Source of the DNA: Rhodoferax sp. BLA1
GTDB taxonomy: Bacteria; Pseudomonadota; Gammaproteobacteria; Burkholderiales; Burkholderiaceae_C
Length of the DNA stretch: 64,000 nucleotides
Direction: 5' to 3'
NCBI RefSeq assembly: GCF_013416775.1
Contig: NZ_SZVI01000009.1
Coordinates: 124,001 to 188,000 of the forward strand
Numbering within the stretch: the stretch's first letter is position 1; each line of letters starts with the position of its first letter. Positions 1-64,000 of this stretch are shown here, piece after piece. Under the pieces are notes generated by a model. That model saw only the letters and a list, made by a program, of their open reading frames with translations. It searched no databases and was not told the origin of the DNA. The position numbers were made by a program, and so were the translations under genes.

Positions 1-602
1 CCAGCCAGGGGCGGTTGAGTGTGGCGGGTGGCCGTTGGGGCGCCACCGGCGCGGGTGACAAAGCCTTGCGTCGGCAGATTCAGGTGGTGTTTCAGGACCC
101 GTTCTCATCGCTGTCACCCCGCATGACGGTGGAAGACATCGTGGGTGAAGGTTTGGGTGTGTTTGAGCCCCTGACGTCGCCAGAGCAACGCCGTTCACGT
201 GTTGTGCAAGCACTACACGATGTGGGGCTGGATCGGGACACCACGGGCTCGCTCAGCACCTTGCTCGGGCGCTACCCGCATGAGTTCTCGGGTGGCCAAC
301 GTCAGCGCTTGGCGATTGCGCGTGCGCTGATCATCCAGCCGCAGGTTCTGGTGCTGGATGAGCCCACCAGTGCGCTGGATGTGACGGTGCAAAAGCAGGT
401 GTTGCAACTGCTGCAGCGACTGCAACGCGAACGTGGTTTGAGCTACCTGCTGATCACCCACGATGTGGCGGTGATCCGAGCCATGGCGCACACGGTGCTG
501 GTGATGAAAACAGGGCAGGTGCTTGAATCGGGGCCGGTGGAGACCGTGCTGAGCCAGCCAAACCACGCCTACACCCGGATTTTGGTGCGTGCAGCGGATT
601 AA
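1..602 (+). CDS. Peptide/oligopeptide ABC transporter ATP-binding protein, 3' part
   Basis: This is the C-terminal part of an ABC ATPase that probably energises dipeptide or oligopeptide uptake at the inner membrane. The frame is open to the window edge, so the Walker A motif and the true start lie outside. Visible in order are a Q-loop region (VVFQDPFSSLSPRM), the signature FSGGQRQRLAIARA, Walker B VLVLDEPTSALD and the switch histidine in LLITHD. The FSSLSPRM stretch is typical of the Dpp/Opp/Yej group. It could be DppF/OppF or the second half of a fused YejF-like protein, which cannot be decided here. A strong hairpin terminator follows. Confidence 0.85.
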   Translation, partial: SQGRLSVAGGRWGATGAGDKALRRQIQVVFQDPFSSLSPRMTVEDIVGEGLGVFEPLTSPEQRRSRVVQALHDVGLDRDTTGSLSTLLGRYPHEFSGGQRQRLAIARALIIQPQVLVLDEPTSALDVTVQKQVLQLLQRLQRERGLSYLLITHDVAVIRAMAHTVLVMKTGQVLESGPVETVLSQPNHAYTRILVRAAD

Positions 603-656
603 AGCGTTAAAAATCAAAGCTTTTCAGACATTTTTCAGGTACAATCCGTCGCTTCA

Positions 657-698
657 CGACCAAACGGGCGAGTCACTTCCGCCCGTTTTTTTTGGTCG
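657..698 (+). terminator. Intrinsic terminator or leader hairpin before rimP
   Basis: A CGGGCG/CGCCCG stem (665-670 with 680-685) with a 9-nt loop is followed by eight T residues. Outer sequences CGACC (657-661) and GGTCG (694-698) can extend the pairing. It ends the upstream ABC gene. A TACAAT hexamer at 640-645 lies just before it, so the hairpin may instead sit in the rimP leader and act as an attenuator. Confidence 0.75.
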
Positions 699-737
699 AT
701 TGTTTTTGGGTGCATTGCGGCTTTATCTGGGGTTTTG

Positions 738-1373
738 GTGGCGCTAAAAGAAATCGTTGAACAAACTGTCATTGGCTTGGGTTATGACCTGGTGGAGATT
801 GACCGCTCTGCCGGTGGTTTGCTGCGCGTCACGATCGACTTGCCCTGGGTGCCGCCGGTTGACGGTGTGACTGCTTCAGAGCAGTTTGTCACGGTGGAGG
901 ATTGTGAAAAAGTCACCCGCCAGTTGCAGTTCGCACTGGAAGTGGATGCCATTGAGTACAAGCGGTTGGAGGTCTCCTCGCCGGGGATTGATCGGCCATT
1001 GCGGCATCAGCAAGATTTTGAGCGTTTTGTGGGTCAGGTGATTGACATCACCCTCAAGGCGCCTTTGGGTGTGGCTGCTGCTGGACAGGTGAGCGCCAAT
1101 CGCAAAAAATTTCGGGGTGTGCTGGAGTTGGCAGAGCAGATGCCGGGTGCTGATGCGCCAAGTGTGGGTTGCTGGCAGATTGTCTGGCGTGATGAGCCCG
1201 AGGTGAAGCCGGGAGCCAAAGTCAGCAAAAAGCGGCCATTGGCGCCGCTGCAGGCTCTGGGTTTTACGCTGGATGAGTTGCGGGATGCCCGTTTGGCGCC
1301 CATCGTCAGCTTCAAAGGCCGGGGACACACCGGTGGGGCTGAAGTTGGTGGCGAAGAATTTGAATCGAATTGA
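738..1373 (+). CDS. rimP: Ribosome maturation factor RimP
   Basis: RimP helps assemble the 30S subunit in the cytoplasm. The protein opens with [22 protein letters not shown], the family's usual beginning, if translation starts at the GTG at 738; an in-frame TTG at 735 adds only one residue. The hallmark [10 protein letters not shown] sits near residue 83. At about 211 residues it is somewhat longer than E. coli RimP, with an insertion around residues 115-150, as in other Comamonadaceae. It opens the rimP-nusA-infB-rbfA-truB cluster, and nusA begins 17 bases after its stop codon. Confidence 0.95.
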
Positions 1374-1390
1374 AACAGGAGACTCATGGC

Positions 1391-2890
1391 ATGAATCGCG
1401 AAATGTTAATGTTGGTAGACGCCATTTCACGTGAGAAAAACGTGGAACGTGACGTGGTGTTTGGCGCGGTTGAGGCGGCGCTGGCCCAGGCCACAAAGAA
1501 GCTTTACGCGGGCGATGTGGATATTCGTGTGTCCCTGAATCGTGATACCGGTGTCTATGAGACCTTCCGGCGCTGGCACGTGGTGCCCGATGAGGCTGGT
1601 TTGCAACTGCCCGACCAGGAAATTTTGCTGTTTGAGGCGCTTGAGCAGATTCCTGACATCGAGGTGGATGAGTACATTGAAGAGACCATCGAGTCGGTGC
1701 CGATTGGCCGTATTGGCGCGATGGCTGCCAAGCAGGTCATCCTGCAAAAAATCCGCGATGCCGAGCGCGAAATGTTGCTCAACGACTTCATGTCGCGTGG
1801 TGACAAGATTTTTGTGGGCACCGTCAAACGCATGGATAAGGGTGACCTGATTGTGGAATCGGGTCGTGTGGAAGGCCGTTTGCGACGTGGCGAGATGATC
1901 CCCAAAGAAAATTTCCGCACTGGCGACCGGGTGCGCGCCATGATCATGGAAGTGGATCTGACCCTGCGTGGTGCGCCCATTGTGCTGTCGCGTTCGGCGC
2001 CTGAGTTCATGGTTGAACTGTTCCGCAACGAAGTGCCCGAGATCGAGCAGGGTCTGCTGGAGATCAAATCCTGCGCCCGTGATGCTGGTTCTCGCGCCAA
2101 GATAGCGGTGCTCTCGCATGACAAGCGTGTTGACCCCATTGGCACCTGTGTGGGTGTGCGTGGTACCCGTGTCAACGGTGTGACCAATGAGCTCGCTGGT
2201 GAACGTGTGGACATCGTGCTGTGGAGCGAAGACCCGGCCCAGTTCGTGATTGGTGCCCTGGCGCCTGCCAATGTGACCAGCATCGTGGTGGACGAAGAGC
2301 GTCACGCCATGGATGTGGTGGTGGACGAGGAAAACCTGGCGATTGCCATTGGTCGGGGTGGTCAGAACGTGCGCCTGGCCTCCGAGTTGACCGGCTGGAA
2401 GATCAATATCCTCGACGCCGCTGAGTCGGCCGAAAAGCAAGCCCATGAAGTGGACGCCAGCCGTGCCTTGTTCATGGAAAAGCTCGATGTGGACGAGGAA
2501 ATTGCCGACTTGCTGATTGCCGAAGGTTTCATCAGCCTGGAACAGGTGGCTTATGTGCCGCTTGAAGAAATGCTGGAAATTGAGAGCTTTGACGAAGACA
2601 CCGTCAACGAGTTGCGGACCCGCGCCAAAGATGCTTTGTTGACGATGGAAATCGCCAACGAGGAAAATGTCGAGAAGGTGGCAACCGAGCTGGCTGATCT
2701 GGAGGGGCTCTCTGCGGAACACATCAGCAAGCTGGCCGACAATGGCATCCATACGCTGGATGACTTTGCCGACCTGGCGGTCGATGAACTCACTGACATC
2801 ACGGGGCAATCTGAAGAGGCTGCGACCGCGATGATTATGAAAGCACGTGCGCACTGGTTTTCCGGTGATGCAGCGTCTCAAGCGTCTTGA
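1391..2890 (+). CDS. nusA: Transcription termination/antitermination factor NusA
   Basis: NusA binds RNA polymerase and nascent RNA, modulating pausing, termination and antitermination. The start at 1391 gives [17 protein letters not shown], the conserved betaproteobacterial N-terminus, and is preceded by AGGAGA (1377-1382). In order are the N-terminal polymerase-binding domain, an S1 domain ([17 protein letters not shown], about residues 138-155), KH domains ([14 protein letters not shown] and [12 protein letters not shown]) and two C-terminal helical repeats. The 499-residue length is normal for the family. It lies between rimP and infB in the usual operon. Confidence 0.97.
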
Positions 2891-2903
2891 ATCATGAATA
2901 CAA

Positions 2904-2953
2904 AGTTTCAGTAAAGGCTGGCTGCCGCCCTTCGGGTGGCTTCAGCCGAAACT
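2904..2953 (+). other. Nested RNA hairpin between nusA and infB
   Basis: The 79-base gap can fold into one long structure: AGTTTC (2904-2909) pairs with GAAACT (2948-2953), GGCTG (2916-2920) with CAGCC (2943-2947), and GCCGCCC (2924-2930) with GGGTGGC (2934-2940). No T-run follows, so it is not a classical terminator. It ends 16 bases before the infB start and could be a processing site or a translational control element. Confidence 0.55.
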
Positions 2954-2969
2954 AAAGGTTACCCCACAA

Positions 2970-5897
2970 ATGTCCAGTATGACCGTCGCCGAGTTCGCAA
3001 ACGAACTCAAAAAATCTCCCGACACCTTGCTCGAGCAACTGAAGTCGGCTGGCGTGGCTAAAGCAGCCCCGACTGACACCCTCACAGAGGCTGACAAACA
3101 ACGCCTGTTGGGGTTTCTTCAAACCGCCCACGGGACAGCATCGGCTGAGCGCAAAAAGATTACCCTGGTTAAGAAATCGACCACCGAAATCAAGCAAGCT
3201 GATGCCACCGGCAAGGCACGCACCATCCAGGTGGAGGTGCGCAAGAAGCGGACCTTTGTGCGTCGTGACGAGCCACTGGAGACGACGGGAGTCGCTGCGC
3301 CACGTGAGGAACAAGACGACACACCCGACACCACTGAGCCATTGATTGACCAGGCTGAATTGGCCCGCCGCGAAGAAGAGGCGCGACGTCAGGCAGAACT
3401 GATTCGCCGCCAGGAAGAAGAACTGGCAGAACGTCGCCGCCAACGTGAGGCGCTGGAAGCTGCTGCCCGTGAAGCGGCCGAAAAAGCGGCAGCGCAAGCT
3501 GCTCTGGAACTGGCTGCGCGTCAGAAGGCTCAGGCAGAACAGGCAGCGAAGGCACCGGTAGTCACATCGGCGCCGGTTGAGACGACCAGCGCCCAGTCCA
3601 AAGCCGTGGCGGTTGAGAAAGCCGCTGCCGAACAGCAATTGCAAGCCCAGGCCCAGGCCAAAGAAAAAGCCGCTGCCGAGTCGCAGACCCGTGCTGCCGA
3701 AGAAGCCGCGCGCGCTGTTGACCTGACCGAGCGTCGCCGCAAGGCCGAAGCCGAGGCCGCTGCCATCCGTTTGATGATGTCGCAGCCTGGCAAGAAGCTG
3801 CCGCCCAAAAAAGAAGAGCCACCCAAGCCTGCGCCCGAAGCGGCCAAGGCTGGCATCAAGGGCACCCTGCACAAACCTGCAGGCAGCCCAGCCGCCAAAC
3901 CGGCGACACCGGCTGCGCCAGGGACGGCCGCCGCTGGTGCTGGCAAAGAGGTGAAATCAGCCAAATTGTCCAGCAGCTGGGCAGGCGATCCGGCCAAGAA
4001 AAAAGGCATTCCGACCCGTGGAGACACCGGTGCTGGCGCTGGTCGCAGCAGCAACTGGCGCGGAGGCCCACGTGGCCGTCGCGGCAGCAATGACCGTGAT
4101 CGTGACGACCATCACACCCAAGCTGCCCCGGTCGAGGCGCGCGTGCTGGAAGTGCATGTGCCTGAAACCATCACCGTGGCCGAGTTGGCGCACAAGATGG
4201 CGGTCAAGGCCTCTGAGGTGATCAAACACCTGATGAAGCTGGGCCAGATGGTCACCATCAACCAGCCGCTGGACCAAGACACCGCGATGATTTTGGTCGA
4301 AGAAATGGGTCACAAGGCGATTGTGGCGGCGCTAGATGATCCGGAAGCCTTCACCGATGATGAAGTCTCCCTGCAACAAGCCGAATCTCTGCCGCGTGCA
4401 CCTGTGGTGACCGTCATGGGCCACGTTGACCACGGCAAGACCTCCTTGCTGGATTACATTCGCCGCACCAAGGTGGCCTCGGGTGAAGCCGGTGGCATCA
4501 CCCAGCACATTGGCGCCTACCATGTGCAAACCGCCCGTGGTGTGGTGTCCTTCCTTGATACCCCGGGTCACGAGGCGTTTACCGCCATGCGTGCCCGTGG
4601 TGCTCAAGCCACCGACATCGTGATTCTGGTGGTGGCTGCGGACGACGGTGTCATGCCGCAAACCAAAGAAGCCATCAAACATGCCAAAGCTGCGGGTGTG
4701 CCAATTGTGGTGGCGATCACCAAGGCCGACAAACCCGATGCCAACCCGGAACGTGTCAAAAACGAGCTGGTGGTGGAAGATGTGATCCCCGAAGATTTTG
4801 GTGGTAGTTCGCCGTTTGTGGCGGTCTCGTCCAAGACGGGCCTCGGTATTGACGAGTTGCTGGAACAAGTGTTGTTGCAAGCCGAAGTGCTGGAATTGAA
4901 GGCCCCGGTGGATGCCATGGCCAAGGGCCTGGTCATCGAAGCGCAGCTGGACAAGGGCCGCGGCCCGGTGGCCACTGTGTTGGTGCAAAGCGGTACGCTC
5001 AAAACCGGCGATGTGGTGCTGGCTGGCCAGACCTTTGGTCGCGTGCGTGCCATGCTGGATGAAAACGGCAAAACCATCAAGACGGCAGGTCCGTCGATCC
5101 CGGTTGAAATCCAGGGTCTGACCGAAGTGCCCCAGGCCGGTGATGAATTCATGGTGTTGTCGGACGAGCGCCGTGCCCGTGAAATCGCCACCTACCGTGC
5201 TGGCAAGTTCCGCCACACCAAACTGGCCAAACAACAAGCCGCCAAGCTCGAGAACATGTTCACCGACATGACAGCGGGCGAGGTCAAGATGGTGCCGATC
5301 ATCGTCAAGGCTGACGTACAAGGTTCGCAGGAAGCTTTGGCGCAGTCGCTGCTCAAGCTCTCCACCGACGAAATCAAGGTGCAACTGGTGTACGCCGCTG
5401 TGGGTGGCATCAGCGAGTCCGACGTCAATCTGGCGATTGCGGCAAAGGCGGTCATCATCGGCTTCAACACCCGTGCTGATGCCGGTGCGCGCAAACTGGC
5501 CGAAAACAACGGCGTGGACATCCGCTACTACGACATCATTTACGACGCCGTGGACGACCTGAAACTGGCCATGTCGGGCATGCTGACACCGGACAAGAAG
5601 GAAGAAATCATTGGTACCGCCGAAATTCGCCAGATTTTCAAGGTCTCCAAGATTGGTTCCATCGCGGGTTGTATGGTTACCTCCGGTATTGTTCGCCGCA
5701 GCGCGCGTTTGCGCCTGTTGCGTCAAAACACGGTCATCTACACCGGCGAACTCGAATCGCTCAAGCGTTTCAAGGACGACGCCAAGGAAGTGCGCGAAGG
5801 CTTCGATTGCGGCTTGAACATCAAGAACTACAACGACATCCAAGAAGGTGACGTGCTGGAGTTCTTCGAGATCCGCGAAGTGGCGCGTACGCTGTAA
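2970..5897 (+). CDS. infB: Translation initiation factor IF-2
   Basis: IF-2 is the GTPase that places initiator tRNA on the 30S subunit. The start at 2970 gives [18 protein letters not shown], an IF2 N-terminal domain. Residues about 120-370 form a long Ala/Glu/Lys/Arg/Pro-rich linker of low complexity. The G domain begins near residue 481 with GHVDHGKT, followed by DTPGHEAF and ITKAD, then the C-terminal domains ending in [17 protein letters not shown]. The 975-residue length is long but normal for Betaproteobacteria. rbfA follows 18 bases later. Confidence 0.97.
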
Positions 5898-5915
5898 AAC
5901 TGACAAGAGATCAAC

Positions 5916-6284
5916 GTGCGTCAAAAAGCAGCTGCTCCCAACCGCGCCTTCAAGGTGGCCGACCAGATCCAGCGGGATCTGACCGAACTGATCGCGCGCG
6001 AGTTGAAAGACCCGCGTGTGGGCATGGTGACGCTTCAGGGCGTTGAGGTCACTCCCGACTACGCCCACGCCAAGGTGTTTTTCAGCCTGCTAGCGGGTGA
6101 CGTGAAAGCGTGTACCGAAGGTTTGAACCAGGCTGCGGGTTTTCTGCGCGCCGGCCTGTTCAAGCGCCTGCATATCCACACGGTGCCCACGCTGCACTTT
6201 GTTTATGACCAGACCCCTGAGCGTGCTGCGGACATGAACGCGCTGATTGCGCGCGCGGTGGCTTCCCGGGTCAAGGACGACTGA
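5916..6284 (+). CDS. rbfA: 30S ribosome-binding factor RbfA
   Basis: RbfA is a KH-fold protein needed for late 30S maturation and 16S 5'-end processing. It starts with GTG at 5916 and reads [21 protein letters not shown], with the conserved segments [20 protein letters not shown] and AKVFFSLL. The 122 residues match the family length. It sits directly between infB and truB, its usual neighbours. Confidence 0.95.
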
Positions 6285-6290
6285 GCTCAT

Positions 6291-7238
6291 ATGAATGCGC
6301 CACGAGCACGGGTTGCCAGGCGCCCCGTGCATGGGGTGCTACTGCTGGACAAGCCATTGGGCTGGTCCAGCAACGATATTTTGCAGAAGGTGAAATGGCT
6401 GTTGCGCGCCGAAAAAGCGGGCCACACCGGTACGCTGGACCCTTTGGCCAGCGGGGTGTTGCCCCTGTGTTTCGGCGCAGCCACCAAGTTCAGCCAATTG
6501 CAGCTGGATGCGGACAAAACGTATGAAGCGGTGATGTGCCTGGGTGTCAAAACCAGCACCGCCGATGCGGAAGGGGATGTGATCGAAACCCGCCCGGTGG
6601 CCGTGTCGCCAGAGGATGTGGCGCGGGTAGCGGCGCAGTTCACCGGCCCCATCAGCCAGGTGCCACCAATGCACAGTGCCTTGAAGAAAGATGGCAAGGC
6701 GCTGTACGAGTATGCCCGCGCCGGGATCGAGATTGAACGGGCGCCTCGCCAAGTGCAGATTTACAAGCTAAATATGGCTCTAGCCCTTACAGATAAAGGG
6801 CATAGTGCTATTGATCTGGAAGTGAAGTGCAGCAAAGGCACCTACATCCGCACCCTCGGTGAAGACCTGGGTGAGGCTCTGGGATGCGGCGCTCATCTGA
6901 GCGCCTTGCGCCGGGTGGCAACCGGTGGCTACACCGCTGCCCAGTGTGTCACGCTGGCGGCGCTGGAAGCCATGACTGAGGAAGATCGCCTGAGATGCCT
7001 GTTGCCGGTGTCGTCCTTGTTGCCGGATCACACCGTGGTCATGTTGGACAAGGAGAATGCCGCCAGGTTTTCAAGCGGTTTGCGGCGCCGGGGCTCCTGG
7101 CCGGATGCAGCGCAGGTAGCGGTTTATGCAGAAAATGGCCAGGTGTTGCTGGGGACAGCACAGGTGGTGGCCGGTGAATTGATCCCCGGGCGCTTGTTGA
7201 GCCCGATTGAAATTGAACAGATGACTCAAGCTATTTAA
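6291..7238 (+). CDS. truB: tRNA pseudouridine(55) synthase TruB
   Basis: TruB converts U55 of tRNAs to pseudouridine. The catalytic aspartate lies in HTGTLDPLASG near residue 48, after GVLLLDKPLGWSSN; KCSKGTYIRTL is the later substrate-binding segment. The protein has 315 residues. Just before KCSKGTYIRT an in-frame stretch encoded at 6770-6814 (YKLNMALALTDKGHSAI) derives from a genomic palindromic repeat also found in other genes of this window, so it appears to be a tolerated insertion. It ends the rimP-truB cluster; typA starts 11 bases downstream. Confidence 0.95.
   Translation: MNAPRARVARRPVHGVLLLDKPLGWSSNDILQKVKWLLRAEKAGHTGTLDPLASGVLPLCFGAATKFSQLQLDADKTYEAVMCLGVKTSTADAEGDVIETRPVAVSPEDVARVAAQFTGPISQVPPMHSALKKDGKALYEYARAGIEIERAPRQVQIYKLNMALALTDKGHSAIDLEVKCSKGTYIRTLGEDLGEALGCGAHLSALRRVATGGYTAAQCVTLAALEAMTEEDRLRCLLPVSSLLPDHTVVMLDKENAARFSSGLRRRGSWPDAAQVAVYAENGQVLLGTAQVVAGELIPGRLLSPIEIEQMTQAI
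6770..6814 (+). repeat. Intragenic palindromic repeat in truB
   Basis: This copy contains GCTCTAGCCCTT and AAGGGC separated by a short loop, with AATA/TATT edges. It matches in reverse orientation the repeats at 10727 and 47346. It is multiple-of-three compatible and translated within TruB. Confidence 0.6.
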
Positions 7239-7249
7239 GAAAGTGAACC

Positions 7250-9073
7250 ATGGCTCATAAACAAATCCGAAACATTGCGATCATCGCCCACGTTGACCAT
7301 GGCAAAACCACCATGGTTGACCAGTTGCTGCGCCAAAGCGGCACCTTTGCCGAGCACGAGAAAGTGGTCGACACCGTGATGGACAACAACGCGATTGAAA
7401 AAGAGCGTGGCATCACGATTCTGGCCAAAAACTGCGCTGTGACTTGGCAAGGCACCCACATCAACATCGTTGACACCCCCGGACACGCCGACTTTGGTGG
7501 TGAAGTGGAACGTGCGCTCTCGATGGTGGACGGTGTGGTGCTGCTGATTGACGCGCAAGAGGGCCCGATGCCCCAGACCCGTTTTGTGACCAAAAAGGCG
7601 CTGGCCTTGGGTTTGAAGCCGATTCTGGTGGTGAACAAGGTGGACAAACCCGGTGCGCGTCCGCAGTATGTGGTGAATGCCGCGTTTGACTTGTTTGACA
7701 AATTGGGTGCCACCGATGAACAACTGGATTTCCCGGTGGTGTACGCCTCGGGCATCAACGGCTGGTCGTCGCTGGAAGAGGGCGGCCAGGGTGAGCAGTG
7801 GGGCCCCGACATGTCGGCCCTGTTCGACACCATCCTCAAACACGTGCCGCACCAGCAGGGTGACCCTGCGGCACCACTGCAGTTGCAAATTTCTGCGCTC
7901 GATTTCTCGACCTTCGTCGGTCGTATTGGCGTGGGTCGTATCAGCCAGGGAACGATCAAACCGATGATGGACGTGGTGGTCATGGAAGGCCCGGACGGCA
8001 AGGCTGTCAAGGGCCGTGTCAACCAGGTGCTGACCTTCCAGGGCCTGGAGCGCGTGCAAGCCACCGACGCCGGTCCTGGCGAGATCGTGCTGATTAACGG
8101 TATCAATGACATTGGTATCGGCGTGACCATTACCGACCCGGCCACCCCGGCGCCGCTGCCCATGCTCAAGGTCGATGAACCGACGCTGACGATGAACTTC
8201 TGCGTCAACACCAGCCCATTGGCGGGTCGTGAAGGCAAATACGTCACCAGCCGCCAGATCTGGGACCGCCTGCAAAAAGAGTTGCAGCACAACGTGGCTT
8301 TGCGCGTCAAGGAAACCGACGAGGAAGGTATTTTTGAAGTCATGGGCCGCGGCGAACTGCACTTGACGATTCTGTTGGAAAACATGCGCCGCGAAGGTTT
8401 TGAGATGGCTGTCTCCAAGCCACGTGTGGTGATGAAGATGGTTGATGGTGAAAAATACGAGCCCATTGAGCTGGTAACCGCCGACATCGAAGAGCAGCAC
8501 CAGGGTGGCGTGATGCAGGCCTTGGGCGAGCGCAAGGGCGATCTGGTCAATATGGAGCCAGACGGCCGTGGTCGCGTGCGCCTGGAATACCGTATTCCGG
8601 CGCGTGGCCTGATTGGTTTTACCAATGAGTTCCTGAACTTGACGCGTGGCTCTGGCCTGATCTCGAACATCTTCGACAGCTACGAGCCGCATAAAGGCGA
8701 CATTGGTGGCCGCAAAAACGGTGTACTGATTTCCATGGATGCGGGTGAAATTTTCACTTACGCGCTTGGCAAACTCGATGACCGTGGCCGTATGTTCGTC
8801 AAGCCTAACGATCCGGTTTACGAGGGCATGATTGTTGGTATCCACAGCCGCGACAACGATCTGGTGGTAAATGCCACGCGTACCAAGCAGCTGACCAACT
8901 TCCGTGTGTCGGGCAAGGAAGATGTTGCCAAGATCACGCCGCCAATTGAATGCACGCTGGAATACGGTGTGGAATTCATCGAGGACGATGAGCTGGTCGA
9001 AATCACGCCCAAGTCAATTCGACTGCGCAAGCGTTATCTGACCGAGGGCGAGCGCAAGCGCGCCGGGCGCTAA
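7250..9073 (+). CDS. typA: Ribosome-associated GTPase TypA/BipA
   Basis: TypA/BipA is a translational GTPase involved in 50S assembly and stress adaptation. It has the EF-G-like G domain with AHVDHGKTTMVDQLL near residue 14, the switch I segment KERGITILAKNCAV, DTPGHADFGGEVERAL and NKVDKPGARP, followed by domains II, III and V and the BipA-specific C-terminal region. Its length of 607 residues is typical. It follows truB by 11 bases and may be co-transcribed with it. Confidence 0.97.
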   Translation: MAHKQIRNIAIIAHVDHGKTTMVDQLLRQSGTFAEHEKVVDTVMDNNAIEKERGITILAKNCAVTWQGTHINIVDTPGHADFGGEVERALSMVDGVVLLIDAQEGPMPQTRFVTKKALALGLKPILVVNKVDKPGARPQYVVNAAFDLFDKLGATDEQLDFPVVYASGINGWSSLEEGGQGEQWGPDMSALFDTILKHVPHQQGDPAAPLQLQISALDFSTFVGRIGVGRISQGTIKPMMDVVVMEGPDGKAVKGRVNQVLTFQGLERVQATDAGPGEIVLINGINDIGIGVTITDPATPAPLPMLKVDEPTLTMNFCVNTSPLAGREGKYVTSRQIWDRLQKELQHNVALRVKETDEEGIFEVMGRGELHLTILLENMRREGFEMAVSKPRVVMKMVDGEKYEPIELVTADIEEQHQGGVMQALGERKGDLVNMEPDGRGRVRLEYRIPARGLIGFTNEFLNLTRGSGLISNIFDSYEPHKGDIGGRKNGVLISMDAGEIFTYALGKLDDRGRMFVKPNDPVYEGMIVGIHSRDNDLVVNATRTKQLTNFRVSGKEDVAKITPPIECTLEYGVEFIEDDELVEITPKSIRLRKRYLTEGERKRAGR

Positions 9074-9207
9074 AGCTTGTAGGCAATCGCAAAGTCCTTG
9101 TTCTTTGTGCTTGCGGGAATACGAGGGCGTTGTCAGTCCCGCTTCGGCGGTGATGGCAGCGCCTTTTTTACGTTTGAGGCGTCTCTTCTGATGTAGGAAG
9201 GTGATTT

Positions 9208-10083
9208 TTGAAACTCTCGCATAACCGTGCAGTGCTGCTGATGGTGGCGGTGACCCTGATGTGGTCTATCGCCGGCGTTGTCACACGCCATCTGGAGCAC
9301 GCCCAGAAATTTGAAGTCACCTTCTGGCGCAGCCTGTTCACAGCACTGTCTCTTTTGGTGCTGTTGCCCCTGCTGCAAGGGCGTGCTGTGTTTGCACGCA
9401 TGCGCCATGGCGGCACTGCGTTGTGGGTGTCAGGGCTGTGCTGGTGCGGCATGTTCACCTTCTTCATGCTGGCCATCATGCTCACCACGGTGGCCAATGT
9501 GCTGGTGACGATGTCGCTGACACCGCTGCTGACCGCGCTGGCCGCGCGTCTGTTCATCGGGCACCGCATCCCGGCGCGTACCTGGTTGGCCATTGCTGTG
9601 GCGGGTTTTGGCATTGCCTACATGTACGCCAGCCAGTTGGGGCAGGGCATGAGCCTGGCGGGCACGCTGGTTGCGCTGTGTGTGCCGATCTCTGGTGCAG
9701 CCAACTGGACCGTCACCCAACATTCCCACGCCCAGGGGCATGATGTGGACCTGATTCCTGCGGTGCTGATTGGCGCGGCGTTGTCGGCGCTGATCACACT
9801 GCCGCTGGCCTGGCCGTTTCAGGCCTCAGCCCATGACCTGGGCCTGCTGGCCGGGCTTGGTCTGGTGCAACTGGCGATCCCGTGTACGCTGGCGGTGGTC
9901 TGCACCAAGGTGTTAAAAGCCCCTGAGGTGGCGCTGCTGGGTTTGCTGGAGGTGATTTTTGGCATTTTGCTGGCCTGGTTTGGCGCGGGCGAGGTGCCAG
10001 GGCATGATGTGTTTGTCGGCGGCGCACTGGTGATTGGGGCCCTGGTGGCCAATGAAATAGTGGCTTGGCGGGGCAGGGCGTGA
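9208..10083 (+). CDS. EamA/DMT-family transporter
   Basis: This is an integral membrane protein of the drug/metabolite transporter superfamily, with about ten hydrophobic segments in 291 residues arranged as two EamA repeats. A TTG start at 9208 is preceded by a good ribosome-binding site, AGGAAGG (9196-9202). The opening MKLSHNRAVLLMVAVTLMWS resembles other EamA proteins, and GLLEVIFGILLAWF near the end is typical. The substrate cannot be told. Its stop codon overlaps the GTG start of the next gene, which suggests translational coupling. Confidence 0.85.
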   Translation: MKLSHNRAVLLMVAVTLMWSIAGVVTRHLEHAQKFEVTFWRSLFTALSLLVLLPLLQGRAVFARMRHGGTALWVSGLCWCGMFTFFMLAIMLTTVANVLVTMSLTPLLTALAARLFIGHRIPARTWLAIAVAGFGIAYMYASQLGQGMSLAGTLVALCVPISGAANWTVTQHSHAQGHDVDLIPAVLIGAALSALITLPLAWPFQASAHDLGLLAGLGLVQLAIPCTLAVVCTKVLKAPEVALLGLLEVIFGILLAWFGAGEVPGHDVFVGGALVIGALVANEIVAWRGRA

Positions 10084-11186
10084 GTGTTGTTGCGGGTGAC
10101 GTGCTGACAGAAGTCCGTGGCCAAGTAGGCTTTATCACTCTGAACCGCCCTGCTGCACTCAATGCGCTGAGCTTGCAGATGATCCGGGGCCTGACGATCT
10201 GCCTGCTGGACTGGCGCAACAACGATCAGGTGCAGGCGGTGGCGATTCGCGGCAGCAACAAAACTGGGCCGTTCGGGGCCTTTTGTGCTGGCGGTGACAT
10301 CCGCTTCTTTCACCAGGCGCTGTTGTCGGGCGACCCCAGTCCTGAGGATTTTTTCACCGAGGAATACACCCTCAACCACCTGATTCACTCCTATCCCAAG
10401 CCCTACCTCGCCTTTATGGACGGTGTGGTCATGGGTGGGGGCATGGGCATCAGCCAAGGCGCATCACACCGTCTGGTGACCCTGCGTACAAAAATGGCCA
10501 TGCCCGAGACCTCCATTGGCCTGTTTCCGGATGTGGCGGGCGGTTATTTCTTGAGCCGTTGTCCAGGGCATGTGGGCGAATGGCTGGCACTGACCGGCAC
10601 CACCCTGACAGCGGGCGACGCCGTCGTCCTGGGTTTGGCCGACCACTGTATCGAGGTGGCGCAGCTGCCCGATGTTTGGCACGCGTTGGCCCAGCTTGAG
10701 TCGTTGGATCATGCGAGCCTGGATGCTTTGATAGCTACTTATTCAGTAGCTACTAGCCCTTTTGATACAAGGGCTAGAGACCAAATTGACCAATATTTCG
10801 GCAAAGCGTCCGTGCTGAGCATCGTGCAGGCCCTGGAGGCTGACCCTGGCGACTGGGCACAACACACAGCCCAGCAGCTGCGCCAGCGCTCACCCTTGAT
10901 GCTGCATGTGACGCTGGAACAGGTCCGCCGGGCCCGTCAGATGGCGCTGGCTGACGAGTTGCGTATGGAGCGCGACATGGTGCGCCATTGTTTCTTCCCG
11001 GCGCACCTGGGCCGCTCTGCGGCCCAGACCGAGACCGCCGAGGGCGTTCGCGCCCTGGTGATTGACAAAGACAAGCAGCCGAAGTGGCATCCCGCGCGCA
11101 TTGAAGATGTCACGCCCGACATGGTGCTGCCCTTTTTTGACAGTCCCTGGGCGCGACACAGCCACCCGCTACGAGATTTGACCTGA
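10080..11186 (+). CDS. Enoyl-CoA hydratase/isomerase family, 3-hydroxyisobutyryl-CoA hydrolase-like
   Basis: This is a crotonase-fold enzyme of about 368 residues. The oxyanion-hole segments GAFCAGGDIRFF and DGVVMGGGMGIS, the catalytic-region glutamate in MAMPETSIGLFPDVAGG, and a long C-terminal extension fit the 3-hydroxyisobutyryl-CoA hydrolase type (valine degradation) better than short enoyl-CoA hydratases. I chose the GTG at 10080, which overlaps the upstream stop codon by GTGA; an in-frame TTG at 10065 is possible. Residues around 217-236 (encoded at 10727-10786) come from a genomic palindromic repeat inserted in frame. The exact substrate is inferred. Confidence 0.8.
   Translation: MSVVAGDVLTEVRGQVGFITLNRPAALNALSLQMIRGLTICLLDWRNNDQVQAVAIRGSNKTGPFGAFCAGGDIRFFHQALLSGDPSPEDFFTEEYTLNHLIHSYPKPYLAFMDGVVMGGGMGISQGASHRLVTLRTKMAMPETSIGLFPDVAGGYFLSRCPGHVGEWLALTGTTLTAGDAVVLGLADHCIEVAQLPDVWHALAQLESLDHASLDALIATYSVATSPFDTRARDQIDQYFGKASVLSIVQALEADPGDWAQHTAQQLRQRSPLMLHVTLEQVRRARQMALADELRMERDMVRHCFFPAHLGRSAAQTETAEGVRALVIDKDKQPKWHPARIEDVTPDMVLPFFDSPWARHSHPLRDLT
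10727..10786 (+). repeat. Intragenic palindromic repeat in the crotonase gene
   Basis: This is the clearest copy of the family: GATAGCTACT, AGTAGCTAC, TAGCCCTT and AAGGGCTAGAGACCAAATT in order. TAGCCCTT and AAGGGCTA form the central inverted repeat. The copy is translated in frame. Confidence 0.7.
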
Positions 11187-11193
11187 ACTGGGC

Positions 11194-11619
11194 TCAGGCC
11201 AGGGTCAGACGAACGTCGATATTGCCGCGCGTTGCGTTCGAATAAGGGCAAACGATGTGGGCTTTGTCGACCAGCGCCTGGGCGACGTCGCGCGCCATGC
11301 CTGGCAATGAAACCTTCAGGTCAACCTCGATACCAAAACCGTTGGGAATCGCACCAATACCAACGCTGCTCTCGATCGAGACATCGGCGGGCAGGGCAAT
11401 CTTGTCACGTGCGGCGACGAACTTGATGGCACCGATAAAACACGCGCTGTAGCCTGCAGCAAACAACTGTTCAGGATTGGCGCCTTCACCACCTGCGCCA
11501 CCCAATTCCTTGGGTGTGGTCAGTTTGAGATCCAGCTTGGCATCAGGAACAACGGTTCGGCCATCACGGCCTCCGGTGGACGTGGCATGTGCGCGATAGA
11601 GAACTTGTGCGATGGACAT
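11194..11619 (-). CDS. ohr: Organic hydroperoxide resistance protein Ohr
   Basis: Ohr is a cytoplasmic thiol peroxidase that reduces organic hydroperoxides. It belongs to the OsmC/Ohr fold, with the two reactive cysteines in [12 protein letters not shown] and [13 protein letters not shown] and the Ohr-type pattern [12 protein letters not shown]. The start at 11619 gives [20 protein letters not shown] and 141 residues, the family length, with TGGAG ten or so bases upstream. The gene lies just downstream of ohrR on the same strand, the classic arrangement. Confidence 0.95.
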
Positions 11620-11697
11620 GGTGAAACTCCAGTAAAGATTTAACAACTCGGCGACTTGGTGAGAACTGTTGATGCGCCATGTCAACAGAAATAGATA

Positions 11698-11710
11698 GCT
11701 ATTAAATAGC
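11698..11710. promoter_or_regulatory. Candidate OhrR operator in the ohr upstream region
   Basis: GCTATT and AATAGC form a short palindrome around a central A in the 135-base ohrR-ohr gap. OhrR operators are AT-rich palindromes, so this is a reasonable candidate. A second inverted repeat, CTGTTGA/TCAACAG, lies at about 11666-11689. The first could also be a worn fragment of the genomic repeat family, whose edge is GATAGCTA. Confidence 0.35.
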
Positions 11711-11754
11711 GCACTACATATAAACTTTAAAAACTCGGTTCTTTGTTGCGGTGC

Positions 11755-12246
11755 TCACTGTGAGCATGCATTTTTGAACAGCCTTTTTCGCAAAATCAGC
11801 AAACTGTCACGCAAGGCCATCAGTTCATCAGGGGTGCTTTCGGTGGCACAGAACACACCCAAAGCCATTGTTTTGGCGGACTCTTGAAGCGCATGACCTT
11901 TGGACGTCAGGCTGATGATCACCTGGCGTTCGTCGGCTTTGGCACGAACCCGTTGCAACAGCTCCTGCTTTTCCATGCGTTTGAGCAACGGTGTCAAGGT
12001 CGCCGAATCCAGGAAAAGGCGCTCACCAATTTCAGAGACCGTCATGGCATCACGCTCCCACAACACCATCAGCACCAGGTACTGTGGATAGGTGATGCCC
12101 AAGGGTTGCAAAGACTTGCGATAGACCTTGTTCATCCCCAACATCGTTGAGTACAAGGCAAAACACAACTGCTCACTCAGAAGCAGCGATGGCTCAGGCT
12201 GAATTGGCAAAGGCGGTGTGTGTGAAGGCATGCCTGAATTATACAT
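11755..12246 (-). CDS. ohrR: MarR-family peroxide-sensing repressor OhrR
   Basis: OhrR is a dimeric winged-helix repressor of ohr that is inactivated by oxidation of an N-terminal cysteine. That cysteine is present in [10 protein letters not shown] near residue 28. The winged helix runs through [26 protein letters not shown] and the wing [15 protein letters not shown]. The 163-residue protein starts at 12246 (MYNSG); an internal ATG at 12231 would shorten it by five residues and neither has a strong ribosome-binding site. It lies 135 bases before ohr on the same strand. Confidence 0.9.
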
Positions 12247-12359
12247 AGCACACGATTTGTTTGCAAGCGACTTAATAAAAATAATGAAAGTGAACGCCGC
12301 TGATCCAACAGCAGATCTTCGATGGCTCAGCGACGGTTAAAACCATCGCTCACCCGCGT

Positions 12360-12833
12360 TCAGCGCTGGCGTGACTTCATGGCGCGTTCCACTTCACGCT
12401 TGCCTTCGCGGTCCTTGATGGTGTCGCGCTTGTCGTGCTCGGCCTTGCCTTTGGCCAGCGCTACCTCGCACTTGATCTTGCCTGCTTTCCAGTGCAGGTT
12501 GATCGGCACCAGCGTGTAACCCTTTTGCTCGACCTTGCCAATCAGGCGCTTGATTTCTTCCCGGTGCATCAGCAGTTTGCGGGTGCGCTGTTTGTCCGGG
12601 GTGATGTGGGTGGAGGCGGTGCCCAAGGGCTGGATCTGCAGGCCGATGATGAACAACTCACCATTGCGGATGACGACATAGCCGTCGGTCAGCTGCACCT
12701 TACCTTCACGCAGGGATTTGACCTCCCAGCCTTCGAGCACGATGCCGGCTTCAAAGCGTTCCTCAAAAAAGTAATTGAATGCCGCTTTTTTGTTGTCAGC
12801 AATGCGGGTTGCGGTGTCGGGTTTTTTGGCCAT
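12360..12833 (-). CDS. smpB: SsrA-binding protein SmpB
   Basis: SmpB binds tmRNA and delivers it to stalled ribosomes. Conserved features are [20 protein letters not shown], the [14 protein letters not shown] segment and the basic C-terminal tail with [20 protein letters not shown]. The start at 12833 ([14 protein letters not shown]) matches the family and gives 157 residues. It is transcribed divergently from ratA across a 68-base gap. The 113 bases on its 3' side, up to ohrR, hold only a weak CGATGG/CCATCG hairpin (about 12320-12348). Confidence 0.96.
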
Positions 12834-12901
12834 GGGGGAGAGCTTGAGTGGGAATGAATGCGAACCAGGCTTGACTACAATCCCGCGCAAAGCTCCATTC
12901 T

Positions 12902-13339
12902 ATGAAAACTGTCAAAAAGTCCGTTTTAATCTGGTACAGCCCTGCAGAAATGTACCGACTGGTGGTGGATGTGGACGCCTACCCCCAATTCTTGCCATGG
13001 TGTGACAAGGCCCGAGTGGTCAATCACGAAGAGAACGGCATGCTGGCCGAAATTGGCATCGCTTTTGGTGGCATCCACCAAACCTTCACCACCAGAAACG
13101 CCCATGTGGTGGACCAGCAGGTGATCATCAAACTGGTCAACGGGCCTTTCTCCAAGCTGGAAGGTGAGTGGAACTTTGTGCCTCTGGGCGTAGACCAGCG
13201 CGCCTGCCGGGTGGAGCTGGTCTTGCAATACGGTTTTGACAGCACCTTGGGCAAACTCATCAGTCCGGTGTTTGACAAGATCGCCAGCAACATGGTGGAC
13301 GCCTTCATCAACCGTGCCAAACAGGTCTACGGCGAGTGA
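12902..13339 (+). CDS. ratA: RatA/COQ10-like START-domain protein
   Basis: This 145-residue protein belongs to the polyketide cyclase/START family next to smpB that is called RatA in E. coli, where it interferes with 70S formation, and COQ10-like elsewhere, where it binds ubiquinone. MKTVKKSVLIWYSPAEMYRLVVDVDAYPQFLPWC, with the DVxxYPxFLPWC signature, identifies it. It pairs with rnfH just downstream (4-base gap), as in many Proteobacteria. Whether it acts as a toxin here is not shown. Confidence 0.88.
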   Translation: MKTVKKSVLIWYSPAEMYRLVVDVDAYPQFLPWCDKARVVNHEENGMLAEIGIAFGGIHQTFTTRNAHVVDQQVIIKLVNGPFSKLEGEWNFVPLGVDQRACRVELVLQYGFDSTLGKLISPVFDKIASNMVDAFINRAKQVYGE

Positions 13340-13343
13340 AACC

Positions 13344-13676
13344 GTGATCCGGGTGTGTGTGGTGTATGCGCCAACGGCGCGTGAGGTCTACGAAGTGCCT
13401 CTGAGCTTGGCTGAACCCAGTTGTGTTTTGGACGCCTTGCAGCTCAGTGGGCTGCTTCAGAGTTTTCCCGAGCTGAACCCCCAAAAGCTGCTGATGGGGG
13501 TCTGGGGTCGGCAGGTGGGTTTGACACACGCCCTGCGTGACCAGGACCGAGTGGAGATTTGCCGACCACTTCGAGTCGACCCAAAAGTGGCGCGGCGTGA
13601 GCGTTTTGTGAAACAGGGGGCACGCGCCGCCGGCCTCTTTGTGAAAAAGCGCCCGGGCGCCAAAGCTGGTTATTAA
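13344..13676 (+). CDS. rnfH: RnfH family ubiquitin-like protein (RatB)
   Basis: This is a small beta-grasp protein of unknown biochemical role, routinely encoded after ratA. The GTG at 13344 gives VIRVCVVYAPTAREVYEVPL, and the family pattern GVWGRQVGLTHALRDQDRVEICRPLRVDPKVARRER follows. It has 110 residues with a basic C-terminus (KKRPGAKAGY). Longer starts upstream would run into ratA and are unlikely. Confidence 0.85.
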   Translation: MIRVCVVYAPTAREVYEVPLSLAEPSCVLDALQLSGLLQSFPELNPQKLLMGVWGRQVGLTHALRDQDRVEICRPLRVDPKVARRERFVKQGARAAGLFVKKRPGAKAGY

Positions 13677-13700
13677 GGGCGGCGCTGCTGCGCTAGCCAA

Positions 13701-14216
13701 TCACTTGCAATCGGAATTGATGATCGCCTGAAGACGTTGTGACTCAGCCGCCCGGGTGGCATCGTCGATGATCTCGCGTTCACCCTGTTTGTTGACATGT
13801 GCGATGCGCACACCCGAGTCGTAATTGGCCTTGGCCTGCTTGGCACGGGCACAGTTCTCGGCCTTGGCTTTGGCCAGTTTGTCTTCTTCGGCCTTGCGTT
13901 TGGCAGCTTCTTCCTGCTCGGCCTTTTTCTTCTTGTCAGCCAGCTCTTTGTCGACACCGCTGATTTTGGGTGCGCTGCTGGCGGCAGCTGCAGGCACGTC
14001 AGTGGCGGCTACCGGACTGTCCTGGTTGGTCAATGTTGGCAAGACCCGTGGCCCACCGGGGCGTTTGAGGATGTTTTTGTCAGGGATGCTGGGTGGTGGT
14101 GCGCGGTCGCTGAACACCTTGCGGCCATCCGTGTCCAGCCATTGCCATTGCGCCATGGCCGCTGTGGATAGCAACAGTGCGGCAACTATTGTGAAAAAGC
14201 GGATCAATGGGTTCAT
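13701..14216 (-). CDS. DUF4124 domain-containing secreted protein
   Basis: This is a 171-residue protein with a signal peptide (MNPLIRFFTIVAALLLSTAAMAQ) followed by the DUF4124 start WQWLDTDGRKVFSDRAPP. The middle is an Ala/Lys/Glu-rich, probably coiled-coil region (residues about 95-140). It is presumably periplasmic and its function is unknown. The start at 14216 was chosen because it places the signal peptide at the N-terminus; the frame is open further upstream. It is convergent with rnfH and divergent from guaB. Confidence 0.8.
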   Translation of the reverse strand: MNPLIRFFTIVAALLLSTAAMAQWQWLDTDGRKVFSDRAPPPSIPDKNILKRPGGPRVLPTLTNQDSPVAATDVPAAAASSAPKISGVDKELADKKKKAEQEEAAKRKAEEDKLAKAKAENCARAKQAKANYDSGVRIAHVNKQGEREIIDDATRAAESQRLQAIINSDCK

Positions 14217-14367
14217 GGGGCGCAAGTTTATGCCACTCAGTCGCGGGTGCTGTGTTTTCATGCGGTTTTGTCGCAACAGTGCCGTTCTGGCGGGGCCGCA
14301 CATGCCGCCTGGGCCGCAGAAGAGCCCCACTGATCAGGCCAGATACAATTGACGATTTGGAGCTTAA

Positions 14368-15840
<1,473 letters not shown>

Positions 15841-15841
15841 G

Positions 15842-15942
15842 CACACCCCCAGGCTGCGCGCACGTCGTGTCGCTGCGCCACCCCCCTTGCAGGGGGCAAC
15901 ACCAGTGGCCCGGCGAAGCCGGTTCCACGGTGTTTCTGGCTA
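15842..15942. repeat. Structured intergenic repeat between guaB and guaA
   Basis: The gap holds several short hairpin arms, including CCCCC/GGGGG around 15884-15897 and CCGGC/GCCGG around 15910-15922, in a GC-rich setting. The sequence resembles intergenic repeats I recall from Comamonadaceae genomes. No second copy occurs in this window, so the repeat call rests on that recollection. Confidence 0.45.
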
Positions 15943-15969
15943 CTGTCAACCATTTTCCGGAGCTATTGA

Positions 15970-17586
15970 ATGCATCAAAAAATTCTCATCCTCGACTTCG
16001 GCTCTCAAGTCACCCAGCTGATTGCGCGGCGCATCCGTGAAGCACATGTGTTTTGTGAGGTCCACCCGTGTGATGTGAGTGACGAGTGGATTCGTGACTA
16101 TGCGCGCGACGGCAGCCTCAAAGGCATCATCCTGTCGGGCAGCCACGCCAGCATCTACGAAGAAACCACCGACAAGGCACCCCAAGTGGTGTTTGAGCTG
16201 GGTCTGCCAGTGCTGGGCATTTGTTATGGCATGCAAGCCATGGCGCACCAGCTCGGTGGTGTGGTGACCAGTGGTCACCAGCGCGAGTTTGGCCATGCCG
16301 ATGTGCGGGCCCATGGCCACACCGCCTTGCTCGACGGCATTCAAGACTACGCCACCCCCATGGGCCACGGCATGTTGCAGGTCTGGATGAGCCATGGCGA
16401 CAAGGTCACCGAACTGCCTCCTGGCTTCAAGCTGATGGCCAGCACCGACAGCTGCCCGATCGCTGGCATGGCCGACGAAGATCGTCGTTTTTACGCGGTG
16501 CAGTTCCATCCCGAAGTCACCCACACCAAGCGTGGTGCGGCGATTCTGGAGCGTTTTGTGCTGGACATCTGCGGCACACGTGCCGACTGGATCATGGGTG
16601 ACTACATCAGCGAAGCGGTCGAGAAAATCCGCGCCCAGGTCGGTGACGAGGAAGTCATTCTGGGCCTGTCTGGTGGTGTTGATTCTTCGGTGGCTGCTGC
16701 GCTGATCCACCGCGCGATTGGTGACCAACTCACCTGCGTATTTGTCGACCACGGCTTGTTGCGCCTGAATGAGGGCGACATGGTGATGGATATGTTTGTC
16801 GGCAAGTTGCACGCCAAGGTGGTACGTGTAGATGCCGCAGACCAGTTCCTGGGTCACCTGGCCGGTATCAGCGAGCCGGAAGCCAAACGCAAGATCATCG
16901 GTCGCGAGTTTGTTGAGGTTTTTAAGGCGCAAGCCCTTGCACTAAAAGCATCTGATGCTACCAAAAAAGGTGCAAAGTGGTTGGCCCAGGGCACCATTTA
17001 TCCGGATGTGATCGAGTCCGGTGGCGCCAAGAACAAGAAGGCCGTGGTGATCAAGAGCCACCACAACGTGGGTGGCCTGCCCGAGCAACTGGGTCTGAAG
17101 CTGCTGGAACCCCTGCGTGAGCTGTTCAAGGACGAGGTGCGCGAACTGGGTGTAGCACTGGGCCTGCCCTACAACATGGTTTACCGCCATCCGTTCCCCG
17201 GCCCGGGCCTGGGCGTTCGGATTCTGGGCGAGGTCAAAAAAGAATATGCCGACCTGTTGCGCCGGGCCGATGCGATCTTCATCGAAGAACTGCACAACTT
17301 TGTCGATGAAGCCAGCGGCAAAACCTGGTACCAGCTCACCAGCCAGGCGTTCACCGTGTTCCTGCCGGTGAAAAGCGTCGGTGTCATGGGTGACGGCCGC
17401 ACCTACGACTATGTGGTGGCGCTGCGTGCGGTGCAAACCAGCGACTTTATGACCGCTGACTGGGCCGAGTTGCCCTACGCGCTGCTCAAAAAGGTGTCCA
17501 GCCGCATCATCAACGAAGTGCGCGGCATCAACCGCGTTACCTACGATGTGAGCAGCAAACCACCTGCCACCATCGAGTGGGAATAA
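15970..17586 (+). CDS. guaA: GMP synthase (glutamine-hydrolysing)
   Basis: GuaA aminates XMP to GMP using glutamine. The N-terminal glutamine amidotransferase has the nucleophile cysteine in [10 protein letters not shown] and the partner histidine and glutamate in QFHPEVTHT. The ATP-pyrophosphatase P-loop is [14 protein letters not shown], and the C-terminal dimerisation domain ends [17 protein letters not shown]. The protein has 538 residues. Residues about 318-334 ([15 protein letters not shown]) are encoded by a genomic repeat and lengthen a loop just before [14 protein letters not shown]. Confidence 0.98.
16918..16973 (+). repeat. Intragenic palindromic repeat in guaA
   Basis: This is a diverged copy of the AGCCCTT repeat family (GCAAGCCCTTGCACTAAAAGC, then AGCATCTGATGCT), translated in frame within GuaA. 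Its arms are weaker than at 10727. Confidence 0.5.
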
Positions 17587-17645
17587 GCATCCCGGCCTAG
17601 TGCATGTGGCGTGTTGCGGCGAGGGTGAGCTGCAATAATCGCCAC

Positions 17646-18281
17646 ATGTATGTGCCACCGCAGTTCGCTTCCACTGACCCCTCGCATGCCAGCGAGCTGA
17701 TCCGCAGTTACCCGTTCGCCAGTCTGATTTCGGTGGATGACAAGGGCCTGCCTTACATCACGCCGCTGCCGCTGCATTTGCTTGAAGAGGAGGGGCGTTG
17801 GCTGTTGCTGGGCCATTGCGCCAGACCCAACCCACACTGGCGTTACCTGCAGGCGCGTCCCCAGGCTGTGGTCAGCTTCATGGGGCCACAGGCCTACATG
17901 AGCCCGAGTGTCTACCCGGATCTCGCGCGGGTGCCCACCTGGAGTTATCTGACCGTGCAGTGCACCGTTCAGGCGCGACTGATCGAGCACTTTGATGACA
18001 AGGACCGCTTGCTCAAACACCTGATCCATGAACACGACCCCGCTTACGCGCAGCAATGGCGCGGCTTGGGGGAGGACTTCCAGCACAAGATGATGGCAGG
18101 CATGGTGGCGTTTGAGCTGGAGGTGATGGATTGGCAATGCAAGCTCAAACTCAACCAGCACCGGCCTGAGTCCCATCAGGCGCTCTACAGCACCTATGCC
18201 AGCGGCACGGCAGACCAGCGGGTGTTGGCGGACTGGATGGTGCGCCTGGGGCTGATCGGTGCGATCCGGGAGGAGACCTGA
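17646..18281 (+). CDS. FMN-binding PaiB-family protein
   Basis: This 211-residue protein matches the PaiB/FMN-binding negative transcriptional regulator family, with a split-barrel flavin fold. MYVPPQFASTDPSHASELIRSYPFASLIS, LPLHLLEEEG, ARPNPHWRYL and MMAGMVAFELEV are family-like. It lies 59 bases after guaA. A 9-bp inverted repeat (CATGTGGCG 17603-17611, CGCCACATG 17640-17648) includes the start codon, so mRNA folding could restrain translation. Confidence 0.8.
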   Translation: MYVPPQFASTDPSHASELIRSYPFASLISVDDKGLPYITPLPLHLLEEEGRWLLLGHCARPNPHWRYLQARPQAVVSFMGPQAYMSPSVYPDLARVPTWSYLTVQCTVQARLIEHFDDKDRLLKHLIHEHDPAYAQQWRGLGEDFQHKMMAGMVAFELEVMDWQCKLKLNQHRPESHQALYSTYASGTADQRVLADWMVRLGLIGAIREET

Positions 18282-18357
18282 TGGCTTGCATGCCCCTCTT
18301 GGGCGCGGGTGGATGTCGCCCATTCCTAGTAGCACTGTGACAACACCTGGGTCAAAC

Positions 18358-19428
18358 ATGTCCGAGACAGCTGACATGACCTGGATGCAGGCTGCGCTGG
18401 CCCAGGCACAGGCAGCCGGGGCTGCGGGTGAAGTGCCGGTGGGTGCGGTGGTGGTGCGTGACGGCCAGATCATTGGTGTGGGGCGCAATGCCCCGATCGC
18501 GTCGCACGACCCCACCGCCCATGCCGAGATCGCCGCCCTGCGTGCGGCAGCACAACACCTGGGCAACTACCGGCTCGATGACTGCGAGTTGTTTGTCACG
18601 CTGGAGCCGTGCACCATGTGCGCGGGTGCCATGTTGCACGCGCGCCTCAAACGGGTGGTGTTTGGTGCGCTAGACCCCAAAACCGGTGCTGCAGGCTCGG
18701 TGAGCAACGTGTTTGCCCAGCCCCAACTCAACCACCATACCCAAGTGCAAGGCGGCGTGTTGCAGGAGACCTGTGCCAAGTTGTTGCAGGACTTTTTCAA
18801 ACACCAGCGGACCCGTCAGCAATTACAAGCGGCTCAGGCGGGCAGGGCCTTGCGTGAGGATGCCCTGCGCACACCAGAGAGTCGCTTTGCCAATCTGCCC
18901 GCTTGCGCAGCCACTTCCTTTTATGTCCATGATTTGCCCAGTCTGACCGGTTTGCGCTTGCACTATCTGGACACCGACCTTGCGTCAGCCAGTGCCCCCC
19001 AGCTGTGCCTGCACGGGGTGCAGGAATGGAGTTACGCCTGGTGCAGCCAGATTCAACAAGCCTCTGCTGCCGGGCAACGTGTGATCTGCCCGGACCTGAT
19101 TGGTTTTGGCAAGAGTGATAAACCCAAAAAGAAAGCTTTTCACACCCTGGGTTGGCACGCCCAGGTGCTGTTGGAGTTGATCCAGCGGCTGGGCCTGCCC
19201 GCTGTGCAGTTGGTGGTGGCCGAGTCGGCCTTGCCGCTGGCGCACAAACTCCAGATGATGGCGCCCCAGAGTGTGGTGGGCATCGTGGTGGCGCACACCG
19301 ATGCACTCGACAACGAGGCTTTGTACGCACCTTATCCAGATAAAGGCCATCTCGCCGGTCCGCAGGCGTTTTCTTCGCTGAAAATCCTGCCTAGCCCATG
19401 TGGGTCGAGCCCAAGCCACTCCGTATGA
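18358..19428 (+). CDS. tadA: tRNA adenosine(34) deaminase TadA fused to a degenerate alpha/beta-hydrolase domain
   Basis: Residues 1-160 are TadA, which converts A34 of tRNA-Arg(ACG) to inosine. The zinc and proton-shuttle motifs HAE (in TAHAEIAAL) and PCTMC (in LEPCTMCAGAML) are intact. Residues about 185-356 resemble a haloalkane-dehalogenase-type alpha/beta hydrolase (LHGVQEWSYAW, RVICPDLIGFGKSDKPKKK), but the nucleophile elbow reads VVAESALP where the family has a CQDWGG-like motif, and the domain ends early without a catalytic histidine. The hydrolase part is thus probably inactive. The start at 18358 fits TadA; the stop overlaps the next start as ATGA. Confidence 0.85.
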   Translation: MSETADMTWMQAALAQAQAAGAAGEVPVGAVVVRDGQIIGVGRNAPIASHDPTAHAEIAALRAAAQHLGNYRLDDCELFVTLEPCTMCAGAMLHARLKRVVFGALDPKTGAAGSVSNVFAQPQLNHHTQVQGGVLQETCAKLLQDFFKHQRTRQQLQAAQAGRALREDALRTPESRFANLPACAATSFYVHDLPSLTGLRLHYLDTDLASASAPQLCLHGVQEWSYAWCSQIQQASAAGQRVICPDLIGFGKSDKPKKKAFHTLGWHAQVLLELIQRLGLPAVQLVVAESALPLAHKLQMMAPQSVVGIVVAHTDALDNEALYAPYPDKGHLAGPQAFSSLKILPSPCGSSPSHSV

Positions 19429-20384
19429 AAAAACACATCTATATCTACTCCCCATCCGGCGCTGTGCGCGACAAGGCGGCCTTCAAACGCGGCATCAAAC
19501 GGCTGCAGAGCTTGGGCCATGAGGTGGAGGTGGACGAAGCCGCGCTGGCCAGCCACCAGCGTTTTGCGGGCGACGACGCCACCCGCCTGTCCGCCATCCA
19601 CCGTGCCGCCGACAGCGGTGCCGACGTGGCGCTGATGTCTCGCGGTGGATACGGCTTGACGCGCCTGCTGCCCGATATCCGCTACAAAAAGATCGCCAAA
19701 GCCATCGACAAAGGCATGCAGTTTGTCGGCATCAGCGACTTCACCGCGTTTCAGAGCGCGGTGTTGGCCAAAACCGGCGCTGTCACCTGGGCCGGTCCGG
19801 CACTCGGTGAGGGGTTTGGCGCGCAGGACGGGCCAGATGACATCATGGAAGCCTGTTTTGACGACCTGTTGTGTGGCCAAGGGGAGGGTACCGGCTGGCG
19901 TCAGCTGCGTCAAGAGCCTCAGTTTGATGCAGAAATGGTAGCTATAAGCCCTGATTTCAAAAGGGCTGGAGGCACATTTTACATAGAAGATGGGGTGTTG
20001 TGGGGTGGCAATCTGACGATGCTGGCTTCTTTGTTGGGCACGCCTTATTTTCCCAAGGTCAAAGGCGGCATCCTGTTTCTGGAGGATGTAGCGGAGCACC
20101 CCTACCGCATTGAACGTCTGCTGGCCCAACTGCTGTACGCGGGTGTGTTGAAGCGCCAAAAAGCCATTGTGTTGGGCCAGTTCATCGATTTCAAGCTCAC
20201 CTCACATGACCGGGGTTTCAAGCTCGCCAGTGTGGTGCAGTGGTTGTCGCAGCAGGTGAGTTGCCCGATCCTGACCAACTTGCCGTACGGGCATGTCCAG
20301 ACCAAGGTGTTGTTGCCGGTGGGCGCCCGGGCTGACCTGAGTGTCAACGCACGGGATGTGCTGCTGGTGTGGGGCCATGTTTGA
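19425..20384 (+). CDS. ldcA: LD-carboxypeptidase (muramoyltetrapeptide carboxypeptidase)
   Basis: This S66-family serine peptidase removes the terminal D-alanine from murein tetrapeptides during peptidoglycan recycling. The protein opens MKKHIYIYSPSGAVRDKA, with MSRGGYGLTRLLPDI, the likely nucleophile serine in VGISDFTAF, the glutamate in LFLEDV and the histidine in LPYGHV. It has 319 residues. Translation is coupled to tadA by an ATGA overlap. Residues about 170-187 are encoded by a genomic repeat at 19928-19982. Confidence 0.9.
   Translation: MKKHIYIYSPSGAVRDKAAFKRGIKRLQSLGHEVEVDEAALASHQRFAGDDATRLSAIHRAADSGADVALMSRGGYGLTRLLPDIRYKKIAKAIDKGMQFVGISDFTAFQSAVLAKTGAVTWAGPALGEGFGAQDGPDDIMEACFDDLLCGQGEGTGWRQLRQEPQFDAEMVAISPDFKRAGGTFYIEDGVLWGGNLTMLASLLGTPYFPKVKGGILFLEDVAEHPYRIERLLAQLLYAGVLKRQKAIVLGQFIDFKLTSHDRGFKLASVVQWLSQQVSCPILTNLPYGHVQTKVLLPVGARADLSVNARDVLLVWGHV
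19928..19982 (+). repeat. Intragenic palindromic repeat in ldcA
   Basis: GGTAGCTATAAGCCCT, then AAAAGGGCTGGAGGCACATTTT, are diagnostic parts of the repeat family. The AGCCCT/AGGGCT arms flank a short loop. The copy is translated in frame. Confidence 0.65.
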
Positions 20385-20437
20385 TCGGTCACGCGCATGA
20401 CCTAAACTCGCAGCATAGCCACCGGAATTCAACAGGT

Positions 20438-21352
20438 ATGAGTGTCCAATCCACCGTTGTTTTTGCTGACCTGTTTGGTAGCACAGGCGTTTTCGAGGCC
20501 TTGGGCAATGCCAAGGCCACCGAATTGGTCACCCAGGCCACTGCATGGGTGGCCCAGCGCTGCAGCGCCCAGGGGGGCAGGGTTGTCAAGTTTCTGGGTG
20601 ATGGTGTGTTGATCATTTTCACCGACAGCACCAAGGCAGTGCTGGCGGTGATGGACCTGCAGCGTTCCTACCAGCAGTTGCTGGGGCGTATGCCACCCAA
20701 AGCCTATATGCCGCTGCGTATTGGTGTGGCCCGTGGTGGTGTGGAAATTGTGGACGACGACTGTTACGGCGACGCTGTCAACATTGCCGCTCGCTTGAGT
20801 GAGCTGACCGGCCCTCATCAGATTTGGGTCAACAGTGACGCCATCGAAGACGGTTTTGATGTGCCAGACGAGCGTTTTCGCATGCTCGGGCCCATCCACA
20901 TCCGTGGTCGGGCCGAGTCCTGCAAGGTGTACCAGGTCGAGTGGCAAGACAACCAAGGCTCCGAATTGCTGACCATTGCTGCAGGTTTTGCTGTGCCCAG
21001 CCGCTTTGGTGGCCGGGATGTCCTAGGTGCACATATTGAGTTGACCTGGCTGGACAAGAAAAGGGTGTTCAACGCATTTGACCTGCCTATCCACATTGGC
21101 CGAACCCATCAGGTCGAGTTTGTGGTGAGTGATGCACGCGTGTCGCGCACCCATGCGCGCCTTGACTGGCGCAATGGCAATGTGGTGCTGGTAGACCTCA
21201 GTTCTTACGGCTGCTGGATCCGGTTTGCCGGTGGTGGCGCCGACCTGCTGCTGCGCCGCGAGGAGTGCGTCTTGCATGGTCGTGGTGAAGTGGCCTTGGG
21301 AACGCCGTTCAGCGACCCCAGCGCGCCGGTGATTGGTTTTCTGGTGATCTGA
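20438..21352 (+). CDS. Class III adenylate/guanylate cyclase with C-terminal FHA domain
   Basis: The first 175 residues or so form a class III nucleotide cyclase domain with metal-binding aspartates in VVFADLFGST and LGDGVLIIF and the YGDAVNIAARL segment. Residues about 195-304 contain a forkhead-associated phosphopeptide-binding domain (HIGRTHQVEFVVSDARVSRTHARLDW). It has no membrane segments and is therefore probably cytoplasmic. The start at 20438 (MSVQSTVVFADLF) follows AACAGGT. It probably links a phosphothreonine signal to cyclic-nucleotide output. The cAMP versus cGMP choice cannot be read with confidence. Confidence 0.85.
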   Translation: MSVQSTVVFADLFGSTGVFEALGNAKATELVTQATAWVAQRCSAQGGRVVKFLGDGVLIIFTDSTKAVLAVMDLQRSYQQLLGRMPPKAYMPLRIGVARGGVEIVDDDCYGDAVNIAARLSELTGPHQIWVNSDAIEDGFDVPDERFRMLGPIHIRGRAESCKVYQVEWQDNQGSELLTIAAGFAVPSRFGGRDVLGAHIELTWLDKKRVFNAFDLPIHIGRTHQVEFVVSDARVSRTHARLDWRNGNVVLVDLSSYGCWIRFAGGGADLLLRREECVLHGRGEVALGTPFSDPSAPVIGFLVI

Positions 21353-21467
21353 CGGCGTCAACGCAGGGGTGTTTGCCGGGTTTGCGCAAACGGCCCAAAA
21401 AACAGCGGGCACTGCCTACAATGCGCCCCCCTTGTCCAACAAAGAACCTGGCCCAGACGCCCGACCC

Positions 21468-22316
21468 ATGAACATCATCGTCAACGAAGAACTCAAAGCC
21501 TATATCGACCCCTTGACCCCGGAGGAATACACCTCGCTGGAGCGCAGCATTCTGGCCGAGGGCTGCCGGGATGCCCTGGTGCTGTGGGGTGAGGTGCTGG
21601 TGGACGGCCACAACCGCTATGCCATTTGCCAGGCGCATGGCCTGCCGTTTCAGACCATCCAAAATACGCTGTTCAAAAGCATGGAAGACGTCCACCTCTG
21701 GATGATTGACCAGCATCTGGGGCGGCGCAGTGTGTCTGACTTCCAGCGTGGTGTTCTGGCACTGCGCAAACGTGAAATCATTGCGGAGCGACGTGCACGC
21801 ACCCAAGCCCCCGCACCAGCAACGGCCGATTCGGAAGACACCAGCAGCCCGCCTTGGGACGACGCAGGATCTGCACAGGAACTTGCCACCGTGCCACCGC
21901 TGGCCAGCCGGGACGACATCGCCAAAGCGGCGCGCCTGAGCAGCAACCAGGTGGTGTTGATTGAAAAAATCCGCAACCAGGCCACACCCGAGGTGGTGGC
22001 CGCGCTGAAATCCGGCGCGATCTCTCTCAATGCGGCCGCCGCAGTGGCCAGTTTGCCTGCGCAAGAACAGGTGGCTGCAGCGGTGGGTGGTGCCGATGAA
22101 CTCAAACAGGCCGCCAAACGCGTGCGCGAGGCCAAGCGCCCAACACGAGTGGTTTCAGCCGATGCAGGGGATCAGCCAGAGGGTGCCGCACATAACGCCA
22201 GCCCGAGCGATGACGTGTCAGCGCTTAAAAAGCGGATCGCTCAGCTGGAAAAAGAAAACGATGCCTTGCGCAAGCAGGTGCTGAATTTGCTGGAAAAAAG
22301 CAGTCGCAGCGCTTGA
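21468..22316 (+). CDS. ParB/Spo0J-like nuclease-domain protein
   Basis: This 282-residue protein begins with a ParB-type N-terminal domain (LTPEEYTSLERSILAEGCRDALVLWGEVLVDGHNRY), followed by an Ala/Pro-rich linker, a helix-turn-helix-like part (ASRDDIAKAARLSSNQVVLIEKI) and a C-terminal coiled coil (DDVSALKKRIAQLEKENDALRKQVLNLL). There is no ParA next to it. It is unlikely to be the main chromosomal ParB and more probably a plasmid-related or regulatory relative. A TACAAT hexamer at 21417-21422 may be its -10 box. The 165 bases between its stop and the dif-like site show nothing else recognisable. Confidence 0.7.
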   Translation: MNIIVNEELKAYIDPLTPEEYTSLERSILAEGCRDALVLWGEVLVDGHNRYAICQAHGLPFQTIQNTLFKSMEDVHLWMIDQHLGRRSVSDFQRGVLALRKREIIAERRARTQAPAPATADSEDTSSPPWDDAGSAQELATVPPLASRDDIAKAARLSSNQVVLIEKIRNQATPEVVAALKSGAISLNAAAAVASLPAQEQVAAAVGGADELKQAAKRVREAKRPTRVVSADAGDQPEGAAHNASPSDDVSALKKRIAQLEKENDALRKQVLNLLEKSSRSA

Positions 22317-22481
22317 AGGGTTGAAGCTCCACCGGTATGAAACACTTGGGCCCGCTCCAGCGTTTGCACCAACCATCCGCTGGCGAGCTGTGAACAGGGT
22401 GGCCAAACGTTTGTCTTCAAGCAAGGCCTACCGTCAACATTTGGCAAGCTTTGTCTTCGGACTTCCACACACCCATTCATA

Positions 22482-22509
22482 ACTTAACATAATGCACATC
22501 GTATCTACT
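22482..22509 (-). other. dif: dif-like Xer recombination site (left junction of the island)
   Basis: On the + strand it reads XerD arm ACTTAACATAA (22482-22492), centre TGCACA (22493-22498) and XerC arm TCGTATCTACT (22499-22509). Read on the - strand, the XerD arm TTATGTTAAGT matches the E. coli dif XerD arm at 10 of 11 positions and the centre TGTGCA matches TGTATA at 4 of 6. The XerC arm is less similar (4 of 11). Centre plus XerC arm are repeated exactly at 39230-39246. It is probably the reconstituted chromosomal dif. Confidence 0.75.
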
Positions 22510-22560
22510 GGCTTTTTTGTCAGGCTGGTGCGGCTCCGACGCCTACGCAAGAGAAATTGA

Positions 22561-22590
22561 TGTCACTTTGCAAGTAAATTTGATGTTAAC
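22561..22590 (+). repeat. Candidate left end of the TniABQ transposon
   Basis: It starts TGTCACTTTG and continues CAAGTAAATTTGATGTT (22571-22587), the inverted counterpart, with one difference, of 37829-37845. It is probably a TniA-binding site. The rest of the gene-free interval 22591-22883 shows no gene or repeat that I can recognise. Confidence 0.5.
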
Positions 22591-22883
22591 GGTGAGGCCT
22601 CTTCCAGCGTAGCGCAGGCGCTCTCTGGTGAGAGCATTTCCGGGCAAACATTATGCGCGCGCATCAGATCGGTTTGCAACCTGTTTCCTCCGCCTGGCAT
22701 CATAGGCATGCAAGTTGGTCCAGCAGAAAAGCAGAATCTCTCAGAACCGCATGTCAATGCACTAACAATTGCCATCAACGTATGCAGTTCGACATTAGGG
22801 CCAGCGAATTGCGCTTCGTGCGGTGTTTGGTTGCCGCTTTTGCAACAGTTAAAGCTTCAGTTCGTATCATCTGAGCGCGTTCT

Positions 22884-23875
22884 CTAAGTATTTTTTCGGG
22901 CAGCAAGGCCAAGGCTTAGACCGGTTGGTAGTTGCTCTATCGCAATAAGCTTAATGCTATCCGTTACTATTCTCCCGTCTCTCAATACAGCGAATGATGG
23001 ATACCATCGGTGGGTCTCTTTACTAAATTCGTAAACTAACTGACGAGCTGGTGAGGAGCCGGTTTTGAGCTTCGCAACCAATGTAGCTGCCTGAGCAGCG
23101 GCCGCATGTAGAGCGTCATGCGCTGCGTAATGCAACGCTAAATCCTTTCCACGCAATAAAAATGACACTTGGCAGTCGTCATAGAACGTGTGGAAATCGA
23201 GTATGGGATTTTGCCGCTCAACGAGCCGCTCAAGTAACTTTCGAATCCAAGTGTGTATTCCTGCGTATGCTTTTTTCCCGGCCTCAGATGCAATTGAGGT
23301 TACGAACGGATTCCAGACTATTGCTAAATAGACTAGTCCTACCCGGATCAACTCTGAGGTGGACTCAGCGCTGTTGTGCGAGAGCGGACTATGCACAATA
23401 GGTATAGGGGCATTGCTGGCTACTTGCTCCAGCCATTCCTTATCCACGTCTCTCGGGTCGACAGCAATCTCTATCCAACAGTCAGCCGGAAGCGATGGAA
23501 GAAACTGCGCCGATGGCACAGATGCATCAGTGTCCAGACCAAGCTCCTTGAAATTTAAAACGCCCCCCCTGCGTAGAACCCAAGAATCGCAGCTGCAAAT
23601 CGTTGCCCTTCTGGATTTTTGAAATTCGCAATTTCAAGTACTTGCCCTTTAGGTTTCCCTGGATCGTGATTGTGGAGCAATATCAAGGGCGCTTTAGTGA
23701 GGTGGGCTGTAAGTGTCTCCGGATCCACATCTACAAGAGGTTGACCATCTGTATTTCGTGCGTCCGACCAAATAACTGCTGGCACCAATTTTCCAAAAAT
23801 ACCACTGGAATGTCTTTGAATTGCCTCGCTAGTCCAATCCCTGGCAGCGGGGGTTTCGTTGATAAAGTCTGACAT
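22884..23875 (-). pseudogene. Unrecognised protein gene split by a frameshift at a G7 run
   Basis: Two adjacent ORFs read as one protein. The 5' part (23875 to 23555, 106 residues, MSDFINETPAARDWTSE) stops just after a run of seven G on the coding strand (23565-23571). The 3' part (from about 23565 to 22884) continues in another frame through a GTG at 23519. Adding one G would join ILGFYAGG to VLNFKELGLDTDASVPSAQF without a stop, giving about 325 residues. No family is recognised; a stretch near residue 70 reads LILLHNHDPGKPKG. It lies 15 bases after the tnpT-like gene on the same strand. It may be a true mutation, a slippage-regulated gene or a sequencing error. Confidence 0.6.
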
Positions 23876-23890
23876 CAGTACCTCTAAAAG

Positions 23891-24934
23891 CTAGTTGTCT
23901 GATTGAAGAATAAAATTGGGAACCTTCTCTGCCGCCGATGGCGCCGCAGCGTTGAGCGGTTTGGCGGGGGGGGCATCGCGCTTCACACGACGTTTAGCCA
24001 CCGGTTTTTCCACAGGCAAAGCTTCAACCCGTTGCCTCAAGCTGTCAATATCCCGGGTCATTTGATCGCGTTGGCCCCGCAGTTCAACAACTATGCCTTC
24101 GAGTTCACCATTGCGGTGGCGAAGCGCTTCAACCTGTGATTGCCGTTCAGCGAGTTGCGTCCGACGGCTATCCAGTTGATTAGACAGAGTGCGACGGGAT
24201 TGCTCCAGCTCCTTTTGAACGTTGGTCACCTGGACTCTTTCGCGGTCGACGTCCAATAGCACGCGCTTCATGTCTGCAGCGTGCCGCTCCTCGGCCGCCA
24301 CGCTGGCTGTGCGCTGCTGCTCCAACTCTCGGGTGAACTGCTCTCGAGCTGCAGCCAAGGCCTGCTGCAGTTCCTGACGTTGCGCCATGGCGGCGTCAAT
24401 CTGGCGCTGCTGGGCAGTGACCTCACCCTGCGCACGGGCCAAATCAGCTTGGGTGGCGATCAAAATGCTACGGGTCGCCTCCAAATCTGTGGTGCTTGCG
24501 GCCAGTGCACCCTCTGCCAGCGCCGCCTTGGCAATCGCAGCCGTCATGTCCGCGTTGGCTGACACGACGGCTGAGCGCGCATCTTCTCGTAGCACCAACA
24601 AGTCTTCCTGTGCAGCCGTCTGAGCCCGTTGCCATAAACAGCCCATCAGTTCGCCAGCGGCGTCACGCAACGGCTCAGGCAGATCCGGGTGCTCGATCCG
24701 AACACGGCTTTTTTCCCGCAACGTTTCCCAGAACCTGGTTAAGGCCTCCGCTGGAGCACTCATGCTGCCCTTACGCACCAGTTGATACAGCTTATTGGCG
24801 GTGGGCGTAATGCCGTACCGGAAGAACAACAGCACGCACACCTCGCGGTACAAATCCTGGGTTTCCGTGTACTGTGAGCGTAGCGCCTCGATTTCAGCCT
24901 GCAAACGGGCTTCGGCTACGGCAATAGTTTCCAT
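23891..24934 (-). CDS. KfrA-type DNA-binding coiled-coil protein (TnpT-like)
   Basis: The protein has 347 residues. The N-terminal 110 or so contain a KfrA-N-like DNA-binding domain (YREVCVLLFFRYGITPTANKLYQLVRKGSMSAPAEALTRFW), and residues about 125-310 are a long Gln/Glu/Arg/Ala coiled coil, followed by a basic tail. I chose the ATG at 24934 because AAAGGT lies eight or nine bases upstream; an ATG at 24958 lacks a ribosome-binding site. It is divergent from a tyrosine recombinase. That pairing is that of TnpT with TnpS in Tn4651-type cointegrate resolution, so I infer a co-resolvase that binds the gap between them. Confidence 0.75.
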   Translation of the reverse strand: METIAVAEARLQAEIEALRSQYTETQDLYREVCVLLFFRYGITPTANKLYQLVRKGSMSAPAEALTRFWETLREKSRVRIEHPDLPEPLRDAAGELMGCLWQRAQTAAQEDLLVLREDARSAVVSANADMTAAIAKAALAEGALAASTTDLEATRSILIATQADLARAQGEVTAQQRQIDAAMAQRQELQQALAAAREQFTRELEQQRTASVAAEERHAADMKRVLLDVDRERVQVTNVQKELEQSRRTLSNQLDSRRTQLAERQSQVEALRHRNGELEGIVVELRGQRDQMTRDIDSLRQRVEALPVEKPVAKRRVKRDAPPAKPLNAAAPSAAEKVPNFILQSDN

Positions 24935-24958
24935 GACAGTACCTTTTCGATGAATCAT

Positions 24959-25070
24959 TAAATATTACAACGTAATACGTTGCAATATTAACCATTAAAT
25001 AAAATTTATGGACATAACCAACATAATGTCCATAATGTGATTCCATGTCACGATTTGGAACTAGCTGATC
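24959..25070. promoter_or_regulatory. Divergent promoter region with candidate resolution (res/rst) site
   Basis: The AT-rich gap between the tnpT-like and tnpS-like genes contains two palindromes. The first, 24961-24989, has 14-base arms around one central base with a single mismatched pair (AATATT at both edges, AACGT/ACGTT inside). The second has perfect 10-base arms TTATGGACAT (25006-25015) and ATGTCCATAA (25026-25035) with a 10-base spacer, like a tyrosine-recombinase core site. One palindrome may be the crossover core and the other the TnpT-binding element. Confidence 0.6.
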
Positions 25071-26243
25071 ATGAATGCGGTCGTTCGTTTGGATGAGTTG
25101 ATAATTCCTGCTCACCTCGATGGTCATCGCGGGCAAAATCGCACATCCTCGCCGGGCCAATTAGCGGCCTTGGATGACCGCTCGGCTCTGTTGGCCTGGC
25201 TGGCCCGTTACGCGGACACTCCCGCCACCTTTGCCAGCTATCGGAAAGAGGCTGAGAGGCTCATCCTCTGGTGTACGCAGCAGCACGGCGTGGCGCTCTC
25301 CGACCTAACGCATGAAGACTTGTTGGTCTACCAGCGCTTCCTTTGCAACCCCCAACCGGCCGAACGTTGGGTCATGGCATCACGCCAGAAGCCGGGACGC
25401 AATTCTCCATTGTGGCGCCCTTTTGCCGGCCCCCTTGGGCCATCGAGCCAGCGCCAGGCGCTGTCGATCCTGAATGTGATGTTTTCCTGGTTGGTGGAAG
25501 CCGGTTACCTGGCGGGCAATCCATTGGCGCTGAGCCGACGAAAGCGTAGGACTGTGGCACCACGCGTGAACCGTTTTTTGCCCGTAGCGCATTGGAATGT
25601 GGTCAAGGCCACCATTGAAGCGATGCCCAATGTGAGCCACCGTGAAAAGCTGCATGCGGCACGCTGCCGATGGTTGTTTTCACTGCTGTATATCGGCGGC
25701 CTGCGCGTCTCAGAGATTTGCGGCACGGCCATGGGGGGATTCTTCAGTCGGCGTAGCGCTGACGGCCGCGAACGCTGGTGGCTGCAGGTTACTGGCAAAG
25801 GTGAGAAGACCCGGCTGGTGCCAGCCACGGATGAGTTGATGTCGGAGCTGATTCGGTACCGAACGACTTGCGAACTCAGTCCACGAGTTCCTCAGGAAGG
25901 CGAAGAGACGCCTTTGGTCAGGCCGCTGATTGGGCCCAGTAAGCCTGTGGCCCGGAGTGCGATTCACGAGATCGTCAAAGGCATTTTTCGGGAAAGCGCA
26001 ATTCGCTTGCGGCACCAAAACCCTGAACTTGAGGCCGCCGCTGCCCATCTGGAACAGGCCTCAACCCATTGGATGCGTCATACGGCAGGAAGTCATCTGA
26101 GCGGGAAAGCGGATCTGAAAGTGGTTCGGGACAATCTAGGCCATGCCAATATCAGCACGACCAGCATTTATCTGCATTCGGAAGATGATGCCCGTCATGA
26201 TGCAACGGCATCTGTGCATCGCGTGGGATGGCTAACTCAATGA
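25071..26243 (+). CDS. Tyrosine recombinase (TnpS-like integrase)
   Basis: This 390-residue enzyme has an N-terminal SAM-like/core-binding domain (residues about 45-150; FASYRKEAERLILWCTQQHG) and a catalytic domain. Visible catalytic residues are Arg in YIGGLRVSEICG near 209, a lysine in VTGKGEKTR, His and Arg in HWMRHTAGSHL near 332, His in NLGHANISTTS near 356 and the nucleophile Tyr in SIYLHS near 366. It is divergent from the KfrA-like gene, so I infer cointegrate resolution of the transposon. A phage-type integrase role is possible. Confidence 0.85.
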   Translation: MNAVVRLDELIIPAHLDGHRGQNRTSSPGQLAALDDRSALLAWLARYADTPATFASYRKEAERLILWCTQQHGVALSDLTHEDLLVYQRFLCNPQPAERWVMASRQKPGRNSPLWRPFAGPLGPSSQRQALSILNVMFSWLVEAGYLAGNPLALSRRKRRTVAPRVNRFLPVAHWNVVKATIEAMPNVSHREKLHAARCRWLFSLLYIGGLRVSEICGTAMGGFFSRRSADGRERWWLQVTGKGEKTRLVPATDELMSELIRYRTTCELSPRVPQEGEETPLVRPLIGPSKPVARSAIHEIVKGIFRESAIRLRHQNPELEAAAAHLEQASTHWMRHTAGSHLSGKADLKVVRDNLGHANISTTSIYLHSEDDARHDATASVHRVGWLTQ

Positions 26244-26258
26244 TAAATGATGGAGAAA

Positions 26259-26366
26259 GAGCCTCTACGCCTTGTGTGGCGTGCTCGGTAAACCGAGCAC
26301 GCCACACAAGTAGATCAGACGGCCTAGAGGTCAGCCTTATGACTGGAGATGCTCCTAGTCAGCTGA
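26259..26366 (+). ncRNA. Candidate retron ncRNA (msr-msd region)
   Basis: The gap before the reverse transcriptase is highly structured. A perfect 19-bp hairpin (26271-26289 with 26292-26310, AA between) is enclosed by CCTCTA (26262-26267) and TAGAGG (26325-26330), pairing that extends to about 11 positions with one mismatch. A second nested hairpin follows: TCAGC (26331-26335) with GCTGA (26362-26366), and GACTGGAG (26341-26348) with CTCC-T-AGTC (26352-26360). An AGC triplet at 26259-26261 could hold the branching guanosine. No T-run follows the large stem. Exact ends and the a1/a2 pairing are uncertain. Confidence 0.6.
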
Positions 26367-26367
26367 C

Positions 26368-27390
26368 ATGCGTATAGTCTACGAAATTAACCACCTTATG
26401 TCCACCCCAATCTCACCTCTGCCAGCCTCGCCGAAGCAACCAATCGAGGCACTCTTCAATGCCATGTATCACGGCAAAAAGAGTTTCTCTGATTTCGCAA
26501 ATTTATCTATTGATGAGAATTTCACTCGAAAAAGCATCAACCGATCAGGAAAGACTAGGGAGCTGCTGAAGCCAAGTGACAAACTCAAAGGATGCCACGA
26601 GTTTCTGCGTCTCTTCCTGTTGGATTTCCTGCCGTTGAACGATGAAATTGTGTTTTCTTACCGCAAGGGTTCGAATGCATACGATGCTGTTGCACGGCAC
26701 GCTAAAAGTAAATCCTTCTTCGTTTGTGACATCGAGCATTTCTTCCCAAGCCTTAAGCGGACTCGAGTCAAATCGACAATTGCCACCGCTCGAGACTCCT
26801 GTCCAATTGAAGATATAGATACCTGGTTAGAGCGCATCGTTGACCTTGTGTGCGTCGACGATGCCTTGCCAATGGGATTCTCGACATCACCCAATATCAG
26901 TAACGCTGCACTTTTGCCGTTTGACAACGCGCTCCAAAGCTATTGTGAGAGTCGCAACCTCATATTGACGCGTTATTCTGATGACCTCATCATATCTGGA
27001 GAAAATTTCGCGTCGCTTGATGGCATTGAGGCACAAGTCGCCACTCACCTTCAAGAGACGATGAATGGTGAACTGAATCTTCACCCCAAAAAATCAAAAT
27101 TCCTTCACGGTGGCGTCAAAATCAAGCTACTCGGCATGGTTCTGTTGCCCAATGGGACCATCTCGGTGGATGCAGGAGTCAAGGAAGAAATCGAAATCCT
27201 AATCCATTTCTACTTGCGCGATAAGAGCAAGTTCGCGGATCGGGTCGAAGGTGGCTTGCAGAAGGCAGAGGCTCGTTTGTCTGGTCTTCTAAACTACGTC
27301 AACACAGTCGACCAGGCGTATCTGGACAAATTGCGCAAAAAATTCGGAACGACTGTCGTTGATTTCTTTCTCCATCGCTCATTTTCATAA
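26368..27390 (+). CDS. Retron-type reverse transcriptase
   Basis: A short RT of 340 residues (or 330 from the ATG at 26398). The polymerase motifs are VCDIEHFFPSL near residue 120, LPMGFSTSPNISNAAL, and RYSDDLIISG near 203, a YxDD box with serine. A stretch SNAYDAVARH before the first aspartate resembles the retron NA..H motif with different spacing, and LSGLLNYVNTVDQAYLDKL near the C-terminus looks like the retron-specific region. It has no maturase or endonuclease domain. It follows a structured RNA and is four bases before an ATPase-TOPRIM gene, which fits a defence retron. A non-retron defence RT is the alternative. Confidence 0.8.
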   Translation: MRIVYEINHLMSTPISPLPASPKQPIEALFNAMYHGKKSFSDFANLSIDENFTRKSINRSGKTRELLKPSDKLKGCHEFLRLFLLDFLPLNDEIVFSYRKGSNAYDAVARHAKSKSFFVCDIEHFFPSLKRTRVKSTIATARDSCPIEDIDTWLERIVDLVCVDDALPMGFSTSPNISNAALLPFDNALQSYCESRNLILTRYSDDLIISGENFASLDGIEAQVATHLQETMNGELNLHPKKSKFLHGGVKIKLLGMVLLPNGTISVDAGVKEEIEILIHFYLRDKSKFADRVEGGLQKAEARLSGLLNYVNTVDQAYLDKLRKKFGTTVVDFFLHRSFS

Positions 27391-27393
27391 GCC

Positions 27394-28719
27394 ATGCACT
27401 TCCGTGTACAGATCGAAAGCGTTCGACCCATCGCAGCTCTTGCGTTCGAAATCGATCTGACCCGCCATGGATTGCTTTGCATAGTCGGAAAAAACGGTGC
27501 CGGCAAGACGACCCTGGCCAAGGCGCTTATGAATCTAGGCCTTGCCGATACTTTTGTTCGGACCTCATCTGAGGGAATTTTCGACAGTTCCAGCACGATA
27601 CGGTATATGGTCAATGAAGACGAATACCTGTTCACATATGACTCTGCGCTGCGCTCACTCAGCTCAAAGAAGCTAATACCAACACATTTAAAGAAACTGA
27701 TCGCCGTCGAAATGCCTGCACCGCATGGACAACGATTCACTTTTTTCCGAACATTGGCGAATGCGGATGATGAGATTCGTCGTGCGATTGTGCTAAAGCA
27801 GTATCGACGGCCCACTGGAATCATCGAGTTTTTGTCCAACATTTATGGAGAGCGTCGATTTGATAATCTAGTCGAGGTGAATTTCCGTGGTGGCGTTTGC
27901 TGTTGTATTATTCAAGCCAACCAACGGTATATCAGGGAAGACTACTTCAGCTCCGGAGAGTATTTTCTCATCAATCTTTACCGCAAGATATTAAAAAAAA
28001 CGTCTCTCGTGGTCATCGACGAGATTGATATCGCTTTGGATGCAAATGCACAAGCACATTTGGCAAACCAGTTGCGGCAACTGTGTCAGCAGCATCACGT
28101 GACAGTGATGTTCACCAGTCATTCACTTGCGTTGATGCAAACCCTTGATTCAAGTGAGTTGCATTACCTGGACCGCACCGAAACTGGTGAGGTCCTCACG
28201 CCCATGTCGTTCAATGCTGTAAAGAGCTTGTTGTTTGGTTTCAAGGGATGGGATAGGTACATCCTGACCGAAGACAAGGTTCTAGCGCAATTTCTTGAGT
28301 ACATCATAAATTGTTACTGTTCACCTGTATTTTTTTCGTATCAGATCATTCACGCGAGTGGTAGTGGTCAAGCCGTAGGCCTAATGAATAGGAATATTGA
28401 ATACCAGTTCCTTGGGGCACCTGCGCAAGTAATCTCCGTTCTGGATGGCGATCAGGTTCGTCCAAATATGCCTCCCCGTGTGCACTGCATCCCTCTGCAG
28501 GATGTCGAGAAGGCACTGTGGGAAGAGTACCGTCAACCCGACTTTCTGTATTCATTTGAGGGAGGAGAAAAACTTGACCCCAAACAACTGTACAAAGAAT
28601 ACCGTCGATTGAGGACACTGTCGCCTGAGGAAATATTTGCAATGCTTTGTGCTCGCCATGAGGTGGGAATTGCACAGTTTTCACAAGTCCTTAGGACGTT
28701 CCTTTGCCGACCAAGTTAG
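27394..28719 (+). CDS. AAA/ABC-type ATPase with C-terminal TOPRIM-like domain (retron effector candidate)
   Basis: The 441-residue protein has Walker A GKNGAGKTTL near residue 32, a signature-like SSGEYFLINLY and Walker B SLVVIDEIDIALD near 205, then a histidine switch in MFTSHS. The C-terminal third has TOPRIM-like acidic motifs: ILTEDKVLAQFLEY near 289 and VISVLDGDQV near 349. This matches the OLD-family ATPase-nuclease layout. It starts four bases after the RT stop, so the two are co-expressed. I infer that the RT-ncRNA complex controls it, as for ATPase-TOPRIM retrons. Catalytic activity is not shown. Confidence 0.75.
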   Translation: MHFRVQIESVRPIAALAFEIDLTRHGLLCIVGKNGAGKTTLAKALMNLGLADTFVRTSSEGIFDSSSTIRYMVNEDEYLFTYDSALRSLSSKKLIPTHLKKLIAVEMPAPHGQRFTFFRTLANADDEIRRAIVLKQYRRPTGIIEFLSNIYGERRFDNLVEVNFRGGVCCCIIQANQRYIREDYFSSGEYFLINLYRKILKKTSLVVIDEIDIALDANAQAHLANQLRQLCQQHHVTVMFTSHSLALMQTLDSSELHYLDRTETGEVLTPMSFNAVKSLLFGFKGWDRYILTEDKVLAQFLEYIINCYCSPVFFSYQIIHASGSGQAVGLMNRNIEYQFLGAPAQVISVLDGDQVRPNMPPRVHCIPLQDVEKALWEEYRQPDFLYSFEGGEKLDPKQLYKEYRRLRTLSPEEIFAMLCARHEVGIAQFSQVLRTFLCRPS

Positions 28720-28776
28720 GTTTTGGCCCTCGAAGCTGGCATGTGACGAACGTCGCCGAATCGCAGTTGACGAGCC

Positions 28777-29172
28777 ATGCAGGGATTGGTCCAATTAAGT
28801 GCAATGCTTGTGAAAAGAAAAGACGTAGAACCGATTCAGTTTCAAGACTATAAGCACGCCGTATCGCCGATGAGGGTCAGCTTCAAGTATCGCTCGGGGC
28901 CCGCCGCCCTACGCTGCTTATCTGACGGCCTTGTCTATTTCGCAAAACCATCCGAGTTCAACGACTGTCTTGAAGCCAAGTTCGATCATTCGACTGCGCT
29001 TGACTACATTGAACGCATGAATCGGTCTATCAGAAGTGTGGCTGAGCAACGCGGTTATGCAGGTGGATACACAGTACCGAGGAGCGAGCTTTTGGCGTTT
29101 AAGTTATTGACAAAGTGTGATAGCTTGTTTATGCAGATTCCGATCACCTATGACAACCGTTGCCGATCATAG
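28777..29172 (+). pseudogene. Truncated DUF2971-like gene
   Basis: The 131-residue ORF (or shorter from the ATG at 28804) contains the DUF2971-type start FKYRSGPAALRCLSDGLVYFAKPSEFNDCLEAKFD, but ends after about half the normal family length. The stop lies inside an 11-bp inverted repeat (29143-29177), next to the AT-rich HEPN gene. The 3' part was probably lost when that segment arrived. DUF2971 proteins occur in defence islands and their role is unknown. It lies 57 bases after the ATPase gene. Confidence 0.6.
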
Positions 29173-29177
29173 GTGAT
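29143..29177. repeat. 11-bp inverted repeat at the DUF2971/HEPN junction
   Basis: ATCACCTATGA (29143-29153) and TCATAGGTGAT (29167-29177) are perfect inverted copies separated by 13 bases. It lies exactly where the DUF2971 reading frame is cut and base composition drops sharply. It may be a hairpin terminator without a T-run or the scar of an insertion. Confidence 0.55.
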
Positions 29178-29209
29178 GAATTGAAGTGTGGCACGTAATT
29201 TTCCAAAAA

Positions 29210-30982
29210 CTAAACGTAGATTATAGGCCCCTTGTCTATTAGGAACTTGTTGTTATCAATGGTGAAATTTTGGACCTCTGTTAGATTTTTATCGAACTTT
29301 ATTCTTAATATTTTTGCTATTTCAAAAGCTTGTTCCAACGTCTCTGTTCGATACTCTCCACATGTCATTTTTATTAAATCGAATATTATTTGATCTAAAT
29401 ATTCATGACCATTCTCAATTAAAGTTGTGAGGTAGCTTGGGTACCGACCCGAATGCACAATTAAATTTCTAGTTCTGTATATCCTCCTCAGCTGCCAAGC
29501 CAGCTTCTTCTCGTGAGTCTCCAGTAGAGTTTTTATGTTTTTTGGTTCACATAGAGATGCGGAGAGGCTATATGCTCTGTATCGAAGAAGATGAAAATCA
29601 CTTAAGGCAGCATAAAGTTCTTGGCGAAGTGTCTCATTTTCCTTGATTGTTAACAGGTTTGCAGCTCGGGCAACCAAGTTGCTTCCGGGTTGACTTGGCA
29701 CTTTTCGAAGTATTTTTTTTGCGCGCCATTGATCCCATCGCATAAGATCAAATGTAAACCTCTCCACTATTCGACCTATGTAGGCCTTCATTAAAAATGG
29801 CAACATCGCGCTCGTTATGTTTGATATCTTAGAACTTCCAAGATTGGAAGGAATTAGTGTTTCTAGTGCGGTCCAAATATTTACGAGTTGATTTTCACTA
29901 ATTGCATGTGAAACGCATATACCATGTAAGTCCGCAACTCGCATTAGTCGAGTGCTACTGGCTTTATTTAATGGCAAATTATCAATAAGCCTATTTAACT
30001 CTTTTGATGCTTTGCTTGGCCTCATGTCCGCAACCTTATCCATTGCGCTTTTTGGTGGATTGACGAGGACTATGCCAGGGGCACAACACTGTGTTGCTAA
30101 CGCCGCTGGTTTCCAGGTAACCTTTGCTTTATGGTGGAAGACTGTGAATAAGTTGCTTAAGTTCTCAAGTGTTCTGATTGCCTCATCGCGTGCCGAATAT
30201 TTGTCATATGACCTGATGTCGCGTATGTGGACATAAACCTCATTTTCATCTTTCGAGAACCCACATTTTTTTGCAATATCAGATGCCTCAGACGGGAGGT
30301 TTTCGATAATATCAGCGTCCATGGAGGATATGGAGTCTGAGATTTCATTTATCAGGTTTGAGGCAATGAAAAATAAATCGAATGAGTGCGTTACTGGCAA
30401 GATGCTATCTATGAATTTTTTATAACACTCTGTCGATTTAATCAGGTCACCCTCCGGTTTGAAAAAGAAATCTTGTGTTGCCTCATATAGATGCTGCTTA
30501 CTCAGTCCTATATTAATAAGCGTAGTGACGACGTTTCGACTTAAGGCATCAATAGATTTTTTTGATTTTTTATCAATTGCATCATGGAGCGCATCTGTGC
30601 ATACTTGCAAGTATCGATATGGTTCAAGCGTCTTGCTTAGTACTTCAAGTCTGAGCTTGACTTCCGTCAACTTGGTTTCGTCACTTTTTAGTATGTAATA
30701 TTCAACCCTAGCATCTAATAGTTTTTTACTGATACTATCGTTCTGAATTGCCCATTCGAGTTCTTGTAAAACTGGCTCAAGATTTGCCACATCAATGATG
30801 CCAGACTCTATATCTGAAATGAGGCTTACAGCCTCCTTCGCGAGGAAAGGTGCGTTAAGGGCTGAAGGTTTAAATGTATCAAATGTGTAGTCGAATAATA
30901 ATTCATTCATCCTCTGTGCAAAAAACAGGAGACCTTCGATTTCCGGGGTGACAATCCATCTAGATATATTTTTGAAAATCAT
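29210..30982 (-). CDS. Large AT-rich protein with C-terminal HEPN-type RNase motif
   Basis: The 590-residue protein is mostly helical by appearance, without signal peptide or membrane segments. Near residue 502 it has IYRTRNLIVHSGRYPSYL, an R-x-x-x-x-H (RNLIVH) motif typical of HEPN ribonucleases, in an Apea-like context with a following helix HEYLDQIIFDLIKM. The rest is unrecognised. Base composition and codon use are far more AT-rich than every neighbour, a sign of separate transfer. It is convergent with the truncated DUF2971 gene. An abortive-infection role is inferred from the motif and the island setting. Confidence 0.65.
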   Translation of the reverse strand: MIFKNISRWIVTPEIEGLLFFAQRMNELLFDYTFDTFKPSALNAPFLAKEAVSLISDIESGIIDVANLEPVLQELEWAIQNDSISKKLLDARVEYYILKSDETKLTEVKLRLEVLSKTLEPYRYLQVCTDALHDAIDKKSKKSIDALSRNVVTTLINIGLSKQHLYEATQDFFFKPEGDLIKSTECYKKFIDSILPVTHSFDLFFIASNLINEISDSISSMDADIIENLPSEASDIAKKCGFSKDENEVYVHIRDIRSYDKYSARDEAIRTLENLSNLFTVFHHKAKVTWKPAALATQCCAPGIVLVNPPKSAMDKVADMRPSKASKELNRLIDNLPLNKASSTRLMRVADLHGICVSHAISENQLVNIWTALETLIPSNLGSSKISNITSAMLPFLMKAYIGRIVERFTFDLMRWDQWRAKKILRKVPSQPGSNLVARAANLLTIKENETLRQELYAALSDFHLLRYRAYSLSASLCEPKNIKTLLETHEKKLAWQLRRIYRTRNLIVHSGRYPSYLTTLIENGHEYLDQIIFDLIKMTCGEYRTETLEQAFEIAKILRIKFDKNLTEVQNFTIDNNKFLIDKGPIIYV

Positions 30983-31268
30983 TTTCTACTTTAGTTGATG
31001 TGCGAAGTTTTTAAATTTCAGAGGTATTTTTCACTGCAAGACCTAAAAATATTATGGCACTACGTAATAGTCTGATCTTGAGGTCCTACGCGACGAGGCT
31101 TGCAGTCTTGCTTTCGGCGAATTTGCCTGAAATTTATATGATTATAAGAATTTGACAAACTCCACAGACTAGCTTTTCTTTCTAGAGTCTAAGCACGGGA
31201 GACTCGAAATAAAGCGGCATCTTGTAGGACAGCTTCCACTGGAATTTTGACAGCTAGTTCGTTGTCTG

Positions 31269-31292
31269 AATATCCCCCAAATGGGGGATATT
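31269..31292. promoter_or_regulatory. Perfect 10-bp palindrome upstream of the metallophosphoesterase
   Basis: AATATCCCCC (31269-31278) and GGGGGATATT (31283-31292) flank AAAT. It lies in the 574-base interval 30983-31556 between two divergently transcribed genes and could be an operator or hairpin. The rest of the interval has open frames on both strands but nothing I recognise. Confidence 0.4.
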
Positions 31293-31556
31293 GACGGAAG
31301 TCGGCTTCCGCGGCAATCAAGCGCCATGGTGGATATCCCAGATAAGCGCTTGCAATTGGCAATGGACCTGCATGGTCCAAAGATGATTAGCAACAGAGTG
31401 GTCAGCAGTTACCGGAACGATGGCCGGAGATTTCTGGAACACGCACCACCCCGCTTCCAGCAATCAGTAAACCAAGCAGGTCAAACACCTGTAGCATGTT
31501 CCTTTCGCAGAGTGCAAAAAACAGAACCGTCACGATTGTTAAGGAGCGAGCGCCTG

Positions 31557-32576
31557 ATGAAGCTGCTAGTGCTGTCCGACCTGCATTTGGGCTTCAAACC
31601 CATGTCGCTGGAACATGAGGGCCAGCACATCGGTGTCGACGCTGACCTGGTTATCTTGGCAGGCGACATCGCTGAAGGCCACAAAGGACTGCGCTGGGCC
31701 CGGGATTCCTTTCGGGACAAACCAATCCTCTATGTTGCTGGCAACCATGAGTTCTATGGCCGCCACTGGAGTGGACATCTTCGCGATATGCGCGAAAAAG
31801 CTGCGGCACTGGACATTGCCTTTCTGGAAGACGAAGTCTTCGAGTTCGAGGGTTTGCGTTTTCTAGGCTGCAGCCTGTGGACAGACTTCGAACTGCACGG
31901 GCCTGAAGCCAAGCGCCAAGCCATGCGCGCAGCCCAGGAGCATTTGAACGACTATGTACGCATCAAAATATCCAGGCCCAAATGGCTTGGCCCTGATATT
32001 GATGGCAACCACCCTAACCTGTTGTCGCCTGAGTTCACTGTGCGGCGGTTTCAGCAAAGTGTGACATGGTTGGAGCGGGAACTGAACAATTGTGATCCTG
32101 AGAACACTGTGGTGGTGACGCACCACGCACCTCACCCGAATTCGGTCCCTGCCGAGTACGTGGGTGATGCGTTGACGCCAGCGTTTGTTTCCGACTTGCA
32201 ACGGCTGATGGGTAAAGCCTGCCTATGGGTACATGGCCATGTCCATGACAACTTTGACTACCAGGTCAATGGCACAAGAGTGGTCTGCAATCCAAGGGGG
32301 TACGCACACCGGGATGGGGGAATGGAGAACGAGAAGTTCAATCCGGCACTGACTATCGAGGTTGACCGCAGGCATGGACTACCGATCCTCAAAGAGCGAC
32401 AGCGCAAAGATGCCGAAGAGGTGGCAGCAGGTAAACGATCTCCGAACAGTCTCCTGGCGGTAGGCAAAGGGGATCTGGATGGCGCCACCTTCACGTTCAA
32501 CCCAGAATCTGAGTTTGCAGGGCCAGGCTGGACAGAAAGAACCATTGATGCAAAGCGGACGAGTGAAGGCCGATGA
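31557..32576 (+). CDS. Calcineurin-like metallophosphoesterase
   Basis: The 339-residue protein has all the metallophosphoesterase blocks: LSDLHLG near residue 8, LAGDIAEG, VAGNHEFYG near 64, VVTHHAPH near 190 and WVHGHVHDN near 226. The start at 31557 is chosen because AAGGAG (31541-31546) lies ten bases upstream; the frame is open back to 31281 without a family match. It probably hydrolyses a phosphodiester or phosphomonoester with a two-metal centre; the substrate is unknown. It is the last cargo gene before tniQ, to which it is convergent, and may be defensive or merely carried. Confidence 0.85.
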   Translation: MKLLVLSDLHLGFKPMSLEHEGQHIGVDADLVILAGDIAEGHKGLRWARDSFRDKPILYVAGNHEFYGRHWSGHLRDMREKAAALDIAFLEDEVFEFEGLRFLGCSLWTDFELHGPEAKRQAMRAAQEHLNDYVRIKISRPKWLGPDIDGNHPNLLSPEFTVRRFQQSVTWLERELNNCDPENTVVVTHHAPHPNSVPAEYVGDALTPAFVSDLQRLMGKACLWVHGHVHDNFDYQVNGTRVVCNPRGYAHRDGGMENEKFNPALTIEVDRRHGLPILKERQRKDAEEVAAGKRSPNSLLAVGKGDLDGATFTFNPESEFAGPGWTERTIDAKRTSEGR

Positions 32577-32656
32577 TCATCTGATTTGGTTGCGATAGTG
32601 TGTGTTGCGATGAGCGGTCAATAGCTTTCTAACCCTGATTCGAGGTGTTACCAATG

Positions 32657-34639
32657 TTATCGACCGGTGCGCAAGCGGATTTCGTCCAGCTTCAGTGCCT
32701 GCACATCAAACAATGCCATTGTTTCTGTATTTATTGGTGCAAGTCTGCCCCCTTCGTACTCGTTGCGTTTGTCTTGGGCTATAACCCTCACCCCCATCTC
32801 CCGCGCGATGAATGCCGCCGACCAAAACCGTTCGGTGCCTTGACCGCGCAACTGCATAACGTGCCATTGCGCACAGCGCGTCGCACCAGCCAGCGCAGGC
32901 GAAACAGCCTGCAGCACTGATTGACTCTTCGTTCGTATCGCATGGTTGGCTTCATAGGTCTGTCGATAGTGCATGACGGCTCGGCGCAGACCACACAAAG
33001 CATCCCGAGCAGTGTGCCCTTTAGCCTGGATGAGGCCGTTGACCACCCGTGCTACAAACAAATTGTGGCTTTTGAAAATCCAGCAATCCGTCGCCTGCCC
33101 GGTATGCAGGAGCACCACCTGCCGCACATCGTCATCGGTGGAACGTGCTCCTGTCTCGACGTGCCAACCTTCACGCTGGCTCCAATCCAAACAAGACCAT
33201 TTTGCAAGGTCATCTACGCATCTCTTTCGTTCGCGCGGTGCCTTAGCCCAAGCTTCACGGCGTTGTTGCTTCGTCGGTAAGTCGACCATGAACCGAGATG
33301 AGTCCGCGTTCCGCACATACCCGACGAACTGAGTACGTTTACCTGTCGGGCGAGAGAACCAAACAACGCAATCGGAAAAAGATGTGCTCCCATTGCTTTC
33401 GTCTTGAATGGACCAATCTGCCCAACCTTCGGCAATAGACCGGTCAGTTTGCCGTATCGCCCGTGCCCAAGCTTGCCGCGCCTCCAGCGCGGTAACGTGT
33501 TGTGCAATCCAGCGACGGGCTGAATCAGAAATGAGAGGTGCACCGAAGCTGAAGGTGCGCCCCACGTTGTCATGCAGCTCAATCCGCGTTTTGTGGGTCG
33601 ATGGGGTACCAAAATCAGATTGAAGCTCATCTGGTCGATTGGGCCAGCGTCGGGTTATAGCCCTAGGCTCTAGCTGCCTAGTCCATAACATTTCTGTGAA
33701 TGCGACGCGTGCCTTCGGACGTTTAGCCATCATGATCGCAAAAGCAGCTGGATCGAACGTGCGCATCAATATTCTGATCAATCGATCAGGATTGGCCAAT
33801 CCGTGTCGGCGTAGATGACGCGCCATCGATCTATATACAGTGGACTGGTCCGATTCTGAACATGAGGACTCACCATTCTGTCGCATCGGTGGTTTGACGT
33901 CCTGTAGACTGCCGCTCAAGGCTTTATAGATCGACCAGTACTTCGCTTCATCGGGGTCACGCCAAAGCATGGACTCATCATCGAAACAATCTGGATATTC
34001 GATTGCGTTATCGTGACACCACCGGGCAATGAGGGCGAGTTGGATATGCGCTGGCAAAAGTCGCTCGAACGATGGTGAATGCAGTACAGAGCCAATGTGT
34101 TTTACCCATTGAGCAACTGGGGTCCAGGCTGCAGTTTCCGCATTAGGCATACTGGGGTATCTAGCTTCACGTGGTGCTAAAAACTGGGTGTGACCGCATC
34201 GACACCGCCGCTGGCTTACGGTTAGTCCGTCGTGCCGCATCTTGAATTGTTCACGGCATTTCGGACATTCTTCGATCAGGGGCAGCGCATGGATTGGACA
34301 GCGCGACACCAGCCTGATATTACCAAGGAGGGTATGAAATCCTGCCGATATGCAAGCCGGACACCACCGAAGCCGCCTCACCATGCAAGTGCGACACAGA
34401 CCGGCCGGAAATTGCTCTATCACTGCAAACTTTGACAATGCACGCACTGGCTCCCCGAGGGCGGCTGCAAGGACTTTTGCTTCACGTACCGCGCGCTCTT
34501 CACAAGTGGATTCCCTCGACATGTATAGTTGCCGAATATCACCGGAGCGCAAATCATTCAACCAAGTCGCGCGCAGTAAGGTGTGCCACAACGATGCATA
34601 AGGCAAAATTGTCCCAGGGTACCAGGTCAGCGGCTTCAT
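32657..34639 (-). CDS. tniQ: TniQ/TnsD-like target-selection protein
   Basis: The 660-residue protein starts MKPLTWYPGTILPYASLWHTLL, a TniQ-type beginning. At residues about 80-150 it carries cysteine/histidine zinc motifs (CRTCMVRRLRWCPAC, SRCPIHALPLIEECPKC, RRCRCGH). In Tn7-like elements this family chooses the insertion site and recruits the TniB/TnsC ATPase. The long C-terminal extension is more like TnsD than the short TniQ of Tn5053, so a specific attachment site is possible. Its ATG overlaps the tniB stop (ATGA), and tniA-tniB-tniQ form one operon. Confidence 0.85.
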   Translation of the reverse strand: MKPLTWYPGTILPYASLWHTLLRATWLNDLRSGDIRQLYMSRESTCEERAVREAKVLAAALGEPVRALSKFAVIEQFPAGLCRTCMVRRLRWCPACISAGFHTLLGNIRLVSRCPIHALPLIEECPKCREQFKMRHDGLTVSQRRCRCGHTQFLAPREARYPSMPNAETAAWTPVAQWVKHIGSVLHSPSFERLLPAHIQLALIARWCHDNAIEYPDCFDDESMLWRDPDEAKYWSIYKALSGSLQDVKPPMRQNGESSCSESDQSTVYRSMARHLRRHGLANPDRLIRILMRTFDPAAFAIMMAKRPKARVAFTEMLWTRQLEPRAITRRWPNRPDELQSDFGTPSTHKTRIELHDNVGRTFSFGAPLISDSARRWIAQHVTALEARQAWARAIRQTDRSIAEGWADWSIQDESNGSTSFSDCVVWFSRPTGKRTQFVGYVRNADSSRFMVDLPTKQQRREAWAKAPRERKRCVDDLAKWSCLDWSQREGWHVETGARSTDDDVRQVVLLHTGQATDCWIFKSHNLFVARVVNGLIQAKGHTARDALCGLRRAVMHYRQTYEANHAIRTKSQSVLQAVSPALAGATRCAQWHVMQLRGQGTERFWSAAFIAREMGVRVIAQDKRNEYEGGRLAPINTETMALFDVQALKLDEIRLRTGR

Positions 34640-35670
34640 ACCCCACTACGACCTGTTGACCGTTTCGCCAAATGGGCCGTGGCGGTAACCAATGCCAGCA
34701 ACTGTCGGTGGCCGCTTGCTGTCACGACGTCGGACAAGCTTTCTTGGGATGTCACATCGCGCCAATCGGCACCACCCGCGATGCGCAACAAAATATTGCG
34801 GCAGCAGTGCGCGATGGTCTTCATCGGAAATTCGAGCGGCCCAGGGTAATTCGACGGTACACCTGCCACCAAAGCTGCGTGCAGCGCTTTCGCGTGGCTT
34901 TCAAGTCGAAATCCGTGAATCCACGCTTCTGGGGCGACACCTTCGGTAAATGACTTGCCTGAATGTGCCGGCCATTCGGTGCCTTCGTCGTAACCCGCCA
35001 TCACGCAGGCAAGCTCATCCAGGCCTTCAATGCCGTGAAAGCGCTCGCTGGCCAGCATGAAGCGCGCAGCCACATGCGCTCCTCCTACCATGGCTAGTGC
35101 CATGGGCTCATCAAAAAACTGCAACGAAGCAATTGAAAAAACGCACAGTCGCAGGTTCTCCTTTTCCAACAAACTGTGTAACTCAACTAGCCATAACCAT
35201 TCACGTTGCGTCATTCCCTGTGCCTCGTCGATGATGAGGATGAGAAATCGGCCTCCCCCCCGACACGCCAGCGAATACCAACGTTCCATCAACATATGCT
35301 GGCGGCTTAAGGGACTGCGCGTGGCTTTTGACAAAGGATGTTTGCTCGCGTGGAGTAGACAGGCATAAAACCGTCCAATGGAGTTGGCCCCACCAGCGTC
35401 GGTGTGGCTCCAGACCACCATCGGCAGCGTATTCTGAAAACGCTCACTCAAGAGCGTCTGCACCCAGTGGTCCACGGCACTGGATTTCCCATAGCGCGAT
35501 GGTCCATAGATCGTGGCTCCCTCGACTTGGTTGTCAATCCACGACGCCAGTTGGTCCACCATCCGCTGGATGGGGGGCGTATATAGCGAATAGTCGCGCG
35601 TCACCAAAGGATGATCCCGAGGAATATGGGCCGGTACCAGCGGCGCAGGCAGATGCTGTCCGTTCACCAT
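34636..35670 (-). CDS. tniB: TniB/TnsC-like transposition ATPase
   Basis: This is a 344-residue AAA+ protein with Walker A IYGPSRYGKSSAVDHW near residue 57 and Walker B FLILIIDEAQGM near 142. In Tn5053/Tn7-like transposons this regulator links target selection by TniQ to the transposase. It overlaps tniA by seven bases and tniQ by four, indicating translational coupling. The length and the PSRYGKSS P-loop are typical of TniB. Confidence 0.88.
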   Translation of the reverse strand: MVNGQHLPAPLVPAHIPRDHPLVTRDYSLYTPPIQRMVDQLASWIDNQVEGATIYGPSRYGKSSAVDHWVQTLLSERFQNTLPMVVWSHTDAGGANSIGRFYACLLHASKHPLSKATRSPLSRQHMLMERWYSLACRGGGRFLILIIDEAQGMTQREWLWLVELHSLLEKENLRLCVFSIASLQFFDEPMALAMVGGAHVAARFMLASERFHGIEGLDELACVMAGYDEGTEWPAHSGKSFTEGVAPEAWIHGFRLESHAKALHAALVAGVPSNYPGPLEFPMKTIAHCCRNILLRIAGGADWRDVTSQESLSDVVTASGHRQLLALVTATAHLAKRSTGRSGV

Positions 35671-37691
35671 GTCTTGGCTTTCGGCAAATTGCGCGCTGGT
35701 CTTGACAAAAGTTCGGCATTTCCCGAAGACAGTCCGGTTTCTACGGCCTTGCTGACGGACTCATTGTTCGGCTCGTGCTTCGAGGCCGCATCACTATCAA
35801 CGAGGGGCGCTGGTTCGTAAGCGGTCTGTGGACATGTGGGTAACTGGGTCGTAAGAATGCGTCGCACACTCAGATAAGCAGGATGCGCTGGCAATTTGCC
35901 ACCGTTGTTTTCGGCAAACCGTACCAATTCTTCCACTGCGTCGCATTGCGTGGATAAATGCAGTAGTCTGCGCCTCTCCAGCGATCGAATCGATTGGCGA
36001 ATAAACAAGCTATGCGGTGTCCGATGCCAGGGTGGCGCAGCCCGCACAACGCCGAGAAATAAGCCCTTGCCATTCGACACGGTGGCAAACCGCGCATCGT
36101 CCTCGTCCTCAATCTGAAGCCAAAGGTCTTTGCCTACTAAATCAGTGCGTAAAGCGAGCCATTCCGCAGAATAGCGGGCATTGGCAAAGTTGAAATACGG
36201 TCGTCTACCGGTAGCGACACCTCCCAATACCGTACACAGACGGCGCACGCCGACCATGCGTCGCACTGCGTCCGAATCGGCGCATTTCATCGGCTGTGAT
36301 GGGGGAAGCAAAAACTGGAGCTGTGCCAATGGTGACCGGTATCCGAGTCCCGAGTGTGGCGTTGCGTTGTAATTCGCGATCAGAGTGTCGAGCAGTTCTT
36401 CGGCATATTCCAGTTGGAAGGCAGTCGCCTCAGCAGTTGCAACTGGATCAGCCCCATGTTTGTCGGTCGGTTTGCTTCCTGTCGTAGGCGCTAATTGGTG
36501 GAAACCTCCTGCTGCCAGGTGCCTGAAAAAGGACTCAATGAAGGGACGATCATCTTTGCTGCGACGGCTGCTGAAGCTGTTCTCATCCTGCGGTTTCAAA
36601 ATGCGACAACCCACGACCTCATGCAGTGTGTTTTCTACCCGTTTGCAGACATTAGCGAGCGCTCCATCCACGCTGAACTCAGACCAGCAAGCTCCTATCA
36701 GATACGGCGCCACTGAAGATGGGAACCCAGCACCCTCCACATAGGCGTTGTCGCTGAAGTGCAGTTCGCGCGGCGCCCAGCGCGACAACGCATGCTTTAC
36801 AGCTCGCAGCACGTCTTCGGCGGCGCATTCGCGACGTAAGCTGAGGTGGTAACCGAGCACGGTCCGGCTGGTCACTTCCAGCAAAACTATGACCCACAAC
36901 CGGTGAATCTTGCGCATCTCATGCCCGCCATGTGGTGAGGGCACAGCAACCACCATGCGCACATCCAGTTTGTGGGCATCACACTCCACCCGTTCAAAAG
37001 CCACCAAATGGGGGCGCCGAGTACCATCCCCGGCTATCGCCTTGCGGCGTGCTTCTTCACCCCCCAGAAGCAGACGTTGAAGCGCTGGATCCTCAGCAAG
37101 CACCCGATTGATATAGGCTGTAATCGTGACGTATCCCAACCTATCAACGGTAAACGGCCATTCTCTACGTTGTTCATAGCCCATCTTCCGAAGTTCACCG
37201 ATAAACCATCGGAACAACGGTTGCTTGGGCCTACCCGGGCCTGCCAGGCCGCTTGCCTTGGACAGAATTTGCTTACGAAATTGCTGCTCCAGTTCCCGCC
37301 CCTCTGATGAAGAGAATAACCATTGCAGTGAGCCCGCCGACCCCGCGCCATCTTCCCCTGCGCGTGGCTTTGACTTTCGTTTGTAATTCGTCACGCGGAG
37401 GTAGGGCAATGCTCCTCGCCAGCCATATAAATCTCCATCTGGATGTGGTAACAAGCAGCGTTCGACAATTAGTCGATAAACATTTTGCCAAGACATTCCG
37501 GCTTCTTGCCGTATTAGCGTGGGAGAGGCGCCCGACAAATACAACTCGATTCCACGGCGCCGCTGGATAAACATCTTGTGTTGTTCGGGCGGCAATGCAT
37601 CAACATCGACTGCCACCCAGACTTTGGTGTCAATGTCCCGCCCCCTCATGGGCGCATGAAGTGCAGAACGCGACCCAACCCGAGACAGCAT
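35664..37691 (-). CDS. tniA: TniA/TnsB-like DDE transposase
   Basis: This is a 675-residue integrase-core transposase. The acidic triad is visible as VECDAHKLD near residue 238, LHFSDNAY near 312 and RPFIESFFRHL near 385. The spacing between the second and third residues is larger than in retroviral integrases. A Mu-transposase-type C-terminal beta-barrel region follows (RPYFNFANARYSAEWL). A strong ribosome-binding site, GGAGG, lies eight bases before the ATG at 37691. It sits next to the presumed right end, as in Tn7/Tn5053 families. No TnsA-like endonuclease gene is seen, so transposition is probably replicative and would need cointegrate resolution. Confidence 0.9.
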   Translation of the reverse strand: MLSRVGSRSALHAPMRGRDIDTKVWVAVDVDALPPEQHKMFIQRRRGIELYLSGASPTLIRQEAGMSWQNVYRLIVERCLLPHPDGDLYGWRGALPYLRVTNYKRKSKPRAGEDGAGSAGSLQWLFSSSEGRELEQQFRKQILSKASGLAGPGRPKQPLFRWFIGELRKMGYEQRREWPFTVDRLGYVTITAYINRVLAEDPALQRLLLGGEEARRKAIAGDGTRRPHLVAFERVECDAHKLDVRMVVAVPSPHGGHEMRKIHRLWVIVLLEVTSRTVLGYHLSLRRECAAEDVLRAVKHALSRWAPRELHFSDNAYVEGAGFPSSVAPYLIGACWSEFSVDGALANVCKRVENTLHEVVGCRILKPQDENSFSSRRSKDDRPFIESFFRHLAAGGFHQLAPTTGSKPTDKHGADPVATAEATAFQLEYAEELLDTLIANYNATPHSGLGYRSPLAQLQFLLPPSQPMKCADSDAVRRMVGVRRLCTVLGGVATGRRPYFNFANARYSAEWLALRTDLVGKDLWLQIEDEDDARFATVSNGKGLFLGVVRAAPPWHRTPHSLFIRQSIRSLERRRLLHLSTQCDAVEELVRFAENNGGKLPAHPAYLSVRRILTTQLPTCPQTAYEPAPLVDSDAASKHEPNNESVSKAVETGLSSGNAELLSRPARNLPKAKTW

Positions 37692-37723
37692 TGATCAAAC
37701 CTCCGGCGACGTACAGCTATTTT

Positions 37724-37845
37724 GAAATTCACTTGCAGTACGTACTTGACACCAAATTTGCTTGAAAATCAACATCATTTTTCACTCTGGTGAGTGACTG
37801 TTCTCCCTCTGAGGGGAATCGCACACTAAACATCAAATTTGCTTG
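37724..37845. repeat. Candidate right-end TniA-binding repeats
   Basis: Three related motifs lie between tniA and the xafT-like gene: GAAATTCACTTG (37724-37735), CAAATTTGCTTG (37753-37764) and CAAATTTGCTTG (37834-37845). The last, extended to 37829, is the inverted counterpart of the left-end motif at 22571. Multiple binding sites at an end are usual for Tn7-like transposons. Confidence 0.5.
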
Positions 37846-37861
37846 TGTAGGCGCCAAACAA

Positions 37862-38398
37862 ATGCGCGCCACGCTGGGTGAACGCTTCAAAATCCTGCTG
37901 GCTGATGCTGGGCTGACACCTGAGCAAGCCGGGAAAGAATTGCACGTCACACCCAGGACGATTAGGTACTGGATTTCCGGCAAGGTGCTGGTGCCGTATG
38001 CCGCTTTTCGGCTGATCCGCATCCTGCGCATGTACGAGCTGCCGCAGCCCGGCTGGGACGGATGGCGCATGCACTCCGGTCGGCTGTGGTCGCCTGAGGG
38101 CTTCAGCTTCAAGCCTGATGACGCCAATTGGTGGCATTTGCTGGTTCGGCGTGCCCAGGGCTTCGGGCGTGTGTATGATCGAAACACCCAGCTTCATCTG
38201 GCCTTGCAGCGCCTGCAAGCCGGCACAGATGATGATCTGGCGCAGCGCGGCCCGGTAGACGGGACCCGCCTGCGGGAAGTGGCTGCCGGGCCGCGCTGCG
38301 CCCCCGCCGAAAGCTCCCAAAATTGGGAGCACCCCGTTGGTAATACGGGGATAACCTCAGCGTTTCCCACAATGCGGAATGGCCGGGTGTCACCATGA
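37862..38398 (+). CDS. VC1465/XafT-family Xer recombination activation factor
   Basis: The 178-residue protein contains a helix-turn-helix (LLADAGLTPEQAGKELHVTPRTIRYWISGK, residues about 11-40), then PYAAFRLIRILRMYELPQPGWDGWRMHSGRLWSPEGFSF and DDANWWHLLVRRA. This is the layout I recall for VC1465, the XafT protein of TLC phage, which activates XerD at an att site lacking a good XerD arm. I chose the ATG at 37862; the open frame begins at 37790 but overlaps the transposon-end repeat. The next gene overlaps by ATGA. It lies near the degenerate att at 39219, which supports the assignment. Confidence 0.75.
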   Translation: MRATLGERFKILLADAGLTPEQAGKELHVTPRTIRYWISGKVLVPYAAFRLIRILRMYELPQPGWDGWRMHSGRLWSPEGFSFKPDDANWWHLLVRRAQGFGRVYDRNTQLHLALQRLQAGTDDDLAQRGPVDGTRLREVAAGPRCAPAESSQNWEHPVGNTGITSAFPTMRNGRVSP

Positions 38399-38844
38399 CC
38401 CGCCCGTCAACCTCCAAAAAAGGCATTCCGACACGGGATGCTGCCAGCGGAAAATTTGAACAAGCAGACCCGCTGGCCGATCCGGCTTTGATGGATTTCG
38501 CCCTCAAAACCGTCCGCGCCATTCAGCATTTGGAGCCTGTGCTCGCTGGTGTGGCGGCTGCGCCACATGATGCAGATGATCATGATCTCTCCAAGCTCTG
38601 CGCCATCGCGGGCCTGTGTCTCTCTGCCATCAAGGATGCCATGCTGGAGCAACTCGCGGCCGACCCTGAGTCTCTGGCTGAGACGAAAAAGAGGCGTATT
38701 GAGGCGCGGCGTTTGGGCAACATGCCACTGGCTGAAGTGCAGGCAATTCAGCAAAAGGCGCAAGCCTGGATGGCCCTGCCAGACGTTGCAACCAACCTCC
38801 TCCAGTCCAAGCCAGTGACTCCAGCCATTGGAGATCAGCAATGA
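38395..38844 (+). CDS. Hypothetical protein of the xafT operon
   Basis: A 149-residue protein of unknown function. It has a basic N-terminus (MTRPSTSKKGIPTRDAASG), a mostly helical middle (FALKTVRAIQHLEPVLAGV) and a segment LAETKKRRIEARRLGNMPLAEVQAIQQKAQ. There are no membrane segments or catalytic motifs. It overlaps the xafT-like gene upstream and the next ORF downstream by ATGA, so all three are translated together. Confidence 0.6.
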   Translation: MTRPSTSKKGIPTRDAASGKFEQADPLADPALMDFALKTVRAIQHLEPVLAGVAAAPHDADDHDLSKLCAIAGLCLSAIKDAMLEQLAADPESLAETKKRRIEARRLGNMPLAEVQAIQQKAQAWMALPDVATNLLQSKPVTPAIGDQQ

Positions 38845-39086
38845 GCGCCCTCCTTCGGGCCGTCGATGCCCTCAATGATCGACTGATCGCCGCTGGGGCC
38901 ATTGGTGAAGCTCTGGACCTCGCAGGCGGCGAAAGCCCGCCCGCCTGGGTGGCGGTCTACCAAAGCCAAATCGAGGCCATCAGAGAGGCCGCAGAGGCCC
39001 TGGAAACCCTGGTACGGGGTATCGGGGGCGTAGCCCCTGATATAGCCGCAACGCGGCGTAACGGTATTGAAGGGGGTATCGAGTGA
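38841..39086 (+). CDS. Small hypothetical protein of the xafT operon
   Basis: An 81-residue acidic, Ala-rich protein (MSALLRAVDALNDRLIAAGA) likely to form helices. It starts inside the end of the previous gene (ATGA) and its stop overlaps the next small ORF as TGATG. The function is unknown; the tight overlaps suggest that it is a real IMEX gene. Confidence 0.5.
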   Translation: MSALLRAVDALNDRLIAAGAIGEALDLAGGESPPAWVAVYQSQIEAIREAAEALETLVRGIGGVAPDIAATRRNGIEGGIE

Positions 39087-39196
39087 TGAAACAAATATCC
39101 CGTAGGGATTTTGTCCTGGTCGCGGGTGTTATCTGGACCTGTCACAAGGCAGTATCTCGTCGCCCTGAAAGACAGTTTCTCTATATACTCAAATGA
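39086..39196 (+). CDS. Possible 36-residue ORF, perhaps truncated
   Basis: MKQISRRDFVLVAGVIWT begins in a TGATG overlap with the preceding gene and ends at 39196, only 22 bases before the right att. The beginning resembles small phage/IMEX proteins of the type RRDFVLVA-, but the rest does not, so it may be a cut-off remnant. It is short and weakly supported. The remainder of 39197-39296 holds only the att site. Confidence 0.3.
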   Translation: MKQISRRDFVLVAGVIWTCHKAVSRRPERQFLYILK

Positions 39197-39218
39197 AAGG
39201 ATTTCCGTGAATATCTCG

Positions 39219-39246
39219 AAAACCACCTGTGCACATCGTATCTACT
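39219..39246 (-). other. Right junction (hybrid att) with degenerate XerD arm
   Basis: The centre TGCACA (39230-39235) and XerC arm TCGTATCTACT (39236-39246) are identical to the left dif-like site. The XerD-arm position, AAAACCACCTG (39219-39229), agrees at only 1 of 11 bases. This is the composition expected of a TLC-type attP half joined to the chromosome. Confidence 0.65.
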
Positions 39247-39296
39247 ACGATGCTGGAAAAAATTAGACCAGCTATCAGGCGCAGGACTTGCGGCAA

Positions 39297-39977
39297 TTAC
39301 CAGGTTCCCTTGGATTGACTGCGGCGCACGAAGTTTGAGAGCAACTGTGCCGAATCTGATCTGCTGGCCTGGGTGGCAAAGTCCAGTGCGCTCAAGCCAA
39401 GCTCGTTAACCAATGACGGGTCTGCGCCAGCCTCCAGCAGCAACTTGACGGCCTCCGGCGTGCCGTAACGTGCGGCCATCATCAGCGGTGTGCTGCCGTT
39501 GGGTGAGCCTGCATCGATGTACGCGTTTTCTTCAAGCAGCAGGTTCATCACCTCCAGATGCCCATGGGTGGCGGCGTAATGCAAGGGTGTCCAGCCGGTT
39601 TTGTTGACGTCGGCATCCTTCTCGATGAGCATCCGGCACATCCGCACATCGCCTGCCAGGGCTGCGAGCATCAGCGGGCTCTCGTCGGCGGCATTGCGCA
39701 CCTCGACCTTGGTGCTGGGCCAACGGATCAGCGCCTCGGCCACCTTCAATGACTCCGCCTGGATGGCCAAAATCAGGCCAGGCCGACCTTTGGGGTCCAC
39801 TGTGTTGGGGTCAAATCCTCTTTGCAGCAAAGCCGTGATGGTCCCCACGTCGTTTTGCCTGACGGCGGTGAAAAAGTCGTCGTAGGAACCAGCTTGAACC
39901 GATGAAAATCCAATAAAAACAATTAAATAAAAGATTTTTTTAAAGCAATTTCTGATGTTTGAAATGTGGATATTCAT
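39297..39977 (-). CDS. Ankyrin-repeat protein with signal peptide or N-terminal anchor
   Basis: The 226-residue protein begins MNIHISNIRNCFKKIFYLIVFIGFSSVQAG, a basic segment followed by a hydrophobic stretch and a likely cleavage site. About five ankyrin repeats follow, such as DESPLMLAALAGDVRMCRMLIEKDADVN, GWTPLHYAATHGHLEVMNLLLEENAYID and GSTPLMMAARYGTPEAVKLLLEAGADP. It is probably a periplasmic protein-binding scaffold. The start at 39977 overlaps the tatD stop (ATGA), so it is the last gene of the mltG-tatD operon; a longer frame to 40055 is less likely. Confidence 0.85.
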   Translation of the reverse strand: MNIHISNIRNCFKKIFYLIVFIGFSSVQAGSYDDFFTAVRQNDVGTITALLQRGFDPNTVDPKGRPGLILAIQAESLKVAEALIRWPSTKVEVRNAADESPLMLAALAGDVRMCRMLIEKDADVNKTGWTPLHYAATHGHLEVMNLLLEENAYIDAGSPNGSTPLMMAARYGTPEAVKLLLEAGADPSLVNELGLSALDFATQASRSDSAQLLSNFVRRSQSKGTW

Positions 39978-40771
39978 GTCGTTATCACCCCGGCAAAGAG
40001 TTGTTCGAAGTTCCGGCTGGTCAGCCTGGCGATCTCGTCCGTGGTGACACCACACAGCTGTGCCAGCTGCTGCGCCACATACGGCACATAAGACGGGTTG
40101 TTGGTTTTACCGCGGTACGGCACGGGGGCCAGGTAGGGGCTGTCGGTCTCGATCAACAAACGGTCCAGTGGCACCTTGGCCGCCACATCGCGGATGCTCT
40201 GTGCACTCTTGAACGTCAGGATGCCTGAAAACGAGATGTAAAAACCCAGGTCAAGCGCCGCCTTGGCCACGACCCAGTTCTCGGTAAAGCAGTGAAACAC
40301 ACCACCCGCACAACCCGTCGAGCCGTCTTCGCCCTCCTCTCGCAGGATGGCCAACGTGTCATCGGAGGAGCTGCGTGTGTGGATGACCAGGGGTTTGTGC
40401 AACTGGCGTGCGGCACGAATATGCAGACGAAAGCGTTCACGTTGCCAGTGCATGTCGGCCAGCGTGCGACCGTTCAGGCGGTAGTAGTCCAGCCCGGTTT
40501 CCCCAATACCCACCACGCGCGGCAAACTGCCCAAATGGATCAGGTCGTCCAGAGAGGGTTCTTGAACACCTTCGTTGTCCGGGTGCACACCCACGGTCGC
40601 CCACAGATGGGGATGTTGCAGGGCCAGTTGGTGTACGTTCGCAAACTCTTCGAGTGTGGTGCTGATACACAGCGCCCGCGTCACCTGGGCCTGTGACATG
40701 GCGTCCAAGATGGTTGGCAGGTTTGACACCAGCTCGGGAAAATTCAAATGGCAATGGGAATCCGTGAACAT
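39974..40771 (-). CDS. tatD: TatD-family metal-dependent hydrolase
   Basis: TatD proteins are TIM-barrel metal-dependent nucleases acting on DNA. The metal motifs are TDSHCHLN at the start, the glutamate in VGIGETGLDYYR, HTRSS and VFHCFTENW, and the ETDSPYLAP segment. The 265-residue length is normal. It is the familiar neighbour of holB and tmk, with pilZ between. Confidence 0.93.
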   Translation of the reverse strand: MFTDSHCHLNFPELVSNLPTILDAMSQAQVTRALCISTTLEEFANVHQLALQHPHLWATVGVHPDNEGVQEPSLDDLIHLGSLPRVVGIGETGLDYYRLNGRTLADMHWQRERFRLHIRAARQLHKPLVIHTRSSSDDTLAILREEGEDGSTGCAGGVFHCFTENWVVAKAALDLGFYISFSGILTFKSAQSIRDVAAKVPLDRLLIETDSPYLAPVPYRGKTNNPSYVPYVAQQLAQLCGVTTDEIARLTSRNFEQLFAGVITT

Positions 40772-40823
40772 GCGTCTGTCAATCGGTCAAGGTGGGAGCT
40801 GCCCACAACCTGGGGCAGACAGC

Positions 40824-41195
40824 TCAGATGGTTTGTGTCTGGCGGTCAGAGGCCAGTTGGGCGCCCAAAATCTCTTCGATCTTGAGTTTGAGGGCTTGTG
40901 CGTTGTCGTCTTTGGGGAAACGGATACCAACGCCCTGGGTGCGGTTGTAGGCCGCCTTGGCTGGTGTCACCCAGGCGACTTTGCCAGCAATCGGGTAACG
41001 CTGGGGTTCGTCAGGCAGGGAAATCAGCACATACACCGCGTCGCCCAACACATAGTCGCGGGTGGTGGGGATGAACATGCCGCCCTCGGTGAACAGCGGA
41101 ATGTAGGCCGCATACAGCGCAGACTTTTCCTTGATGGCCAGCTGGATCACGCTGGGGCGTGGTGTGCCCGGGGCCTGGGTGGTGGTGGCGTTCAT
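40824..41195 (-). CDS. PilZ domain protein
   Basis: A 123-residue PilZ protein similar to the pilus-biogenesis PilZ encoded between holB and tatD in many Proteobacteria. SALYAAYIPLFTEGGMFIPTTRDYVLGDAVYVLISLPDEPQRYPIAGKVAWVTP fits the family. The RxxxR and D/NxSxxG c-di-GMP-binding motifs are not evident, as in canonical PilZ, which works through FimX/PilB-type partners. It overlaps holB by four bases. Confidence 0.88.
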   Translation of the reverse strand: MNATTTQAPGTPRPSVIQLAIKEKSALYAAYIPLFTEGGMFIPTTRDYVLGDAVYVLISLPDEPQRYPIAGKVAWVTPAKAAYNRTQGVGIRFPKDDNAQALKLKIEEILGAQLASDRQTQTI

Positions 41196-42205
41196 GGTTT
41201 GGAGTTTAGAGCCAATTGCGCCTGGCTGACCAGAGCTTCCTGCATCAGCCCGGGGTTAAACGGATGCTCCACCGTGCGGCGGGTCTGTGCCAGCGACTTG
41301 GCCCAGTCGCTCAGGCTGTGCCAGGAGCCGGGTGTGGGCAGGTCAGCCACCTCAAAATAACGTGGCTGGGCACCACTTTTGAGCGCCAGCAGGTCGTTGC
41401 ACAGCTTGTGCAGCGCATCGACCGTCTGCGCCCCTGTCCAGTCCTTGAACACCGCCACCTCTCCGCGCAACACCGCTTTGGGCAGCAGTCGCCAACGATC
41501 ACTCACCGGCGCCATCAACAATGCGTCTGCCGGGCGGCCACCCGAGGCCCGCAACATCACGGCAGCCTGGGGCGCAGGCATACCCTGGGCCTGCAGCCAG
41601 CGCAGGGCGGTGTCGTGATCGGGCCAGACCATGGTGTGGCCCAGGCAGCGGCTACGGATGGTGGGTAGCAGCAAGTGGGCAGCGTCGGTGGCCAGCACAA
41701 ACTTCACATCCCCGACAGGCTCCTCCAAGGTCTTAAGCAAGGCGTTGGCGGTGAACACGTTCATGCGTTCGGCCGGAAACACCAGCACCGCCTTGCCTCG
41801 GCCACGGGCGCTGGTGCGTTGTGCAAACTCCACCGCGTCGCGCATGGCCTCCACGCGGATCTCTTTGCTGGGCTTGCGTTTTTTGCTGTCAATCTCGGAC
41901 TGTGCTTTTTCTCCCAGGGGCCAGCCCATGTCCAGCAGCACGGTCTCCGGGCACAACACACAGAGGTCGGCATGGGCATGCACATCGATGGCGTGGCAGC
42001 TGGCGCAAACGCCACAGGCGCCTTGTGGCCCGGCTTGCTCACACAGCCAGGCACGCACCAGGGCCATCGCCAGCTCGTACTGGCCCAGGCCCGAGGGACC
42101 GGCCAGCAGCCAGGCGTGGCCACGCTGTGACAGCAGGCTGTGCAACTGGGCCGTGATCCAGGGGGCCACGGTCTGGCTGGGTGTTGTCTGGTCTGCAGAC
42201 GTCAT
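41192..42205 (-). CDS. holB: DNA polymerase III subunit delta'
   Basis: Delta' is the rigid stator of the clamp loader that places the beta clamp on DNA. The protein has 337 residues, with a P-loop-like [14 protein letters not shown] lacking the usual lysine, as delta' does not hydrolyse ATP. A four-cysteine zinc finger is seen in [28 protein letters not shown], and an [34 protein letters not shown] segment follows. It overlaps tmk and pilZ by four bases each. Confidence 0.92.
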
Positions 42206-42849
42206 GCCAGCCAGCCTTGCTGTTGCATCACTTGCCGCACCTCTTGCCAGACGGCCTCACGTGCCTGGTCGGCGTTGATGCGGGCAAAACGCGTTGGATC
42301 GGCCTGCAGGCGCTGGGCGTAGCCATCGCTGACACGTTTGAAAAACGCGGCGTTCTGTGACTCGAACTTGTCGGGCACACGGGCGCCAGCCAGGCGCTGG
42401 GCGGCAATTTCGGGGTCCAGCTCAAACCACAGCGTGACATCGGGTTGGCGAACAAAAAAACCCTCTAGACCTTGTGTGGTCTGGATCATCCGCTCCAGAT
42501 TCAGGAGTGTGTCCCAGTCGTAGCCACGACCACCGCCCTGGTAGGCGAAGGTGGCGTCGGTGAAGCGGTCGCTGATCACCACCTCGCCGCGCGCCAGCGC
42601 GGGCTCAATGCGTTGCTGCAAATGGTCGCGCCGTGCGGCAAACACCAGCAGCGCCTCGGTCAGTGCGTCCATGGGGTCGTTGAGGATCAGGGTGCGCAAT
42701 TTTTCGGCCAATGGGGTGCCACCGGGCTCACGTGTCAGGGTGACCACCCTGCCCTGCGCCTCAAACGCGCGTGCCAGGGCATCGATGTGGGTCGACTTGC
42801 CTGCGCCGTCGATGCCTTCAAAAGTGATAAAAAGTCCGTGATGTGTCAT
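42202..42849 (-). CDS. tmk: Thymidylate kinase
   Basis: Tmk phosphorylates dTMP to dTDP. It has the P-loop [12 protein letters not shown] near residue 9, the DR-type motif [32 protein letters not shown] and the lid region [14 protein letters not shown]. The 215-residue length is typical. It lies between mltG and holB in the conserved order. Confidence 0.95.
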
Positions 42850-42873
42850 GAAAAAACGAAGTGTTGGCGCGCT

Positions 42874-43857
42874 TCAACGCCCAAGCTGGTATTTGGCCAC
42901 CGCGCGGTTGTGCGCGTCGAGGGTGTCGCTGAACTGGCTGCTGCCGTCGCCCTTGGCGACAAAGTACAGCGCCTTGCTGGTGGCGGGTTGCGCCGCCGCC
43001 AGCAGCGCCGCTTTGCCAGGCATGGCAATCGGTGTGGGTGGCAGGCCAGCACGGGTGTAGGTGTTCCAAGGGGTGTCAGCCAGCAGGTCACGGCGGCGCA
43101 GGTTGCCGTCAAATTTGTCACCCAGACCGTAAATCACGGTGGGGTCGGTCTGCAACATCATGCCGATGCGCAAGCGGTTGCTGAACACAGAGGCAATCAT
43201 CGGCCGGTCACTGGCCAGGCCGGTTTCTTTCTCGATGATGCTGGCCAGGGTCAGCAACTCGTCCGGGCTTTTCAGCGGTGAGTTGTTCGAACGGGTTTGC
43301 CAGGCGGACGCCAAGTGTTTGTCCATCGCGTGCAACGCGCGCTTGAGCACCGCCAGGTCACTGCTGCCCTTGGTGTAGGTGTAGGTGTCGGGGTAAAAAC
43401 GCCCCTCTGGCGCCAGGCCGGGTCGCTCCAGCTTTTGCATGATCACATCGGCCCCTAGCCCTTGTGTATCCTGGGTAAGCTGCTCTGCTTTCTGGAGTGC
43501 TTGGCGGAATTGTTTGAAGCTCAGGCCCTCGACCAGGGTCACCGCCCGCAGGGCTTCTTCACCACGCACCAGCTTGGACAACAGGCTGCGCGGGCTGACT
43601 TCACCCTGCAACTCGTAGCTGCCGGCCCTGATCTGGCGCGATTCACCAGACAGGCGAAACCACCAGTACAGCAGCTGCGGTGACGTGGCCACACCGGCAT
43701 CCACCGCGTCCTGCGCCACACCACGCGCACTGGTACCGGGCTCGATCGACAAGTCCACCACGGGCGCGCGCAAGGCCAGCGGCTGGTTGATCCACCACAA
43801 GCCCAGGCCTGCTGCGCCCAGAATCACCATCACTACGAAACCGATTAGTCGCTGCAC
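42874..43857 (-). CDS. mltG: Endolytic murein transglycosylase MltG
   Basis: MltG is an inner-membrane lytic transglycosylase that terminates nascent glycan strands. A single N-terminal membrane segment (IGFVVMVILGAAGLGLWWI), a LysM-like subdomain and the catalytic glutamate in LASIIEKETGLASDRPMIASVFSNRL near residue 213 are seen, then LQTDPTVIYG. The 327 residues are typical. Part of a repeat-like sequence (TAGCCCTTGTG at 43456-43466) lies within the frame. It begins the mltG-tmk-holB-pilZ-tatD operon, 38 bases from the divergent ygfZ. Confidence 0.94.
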   Translation of the reverse strand: MQRLIGFVVMVILGAAGLGLWWINQPLALRAPVVDLSIEPGTSARGVAQDAVDAGVATSPQLLYWWFRLSGESRQIRAGSYELQGEVSPRSLLSKLVRGEEALRAVTLVEGLSFKQFRQALQKAEQLTQDTQGLGADVIMQKLERPGLAPEGRFYPDTYTYTKGSSDLAVLKRALHAMDKHLASAWQTRSNNSPLKSPDELLTLASIIEKETGLASDRPMIASVFSNRLRIGMMLQTDPTVIYGLGDKFDGNLRRRDLLADTPWNTYTRAGLPPTPIAMPGKAALLAAAQPATSKALYFVAKGDGSSQFSDTLDAHNRAVAKYQLGR

Positions 43858-43895
43858 AACCCCGCTGCCTTCCCCACATTGAACACCGCATCATA

Positions 43896-44834
43896 ATGCG
43901 CGGCATGCAACAACAACTTGACGGCGTGGCCCGGCTGACACATTCAGGGCTGATACGTGCACAGGGCGAAGATGCTGCCAAATTTCTGCATGGCCAGTTC
44001 ACCCACGACTTTGCGCTGCTGGGCCAGAACCAGGCCCGGCTGGCGGCCTTTTGCAACGCCAAAGGGCGTGTACAGGCCAGTTTCATCGGTTTCAAACGCA
44101 GCAACAGCGACATCCTGCTGGTGTGCAGCCGCGATCTGCTGGCGACCACCCTCAAGCGCCTGTCGATGTTCATCCTGCGTGCCAAGGTCAAGCTGACCGA
44201 TGCCAGTGAGGACTTTGCGCTTTATGGGTTGGCTGGTTCAGCCTTGAAGAACGCTACGTCAAATATAGCGGACTACCCAGACAGTACTTGGGCCAAGACC
44301 GATTTTGATGAGGTATCTCTGATCAACCTGTACCCGGCAGACGGTGTACCGCGCGCGCTGTGGGTGGCACCTGTGGCTCACTCTGCACCCGCAGGCCAGG
44401 CCTTGACTGAGGCACTGTGGGACTGGAGCGAGGTGCGCAGCGGCATCGTCACCGCCAGTCAGCCGATTTTTGAAGCCTTTGTGCCGCAGATGCTCAATTA
44501 CGAGTCGGTCGGTGGAGTGAACTTCAAGAAGGGTTGTTACCCCGGCCAGGAGGTGGTGGCACGCAGCCAGTTCCGTGGCACGCTCAAACGCCGCGCTTAC
44601 CTGGCCCATGCAGAGGCGCCGCTCAAGGCCGGTGACGAGGTATTTTTGCCGACCGACCAAGGCCAGCCCTGTGGCACCGTGGCGCAAGCTGCAGCCGCGC
44701 CTGCGGGCGGGTTTGACGCCATTGTGTCGATGCAAATCAGCGCGTTTGAGGCCGGTGGTGTGCGTCTGGGCACGGTAGACGGGCAGGTGCTGACCCTGGC
44801 AGCGCCGCCCTACCCTTTGCTGGCCGACATCTGA
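43896..44834 (+). CDS. ygfZ: Folate-binding iron-sulfur assembly protein YgfZ
   Basis: YgfZ is a tetrahydrofolate-dependent factor that helps maintain certain Fe-S enzymes. The signature KKGCYPGQEVVARSQFRG with the key cysteine is present near residue 214, and the N-terminal part (IRAQGEDAAKFLHGQFTHD) matches. The 312 residues are typical. It is divergent from mltG, a common arrangement. The stretch encoded at 44241-44292 (LKNATSNIADYPDSTWAK) may derive from a worn repeat copy. Its 3' end overlaps that of the histidine kinase on the other strand by 25 bases. Confidence 0.92.
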   Translation: MRGMQQQLDGVARLTHSGLIRAQGEDAAKFLHGQFTHDFALLGQNQARLAAFCNAKGRVQASFIGFKRSNSDILLVCSRDLLATTLKRLSMFILRAKVKLTDASEDFALYGLAGSALKNATSNIADYPDSTWAKTDFDEVSLINLYPADGVPRALWVAPVAHSAPAGQALTEALWDWSEVRSGIVTASQPIFEAFVPQMLNYESVGGVNFKKGCYPGQEVVARSQFRGTLKRRAYLAHAEAPLKAGDEVFLPTDQGQPCGTVAQAAAAPAGGFDAIVSMQISAFEAGGVRLGTVDGQVLTLAAPPYPLLADI

Positions 44835-46138
44835 GCCGGACAAACCACCCGCACCAACAAGCCCGGCCCTGAAGCCGGGTCTTCCAGCACCAGGCTGGCC
44901 CCGTGCTTTTGCACCACCTCCAGCACAATCGCCAAGCCCAGGCCCGCGCCGTCCACGGCGGCGTTGACCCGCACAAACGGCAGCAACATGCGCGCACGCA
45001 GCTCCGGCGCGATGCCTGGGCCGTGGTCACGCACCAGCAGGGTCACGCCTTGTTCATCACCCCGCAGGTTGACCTCAACCACCGCATCCGGCGGTGAAAA
45101 CTTCAGCGCATTGCCCAGCAGGTTGTCCAGCAGCAGCCGCATGTCGTCCGGATCACCCTGAACCACGGTAACGCCGTGGGTGTCCAGCGCAAATTCGATG
45201 CCGCGCTGGCTGGCCAGGGTGGACAGACCCACCATCGCGTCCTGAGCCAGGGACTGCAGATCAACTACCACGCTGGGCCGGGGTTTGGCACGGGCTTCCA
45301 GCCGGGCCAGGGTCAGCATCTGTTGCAACAGGTGCTGGCTGCGTTGTGCACCCAGTTTGAGGCGGCTGGCCGCCTGGCGCATCTGGGCCGGGTCCTGGCT
45401 GCACAGCAGGTTGTCCACCTCCAGGCTGATCGCGGTGATCGGGGTGCGCAGTTCGTGCGCGGCATTGGCAATGAACCGTTTGTGGGCCTGCAAACTGGCG
45501 TCGAGTTGCTGCAGCAGCCGGTTGAGGGTGTCCACCACGCTGGCCAGTTCGGTCGGCGCCTCGGGTATCTCCAGCGGGGCCAGCGAACTGGCGTCGCGTC
45601 GGCTCAGCTCCTCGTCAAGCTGGCGGATCGGCGCCAGACCTCGCCTGAGGGTGAAGTTCACCAGCAGAGCCCCCACCAGCACCACCAGCATCGACGGCAG
45701 CAGCACCTCCAGCACCGCGTTCCAGCGCAACTCGTCACGCAGGGACTTGGCATGCATCACCTGCACCGTGCGTTGGCCGTTGCTGATGGTGAAGACTTTC
45801 AGCGTCACCGCGTCCGCCTGGTGGCCGCTGCGCACCAGGGACAGGCCCGGCGGTGTGTCCAGGTCCACGTCGATCTGCTCGCTGGAGCGGTACAGCAGCG
45901 AGCCCACGGCGTCCCACACCTGCACGTCCAGGTGCAAGGCCGGGTCATCGTCCCAGGTTTGCCGGGTGCCTTGCAGGTCGCTCAGGATCAAGGCGCGCGC
46001 CACCTGTTCCAGCTGGTAGTCCAGCATGTCGCCCTGTTGGCGGTGGACCTGCATACGCACCACCAGGCCCAGCACCAGGCCCACCAGTAACATGCCCAGC
46101 AGCAGGCGGACTTTGAGGCGTTTTTCTAAAGAGAACAT
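44810..46138 (-). CDS. Sensor histidine kinase (QseC/PmrB-like)
   Basis: The 442-residue membrane kinase has two membrane segments (residues about 10-28 and 150-170) around a periplasmic sensor domain. It has a HAMP-like stretch, the phospho-accepting histidine in NAAHELRTPITAISLEV near residue 232, the N box DNLLGNALKFSPPD, and G boxes VRDHGPGIAPELR and GAGLGLAI. It overlaps the response regulator gene by 13 bases. Ligand unknown. The CTTAR array at 47208 fits a PmrA/QseB-type partner. Confidence 0.9.
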   Translation of the reverse strand: MFSLEKRLKVRLLLGMLLVGLVLGLVVRMQVHRQQGDMLDYQLEQVARALILSDLQGTRQTWDDDPALHLDVQVWDAVGSLLYRSSEQIDVDLDTPPGLSLVRSGHQADAVTLKVFTISNGQRTVQVMHAKSLRDELRWNAVLEVLLPSMLVVLVGALLVNFTLRRGLAPIRQLDEELSRRDASSLAPLEIPEAPTELASVVDTLNRLLQQLDASLQAHKRFIANAAHELRTPITAISLEVDNLLCSQDPAQMRQAASRLKLGAQRSQHLLQQMLTLARLEARAKPRPSVVVDLQSLAQDAMVGLSTLASQRGIEFALDTHGVTVVQGDPDDMRLLLDNLLGNALKFSPPDAVVEVNLRGDEQGVTLLVRDHGPGIAPELRARMLLPFVRVNAAVDGAGLGLAIVLEVVQKHGASLVLEDPASGPGLLVRVVCPAQMSASKG

Positions 46139-46803
46139 GCGGGTTCGTCGCGCGGCACAAAGTAGCCCACGCCGCGGATGTTGAGGATGCTCTGGGCACC
46201 CAGCTTGCGGCGCAAGTTGTGGATGTTGACCTCCAGCGCATTGCTGGCCACCTCTTCACCCCAACCCAGCAGGCGTTCTTCGAGCTGGGCGCGTGACATT
46301 GGCATGCCCGGGCGGCGCATCAGCAGCTCCAGCAAGGCAAATTCACGTGCAGACAGGCTCACCACCGTGCCATCTTGGGTGACCAGTTTGCTGTCCGGGT
46401 GCAAGGCCAGCGTACCGCTGCGCAGCACCGGATCGGCCCGGCCCGATCGGCTGCGGATGGCTGAGCGCAGGCGCGCGGCCAGCTCGTCGATGTCAAAAGG
46501 TTTGAGGATGTAGTCATCGGCTCCTGCGTCCAGCCCCGCCACCCGTTCGCTCAAGGCGTCTCTGGCGGTCACGATCAGGATCGGCAGGCCATGGCCACCG
46601 CTGCGCAGATCACGCAGCACCTGCATGCCGTCGCGCTTGGGCAGGCCCAGGTCCAGCACCACCGCATCAAAGGGTTCTGTACGGGCGCATTGCAGGCCCA
46701 AGTCGCCGTCGCGCACCCAGTCAACCGTGATGCCCAGGCGATGCAGCCCCACACGCACCGCTTCACCAATCAGGGGATCGTCTTCCACCAGCAACACACG
46801 CAT
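46126..46803 (-). CDS. OmpR-family response regulator (QseB/PmrA-like)
   Basis: The 225-residue regulator has a receiver domain with acidic pocket LLVEDD, phospho-acceptor aspartate in FDAVVLDLGLPKRDG near residue 51 and lysine in YILKPFD, then a winged helix ending VNIHNLRRKLGAQSILNIRGVGYFV. It is in the OmpR/PhoB class, closest by eye to QseB/PmrA. The kinase gene follows on the same strand. A likely target is the small gene at 46917-47129, whose upstream region has four CTTAR half-sites. Confidence 0.93.
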   Translation of the reverse strand: MRVLLVEDDPLIGEAVRVGLHRLGITVDWVRDGDLGLQCARTEPFDAVVLDLGLPKRDGMQVLRDLRSGGHGLPILIVTARDALSERVAGLDAGADDYILKPFDIDELAARLRSAIRSRSGRADPVLRSGTLALHPDSKLVTQDGTVVSLSAREFALLELLMRRPGMPMSRAQLEERLLGWGEEVASNALEVNIHNLRRKLGAQSILNIRGVGYFVPRDEPACSL

Positions 46804-46854
46804 CGGTTTTTCCAGAACAAAGAACTGACTTTCAGCTTAGCACGCCCACACGCG

Positions 46855-46882
46855 ACAAAGCCGCGCAAAAGCGCGGCTTTGT
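46855..46882. terminator. Intrinsic terminator hairpin after the small secreted protein gene
   Basis: ACAAAGCCGCGC (46855-46866) and GCGCGGCTTTGT (46871-46882) form a perfect 12-bp stem with an AAAA loop. It ends transcription of the gene at 46917-47129 and insulates the response regulator promoter. The T-tract is short. Confidence 0.75.
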
Positions 46883-46916
46883 TGTGAGGCGGATAGGCCA
46901 CCTCCGGTCAAGCGGT

Positions 46917-47129
46917 TTAGCTGGCGACCGCTTCTTTCTTGACAGCCTTCTTGGCAGCGTGTTTTTTCACAACCTTCTTGGCCGGTGGGGTCACCGCTGC
47001 GGGTTCGGCGGCGGTTGCGGTGGCAGCCGGAGCTGCAGGCGCGGCGGGTGCCTCAGGTGTGGCGGCAAAAGACAGGCTGGCGCCCAGAAGACCAGCGGCA
47101 AGGCACAAAGCAGAGAGACTTGATTTCAT
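46917..47129 (-). CDS. Small secreted Ala/Pro/Lys-rich protein
   Basis: A 70-residue protein with a clear signal peptide (MKSSLSALCLAAGLLGASLSFA) and a mature part composed of APA repeats followed by a lysine-rich tail (AKKVVKKHAAKKAVKKEAVA). The mature domain is strongly cationic and low-complexity, perhaps interacting with the envelope or nucleic acid. A phased CTTAR array 80-116 bases upstream, a TACAGT -10-like box (47192-47197, minus strand) and a terminator downstream suggest its own regulated transcript. Confidence 0.65.
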   Translation of the reverse strand: MKSSLSALCLAAGLLGASLSFAATPEAPAAPAAPAATATAAEPAAVTPPAKKVVKKHAAKKAVKKEAVAS

Positions 47130-47207
47130 GATGTTTCCTTGACAGGTTGAGGTTGTTTACTCAGGGGTTGGTTGCTCACCAACTGAGGGGAACTGTAGAA
47201 CCCGCAA

Positions 47208-47245
47208 CTTAGTCTGACCTTAGGCTTGGCTTAGCCAAAACTTAA
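47208..47245 (-). promoter_or_regulatory. Four-fold CTTAR array with 11-bp spacing (PmrA/QseB-type box)
   Basis: CTTAG at 47208, 47219 and 47230 and CTTAA at 47241 repeat at exactly 11 bases. PmrA-type regulators bind tandem CTTAA half-sites with this spacing. The array adjoins a TACAGT box for the small secreted protein gene. Between it and that gene, 47161-47186 can form a CTCA-GG-TTGGT/ACCAA-CTGAG leader hairpin. The interval 47246-47345 shows nothing else. Confidence 0.65.
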
Positions 47246-47345
47246 GGTGGAGGTCCGGCCAGCACAGCGCGGTTGAAAGGCTTCCAGTCCAAGCATTCAC
47301 CGTCGCCCTTCGTTGTTCAAGCCACACCCGCAGAGCCAGCAAGAA

Positions 47346-47399
47346 AATATCAAAAGTGATAGCGGTATATCCTTTTTAAAAAAGGGCTAGAGGCCAAAA
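47346..47399 (+). repeat. Intergenic palindromic repeat after ybbA
   Basis: AAAGTGATAGCGGTATAT, then AAAAAAGGGCTAGAGGCCAAAA, match the repeat family best seen at 10727. It directly abuts the 3' end of ybbA. Confidence 0.65.
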
Positions 47400-48086
47400 C
47401 TATGCAGATTCGGCGTCCAGGTGAACCCGGCCCGCCTCGATCGTGATCACCCGCTGGCAACGTGCCGCCAGCGCCTTGTCATGCGTCACCAACACCAGGG
47501 TGGTGCCGAGTTCGCGGTTCAGGGTCAGCATCAGCTCCATCACTGTCTCGCCGGTGGCGAAGTCCAGACTGCCCGTGGGTTCGTCCGCCAGCAGCACCGC
47601 CGGTTGCACCACAAAAGCGCGGGCCAGCGCCACGCGCTGTTGTTCACCGCCCGAGAGCACCTTGGGGTAATGCCCCAGACGCTGTGACAGCCCCACCCGC
47701 GCCAACAACTCGGTGGCGGTCTGGCGGGCGTGGCGGTGTTTGGCCAGTTCCAGCGGCAGCATCACGTTCTCTAAGGCGGTCAAGTTGCCCAACAGCTGAA
47801 AGCTTTGGAACACAAAACCCACTTTCTGGGCACGCAGTGCGGCACGCGCGTCTTCGTCCATGGCAAAGATATCCTGGCCTGCCAGACGGACGGTACCTTG
47901 GCTGGGTACATCGAGACCGGCCATGATCGACAACAGCGTGCTTTTGCCCGAGCCGGATGCACCGACAATGGCCACGGTTTCCTTCTGCTTCAACTGGAAA
48001 TCGATATCACGCAGAATGTCGAGTGTGCCGGTCGAGTCGGTGACAGACTTGAACACGTGGTCGACCGAAATAATGCAATCTGACAT
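47400..48086 (-). CDS. ybbA: ABC transporter ATP-binding protein (YbbA/LolD-like)
   Basis: The 228-residue ATPase has Walker A VGASGSGKSTLL near residue 41, Q-loop FQSFQLLGNLTALENVMLPLE, signature LSGGEQQRVALARA, Walker B LLADEPTGSLD and switch histidine LVTHD. The FQSFQLL and ENVMLPLE segments belong to the MacB/LolD/YbbA subgroup. It is divergent from tesA, as in E. coli ybbA-tesA. The usual permease partner (YbbP) is not next to it, so the permease is encoded elsewhere or lost. Its start codon overlaps the tesA start on the opposite strand. Confidence 0.88.
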   Translation of the reverse strand: MSDCIISVDHVFKSVTDSTGTLDILRDIDFQLKQKETVAIVGASGSGKSTLLSIMAGLDVPSQGTVRLAGQDIFAMDEDARAALRAQKVGFVFQSFQLLGNLTALENVMLPLELAKHRHARQTATELLARVGLSQRLGHYPKVLSGGEQQRVALARAFVVQPAVLLADEPTGSLDFATGETVMELMLTLNRELGTTLVLVTHDKALAARCQRVITIEAGRVHLDAESA

Positions 48087-48768
48087 GGGGCTTTTTTTGA
48101 ATGTAATCAACTTGAATCGTCGTCACTGTATCGCGTTGGCCAGTGCACTGGCTTTGGCAGGGATTAACAGCGGCGCAGCACAGGCCCAAACCATGAGCTC
48201 ACAACCCAATGGCACCACCATCGTCGTGCTGGGCGACTCGCTGAGCGCCGAATACGGTCTCAAACGCGGCAGCGGCTGGGTGGCCTTGCTGGAGAAAAAA
48301 CTGACCACCGAAAAAATCGCCGCCAACGTGGTCAACGCCAGCATCAGCGGCGACACCACCAGCGGCGGGCGTGCACGTCTGGGCGCGCTGCTGGACAAGC
48401 ACCAGCCTAACCTGGTGGTGATTGAACTCGGCGCCAATGACGCCTTGCAGGGGTTGCCACTGGCAATGACGCAGGGCAACCTCAGCGCGATGGTCCAGTC
48501 GGTGCAAAAAACCGGAGCCAAGGTGCTGCTGGTGGGTATCCAGGTGCCACCTAACTACGGGCGTGACTATGGTGAGCGTTTTGCGCGGATGTATGGACAG
48601 GTGGCCAAAGCCAACAAGGTCGCGCTGGTGCCGTTCATGCTCAAAGGGGTGGCCGATGTGCCTGACAGCCTGAAATGGTTCCAGGCCGACCGCATCCACC
48701 CACTGGAGGCGGCGCACCCGATCATCCTGGCCAACATCTGGCCCGAACTCAAAAAGGTGCTGCGATGA
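48085..48768 (+). CDS. tesA: Arylesterase/acyl-CoA thioesterase TesA (SGNH hydrolase)
   Basis: This is a periplasmic SGNH-family esterase. The blocks are VVLGDSLSAEYGL (Ser), NASISGDTTSGG (Gly), IELGANDALQGLP (Asn) and DRIHPLEAAHP (Asp/His). A signal peptide (NRRHCIALASALALAGINSGAAQAQ) precedes. The ATG at 48085 gives 227 residues but adds a few residues before the signal; TTG at 48112 is an alternative. mnmH follows with an ATGA overlap. Confidence 0.9.
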   Translation: MGLFLNVINLNRRHCIALASALALAGINSGAAQAQTMSSQPNGTTIVVLGDSLSAEYGLKRGSGWVALLEKKLTTEKIAANVVNASISGDTTSGGRARLGALLDKHQPNLVVIELGANDALQGLPLAMTQGNLSAMVQSVQKTGAKVLLVGIQVPPNYGRDYGERFARMYGQVAKANKVALVPFMLKGVADVPDSLKWFQADRIHPLEAAHPIILANIWPELKKVLR

Positions 48769-49823
48769 GTCTGACCCTGGTGGCGGCCAGCGAGGTGATT
48801 GCCCGGCTGGGCGACTTTGACACGCTGATTGACGCGCGCAGCGAGGATGAATTTGCGCTGGACCACCTGCCCAATGCGCTGAACTGGCCGACCCTGAACA
48901 ATGCCGAGCGCATCCAGATTGGCACCTTGTACAAACAGGTCAACCCGTTTGAGGCGCGTAAACGCGGCGCGGCGATTGCCGCACGCAATATCGCGGCGCA
49001 TATCGAACGTGAGGTGATTGATAAGCCGAAGGACTGGAAACCGCTGACCTACTGCTGGCGGGGTGGCCAGCGCAGCGGCGCTTTGTCGCTGATTCTGAGC
49101 CAGATCGGTTTTCGGGTGACGCTGATTGAGGGCGGCTACAAGGCCTTTCGCGCGGCCCTGTTGCAGGACATTGACCAGACCGTGCCCAGACTGCGCTTCA
49201 CCGTGGTGTGTGGTCCCACCGGATCGGGCAAAACCCGCTTGTTACAGGCCTTGTCGACACAAGGGGCGCAGGTGTTGGATCTGGAAGCCCTGGCCAACCA
49301 CCGCAGTTCGGTGCTGGGCGCCATCCCTGGGCAGGCGCAGCCCACCCAGAAGCGCTTTGACACCCTGATCTGGCACGCACTGCGCCAGTTTGACCCGACC
49401 AAACCGGTGTTTGTCGAGAGTGAAAGCAAAAAAGTGGGCAATGTGTCGGTGCCAGCCAGTCTGGTTGAGGCCATGCGCCACAGCCCGTGCCTGAACCTGC
49501 AGCTGCCAGACAGTGAACGGGTGGCGCTGCTGATGGAAGACTACGACCATCTGGTGCGCGACGTGGACTTTTTGTGTGACCGGCTGTCGGTGCTGATCCC
49601 GTTGCGGGGTCGCGCGGTGGTGGCAGGCTGGATGGCGCTGGCACGTTCAGGCCAATTGGCGCAGGTGGTGCAGGATCTGCTCACCCAGCATTACGACCCG
49701 GCTTACCTGCAATCGATGCAGCGCAATTTTGTGCAGTTTAAATATTCAAAAACCATAGCGCCAGAGGACCGTTCCATAAGGGCTATGGCTGATTTGAGCA
49801 GAAAAATTCTGCGGTCAGACTGA
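48765..49823 (+). CDS. mnmH: tRNA 2-selenouridine synthase
   Basis: MnmH (SelU/YbbB) replaces the sulfur of 2-thiouridine at the tRNA wobble position with selenium. The N-terminal rhodanese domain has the active cysteine in YCWRGGQRSGALS near residue 97, and a P-loop GPTGSGKTRLLQAL follows near 153. The 352 residues are typical. The C-terminal segment at 49741-49795 (FKYSKTIAPEDRSIRAMADLS) is encoded by a genomic repeat, so the natural C-terminus was altered. It overlaps tesA by four bases. No selD is visible here. Confidence 0.92.
   Translation: MSLTLVAASEVIARLGDFDTLIDARSEDEFALDHLPNALNWPTLNNAERIQIGTLYKQVNPFEARKRGAAIAARNIAAHIEREVIDKPKDWKPLTYCWRGGQRSGALSLILSQIGFRVTLIEGGYKAFRAALLQDIDQTVPRLRFTVVCGPTGSGKTRLLQALSTQGAQVLDLEALANHRSSVLGAIPGQAQPTQKRFDTLIWHALRQFDPTKPVFVESESKKVGNVSVPASLVEAMRHSPCLNLQLPDSERVALLMEDYDHLVRDVDFLCDRLSVLIPLRGRAVVAGWMALARSGQLAQVVQDLLTQHYDPAYLQSMQRNFVQFKYSKTIAPEDRSIRAMADLSRKILRSD
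49741..49795 (+). repeat. Palindromic repeat forming the 3' end of mnmH
   Basis: ATATTCAAAAACCATAGCGCC, AGAGGAC and AAGGGCTATGGCTGATTT are diverged parts of the repeat family. The CCATAGC/GCTATGG arms pair. The copy is translated. Confidence 0.5.
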
Positions 49824-49838
49824 GGGCCTTTGGCCCGG

Positions 49839-50009
49839 TCAGCCGGGTTGGCCAGACGCGTCGTTGGGTGTGGACGGCGCGCCCGCGTCATCGTCGGGCA
49901 GCGGGTCACCGGCCTTGCGCTGGGCCTTTTCCTTCAGCTTTTCTTCTTTTTTCTTCTTTTTGGCCAGTTCTTTCTGACGCTTCTCGTAGCCGTAATTTGG
50001 TGTTGCCAA
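49839..50009 (-). CDS. Small lysine-rich protein, TTG start
   Basis: A 56-residue ORF reading MATPNYGYEKRQKELAKKKKKEEKLKEK and ending in an acidic Pro/Asp-rich tail. It starts with TTG at 50009 (no ATG is available). The opening is like small conserved betaproteobacterial proteins of unknown role. It is convergent with mnmH, 15 bases away. Codon periodicity and the conserved-looking start support it, but it is short. Confidence 0.5.
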   Translation of the reverse strand: MATPNYGYEKRQKELAKKKKKEEKLKEKAQRKAGDPLPDDDAGAPSTPNDASGQPG

Positions 50010-50051
50010 TGTAGTCTTTCAGTGTTGAAGCCCTGATTTTACCTGCTGGCA

Positions 50052-51257
50052 TCAGGCCAGCTGACGCAAAGCCTGAACCAGATCGGCCTGCAAATCTTCG
50101 ACCGCCTCCAGCCCAATCGAAAACCGCACCAGCGTGCCATGCGCCAGGTGCTGCGGCCAACTGCTGCGCATACTGGCCAGGTCATAAGGCACCACCAGGC
50201 TGATCGGGCCACCCCAGCTGTAGCCAATCTTGAACAAGGCCAATGCATCGCAAAACGCGTCAACCTGCGCCTGGCTGTAGCTCGGTTTGAACAACACACT
50301 GAACAGACCTGCCGCACCACCCCAGCCGGGATTGCACAATGCTTGCCAGTAAACATGGCCCGGTGATGACGGCAGCGCCGGGTGCAACACCTGAGCGAAC
50401 TCGGGGCGGGTCTGGGCCCACTGTGCCAACGTTCGGGTGGCTTCGTCATGCGCCTTGTAACGCAACAACAGACTCGGCAAGGAGCGCAACACCGATTCCA
50501 CATCATTGGCGCCCACACCCAGCCCCAAGCGCATGTGGCACAGCTTGAGCTTCATGTGCAGGCTGTCGTCGCGGGTGATGATGCTGCCCATCAACACATC
50601 ACCGCCACCACTGGGGTATTTGGTCAGGGCTTGGATGGAAATATCGACGCCAAGCGTTGGCGTGTTACCCGGTTGCAGATCAAAAGGTGTAAATGCCAGG
50701 CCAGCACCCCAGGTGTTGTCCAATGCGCACAACACACCGGCGGCCTTGCAGATACGCACCTGTTCAATCAGGTCAGGAAACTCCAGCGTGACAGAACCTG
50801 CGGCTTCTAGCCAGACCAGTCGGGTCTTGGGGCCGATCTTGGCTGCCAGGTCTTGTGCCTGCAGCGGGTCAAAATAACGGTGGCTGATGCCCCAATGTTT
50901 GAGTTCACCTTCAGCCAGCGCTTTGTTGGGGCCATAAGCGTTGTCGGGAATCAGCACCTCGTCGCCAGACTTCAGCAAAGCCAGCGACACCGTCGCAATC
51001 GCCGCCAGGCCGCTGGACACCAGCAGGCACTGTTTGCCGCCTTCCAGCGTGCACAGGCGCTCCTCCAGCATGTAGCTGGTGGGCGTGCCGTGTAAGCCAT
51101 AGGTGTAAGCGGATTTGTCTTTCCACTCAAAGTCCCGCATCGCTGCCACATTGGGGAAAAACACCGTCGAGGCCTTGAACACACCCGGTTGGGGTGCGGC
51201 AAAACCTGCGGGAGGCACATAGCCGTGGTGGATCAGATCGGTGCTGGAGACAGTCAT
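50052..51257 (-). CDS. metC: Cystathionine beta-lyase
   Basis: This PLP enzyme cleaves cystathionine to homocysteine, pyruvate and ammonia in methionine synthesis. The PLP-binding lysine is in IQALTKYPSGGGDVLMG near residue 215, preceded by ALDNTWGAGL with the cofactor aspartate, and YGLHGTPTSYMLEERLCTLEGG is typical of the family. I chose the ATG at 51257 (MTVSSTDLIHHGYVPP), giving 401 residues. Other Cys/Met-metabolism PLP enzymes are possible but less likely. It lies 50 bases downstream of a phosphoribosyltransferase gene. Confidence 0.88.
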   Translation of the reverse strand: MTVSSTDLIHHGYVPPAGFAAPQPGVFKASTVFFPNVAAMRDFEWKDKSAYTYGLHGTPTSYMLEERLCTLEGGKQCLLVSSGLAAIATVSLALLKSGDEVLIPDNAYGPNKALAEGELKHWGISHRYFDPLQAQDLAAKIGPKTRLVWLEAAGSVTLEFPDLIEQVRICKAAGVLCALDNTWGAGLAFTPFDLQPGNTPTLGVDISIQALTKYPSGGGDVLMGSIITRDDSLHMKLKLCHMRLGLGVGANDVESVLRSLPSLLLRYKAHDEATRTLAQWAQTRPEFAQVLHPALPSSPGHVYWQALCNPGWGGAAGLFSVLFKPSYSQAQVDAFCDALALFKIGYSWGGPISLVVPYDLASMRSSWPQHLAHGTLVRFSIGLEAVEDLQADLVQALRQLA

Positions 51258-51307
51258 GTGCGTGGTGCAATAAAACCCAAAAACGCTTACCAATCAATGG
51301 ATTGTGA

Positions 51308-51832
51308 TCAAACGCTCCACTTTTGGATGAGCTGTTCAGGGCGCATGTTGTCGTAGCCTTCAAAAGGCTGGTGGATCCACGGGTTGGTCGGCAGGTAGTC
51401 CACACAATAGTCGGGTGTGAAGATCGAGATTGCCTTGGTCCAGATCACCGCGCTGCGCAACTCGGTGATCGGTTTGTAGTTGTTCTTGAGTTCTTCGATC
51501 ACCTTGTTCAGGGTGTGACCGGAGTCGGCCAGGTCGTCCACCAGCAACACTTTGCCTGCAATCTGGCCCTTGGGTGTGGTGATGTAGTGGGCGATGTCGA
51601 GCTTGCCCTGCACCGTGCCGGCTTCGGAGCGGTAGGAACTGGTGGACATGATGGCCAGCGGTTTGTCAAACACGCGCGAGAGCACGTCGCCCGGGCGCAT
51701 GCCACCACGTGCCAGGCACAGGATGGTGTCAAACTGCCAGCCCGACTGAAACACCTTGATGGCGAGTTTTTCGATCAGATTGTTGTACTCGTCGTAGCTC
51801 ACATACAGGTGTTTGCCGTCTTCTGTCAACAT
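51308..51832 (-). CDS. Phosphoribosyltransferase
   Basis: A 174-residue type I phosphoribosyltransferase. The PRPP-binding loop is VLLVDDLADSGHTLNKVIEEL near residue 96, and LCLARGGMRPGDVLSRVF lies earlier. It resembles the hypoxanthine/xanthine-type PRTases encoded after purA in Betaproteobacteria, so a purine-salvage role is inferred. Lies 100 bases downstream of purA on the same strand, separated by a repeat. Confidence 0.85.
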   Translation of the reverse strand: MLTEDGKHLYVSYDEYNNLIEKLAIKVFQSGWQFDTILCLARGGMRPGDVLSRVFDKPLAIMSTSSYRSEAGTVQGKLDIAHYITTPKGQIAGKVLLVDDLADSGHTLNKVIEELKNNYKPITELRSAVIWTKAISIFTPDYCVDYLPTNPWIHQPFEGYDNMRPEQLIQKWSV

Positions 51833-51846
51833 GGATATGCTCCTGC

Positions 51847-51893
51847 AAAAATAGCTGCTTACGCAACAGGTATAAGGGCCAGAGGCCGATTTC
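51847..51893 (+). repeat. Intergenic palindromic repeat upstream of the phosphoribosyltransferase
   Basis: AAAAATAGCTGCTTACGCAAC, then TAAGGGCCAGAGGCCGATTT, match the repeat family. It fills half of the purA-phosphoribosyltransferase gap. Confidence 0.65.
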
Positions 51894-51932
51894 TTATATA
51901 AATTGAAAACTTGGCGATCAACGGCTAAGCGT

Positions 51933-54478
<2,546 letters not shown>

Positions 54479-54537
54479 GGATAAAAAAGGGAGGCTGTTA
54501 AAACCTGAATTCTACCGGGCGAATGCCGGACCCTGAC

Positions 54538-54738
54538 TCAAGCCAGCCACCAAATCAGCGTCAGGCCGAGCAACAGGCTCAGCAAACCGAAGAAGCGCAG
54601 CTGGCCGTCACTGAATTTGAGGATCTGCAGGAAGGTTTGCCGCCAGGTTGCCGGTGAAACAAAAGGCATGAAACCCTCCACCAGCAAGACCAGGGCAATG
54701 GCCAGCCAGAACGTGCTGCTGTTCAGGCCGGATTCCAT
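54538..54738 (-). CDS. DUF2065 small membrane protein
   Basis: A 66-residue protein with two membrane segments (FWLAIALVLLVEGFMPFV and FFGLLSLLLGLTLIWWLA). It matches DUF2065 (YjeT-like), which follows hflC in many Proteobacteria. The spacing is two bases after hflC, so they are co-transcribed. The function is unknown; a link to HflKC is suggested by context only. Confidence 0.88.
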   Translation of the reverse strand: MESGLNSSTFWLAIALVLLVEGFMPFVSPATWRQTFLQILKFSDGQLRFFGLLSLLLGLTLIWWLA

Positions 54739-54740
54739 GG

Positions 54741-55643
54741 CTACTTTTTACCGCTGGCAGCGAGCGCGGCGCCACCACGCATGGTTTTGAAGAAATCAGA
54801 GCTGTTGGGGTCCAACACCATCACGTCGCTCTTTTTGGAGAACGTCGCTTTGTATGCGTCCAGACTGCGGTAAAACTGGGCAAATTGTGGGTCACGACCA
54901 AAAGCCTCGGTGTAGGTGCGAGCTGCCTCAGCGTCACCCTCCCCCTTGATTTTCTGGGCATCACGGTAGGCATTGGCCACCGTCACCTCACGTTGGCGAT
55001 CCGCATCGGCGCGGATTTTTTCACCTTCGGCCGCACCGGTGGAGCGCAATTCGTTGGCCACGCGCTGGCGCTCAGCTTCCATACGCCGGTAGACCGACTC
55101 GGTGATGGCATCCACATAGTCGACCCGAGTAATACGCACGTCCACCACATCGATACCCCAGGGTTTGGCACCGCGCACCTGGCTCAGCACCTCACCTTTA
55201 ACGTCGTCCATCAACTGCTCACGTTTGGCTGACAACAACTCTTTGACCGTGCGTTTGTTGATTTCTTCCTGGAACGCATTGCGTACCACCCGGTTGAGCT
55301 GGCTGGCACCCGCTGCCTCGGTGGTGCCGACATTGCGGATGTATTCGGTGGGTTCAGAAATGCGCCAACGCACATACCAGTCAATCACCACCCGTTGTTT
55401 TTCAGCGGTCAACACCGGCTCGTTGTCGGTGCTGTCAAGGGTTAACAGGCGTTTGTCAATGTAGGAGACGTTCTGGAATGGTGGTGGCAACTTGAAGTTC
55501 AAGCCCGGTTCGGTGATGACATCCTTGATCTGCCCCAAAGCAAACACCACACCAAACTGACGCTGGTCCACCACAAATAGTGTGGAACTGGCCAGTGCCA
55601 GCAGCAGCAAGACGGTCGAGAATAAAAAACCTAAGCGATTCAT
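54741..55643 (-). CDS. hflC: HflC, FtsH-protease modulator
   Basis: HflC is a SPFH/prohibitin-domain membrane protein that forms the cage around FtsH with HflK. It has an N-terminal membrane segment (LGFLFSTVLLLLALASSTLFVV), the SPFH domain (DQRQFGVVFALGQIKDVITEPGLNFKLP) and a long helical region with AERQRVANELRSTGAAEGEKIRADADRQREV. The ATG at 55643 gives 300 residues. It follows hflK by 10 bases. Confidence 0.94.
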   Translation of the reverse strand: MNRLGFLFSTVLLLLALASSTLFVVDQRQFGVVFALGQIKDVITEPGLNFKLPPPFQNVSYIDKRLLTLDSTDNEPVLTAEKQRVVIDWYVRWRISEPTEYIRNVGTTEAAGASQLNRVVRNAFQEEINKRTVKELLSAKREQLMDDVKGEVLSQVRGAKPWGIDVVDVRITRVDYVDAITESVYRRMEAERQRVANELRSTGAAEGEKIRADADRQREVTVANAYRDAQKIKGEGDAEAARTYTEAFGRDPQFAQFYRSLDAYKATFSKKSDVMVLDPNSSDFFKTMRGGAALAASGKK

Positions 55644-55653
55644 CAGGGAACTC

Positions 55654-56994
55654 CTAGCGGGTTTCGCGCGTGCGGTCACGTGCGGCGTCGCGGGTGCGGT
55701 TGTCGGTCGCCGCAGCGCTACCTACAGCCGGGATAGTGGGCGCAGTTGCTGGCACAGACGTGACGTCTTGCGACACTTGACCAGTCATCTGGATGATTTT
55801 GTCCAGCGGCAGGTACAGCAGGTTAGAGCCTTGTTTGGTGTCCACCAAAACCTTGGTCACATTGCTGTAAATCTGCTGCATGGTGTCGATGTACATGCGG
55901 TCACGGGTGACTTGGGGCGCCTTCTGGTATTCAGCGAGCACCGACTTAAAGCGTTGGGAATCACCTTGGGCTTGCGCCACGATACGTGCTTTGTAGGCAT
56001 CAGCCTCCTCTTTCAGACGGGAGGCAGCACCCACAGCACGTGGTACCACGTCATTGGCGTAGGCCTGGGCTTCATTCTTGGCGCGCTCACGCTCTTGTCC
56101 AGCCTTGAGCACATCGTCAAAAGCGGCCTGCACCTGTTCAGGGGGACGAACACCACCCTGCTGCAGGTTGATGCCCACAACTTCAATACCGACCTTGTAG
56201 CGGTCCAGGATTTTTTGCATCAGGTCACGCACACGTGGCGCAATCTGGTCACGCTCTTCCGACAAGGCGCTGTCCATACGCATCTTGCCCACCACCTCGC
56301 GCACGGCTGTCTCTGCGGCCTGAACCACGGCGTCGGCCGGGTTCTTGCTCTCAAACAAAAAGGCCCGAGCGTCGCTCAAACGGTACTGCACAGCGAATTT
56401 GATTTCGACAATGTTTTCGTCTTCGGTCAACATGGCGGATTCACGCAGCCCGGTGGCCTTGATGATCACATCGCGACCAACATCCACCGAGCGGATCTGG
56501 GTCACAAACACCAGCTCATGGCGCTGAATAGGGTAAGGCAGACGCCAATTAAAACCGGCACCCACAGTGGAGTTGTATTTTCCAAACTGGGTGATGACCG
56601 CCTGTTGACCTTCTTGCACGATGAAAAAACCTGTGCCAAGCCAGATCAAGACAGCAACGCCCGCTATCAAACCTGCACCAATACCGGCCGTTTTCATGTC
56701 AGGCTGGAAACCGCCGGGGCCACCTTTACCGCCCCTGCCACCACCAAAATCGCCACCGTTGGAACCACGGCCACCCGGCTTGGCGTTGCCGAATAGGCCA
56801 CCTAACTTGCGGTTGAAATCACGCCACAACTCATCGAGATCCGGCGGACCCTGGTTGCCTGAACCCTGCGGTTTGCGGTCTTCGTTTTTAGAAGGCTCAG
56901 ATGCCGCAGGAGGCGGCCGATCTGCATCACCACGCGGGCTCTCGTCGGGCTTGTCATCACTGCGGCCCCAGCGGGGGTCATTGAGATTAAACAT
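55654..56994 (-). CDS. hflK: HflK, FtsH-protease modulator
   Basis: HflK is the SPFH partner of HflC. A Gly/Pro/Asp-rich cytoplasmic N-terminus (NLNDPRWGRSDDKPDESPRGD) is followed by a membrane segment (AGLIAGVAVLIWLGTGFFIV) and the SPFH domain (GQQAVITQFGKYNSTVGAGFNWRLPYPI). I chose the ATG at 56994 (MFNLNDPRWG), giving 446 residues; the frame is open to 57051. It lies between hflX and hflC in the standard order. Confidence 0.94.
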   Translation of the reverse strand: MFNLNDPRWGRSDDKPDESPRGDADRPPPAASEPSKNEDRKPQGSGNQGPPDLDELWRDFNRKLGGLFGNAKPGGRGSNGGDFGGGRGGKGGPGGFQPDMKTAGIGAGLIAGVAVLIWLGTGFFIVQEGQQAVITQFGKYNSTVGAGFNWRLPYPIQRHELVFVTQIRSVDVGRDVIIKATGLRESAMLTEDENIVEIKFAVQYRLSDARAFLFESKNPADAVVQAAETAVREVVGKMRMDSALSEERDQIAPRVRDLMQKILDRYKVGIEVVGINLQQGGVRPPEQVQAAFDDVLKAGQERERAKNEAQAYANDVVPRAVGAASRLKEEADAYKARIVAQAQGDSQRFKSVLAEYQKAPQVTRDRMYIDTMQQIYSNVTKVLVDTKQGSNLLYLPLDKIIQMTGQVSQDVTSVPATAPTIPAVGSAAATDNRTRDAARDRTRETR

Positions 56995-57090
56995 GCCTTG
57001 GAGGCGTCGCGGTAACAGCGCCAAACTCAAAGTGGGGAATTGGAATTTCATCGCATCAGCTCTTATCTAATAAGTATTGATTGTGCCGAA

Positions 57091-58266
57091 TTAAAAGGCA
57101 GCCTCATGACCTTGAGGGAAATCTGTGGCCGCCAAAATTGGCCTATGAGCAATCACCGATTGTGTGAGAAGCTCTCGCAACCCAGCAACACCCTCACCGC
57201 TCTGAGCACTCAAGAATATCCGTGGTGTTGGTGTGCCGTCGAGTTCGTAGCTGTCTTGCAGCACGGGGGGGCGACGGTCGGGCGACACCGCATCCAATTT
57301 GTTGAAGATCAGAATCTGGGGAATATCGTGTGCACCAATCTCCTTGAGAACATGTTGCACCTCAGTGATTTGGTTCAGGTAGTTGTCATTGGAAAAGTCA
57401 ACCACATGCAACAACAAATCGGCATCCACCGCCTCTTGCAAGGTAGCCTGAAACGCATCGATCAGCCCATGCGGCAAGTCACGGATAAATCCCACGGTGT
57501 CAGACAAAGAGATCATGCGCCCCACATCCCCCAGATACAGCTGGCGGGTGGTGGTGTCGAGCGTGGCAAACAACTGGTCGGCGGCGTAGGCACGGGCTTT
57601 CACCAATGTGTTGAACACAGTCGATTTGCCCGCATTGGTGTAGCCAACCAGTGAGATATTGAAGGCGTCGCGGCGATCACGCTGGCGGCGTTGGGTGGTT
57701 CTTTGGCGTTTGACTTTGCCCAAACGCTCCTTGATGCGTTTGATGTTGTCACCAATCATTCGGCGGTCAAGCTCGATCTGGGTTTCCCCTGGACCACCTC
57801 GCAAACCAATGCCACCACTTTGCCGCTCTAAGTGGGACCAACGGCGCACCAAGCGGGTGCTCAAATACTGCAAGCGGGCCAGTTCTACCTGCAATTTGCC
57901 CTCATGGCTACGCGCACGCTGGCCAAAGATCTCCAGGATCAATAAGGTCCGGTCGTTGACCGGCAACTCCAGATGCCGCTCCAGATTACGCTGTTGCGCC
58001 GGGCTGAGGCTTTGGTCAAACAGGATTTCCTGTACACCCAGCTGCTGGGCCAACATTTTGATCTCATCGGCTTTGCCGCTGCCGATAAACAGGGCCGCAT
58101 CCGGCGCCCGCCGTTTACAGGTCACGCGCGCTACCGGATTCAACCCAGCTGTTTGGGCCAGGAGTCCGAGCTCTTGGAGCTCGGCATCAAAATGGGGAAG
58201 GCCAAAATCAACACCCACCAGCAGAGTGGGTGCCCGATTGAGATCAAGCGGCGGCAGGTTGGTCAC
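57091..58266 (-). CDS. hflX: GTPase HflX
   Basis: HflX is a ribosome-splitting heat-shock GTPase. Its glycine-rich segment [19 protein letters not shown] and G domain ([35 protein letters not shown]) are present. The start is taken as GTG at 58266, in [22 protein letters not shown], overlapping hfq by 23 bases; no ATG is suitable and the longer frame shadows hfq. This gives 391 residues. Confidence 0.93.
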
Positions 58267-58492
58267 CCTCAGTGGCAGAGAAGTTGACAGCGCGCCCGGG
58301 GACGATGGTCGAAATGGCGTGTTTGTAAACCATTTGGGTGACGGTGTTGCGCAACAACACAACATATTGGTCAAATGATTCGATCTGACCTTGAAGCTTG
58401 ATGCCGTTGACCAAGTAAATCGATACAGGGACATGTTCTCGACGCAAAGTGTTGAGAAACGGGTCTTGCAAAAGTTGGCCTTTGTTGTTCAC
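58244..58492 (-). CDS. hfq: RNA chaperone Hfq
   Basis: Hfq is the hexameric Sm-like protein that mediates small-RNA pairing. [35 protein letters not shown], the Sm2 motif [13 protein letters not shown] and F/Y residues of the proximal site are conserved. It has 82 residues with a short C-terminal tail. The 121-base gap to der shows no clear element. Confidence 0.97.
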
Positions 58493-58613
58493 GATATTCT
58501 CCGTGTTCGGATAATGAAAGAAAAAGAAGGAGTCACGATACCACAGCCATCTGCGGCATCACCTCCAGGGTGGACAAATCCACATAAATATGTCACAGAG
58601 ATTGCGAAATGCC

Positions 58614-59951
58614 TCAGTCTGTTTTGTCAGCAAACGGATTCGCTGATGTTTTCAGCTCGATACGCAAAGGTGTGCCCACCAGATCAAACGCCTGGCGGAA
58701 GCGGCCTTCCAGAAAGCGCTTGTACGCATCGGTGACATGTTCAAGCGAATTGCCGTGGATCACGATGATCGGCGGGTTCATACCGCCTTGATGCGCATAA
58801 CGCAGCTTCGGACGGTACATGCCAGAACGCTTCGGACTTTGAAACTGCACAGACTCCAGCAACAAACGTGTCAGAACAGGCGTCGACATCTTGCAGTTTG
58901 CAGCCTTGTAAGCCTGAATGATGGATGCCCACAAAGGACCCAGACCCTGCCGTTTTTGGGCAGAGATCAGATGCATGTTGGCAAACTTCAAGAACGCCAA
59001 GCGTGTTTCAATGGAACGTTTCACCAGTTCGCGCTGGTACTCATCCACCGCATCCCACTTGTTGACAGCCAGCACCACAGCCCTGCCATTTTCAAGGATG
59101 TAACCCGCGATGTGTGCATCCTGGTCGGTGACACCTTGGGTGGCATCGATCAACAGCAGGACCACATTCGCCGATTCAATAGCCTGCAAGGTTTTAACCA
59201 CCGAAAATTTTTCGATGGCTTCGAACACCTTGCCACGCCGACGCAGACCAGCGGTGTCAATCAGCTCAAACTTCTGACCTTCACGCTCAAAAGGAACTGA
59301 AATGGCGTCACGGGTGGTGCCAGGCAAGTCAAATGCGACCAAGCGTTCCTCACCCAACCAGACATTGATGAGGGTTGACTTGCCCACGTTGGGACGGCCA
59401 GCCACAGCGAGTTTGATCACGCCTGGCACGGTTTCCTCATCATCGGGGCTGTCCGGGAGGTTCAGCGGTTTTAAGGCCTGATCAAGCAAGGACCGGATAC
59501 CCTGTCCGTGCGCCGCAGACACTGGCAACACCTCGCCCAGACCCAACTCGTAGAACTCGACCAGATGAGCGCCCTCCAACATGCCTTCGGCTTTGTTGGC
59601 GACCAACAGACACGGTTTGCCCAAACGCCTGAGGTAATTGGCAATGTCATGGTCTTGTGCAGAGACACCCCCCCGGGCATCCACCACAAAAACGATGACA
59701 TCCGCCTCTGCAACGGCCTGACGCGTCTGTTTGGCCATTTCTTTGTAGATGCCACTGGTGGCATCTGGCTCAAACCCGCCGGTGTCGATGACGATGAATT
59801 CTTGGCCGCTGTGTTTTGCGTTGCCATAGTGACGGTCGCGTGTGAGGCCGGAGTAATCCGCCACGATGGCATCACGTGACTTGGTCAGTCGGTTGAACAG
59901 CGTGGATTTGCCCACATTCGGGCGGCCCACCAGGGCCAATACGGGCTTCAT
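58614..59951 (-). CDS. der: Ribosome biogenesis GTPase Der
   Basis: Der (EngA) has tandem G domains and helps to assemble the 50S subunit. The first G domain has [16 protein letters not shown] near residue 6, the second [18 protein letters not shown] near 182, and a KH-like C-terminal domain follows ([18 protein letters not shown]). The 445 residues are typical. It is preceded by bamB in the conserved order. Confidence 0.97.
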
Positions 59952-59978
59952 GTTGATGGATCAGTCGGTGGTGACGTA

Positions 59979-61118
59979 CTACTCTGGCTGAAAGCCAAAG
60001 ACCGTGCCATTGCGGGTGACGGCAACCAAGGTGGTTCCTGCTACAACCGGGGTCGCCACAATGGCTGAACCGTCGGTGGACAAACGTGTGAGGGGTGTGC
60101 CGTCGGTACGCGCTACAAAATGCAAAAGTCCGGTGCTGTCACCCACCACCACTGAGCGCCCCAGCACCAAGGGTGTGCCGGGTTGCCGATAACGCAGGCG
60201 ATCCGAGGTCCAAGTGACGACGCCATCACTGAGTCGCCATGCCATCAGCTTCCCGTCCGCTTCAACACCATAGACCTGCTTCTCATCGCCACTCAGACCG
60301 GCTGCACCAGAAGCCGACTGCTTCCAGATGACATTGCCTTGGTTGGTGTTGACACAACCCACAGCCGCCTGGAACGCACGCGCACAAACCACATTTCCTT
60401 CACGGCTGACGCCCGCAACCAGGTCCACCAAACGCTCGATATCGTTGGTGCCACGTGGCGTCGCTAAAGGCGCATCCCAGACCACGTTGCCAGTTAATGG
60501 ATTTAAACCAACCAGTCTGCCACTTAATCCGACGACCAAGGTGTTATTGACTGCCAAGAGCGTACCGGCCTGGCGCAGAACCAGGGCTTCACCAGGCCGC
60601 TGGTTCGACCAAATTTTTTTGCCGCTGCGTGCGTCAAATGCAGACACGACTCGGTCTGCACCCAGCACAAAAACCCGCTCGCCTGCTACCAAAGGCGCAG
60701 TAAATACCTGGCTTGACAGTCGCACACGCCAAAGCTCTCCCTCTGCAACCATGGTCACCAACTGGTTGTCTCGGGTAACCACGGAGGTATAGGTGCCATC
60801 ACTGCCAACGCCGGCCGAAATCTGGCTGTCCAACTTGATGCGCCACAAGGAAGCGCCCGTTTGTGCGTCCAGCGAGCTCACGTTGCCGTCCGAGCTGGCC
60901 AAGGTCACTGTATTGGCAGAGGTATAAACAGCCAGTGGGAAGTCCACTTTGCCGATTTGGGCTTTCCAGACAGTTCGAACGCTCAGCAATGCGGGATCGA
61001 CGCCTAGCTCGGCTGGTTTGGGTGCCTTGGAGCCGCTGGCACAAGCCGTCAGCAGACCCATCAGGACCACACTCAACCCGACTTTGATGAAACGATCAAC
61101 TGTGAATTGGTTCAACAT
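59979..61118 (-). CDS. bamB: Outer-membrane assembly lipoprotein BamB
   Basis: BamB is a beta-propeller lipoprotein of the BAM complex on the inner face of the outer membrane. The lipoprotein signal ends in VLMGLLTACAS, with the lipidated cysteine near residue 26. PQQ-like propeller repeats follow (SSLDAQTGASLWRI, SAFDARSGKKIWS, GLNPLTGNVVWDA). It has 379 residues. It lies 3 bases after yfgM. Confidence 0.95.
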   Translation of the reverse strand: MLNQFTVDRFIKVGLSVVLMGLLTACASGSKAPKPAELGVDPALLSVRTVWKAQIGKVDFPLAVYTSANTVTLASSDGNVSSLDAQTGASLWRIKLDSQISAGVGSDGTYTSVVTRDNQLVTMVAEGELWRVRLSSQVFTAPLVAGERVFVLGADRVVSAFDARSGKKIWSNQRPGEALVLRQAGTLLAVNNTLVVGLSGRLVGLNPLTGNVVWDAPLATPRGTNDIERLVDLVAGVSREGNVVCARAFQAAVGCVNTNQGNVIWKQSASGAAGLSGDEKQVYGVEADGKLMAWRLSDGVVTWTSDRLRYRQPGTPLVLGRSVVVGDSTGLLHFVARTDGTPLTRLSTDGSAIVATPVVAGTTLVAVTRNGTVFGFQPE

Positions 61119-61121
61119 GGA

Positions 61122-61799
61122 CTACTTCCCTTGCACGGCATCTGCCGGGGCACTGTTTTGCACGTTGACGCCCAAGGCGCCAAGCTTGATCTCGACCAAA
61201 CGCCGGTATTCTGTTAAAGGATCAAATAGGCGGTAGGCCTTTTGGTACTCTTCAACCGCTTTGGCTGTGTTGCCTTGCAGCACCAGAATGTCGCCTTGTC
61301 GATCAGCAACCAAGGCCCCAAAACCTGCGGGGAAGCTGCCACCTAACTGGCTCATCGCGCCATCCAAGTCCTTGGCATCCATCAGAACCCCAGCCAAGCG
61401 GAGTTTGGCCACTGCTTGGTAACCAGCGTCAGAAGACTTTTCCGCAACCCAGATCAATGCCGATTTGGCAGCATCTGTTTTGCCGGTTGTTGCGTAGTGT
61501 CCAGCCGCCAGCAACCCCGATTGCTGAGCGTAAGCCGTGGATGCAAACCGTTCTTTCATGTCTGAAAAAACACGGTCAATTTTGGCTGAGTCGCCAGACT
61601 GAATGGAACGCTCCACCTCATCAAACAGCGCCGCCGCTTGGTTGGCCTGGCTGCGCTGCCAATAGTTGTAGAAATTCCAGCTGGCAAATGCTGCCAGGAC
61701 GACAATCAAAACCCAGGTGATGAGATTGCCATATTGCTTCCAGAAATGCTTGATCTGGTCAAGCTGTTCCTGTTCTTCAAGATCCAATTGGTTTGCCAT
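61122..61799 (-). CDS. yfgM: YfgM-family TPR membrane protein
   Basis: YfgM is an ancillary SecYEG-associated protein with a single N-terminal membrane segment (NLITWVLIVVLAAFASWNFYNYW) and periplasmic tetratricopeptide-like helices. MANQLDLEEQEQLDQIKHFWKQYG matches the family. It has 225 residues. It lies between hisS and bamB in the standard cluster. Confidence 0.92.
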   Translation of the reverse strand: MANQLDLEEQEQLDQIKHFWKQYGNLITWVLIVVLAAFASWNFYNYWQRSQANQAAALFDEVERSIQSGDSAKIDRVFSDMKERFASTAYAQQSGLLAAGHYATTGKTDAAKSALIWVAEKSSDAGYQAVAKLRLAGVLMDAKDLDGAMSQLGGSFPAGFGALVADRQGDILVLQGNTAKAVEEYQKAYRLFDPLTEYRRLVEIKLGALGVNVQNSAPADAVQGK

Positions 61800-61810
61800 G
61801 AGGTGATTCG

Positions 61811-63124
61811 CTAAACGGTAGATTGTAGGGTTGGGGCCCAGGTGGCCAGATCGGCCAAGGCTTGTGCTGTTTGGGCAACTGCTGCATCGCGCAACGGTTT
61901 GATCGTGACCTGTTTCGCCGCGACCTCATCAGGTCCAAAAACCAATGCGTAGCGTGCGCCACTGGCATCTGCGCGTTTGAACTGGCTTTTCATGCTGCCC
62001 ATCCCCTCCAAGGAACTGGTGTGCATTTGAACCCTGATACCCACTGCACGCAAAGATTGCAGCGTTGACAAAACCAAAGGCATGGCAGAGACCTCTGTCA
62101 CGATGGCATAGGCATCGAGTGGCGCCCCGGTGTGGGTGAGTCCGGCGGTCTTGGCCAACTCCAGCACCCGGTCAACACCCAGCGCCCAACCAACGGCAGG
62201 TGTTGATTTGCCTCCCAGTTGTTCAAACAAATAGTCGTAGCGTCCACCTGCACAAACGGTACCTTGTGAGCCCAAGCGGTCTGTGGTGAATTCAAAAACC
62301 GTCAGGTTGTAATAGTCCATGCCACGCACCAGTCGCGGATTCACGGTGTAGGCTACGTTGTTGGCCTCCAGGATGGACTTCAAGCTGTTGAAGTGAGCCA
62401 GAGATGCTTCACCCAGGAAATCCAGAAGTTGTGGCGCTGCATTCACCAGGCCCTGCATTTGCGGATTCTTGGTGTCCAAAATACGCAAAGGGTTGCTGTG
62501 CAAGCGTCTGCGTGCGTCCTCATCCAGCACTTCGGCATGTTGCTCAAAGTAGGCAATCAAGGCTTGCCGATGCGCCAAGCGCTCGGGCGGTTGGCCTAAA
62601 CTGTTGAGCTCCAGACGGACATCGGTCAAACCGATCTCTGCCCACAGCGCTGTGGCCATCAAAATCAGTTCGGCGTCTACTTCGGCCCCAGAGAACCCCA
62701 ATGCTTCTGCGCCAATTTGGTCAAATTGTCTGTAGCGACCTTTTTGCGGCCGCTCATGTCGGAACATCGGACCCATGTAATACAGGCGTTTACCACCGTC
62801 ATACAAGAGGCTGTGTTCCAGTGCAGCACGCACCACACCAGCGGTTGCCTCCGGGCGAAGGGTCAGAGGGTCGCCGTTGAGGCGGTCCTCAAAACAGTAC
62901 ATTTCCTTCTCGACAATATCCGTCACCTCGCCCAAACCACGTACAAACAAGGGTGTGCGTTCAACAATGGGGGTACGGATGTTGCGGTAGGCAAAACGTG
63001 ACATCAAGTCACGAACCTTGGCTTCAAACCACTCGACAACGGCTGAATCAGGGGGAAGCAAGTCATTCATGCCTTTAACGGCTGTCAACTTGCCCACAGG
63101 AGAGGGGGTTACTTTTTCTGTCAT
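61811..63124 (-). CDS. hisS: Histidyl-tRNA synthetase
   Basis: HisRS charges tRNA-His. [16 protein letters not shown] at the start, motif 2 ([27 protein letters not shown]), [14 protein letters not shown] and motif 3 ([14 protein letters not shown]) are present, followed by the anticodon-binding domain. The ATG at 63124 ([12 protein letters not shown]) gives 437 residues; the ORF extends five codons upstream. It lies 11 bases after ispG. Confidence 0.97.
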
Positions 63125-63135
63125 GGAGGGCGGGA

Positions 63136-64000
63136 TCACATCTGGGAAACGGCTGTTGCACCAAAGCGCTTTTCAACATAGTCTTCAACAACAGCCTGGA
63201 ATTCTTCGGCAATGGCGTCACCACGCAAGGTCATGCGCTTTTCGCCATCTATAAAGACTGGCGCAGCAGGCGCCTCACCGGTACCGGGCAAGCTGATACC
63301 AATGTCTGCGTGTTTGCTCTCGCCTGGACCATTCACGATGCAGCCCATCACGGCGACTTTCATTTTTTCGACACCGGGGTACTTGCTGCGCCAATGGGGC
63401 ATCTGCGCACGCAAAAAAGCTTCAATACGCTGGGTCAACTCTTGAAAGGTGGTGCTGGTGGTGCGTCCACACCCAGGACAGGCCGTCACGCTTGGCACAA
63501 AAGAGCGCATGCCAAGTGCCTGCAAAATTTCGGCGGCAATCACCACTTCTTGTGTACGGGACTCACCAGGCTGAGGCGTTAAAGACACCCGAATGGTGTC
63601 TCCTATGCCTTCTTGCAACAACACAGACAGCGCTGCAGCAGAGGCAACAGCACCTTTGGTGCCCATACCAGCTTCGGTTAAGCCCAAATGCAAAGCGTAG
63701 TTGCAACGTTTGGCCAGTTCTCGGTATACCGAAATCAGGTCCTGCACCCCACTCACTTTGCAAGACAGGATGATCTGGTTCGGATCCAGGCCCATCTCAA
63801 AAGCTTGTTGTGCGGAATCCAGCGCGGAGGTGACCAATGCCTCGTACATCACTGATTTGGCACCCCAAGGTGTTTCCCGGCGACTGTTTTGATCCATCAG
63901 GTCGGCCAGCAGAGCCTGATCCAGACTGCCCCAATTCACCCCAATGCGCACCGCTTTATTCCACCTCACAGCGGCTTCGATCATCAGGCCGAATTGCTTG
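63136..64000 (-). CDS. ispG: 4-hydroxy-3-methylbut-2-enyl diphosphate synthase, 3' part
   Basis: IspG (GcpE) is a [4Fe-4S] enzyme of the MEP isoprenoid pathway. The cluster cysteines are in [14 protein letters not shown] and [32 protein letters not shown] lies upstream. The frame is open to the window edge, so the N-terminus and start are missing. It precedes hisS on the - strand, a common order. Confidence 0.95.

Follow-up and report, generated by a model that had tools for sequence, protein, structure and literature searches.

A TLC-phi-type Xer element in Rhodoferax sp. BLA1 with an activator frame running through its attachment site and a TniABQ-type transposon beside dif

The stretch of Rhodoferax sp. 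BLA1 DNA that we analyzed (hereafter the window; 64,000 nucleotides, contig NZ_SZVI01000009.1, positions 124,001 to 188,000) likely holds a small TLC-phi-type element, integrated at the chromosomal dif, whose activator gene xafT would span the attachment site of the circular form (attP) and be silenced on integration, together with a TniABQ-type transposon that settled on the side of dif. The reading is built on features taken from the sequence: the family of the activator, the layout of the att sites, the continuity of the xafT frame, the absence of an upstream start at dif junctions and the position of the transposon.

The small Xer element and its activator gene

The element, its attachment sites and their surroundings comprise the following features.

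22482 to 22509, + strand: full dif, the left junction (attL), with XerD arm at 22482-22492, centre at 22493-22498 and XerC arm at 22499-22509
37862 to 38398, + strand: xafT (VC1465 family), the portion 3' of the transposon, with a conserved helix-turn-helix and DUF3653 core (profile matches)
38395 to 38844, + strand: orf2 of the small element, no family above cut-off in profile searches
38841 to 39086, + strand: orf3 of the small element, no family above cut-off in profile searches
39195 to 39205, + strand: GAA-N5-TTC palindrome overlapping a Shine-Dalgarno-like AAAGGA, candidate XafT operator
39207 to 39209, + strand: GTG at -23 from the att centre, proposed native xafT start in the circular form
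39219 to 39246, + strand: right att (attR), with the XerD-arm place at 39219-39229, centre at 39230-39235 and XerC arm at 39236-39246
39276 to 39280, + strand: GGCGC, unoccupied counterpart of the place where the U11-2br transposon is inserted (its target duplication)
39297 to 40055, - strand: ankyrin-repeat gene (ORF), chromosomal neighbour of dif

The sequence-only reading had taken the protein at 37862-38398 for a VC1465/XafT-like activator, and profile searches bore this out. The protein matches the curated NCBIfam model NF040522 ('VC1465 family Xer recombination activation factor') with 80.9 bits (cut-off 70, E 6.7e-23), the alignment beginning only at residue 15 of the 37862 reading, and Pfam DUF3653 with 30.3 bits (cut-off 22.4), as well as HTH_31. 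Membership of an unrelated helix-turn-helix family had been named as a finding that would speak against the assignment; the profile test placed the protein in NF040522 instead. The predicted XafT fold had a pLDDT of 46.7 from the single sequence and 66.0 with 8 sequences. The 50 matches listed by a Foldseek search with the model were mainly XRE-type helix-turn-helix proteins; none of them had E <=0.001 and none was FtsK. A relative in Vibrio phage Vaf1 is annotated as overlapping another ORF, which tells against the mechanism proposed below. The genome encodes XerD at one locus above the TIGR02225 cut-off (C14).

An att with a degenerate XerD arm had also been placed about 0.82 kb downstream of the gene, and we located it 831 bp past the xafT stop. 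Its centre is TGCACA (39230-39235) and its XerC arm TCGTATCTACT (39236-39246); by eye, the place of the XerD arm (39219-39229, AAAACCACCTG) agrees with the consensus NNTTAACATAA at 0 of 9 positions. Protein and att are thus both real and stand in the relation described. The earlier interpretation holds for the activator family and the att layout but was incomplete, having missed the left dif, the transposon and the extension of the xafT frame into the att.

A search of the 4.46-Mb genome for the 17-mer core TGCACATCGTATCTACT, tolerating up to 2 mismatches, found exactly two places (none for the reversed control): the right att (39230-39246) and, 16.7 kb away, a full dif at 22482-22509. Because the 17-mer has no further occurrence in the genome, we rejected the idea that the left arm is a decayed or chance repeat. 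The left junction holds the sole full dif of this genome, and Rhodoferax sp. U11-2br has the same dif once, contiguous. U11-2br shares the chromosomal neighborhood, has one dif and no xafT within the 20 kb around it, and is by its sequence an empty site for the small element. At attR we also considered the palindrome CATCGTATCTACTACGATG but gave it no special meaning, since it includes chromosomal flank and differs in U11-2br. An att whose centre and XerC arm resemble those of dif and whose XerD arm is degenerate, together with one full dif on the left, amounts to a TLC-phi-type integration at the chromosomal dif.

The two att centres are 16,737 bp apart, of which the transposon takes up 15,314 bp. 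The small element without it measures 1,423 bp and contains xafT and two small ORFs. We recognized no replication gene in it, orf2 and orf3 having no family above cut-off in Pfam and NCBIfam. Small ORFs resembling orf3 by eye are present in the elements of G173, G186 and G082 (G numbers denote genomes of the family), and an ORF of the G232a element carries motifs of what we take to be a rolling-circle Rep. Ten two-ended relatives of the small element are 1,332-2,728 bp long, nine of them below 1.8 kb, and seven more are 1.2-2.0 kb.

Homologues of xafT (E 1e-6) were found in 21 of 399 family genomes, our own included, and dif lies directly 5' of xafT in 20 of the 20 others. The dif arms in these 20 genomes fit the XerD consensus at 7-9 of 9 positions and the XerC consensus at 7-8 of 8 in 15 genomes and 4-5 in five (G285, G117, G274, G208 and G114). 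In the 19 relatives whose match reaches the N-terminus (G326, matching from residue 35, is excluded), dif and the codon of residue 1 are separated by 37 or 38 bp in 13 cases, by 47 bp in four, by 36 bp in one and by 58 bp in one. The right-end XerD arms of the relatives score 2-5 of 9, slightly better than random 11-mers of the same loci (average 1.84) and far from dif. Tandem arrays of the small element are present in G186, G232, G285 and G114.

The xafT reading frame across the attachment site

The xafT frame extends back through the XerC arm and the att centre. From the att centre to the conserved N-terminus it is free of stops in all 31 copies with coordinates, a set that includes tandem and near-identical copies, as compared with 11/31 and 12/31 for the other frames. 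Many integrated copies have no start codon before the conserved xafT N-terminus.

To reconstruct attP, the right end was fused in silico to the left end in 19 two-ended relatives and in the window minus its transposon. Three pairs of this set (G186, G285, G114) are tandem neighbors and thus non-independent, and all junctions are in silico joins save three natural tandem sites. The set leaves out G040, G131, G351, G232b and L123, with too little contig downstream; G364, G354 and G326, with short or truncated matches and the right end not found; and L124 and L127-L130, with the upstream site only (L129 was added afterwards). An in-frame ATG or GTG, open into xafT, lies at -45 to -1 from the centre in 19 of the 20 joined sites (2 and 3 in the other frames). 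With ATG only, the count is 16/20 (1 and 3 in the other frames; mean 2.93 and maximum 8 in 500 shufflings of the right ends). In all 19 elements the upstream start falls in, or just before, the 'degenerate' XerD arm. It stands at -23 in eight of the 20, the window included, and is an ATG at that position in 7 of the 19 relatives. By eye, a Shine-Dalgarno-like sequence precedes many of these starts. The sole exception among the 20, G173, has no upstream start; nor does the tandem site G232b (not among the 20), with an ATG 36 bp past the centre. L129, a xanthomonad-like viral contig with a different XerC arm, is a 21st fitting element (joined, ATG at -21). The N-terminal extension of xafT is variable. 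In these reconstructions the recombination site lies within the ORF of an integration-related gene.

Integrated copies present a different picture. Three of 19 unjoined left junctions have an in-frame start at -45 to -1, and all three are internal tandem sites (G186b, G285b and G114b) that are, by their sequence, natural attP-like sites. At true-dif left junctions the count of in-frame ATG or GTG codons in this range is 0/16, and dif supplies an in-frame stop in 13. The XerD arm contains an in-frame stop in 18 of the 22 true-dif copies (in the window, TAA at 22485-22487), and 12 of the 22 lack any ATG, GTG or TTG before residue 2. The other ten retain some such codon between the centre and residue 2, and six of the 12 start-less copies have an ATG or GTG within three codons after residue 2. 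Because internal starts remain in these copies, a shorter xafT product may still be made after integration. In integrated G232a the frame is open and holds a TTG at -14 as well as GTG codons at -47 and -95, the latter two outside the tested range; the left junction of G148 also has TTG at -14. Overall, it appears more likely that the degenerate XerD arm is the 5' end of xafT than that it has merely decayed. The xafT gene of the window, parted from its start twice, by integration and by the transposon, is probably silent.

The right ends also share a palindrome. GAA-N5-TTC is found in 16 of 26 right ends, beginning 32-36 bp before the centre (45 in G117), as compared with a mean of 0.37 and a maximum of 3 in shuffled right ends; the motif was chosen by eye from the same sequences, which makes the shuffle test post hoc. 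A promoter scan of the right end found none. Lying next to the missing arm, the palindrome could be a place where XafT binds and holds XerD. The XRE-type matches of XafT are weak, yet consistent with its binding there.

Could xafT instead start downstream of the att, at ATG 37862 in the window, and be expressed when integrated too, with the open frame as a by-product and a decayed arm? The family model does align only from residue 15 of the 37862 reading, a start codon after the centre is kept in 10/22 dif copies, six of the other 12 have one at most three codons after residue 2, and the window has, besides ATG 37862, a GTG at 37790 that lies in frame within the end of the transposon. The frame controls argue against this account, for neither the upstream start (19/20 versus 2 and 3) nor the stop-free stretch (31/31 versus 11/31 and 12/31) recurs to this extent in the other frames, and the Shine-Dalgarno-like sequence seen by eye ahead of many upstream starts weighs the same way; we find it rather unlikely. 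That the protein is an ordinary XRE-type autoregulator without a role in Xer recombination strikes us as very unlikely. Weak fold and sequence matches to XRE-type regulators such as Aca2 and ClgR and the palindrome at the proposed xafT start would suit an autoregulator, but the curated XafT-family match and the presence of dif beside the gene in 20/20 genomes speak for a part in Xer recombination.

A TniABQ-type transposon beside dif

The segment between the left dif and xafT contains the following features.

22510 to 22539, + strand: 30-bp stretch from dif to the transposon, the first part of the interrupted 38-bp interval between dif and xafT
22540 to 37853, - strand: TniABQ-type transposon, 15,314 bp, ends CGCCTACGCAAG and CTTGTGTAGGCG, no visible target duplication
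25071 to 26243, + strand: tyrosine recombinase in the transposon, possible cointegrate resolvase (PF00589, 64.1 bits)
26368 to 28719, + strand: retron type I-B pair as cargo, reverse transcriptase at 26368-27390 and ATPase-Toprim protein at 27394-28719
32657 to 34639, - strand: TniQ-like protein, candidate target selector (profile against PDB TnsD/TniQ chains, best E 0.0015-0.0018)
34636 to 35670, - strand: TniB-like AAA ATPase (AAA_22, 29.1 bits, cut-off 27; TniB, 16.4 bits, cut-off 22.4)
35664 to 37691, - strand: TniA-like DDE transposase (rve_3, 19.5 bits, below the cut-off of 26.5)

The order tniA, tniB, tniQ, which is that of Tn5053, is seen here, with the rve_3 and TniB matches under their cut-offs and TniQ recognized by the PDB profile only. 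For the TniQ-like protein there was no NCBIfam match at E <=0.1, and Pfam at E <=1 gave only a zinc-ribbon model, below cut-off. Relatives of the TniA-like protein have tniB- and tniQ-like neighbors. TAL-effector matches in the comparison of the TniA profile with the PDB were taken as an artefact, as no stretch passed alone. The retron pair scores 404 bits with the RT_I-B profile and 563.5 bits with ATPase-Toprim_I-B, and the tyrosine recombinase falls far under the cut-off of the XerC and XerD models. At 15.3 kb and with three tni-like genes, the transposon is not a single-gene 1.5-kb insertion sequence like those of the IS1202 family. Tn5053/Tn402-type transposons carry a serine resolvase, and the target of Tn5053 is res and that of Tn7 glmS. 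In contrast, the transposon of the window has a tyrosine recombinase gene in place of the serine resolvase and dif as its apparent target.

Inverted ends with repeats lie at 22540 and 37853. Without the transposon, the interval between dif and xafT is 38 bp, a common length, and the xafT frame is open. Removing a 5-bp duplication as well would leave 33 bp and a broken frame; thus, either none was made or one copy was lost.

The distance from the transposon to the XerC arm is 30 bp in the window, 35 in U11-2br, 34 in G347 (from attR), 38 in G189 and 39 in G264, and the tniA-distal end faces the Xer site in 5/5 located copies. We located ends only where a nearby dif was on the same contig as the transposon copy, so that 5/5 is not a rate; G395, where the transposon lies between dif and the ankyrin gene and its exact ends are not set, and G197 and G096, with a dif match far off on the same contig and ends not sought, stand outside it. 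Three of the five have 5-bp target duplications (GGCGC in U11-2br, AAGGA in G264, TTGAA in G189), and the window and G347 have none. The right flank of the window (GGCGCAGGACTTG at 39276) is the empty counterpart of the occupied U11-2br site. In the window the transposon interrupts the xafT frame past the left dif, a position more in keeping with attraction to the Xer site than with attraction to the flanking sequence. The ankyrin-repeat gene also adjoins the transposon in U11-2br, G347, G189 and G395 (the last three by eye), and the transposon of G395, a distant lineage with 27-28% TniA identity, fills the same place, with dif on one side and this gene on the other.

With G197, a Cupriavidus plasmid and G395 excluded, TniA proteins are 54-75% identical to that of the window (43% for a broken second piece in G264) and TniQ proteins 25-72% over alignments of at least 500 residues, as expected if TniQ picks the target. 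However, the TniQ of G189 and G264 is only 26% identical to that of the window while still dif-linked, which makes TniQ no more than a candidate target selector. In the TniA tree the dif-linked copies fall in two clades and a distant outgroup, with 3 label changes, and the tree does not support a single origin.

Targeting of dif by all TniA homologues was not supported. TniA homologues occur in 20 family genomes, five of which are shown to carry the transposon in the dif slot (our own, G347, G189, G264 and G395). Among the other 15, dif is 42 kb off in G197, where TniA is in the other orientation, and 106 kb off in G096, on another contig in five and undetected in eight. The pattern of dif plus transposon end, which by its letters is unable to match the window or G347, was found only in G189 and G264 of the 399 genomes (control, 0). 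A set of loci taken with flanks of 1.5 kb, or of 6 kb for five plasmids, had no dif other than two matches at 6 mismatches, which is chance level. In the four order-level genomes dif was undetected anywhere, so that these are no test of targeting. A single contig scan with TniA gave only 2 loci.

The evidence from related loci also bears on whether a separate transposon is present at all. Two att cores bound the whole 16.7-kb segment and the proposed transposon ends lack a target duplication, as they might if the segment were one Xer element with cargo. We give that account almost no credence given the inverted ends with repeats at 22540 and 37853, the related tniABQ units 35-39 bp from dif in U11-2br, G189 and G264, which have 5-bp duplications and no xafT in the stretches concerned, and the 1.42 kb left without the transposon, a size within the range of the relatives. 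A separate transposon might still not be aimed at dif, the terminus region merely tolerating insertions. Only 5 of the 20 family genomes with a TniA homologue are shown to carry the transposon beside dif, and G197, with dif 42 kb from TniA and the other orientation, also agrees with tolerance. Against it, the five located copies sit 30-39 bp from the XerC arm, in one orientation and amid differing flanking sequence, and two TniA clades and a distant third lineage (G395) share the slot. We judge mere tolerance to be improbable.

Proposed mechanism and relation to known systems

In the mechanism that we propose, a minimal 1.4-kb TLC-phi-type element would integrate at dif via the host XerC and XerD. 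The right end would supply the ribosome-binding site and start codon of xafT, within or shortly ahead of the apparent degenerate XerD arm, and the left end the remainder of the gene, past the XerC arm; circles and tandem copies would join the two into one ORF. Because it holds the xafT start, the XerD arm of attP would not be free to resemble a XerD site. Integration would swap the start region for the chromosomal XerD arm, mostly with an in-frame stop, and silence xafT. Should XerD-first exchange depend on XafT, as has been reported for TLC-phi (PMC9765430, PMC4246890), integration would be self-locking, and a circle, a tandem copy or a leaky start would have to supply the XafT for excision; the internal starts may make this lock less tight. 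A separate TniABQ-type transposon would insert past the XerC arm of dif, or of a dif-derived attR, at a distance of 30-39 bp and with its tniA-distal end facing the site; in the window it would have landed inside the left part of xafT and now lie between two att sites. Silencing, the one-way switch and targeting, by TniQ or through XerC, are what we infer from the sequence features.

XafT and an armless att are already known. The att of TLC-phi has a centre and XerC arm like those of dif and a degenerate XerD arm (PMC4246890), and XafT is a XerD-activating factor (PMC9765430). The TLC-phi/XafT (VC1465) system of Vibrio cholerae has the same activator family and the same att layout. The window element differs in its size of about 1.4 kb with no replication gene recognized, in its interruption by a transposon and possibly in a xafT ORF that spans attP. 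Archaeal integrase genes are also split by integration (PMC8371274). Integration would switch xafT off much as it does the archaeal 'suicidal' integrases (SSV1, pTN3, pT26-2), which share a recombination site within the gene and a gene broken by integration. Here, in contrast, the element is bacterial and the broken gene encodes an activator rather than a recombinase and loses its 5' end. The mycobacteriophage BPs likewise has attP inside a regulatory gene, and integration changes the product (PMC4557955). However, the BPs repressor loses a C-terminal tag and becomes active, whereas xafT loses its start and should fall silent.

Transposition next to dif has precedents as well. IS1202-family 'dif site hunters' (ISAjo2, ISAba71) insert on the XerC side of dif or pdif, in one orientation and with a 5-bp duplication, and Tn7 uses a dedicated target-selecting protein (PMC10132070). 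The hunters are 1.5-kb insertion sequences with one transposase, 5 bp from XerC, whereas the TniABQ-type transposons described here are 15-45 kb long, carry cargo and lie 30-39 bp away. In a survey of Tn7-like cargo, 'dif' and 'Xer' are absent as whole words (PMC8649781). Among the matches listed in a literature search of partial coverage, none described a xafT gene that extends across attP, or a transposon of the TniABQ type at dif.

A wider generalization is tentative, and we hold it to be possible rather than probable. In betaproteobacterial XafT elements, and in those of at least one lineage that is xanthomonad-like, what looks like a degenerate XerD arm would be the xafT start region, the arm having been traded for a start codon and an operator (GAA-N5-TTC about 35 bp from the centre) at which XafT would hold XerD on the armless site. 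The circle would make XafT and integrate, the gene would be cut and the element locked, and excision would proceed via an incoming or tandem copy. Independently, a tniABQ family would home to the XerC side of dif and ride such elements.

These proposals address how TLC-type elements steer the direction of Xer recombination without FtsK. If they are correct, an activator gene broken by the reaction that it promotes would be a simple built-in switch, and the missing XerD arm would be explained. The element would also be a bacterial counterpart of the 'suicidal' integrases, which a review calls exclusively archaeal. Furthermore, a dif-aimed TniABQ transposon would add the attachment site at the replication terminus to the targets of Tn7-like elements.

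Cargo and a candidate resolution module of the window transposon

The TniABQ-type transposon linked to dif in the window carries, among its cargo, a type I-B retron pair that looks complete. Its tyrosine recombinase gene adjoins repeats on both sides: a perfect 19-bp inverted repeat (26271-26310) lies 3' of the gene, and AT-rich partial palindromes can be discerned by eye near 24960-25060, on the 5' side. This arrangement of gene and repeats may represent a resolvase with its own site.

25071-26310: transposon tyrosine recombinase and 3' repeat region
26368-28719: retron type I-B pair (reverse transcriptase, 404 bits; ATPase-Toprim, 563.5 bits)

Insertion and decay of related transposons

A second, distant lineage of tni transposon is located between dif and the neighbouring ankyrin gene in one relative (G395, L074/L075), with ends around CTTCTATACG. 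Abutting ends upstream of tniA occur in several relatives by TniA that do not belong to the dif-linked group (L049, L032, L053, and L057); there, inspection by eye placed an inverted transposon end approximately 5 bp from the tniA-side end. Judging from these junctions, the transposon looks as though it inserts beside a pre-existing end. Within the dif-linked group, the reading frame is broken in tniA of G264 and in tniB of G347; thus, some of these copies are decaying.

Possible activators, replication genes, and terminators of dif-integrated elements

The G347 genome (L066/L067) also has a 7.9-kb insert bounded at one end by a full dif and at the other by an att whose XerD arm is degenerate. 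Because a search of this genome at E 1e-6 found no homologue of the Xer activation factor XafT, an activator other than XafT may exist.

The 2.7-kb xafT element of G232 (L099) contains an additional ORF, not seen in the shorter xafT elements, that resembles a rolling-circle Rep in its motifs. A small terminator-like hairpin follows orf3, the third ORF of the window's xafT element:

39097-39109: hairpin ATCCCGTAGGGAT, then TTTG, 3' of orf3

The right ends of some relatives have T-runs 3' of GC-rich stretches, noted by eye immediately upstream of the proposed xafT start. These T-runs suggest a terminator that would separate the upstream ORFs from xafT in the circular form of the element.
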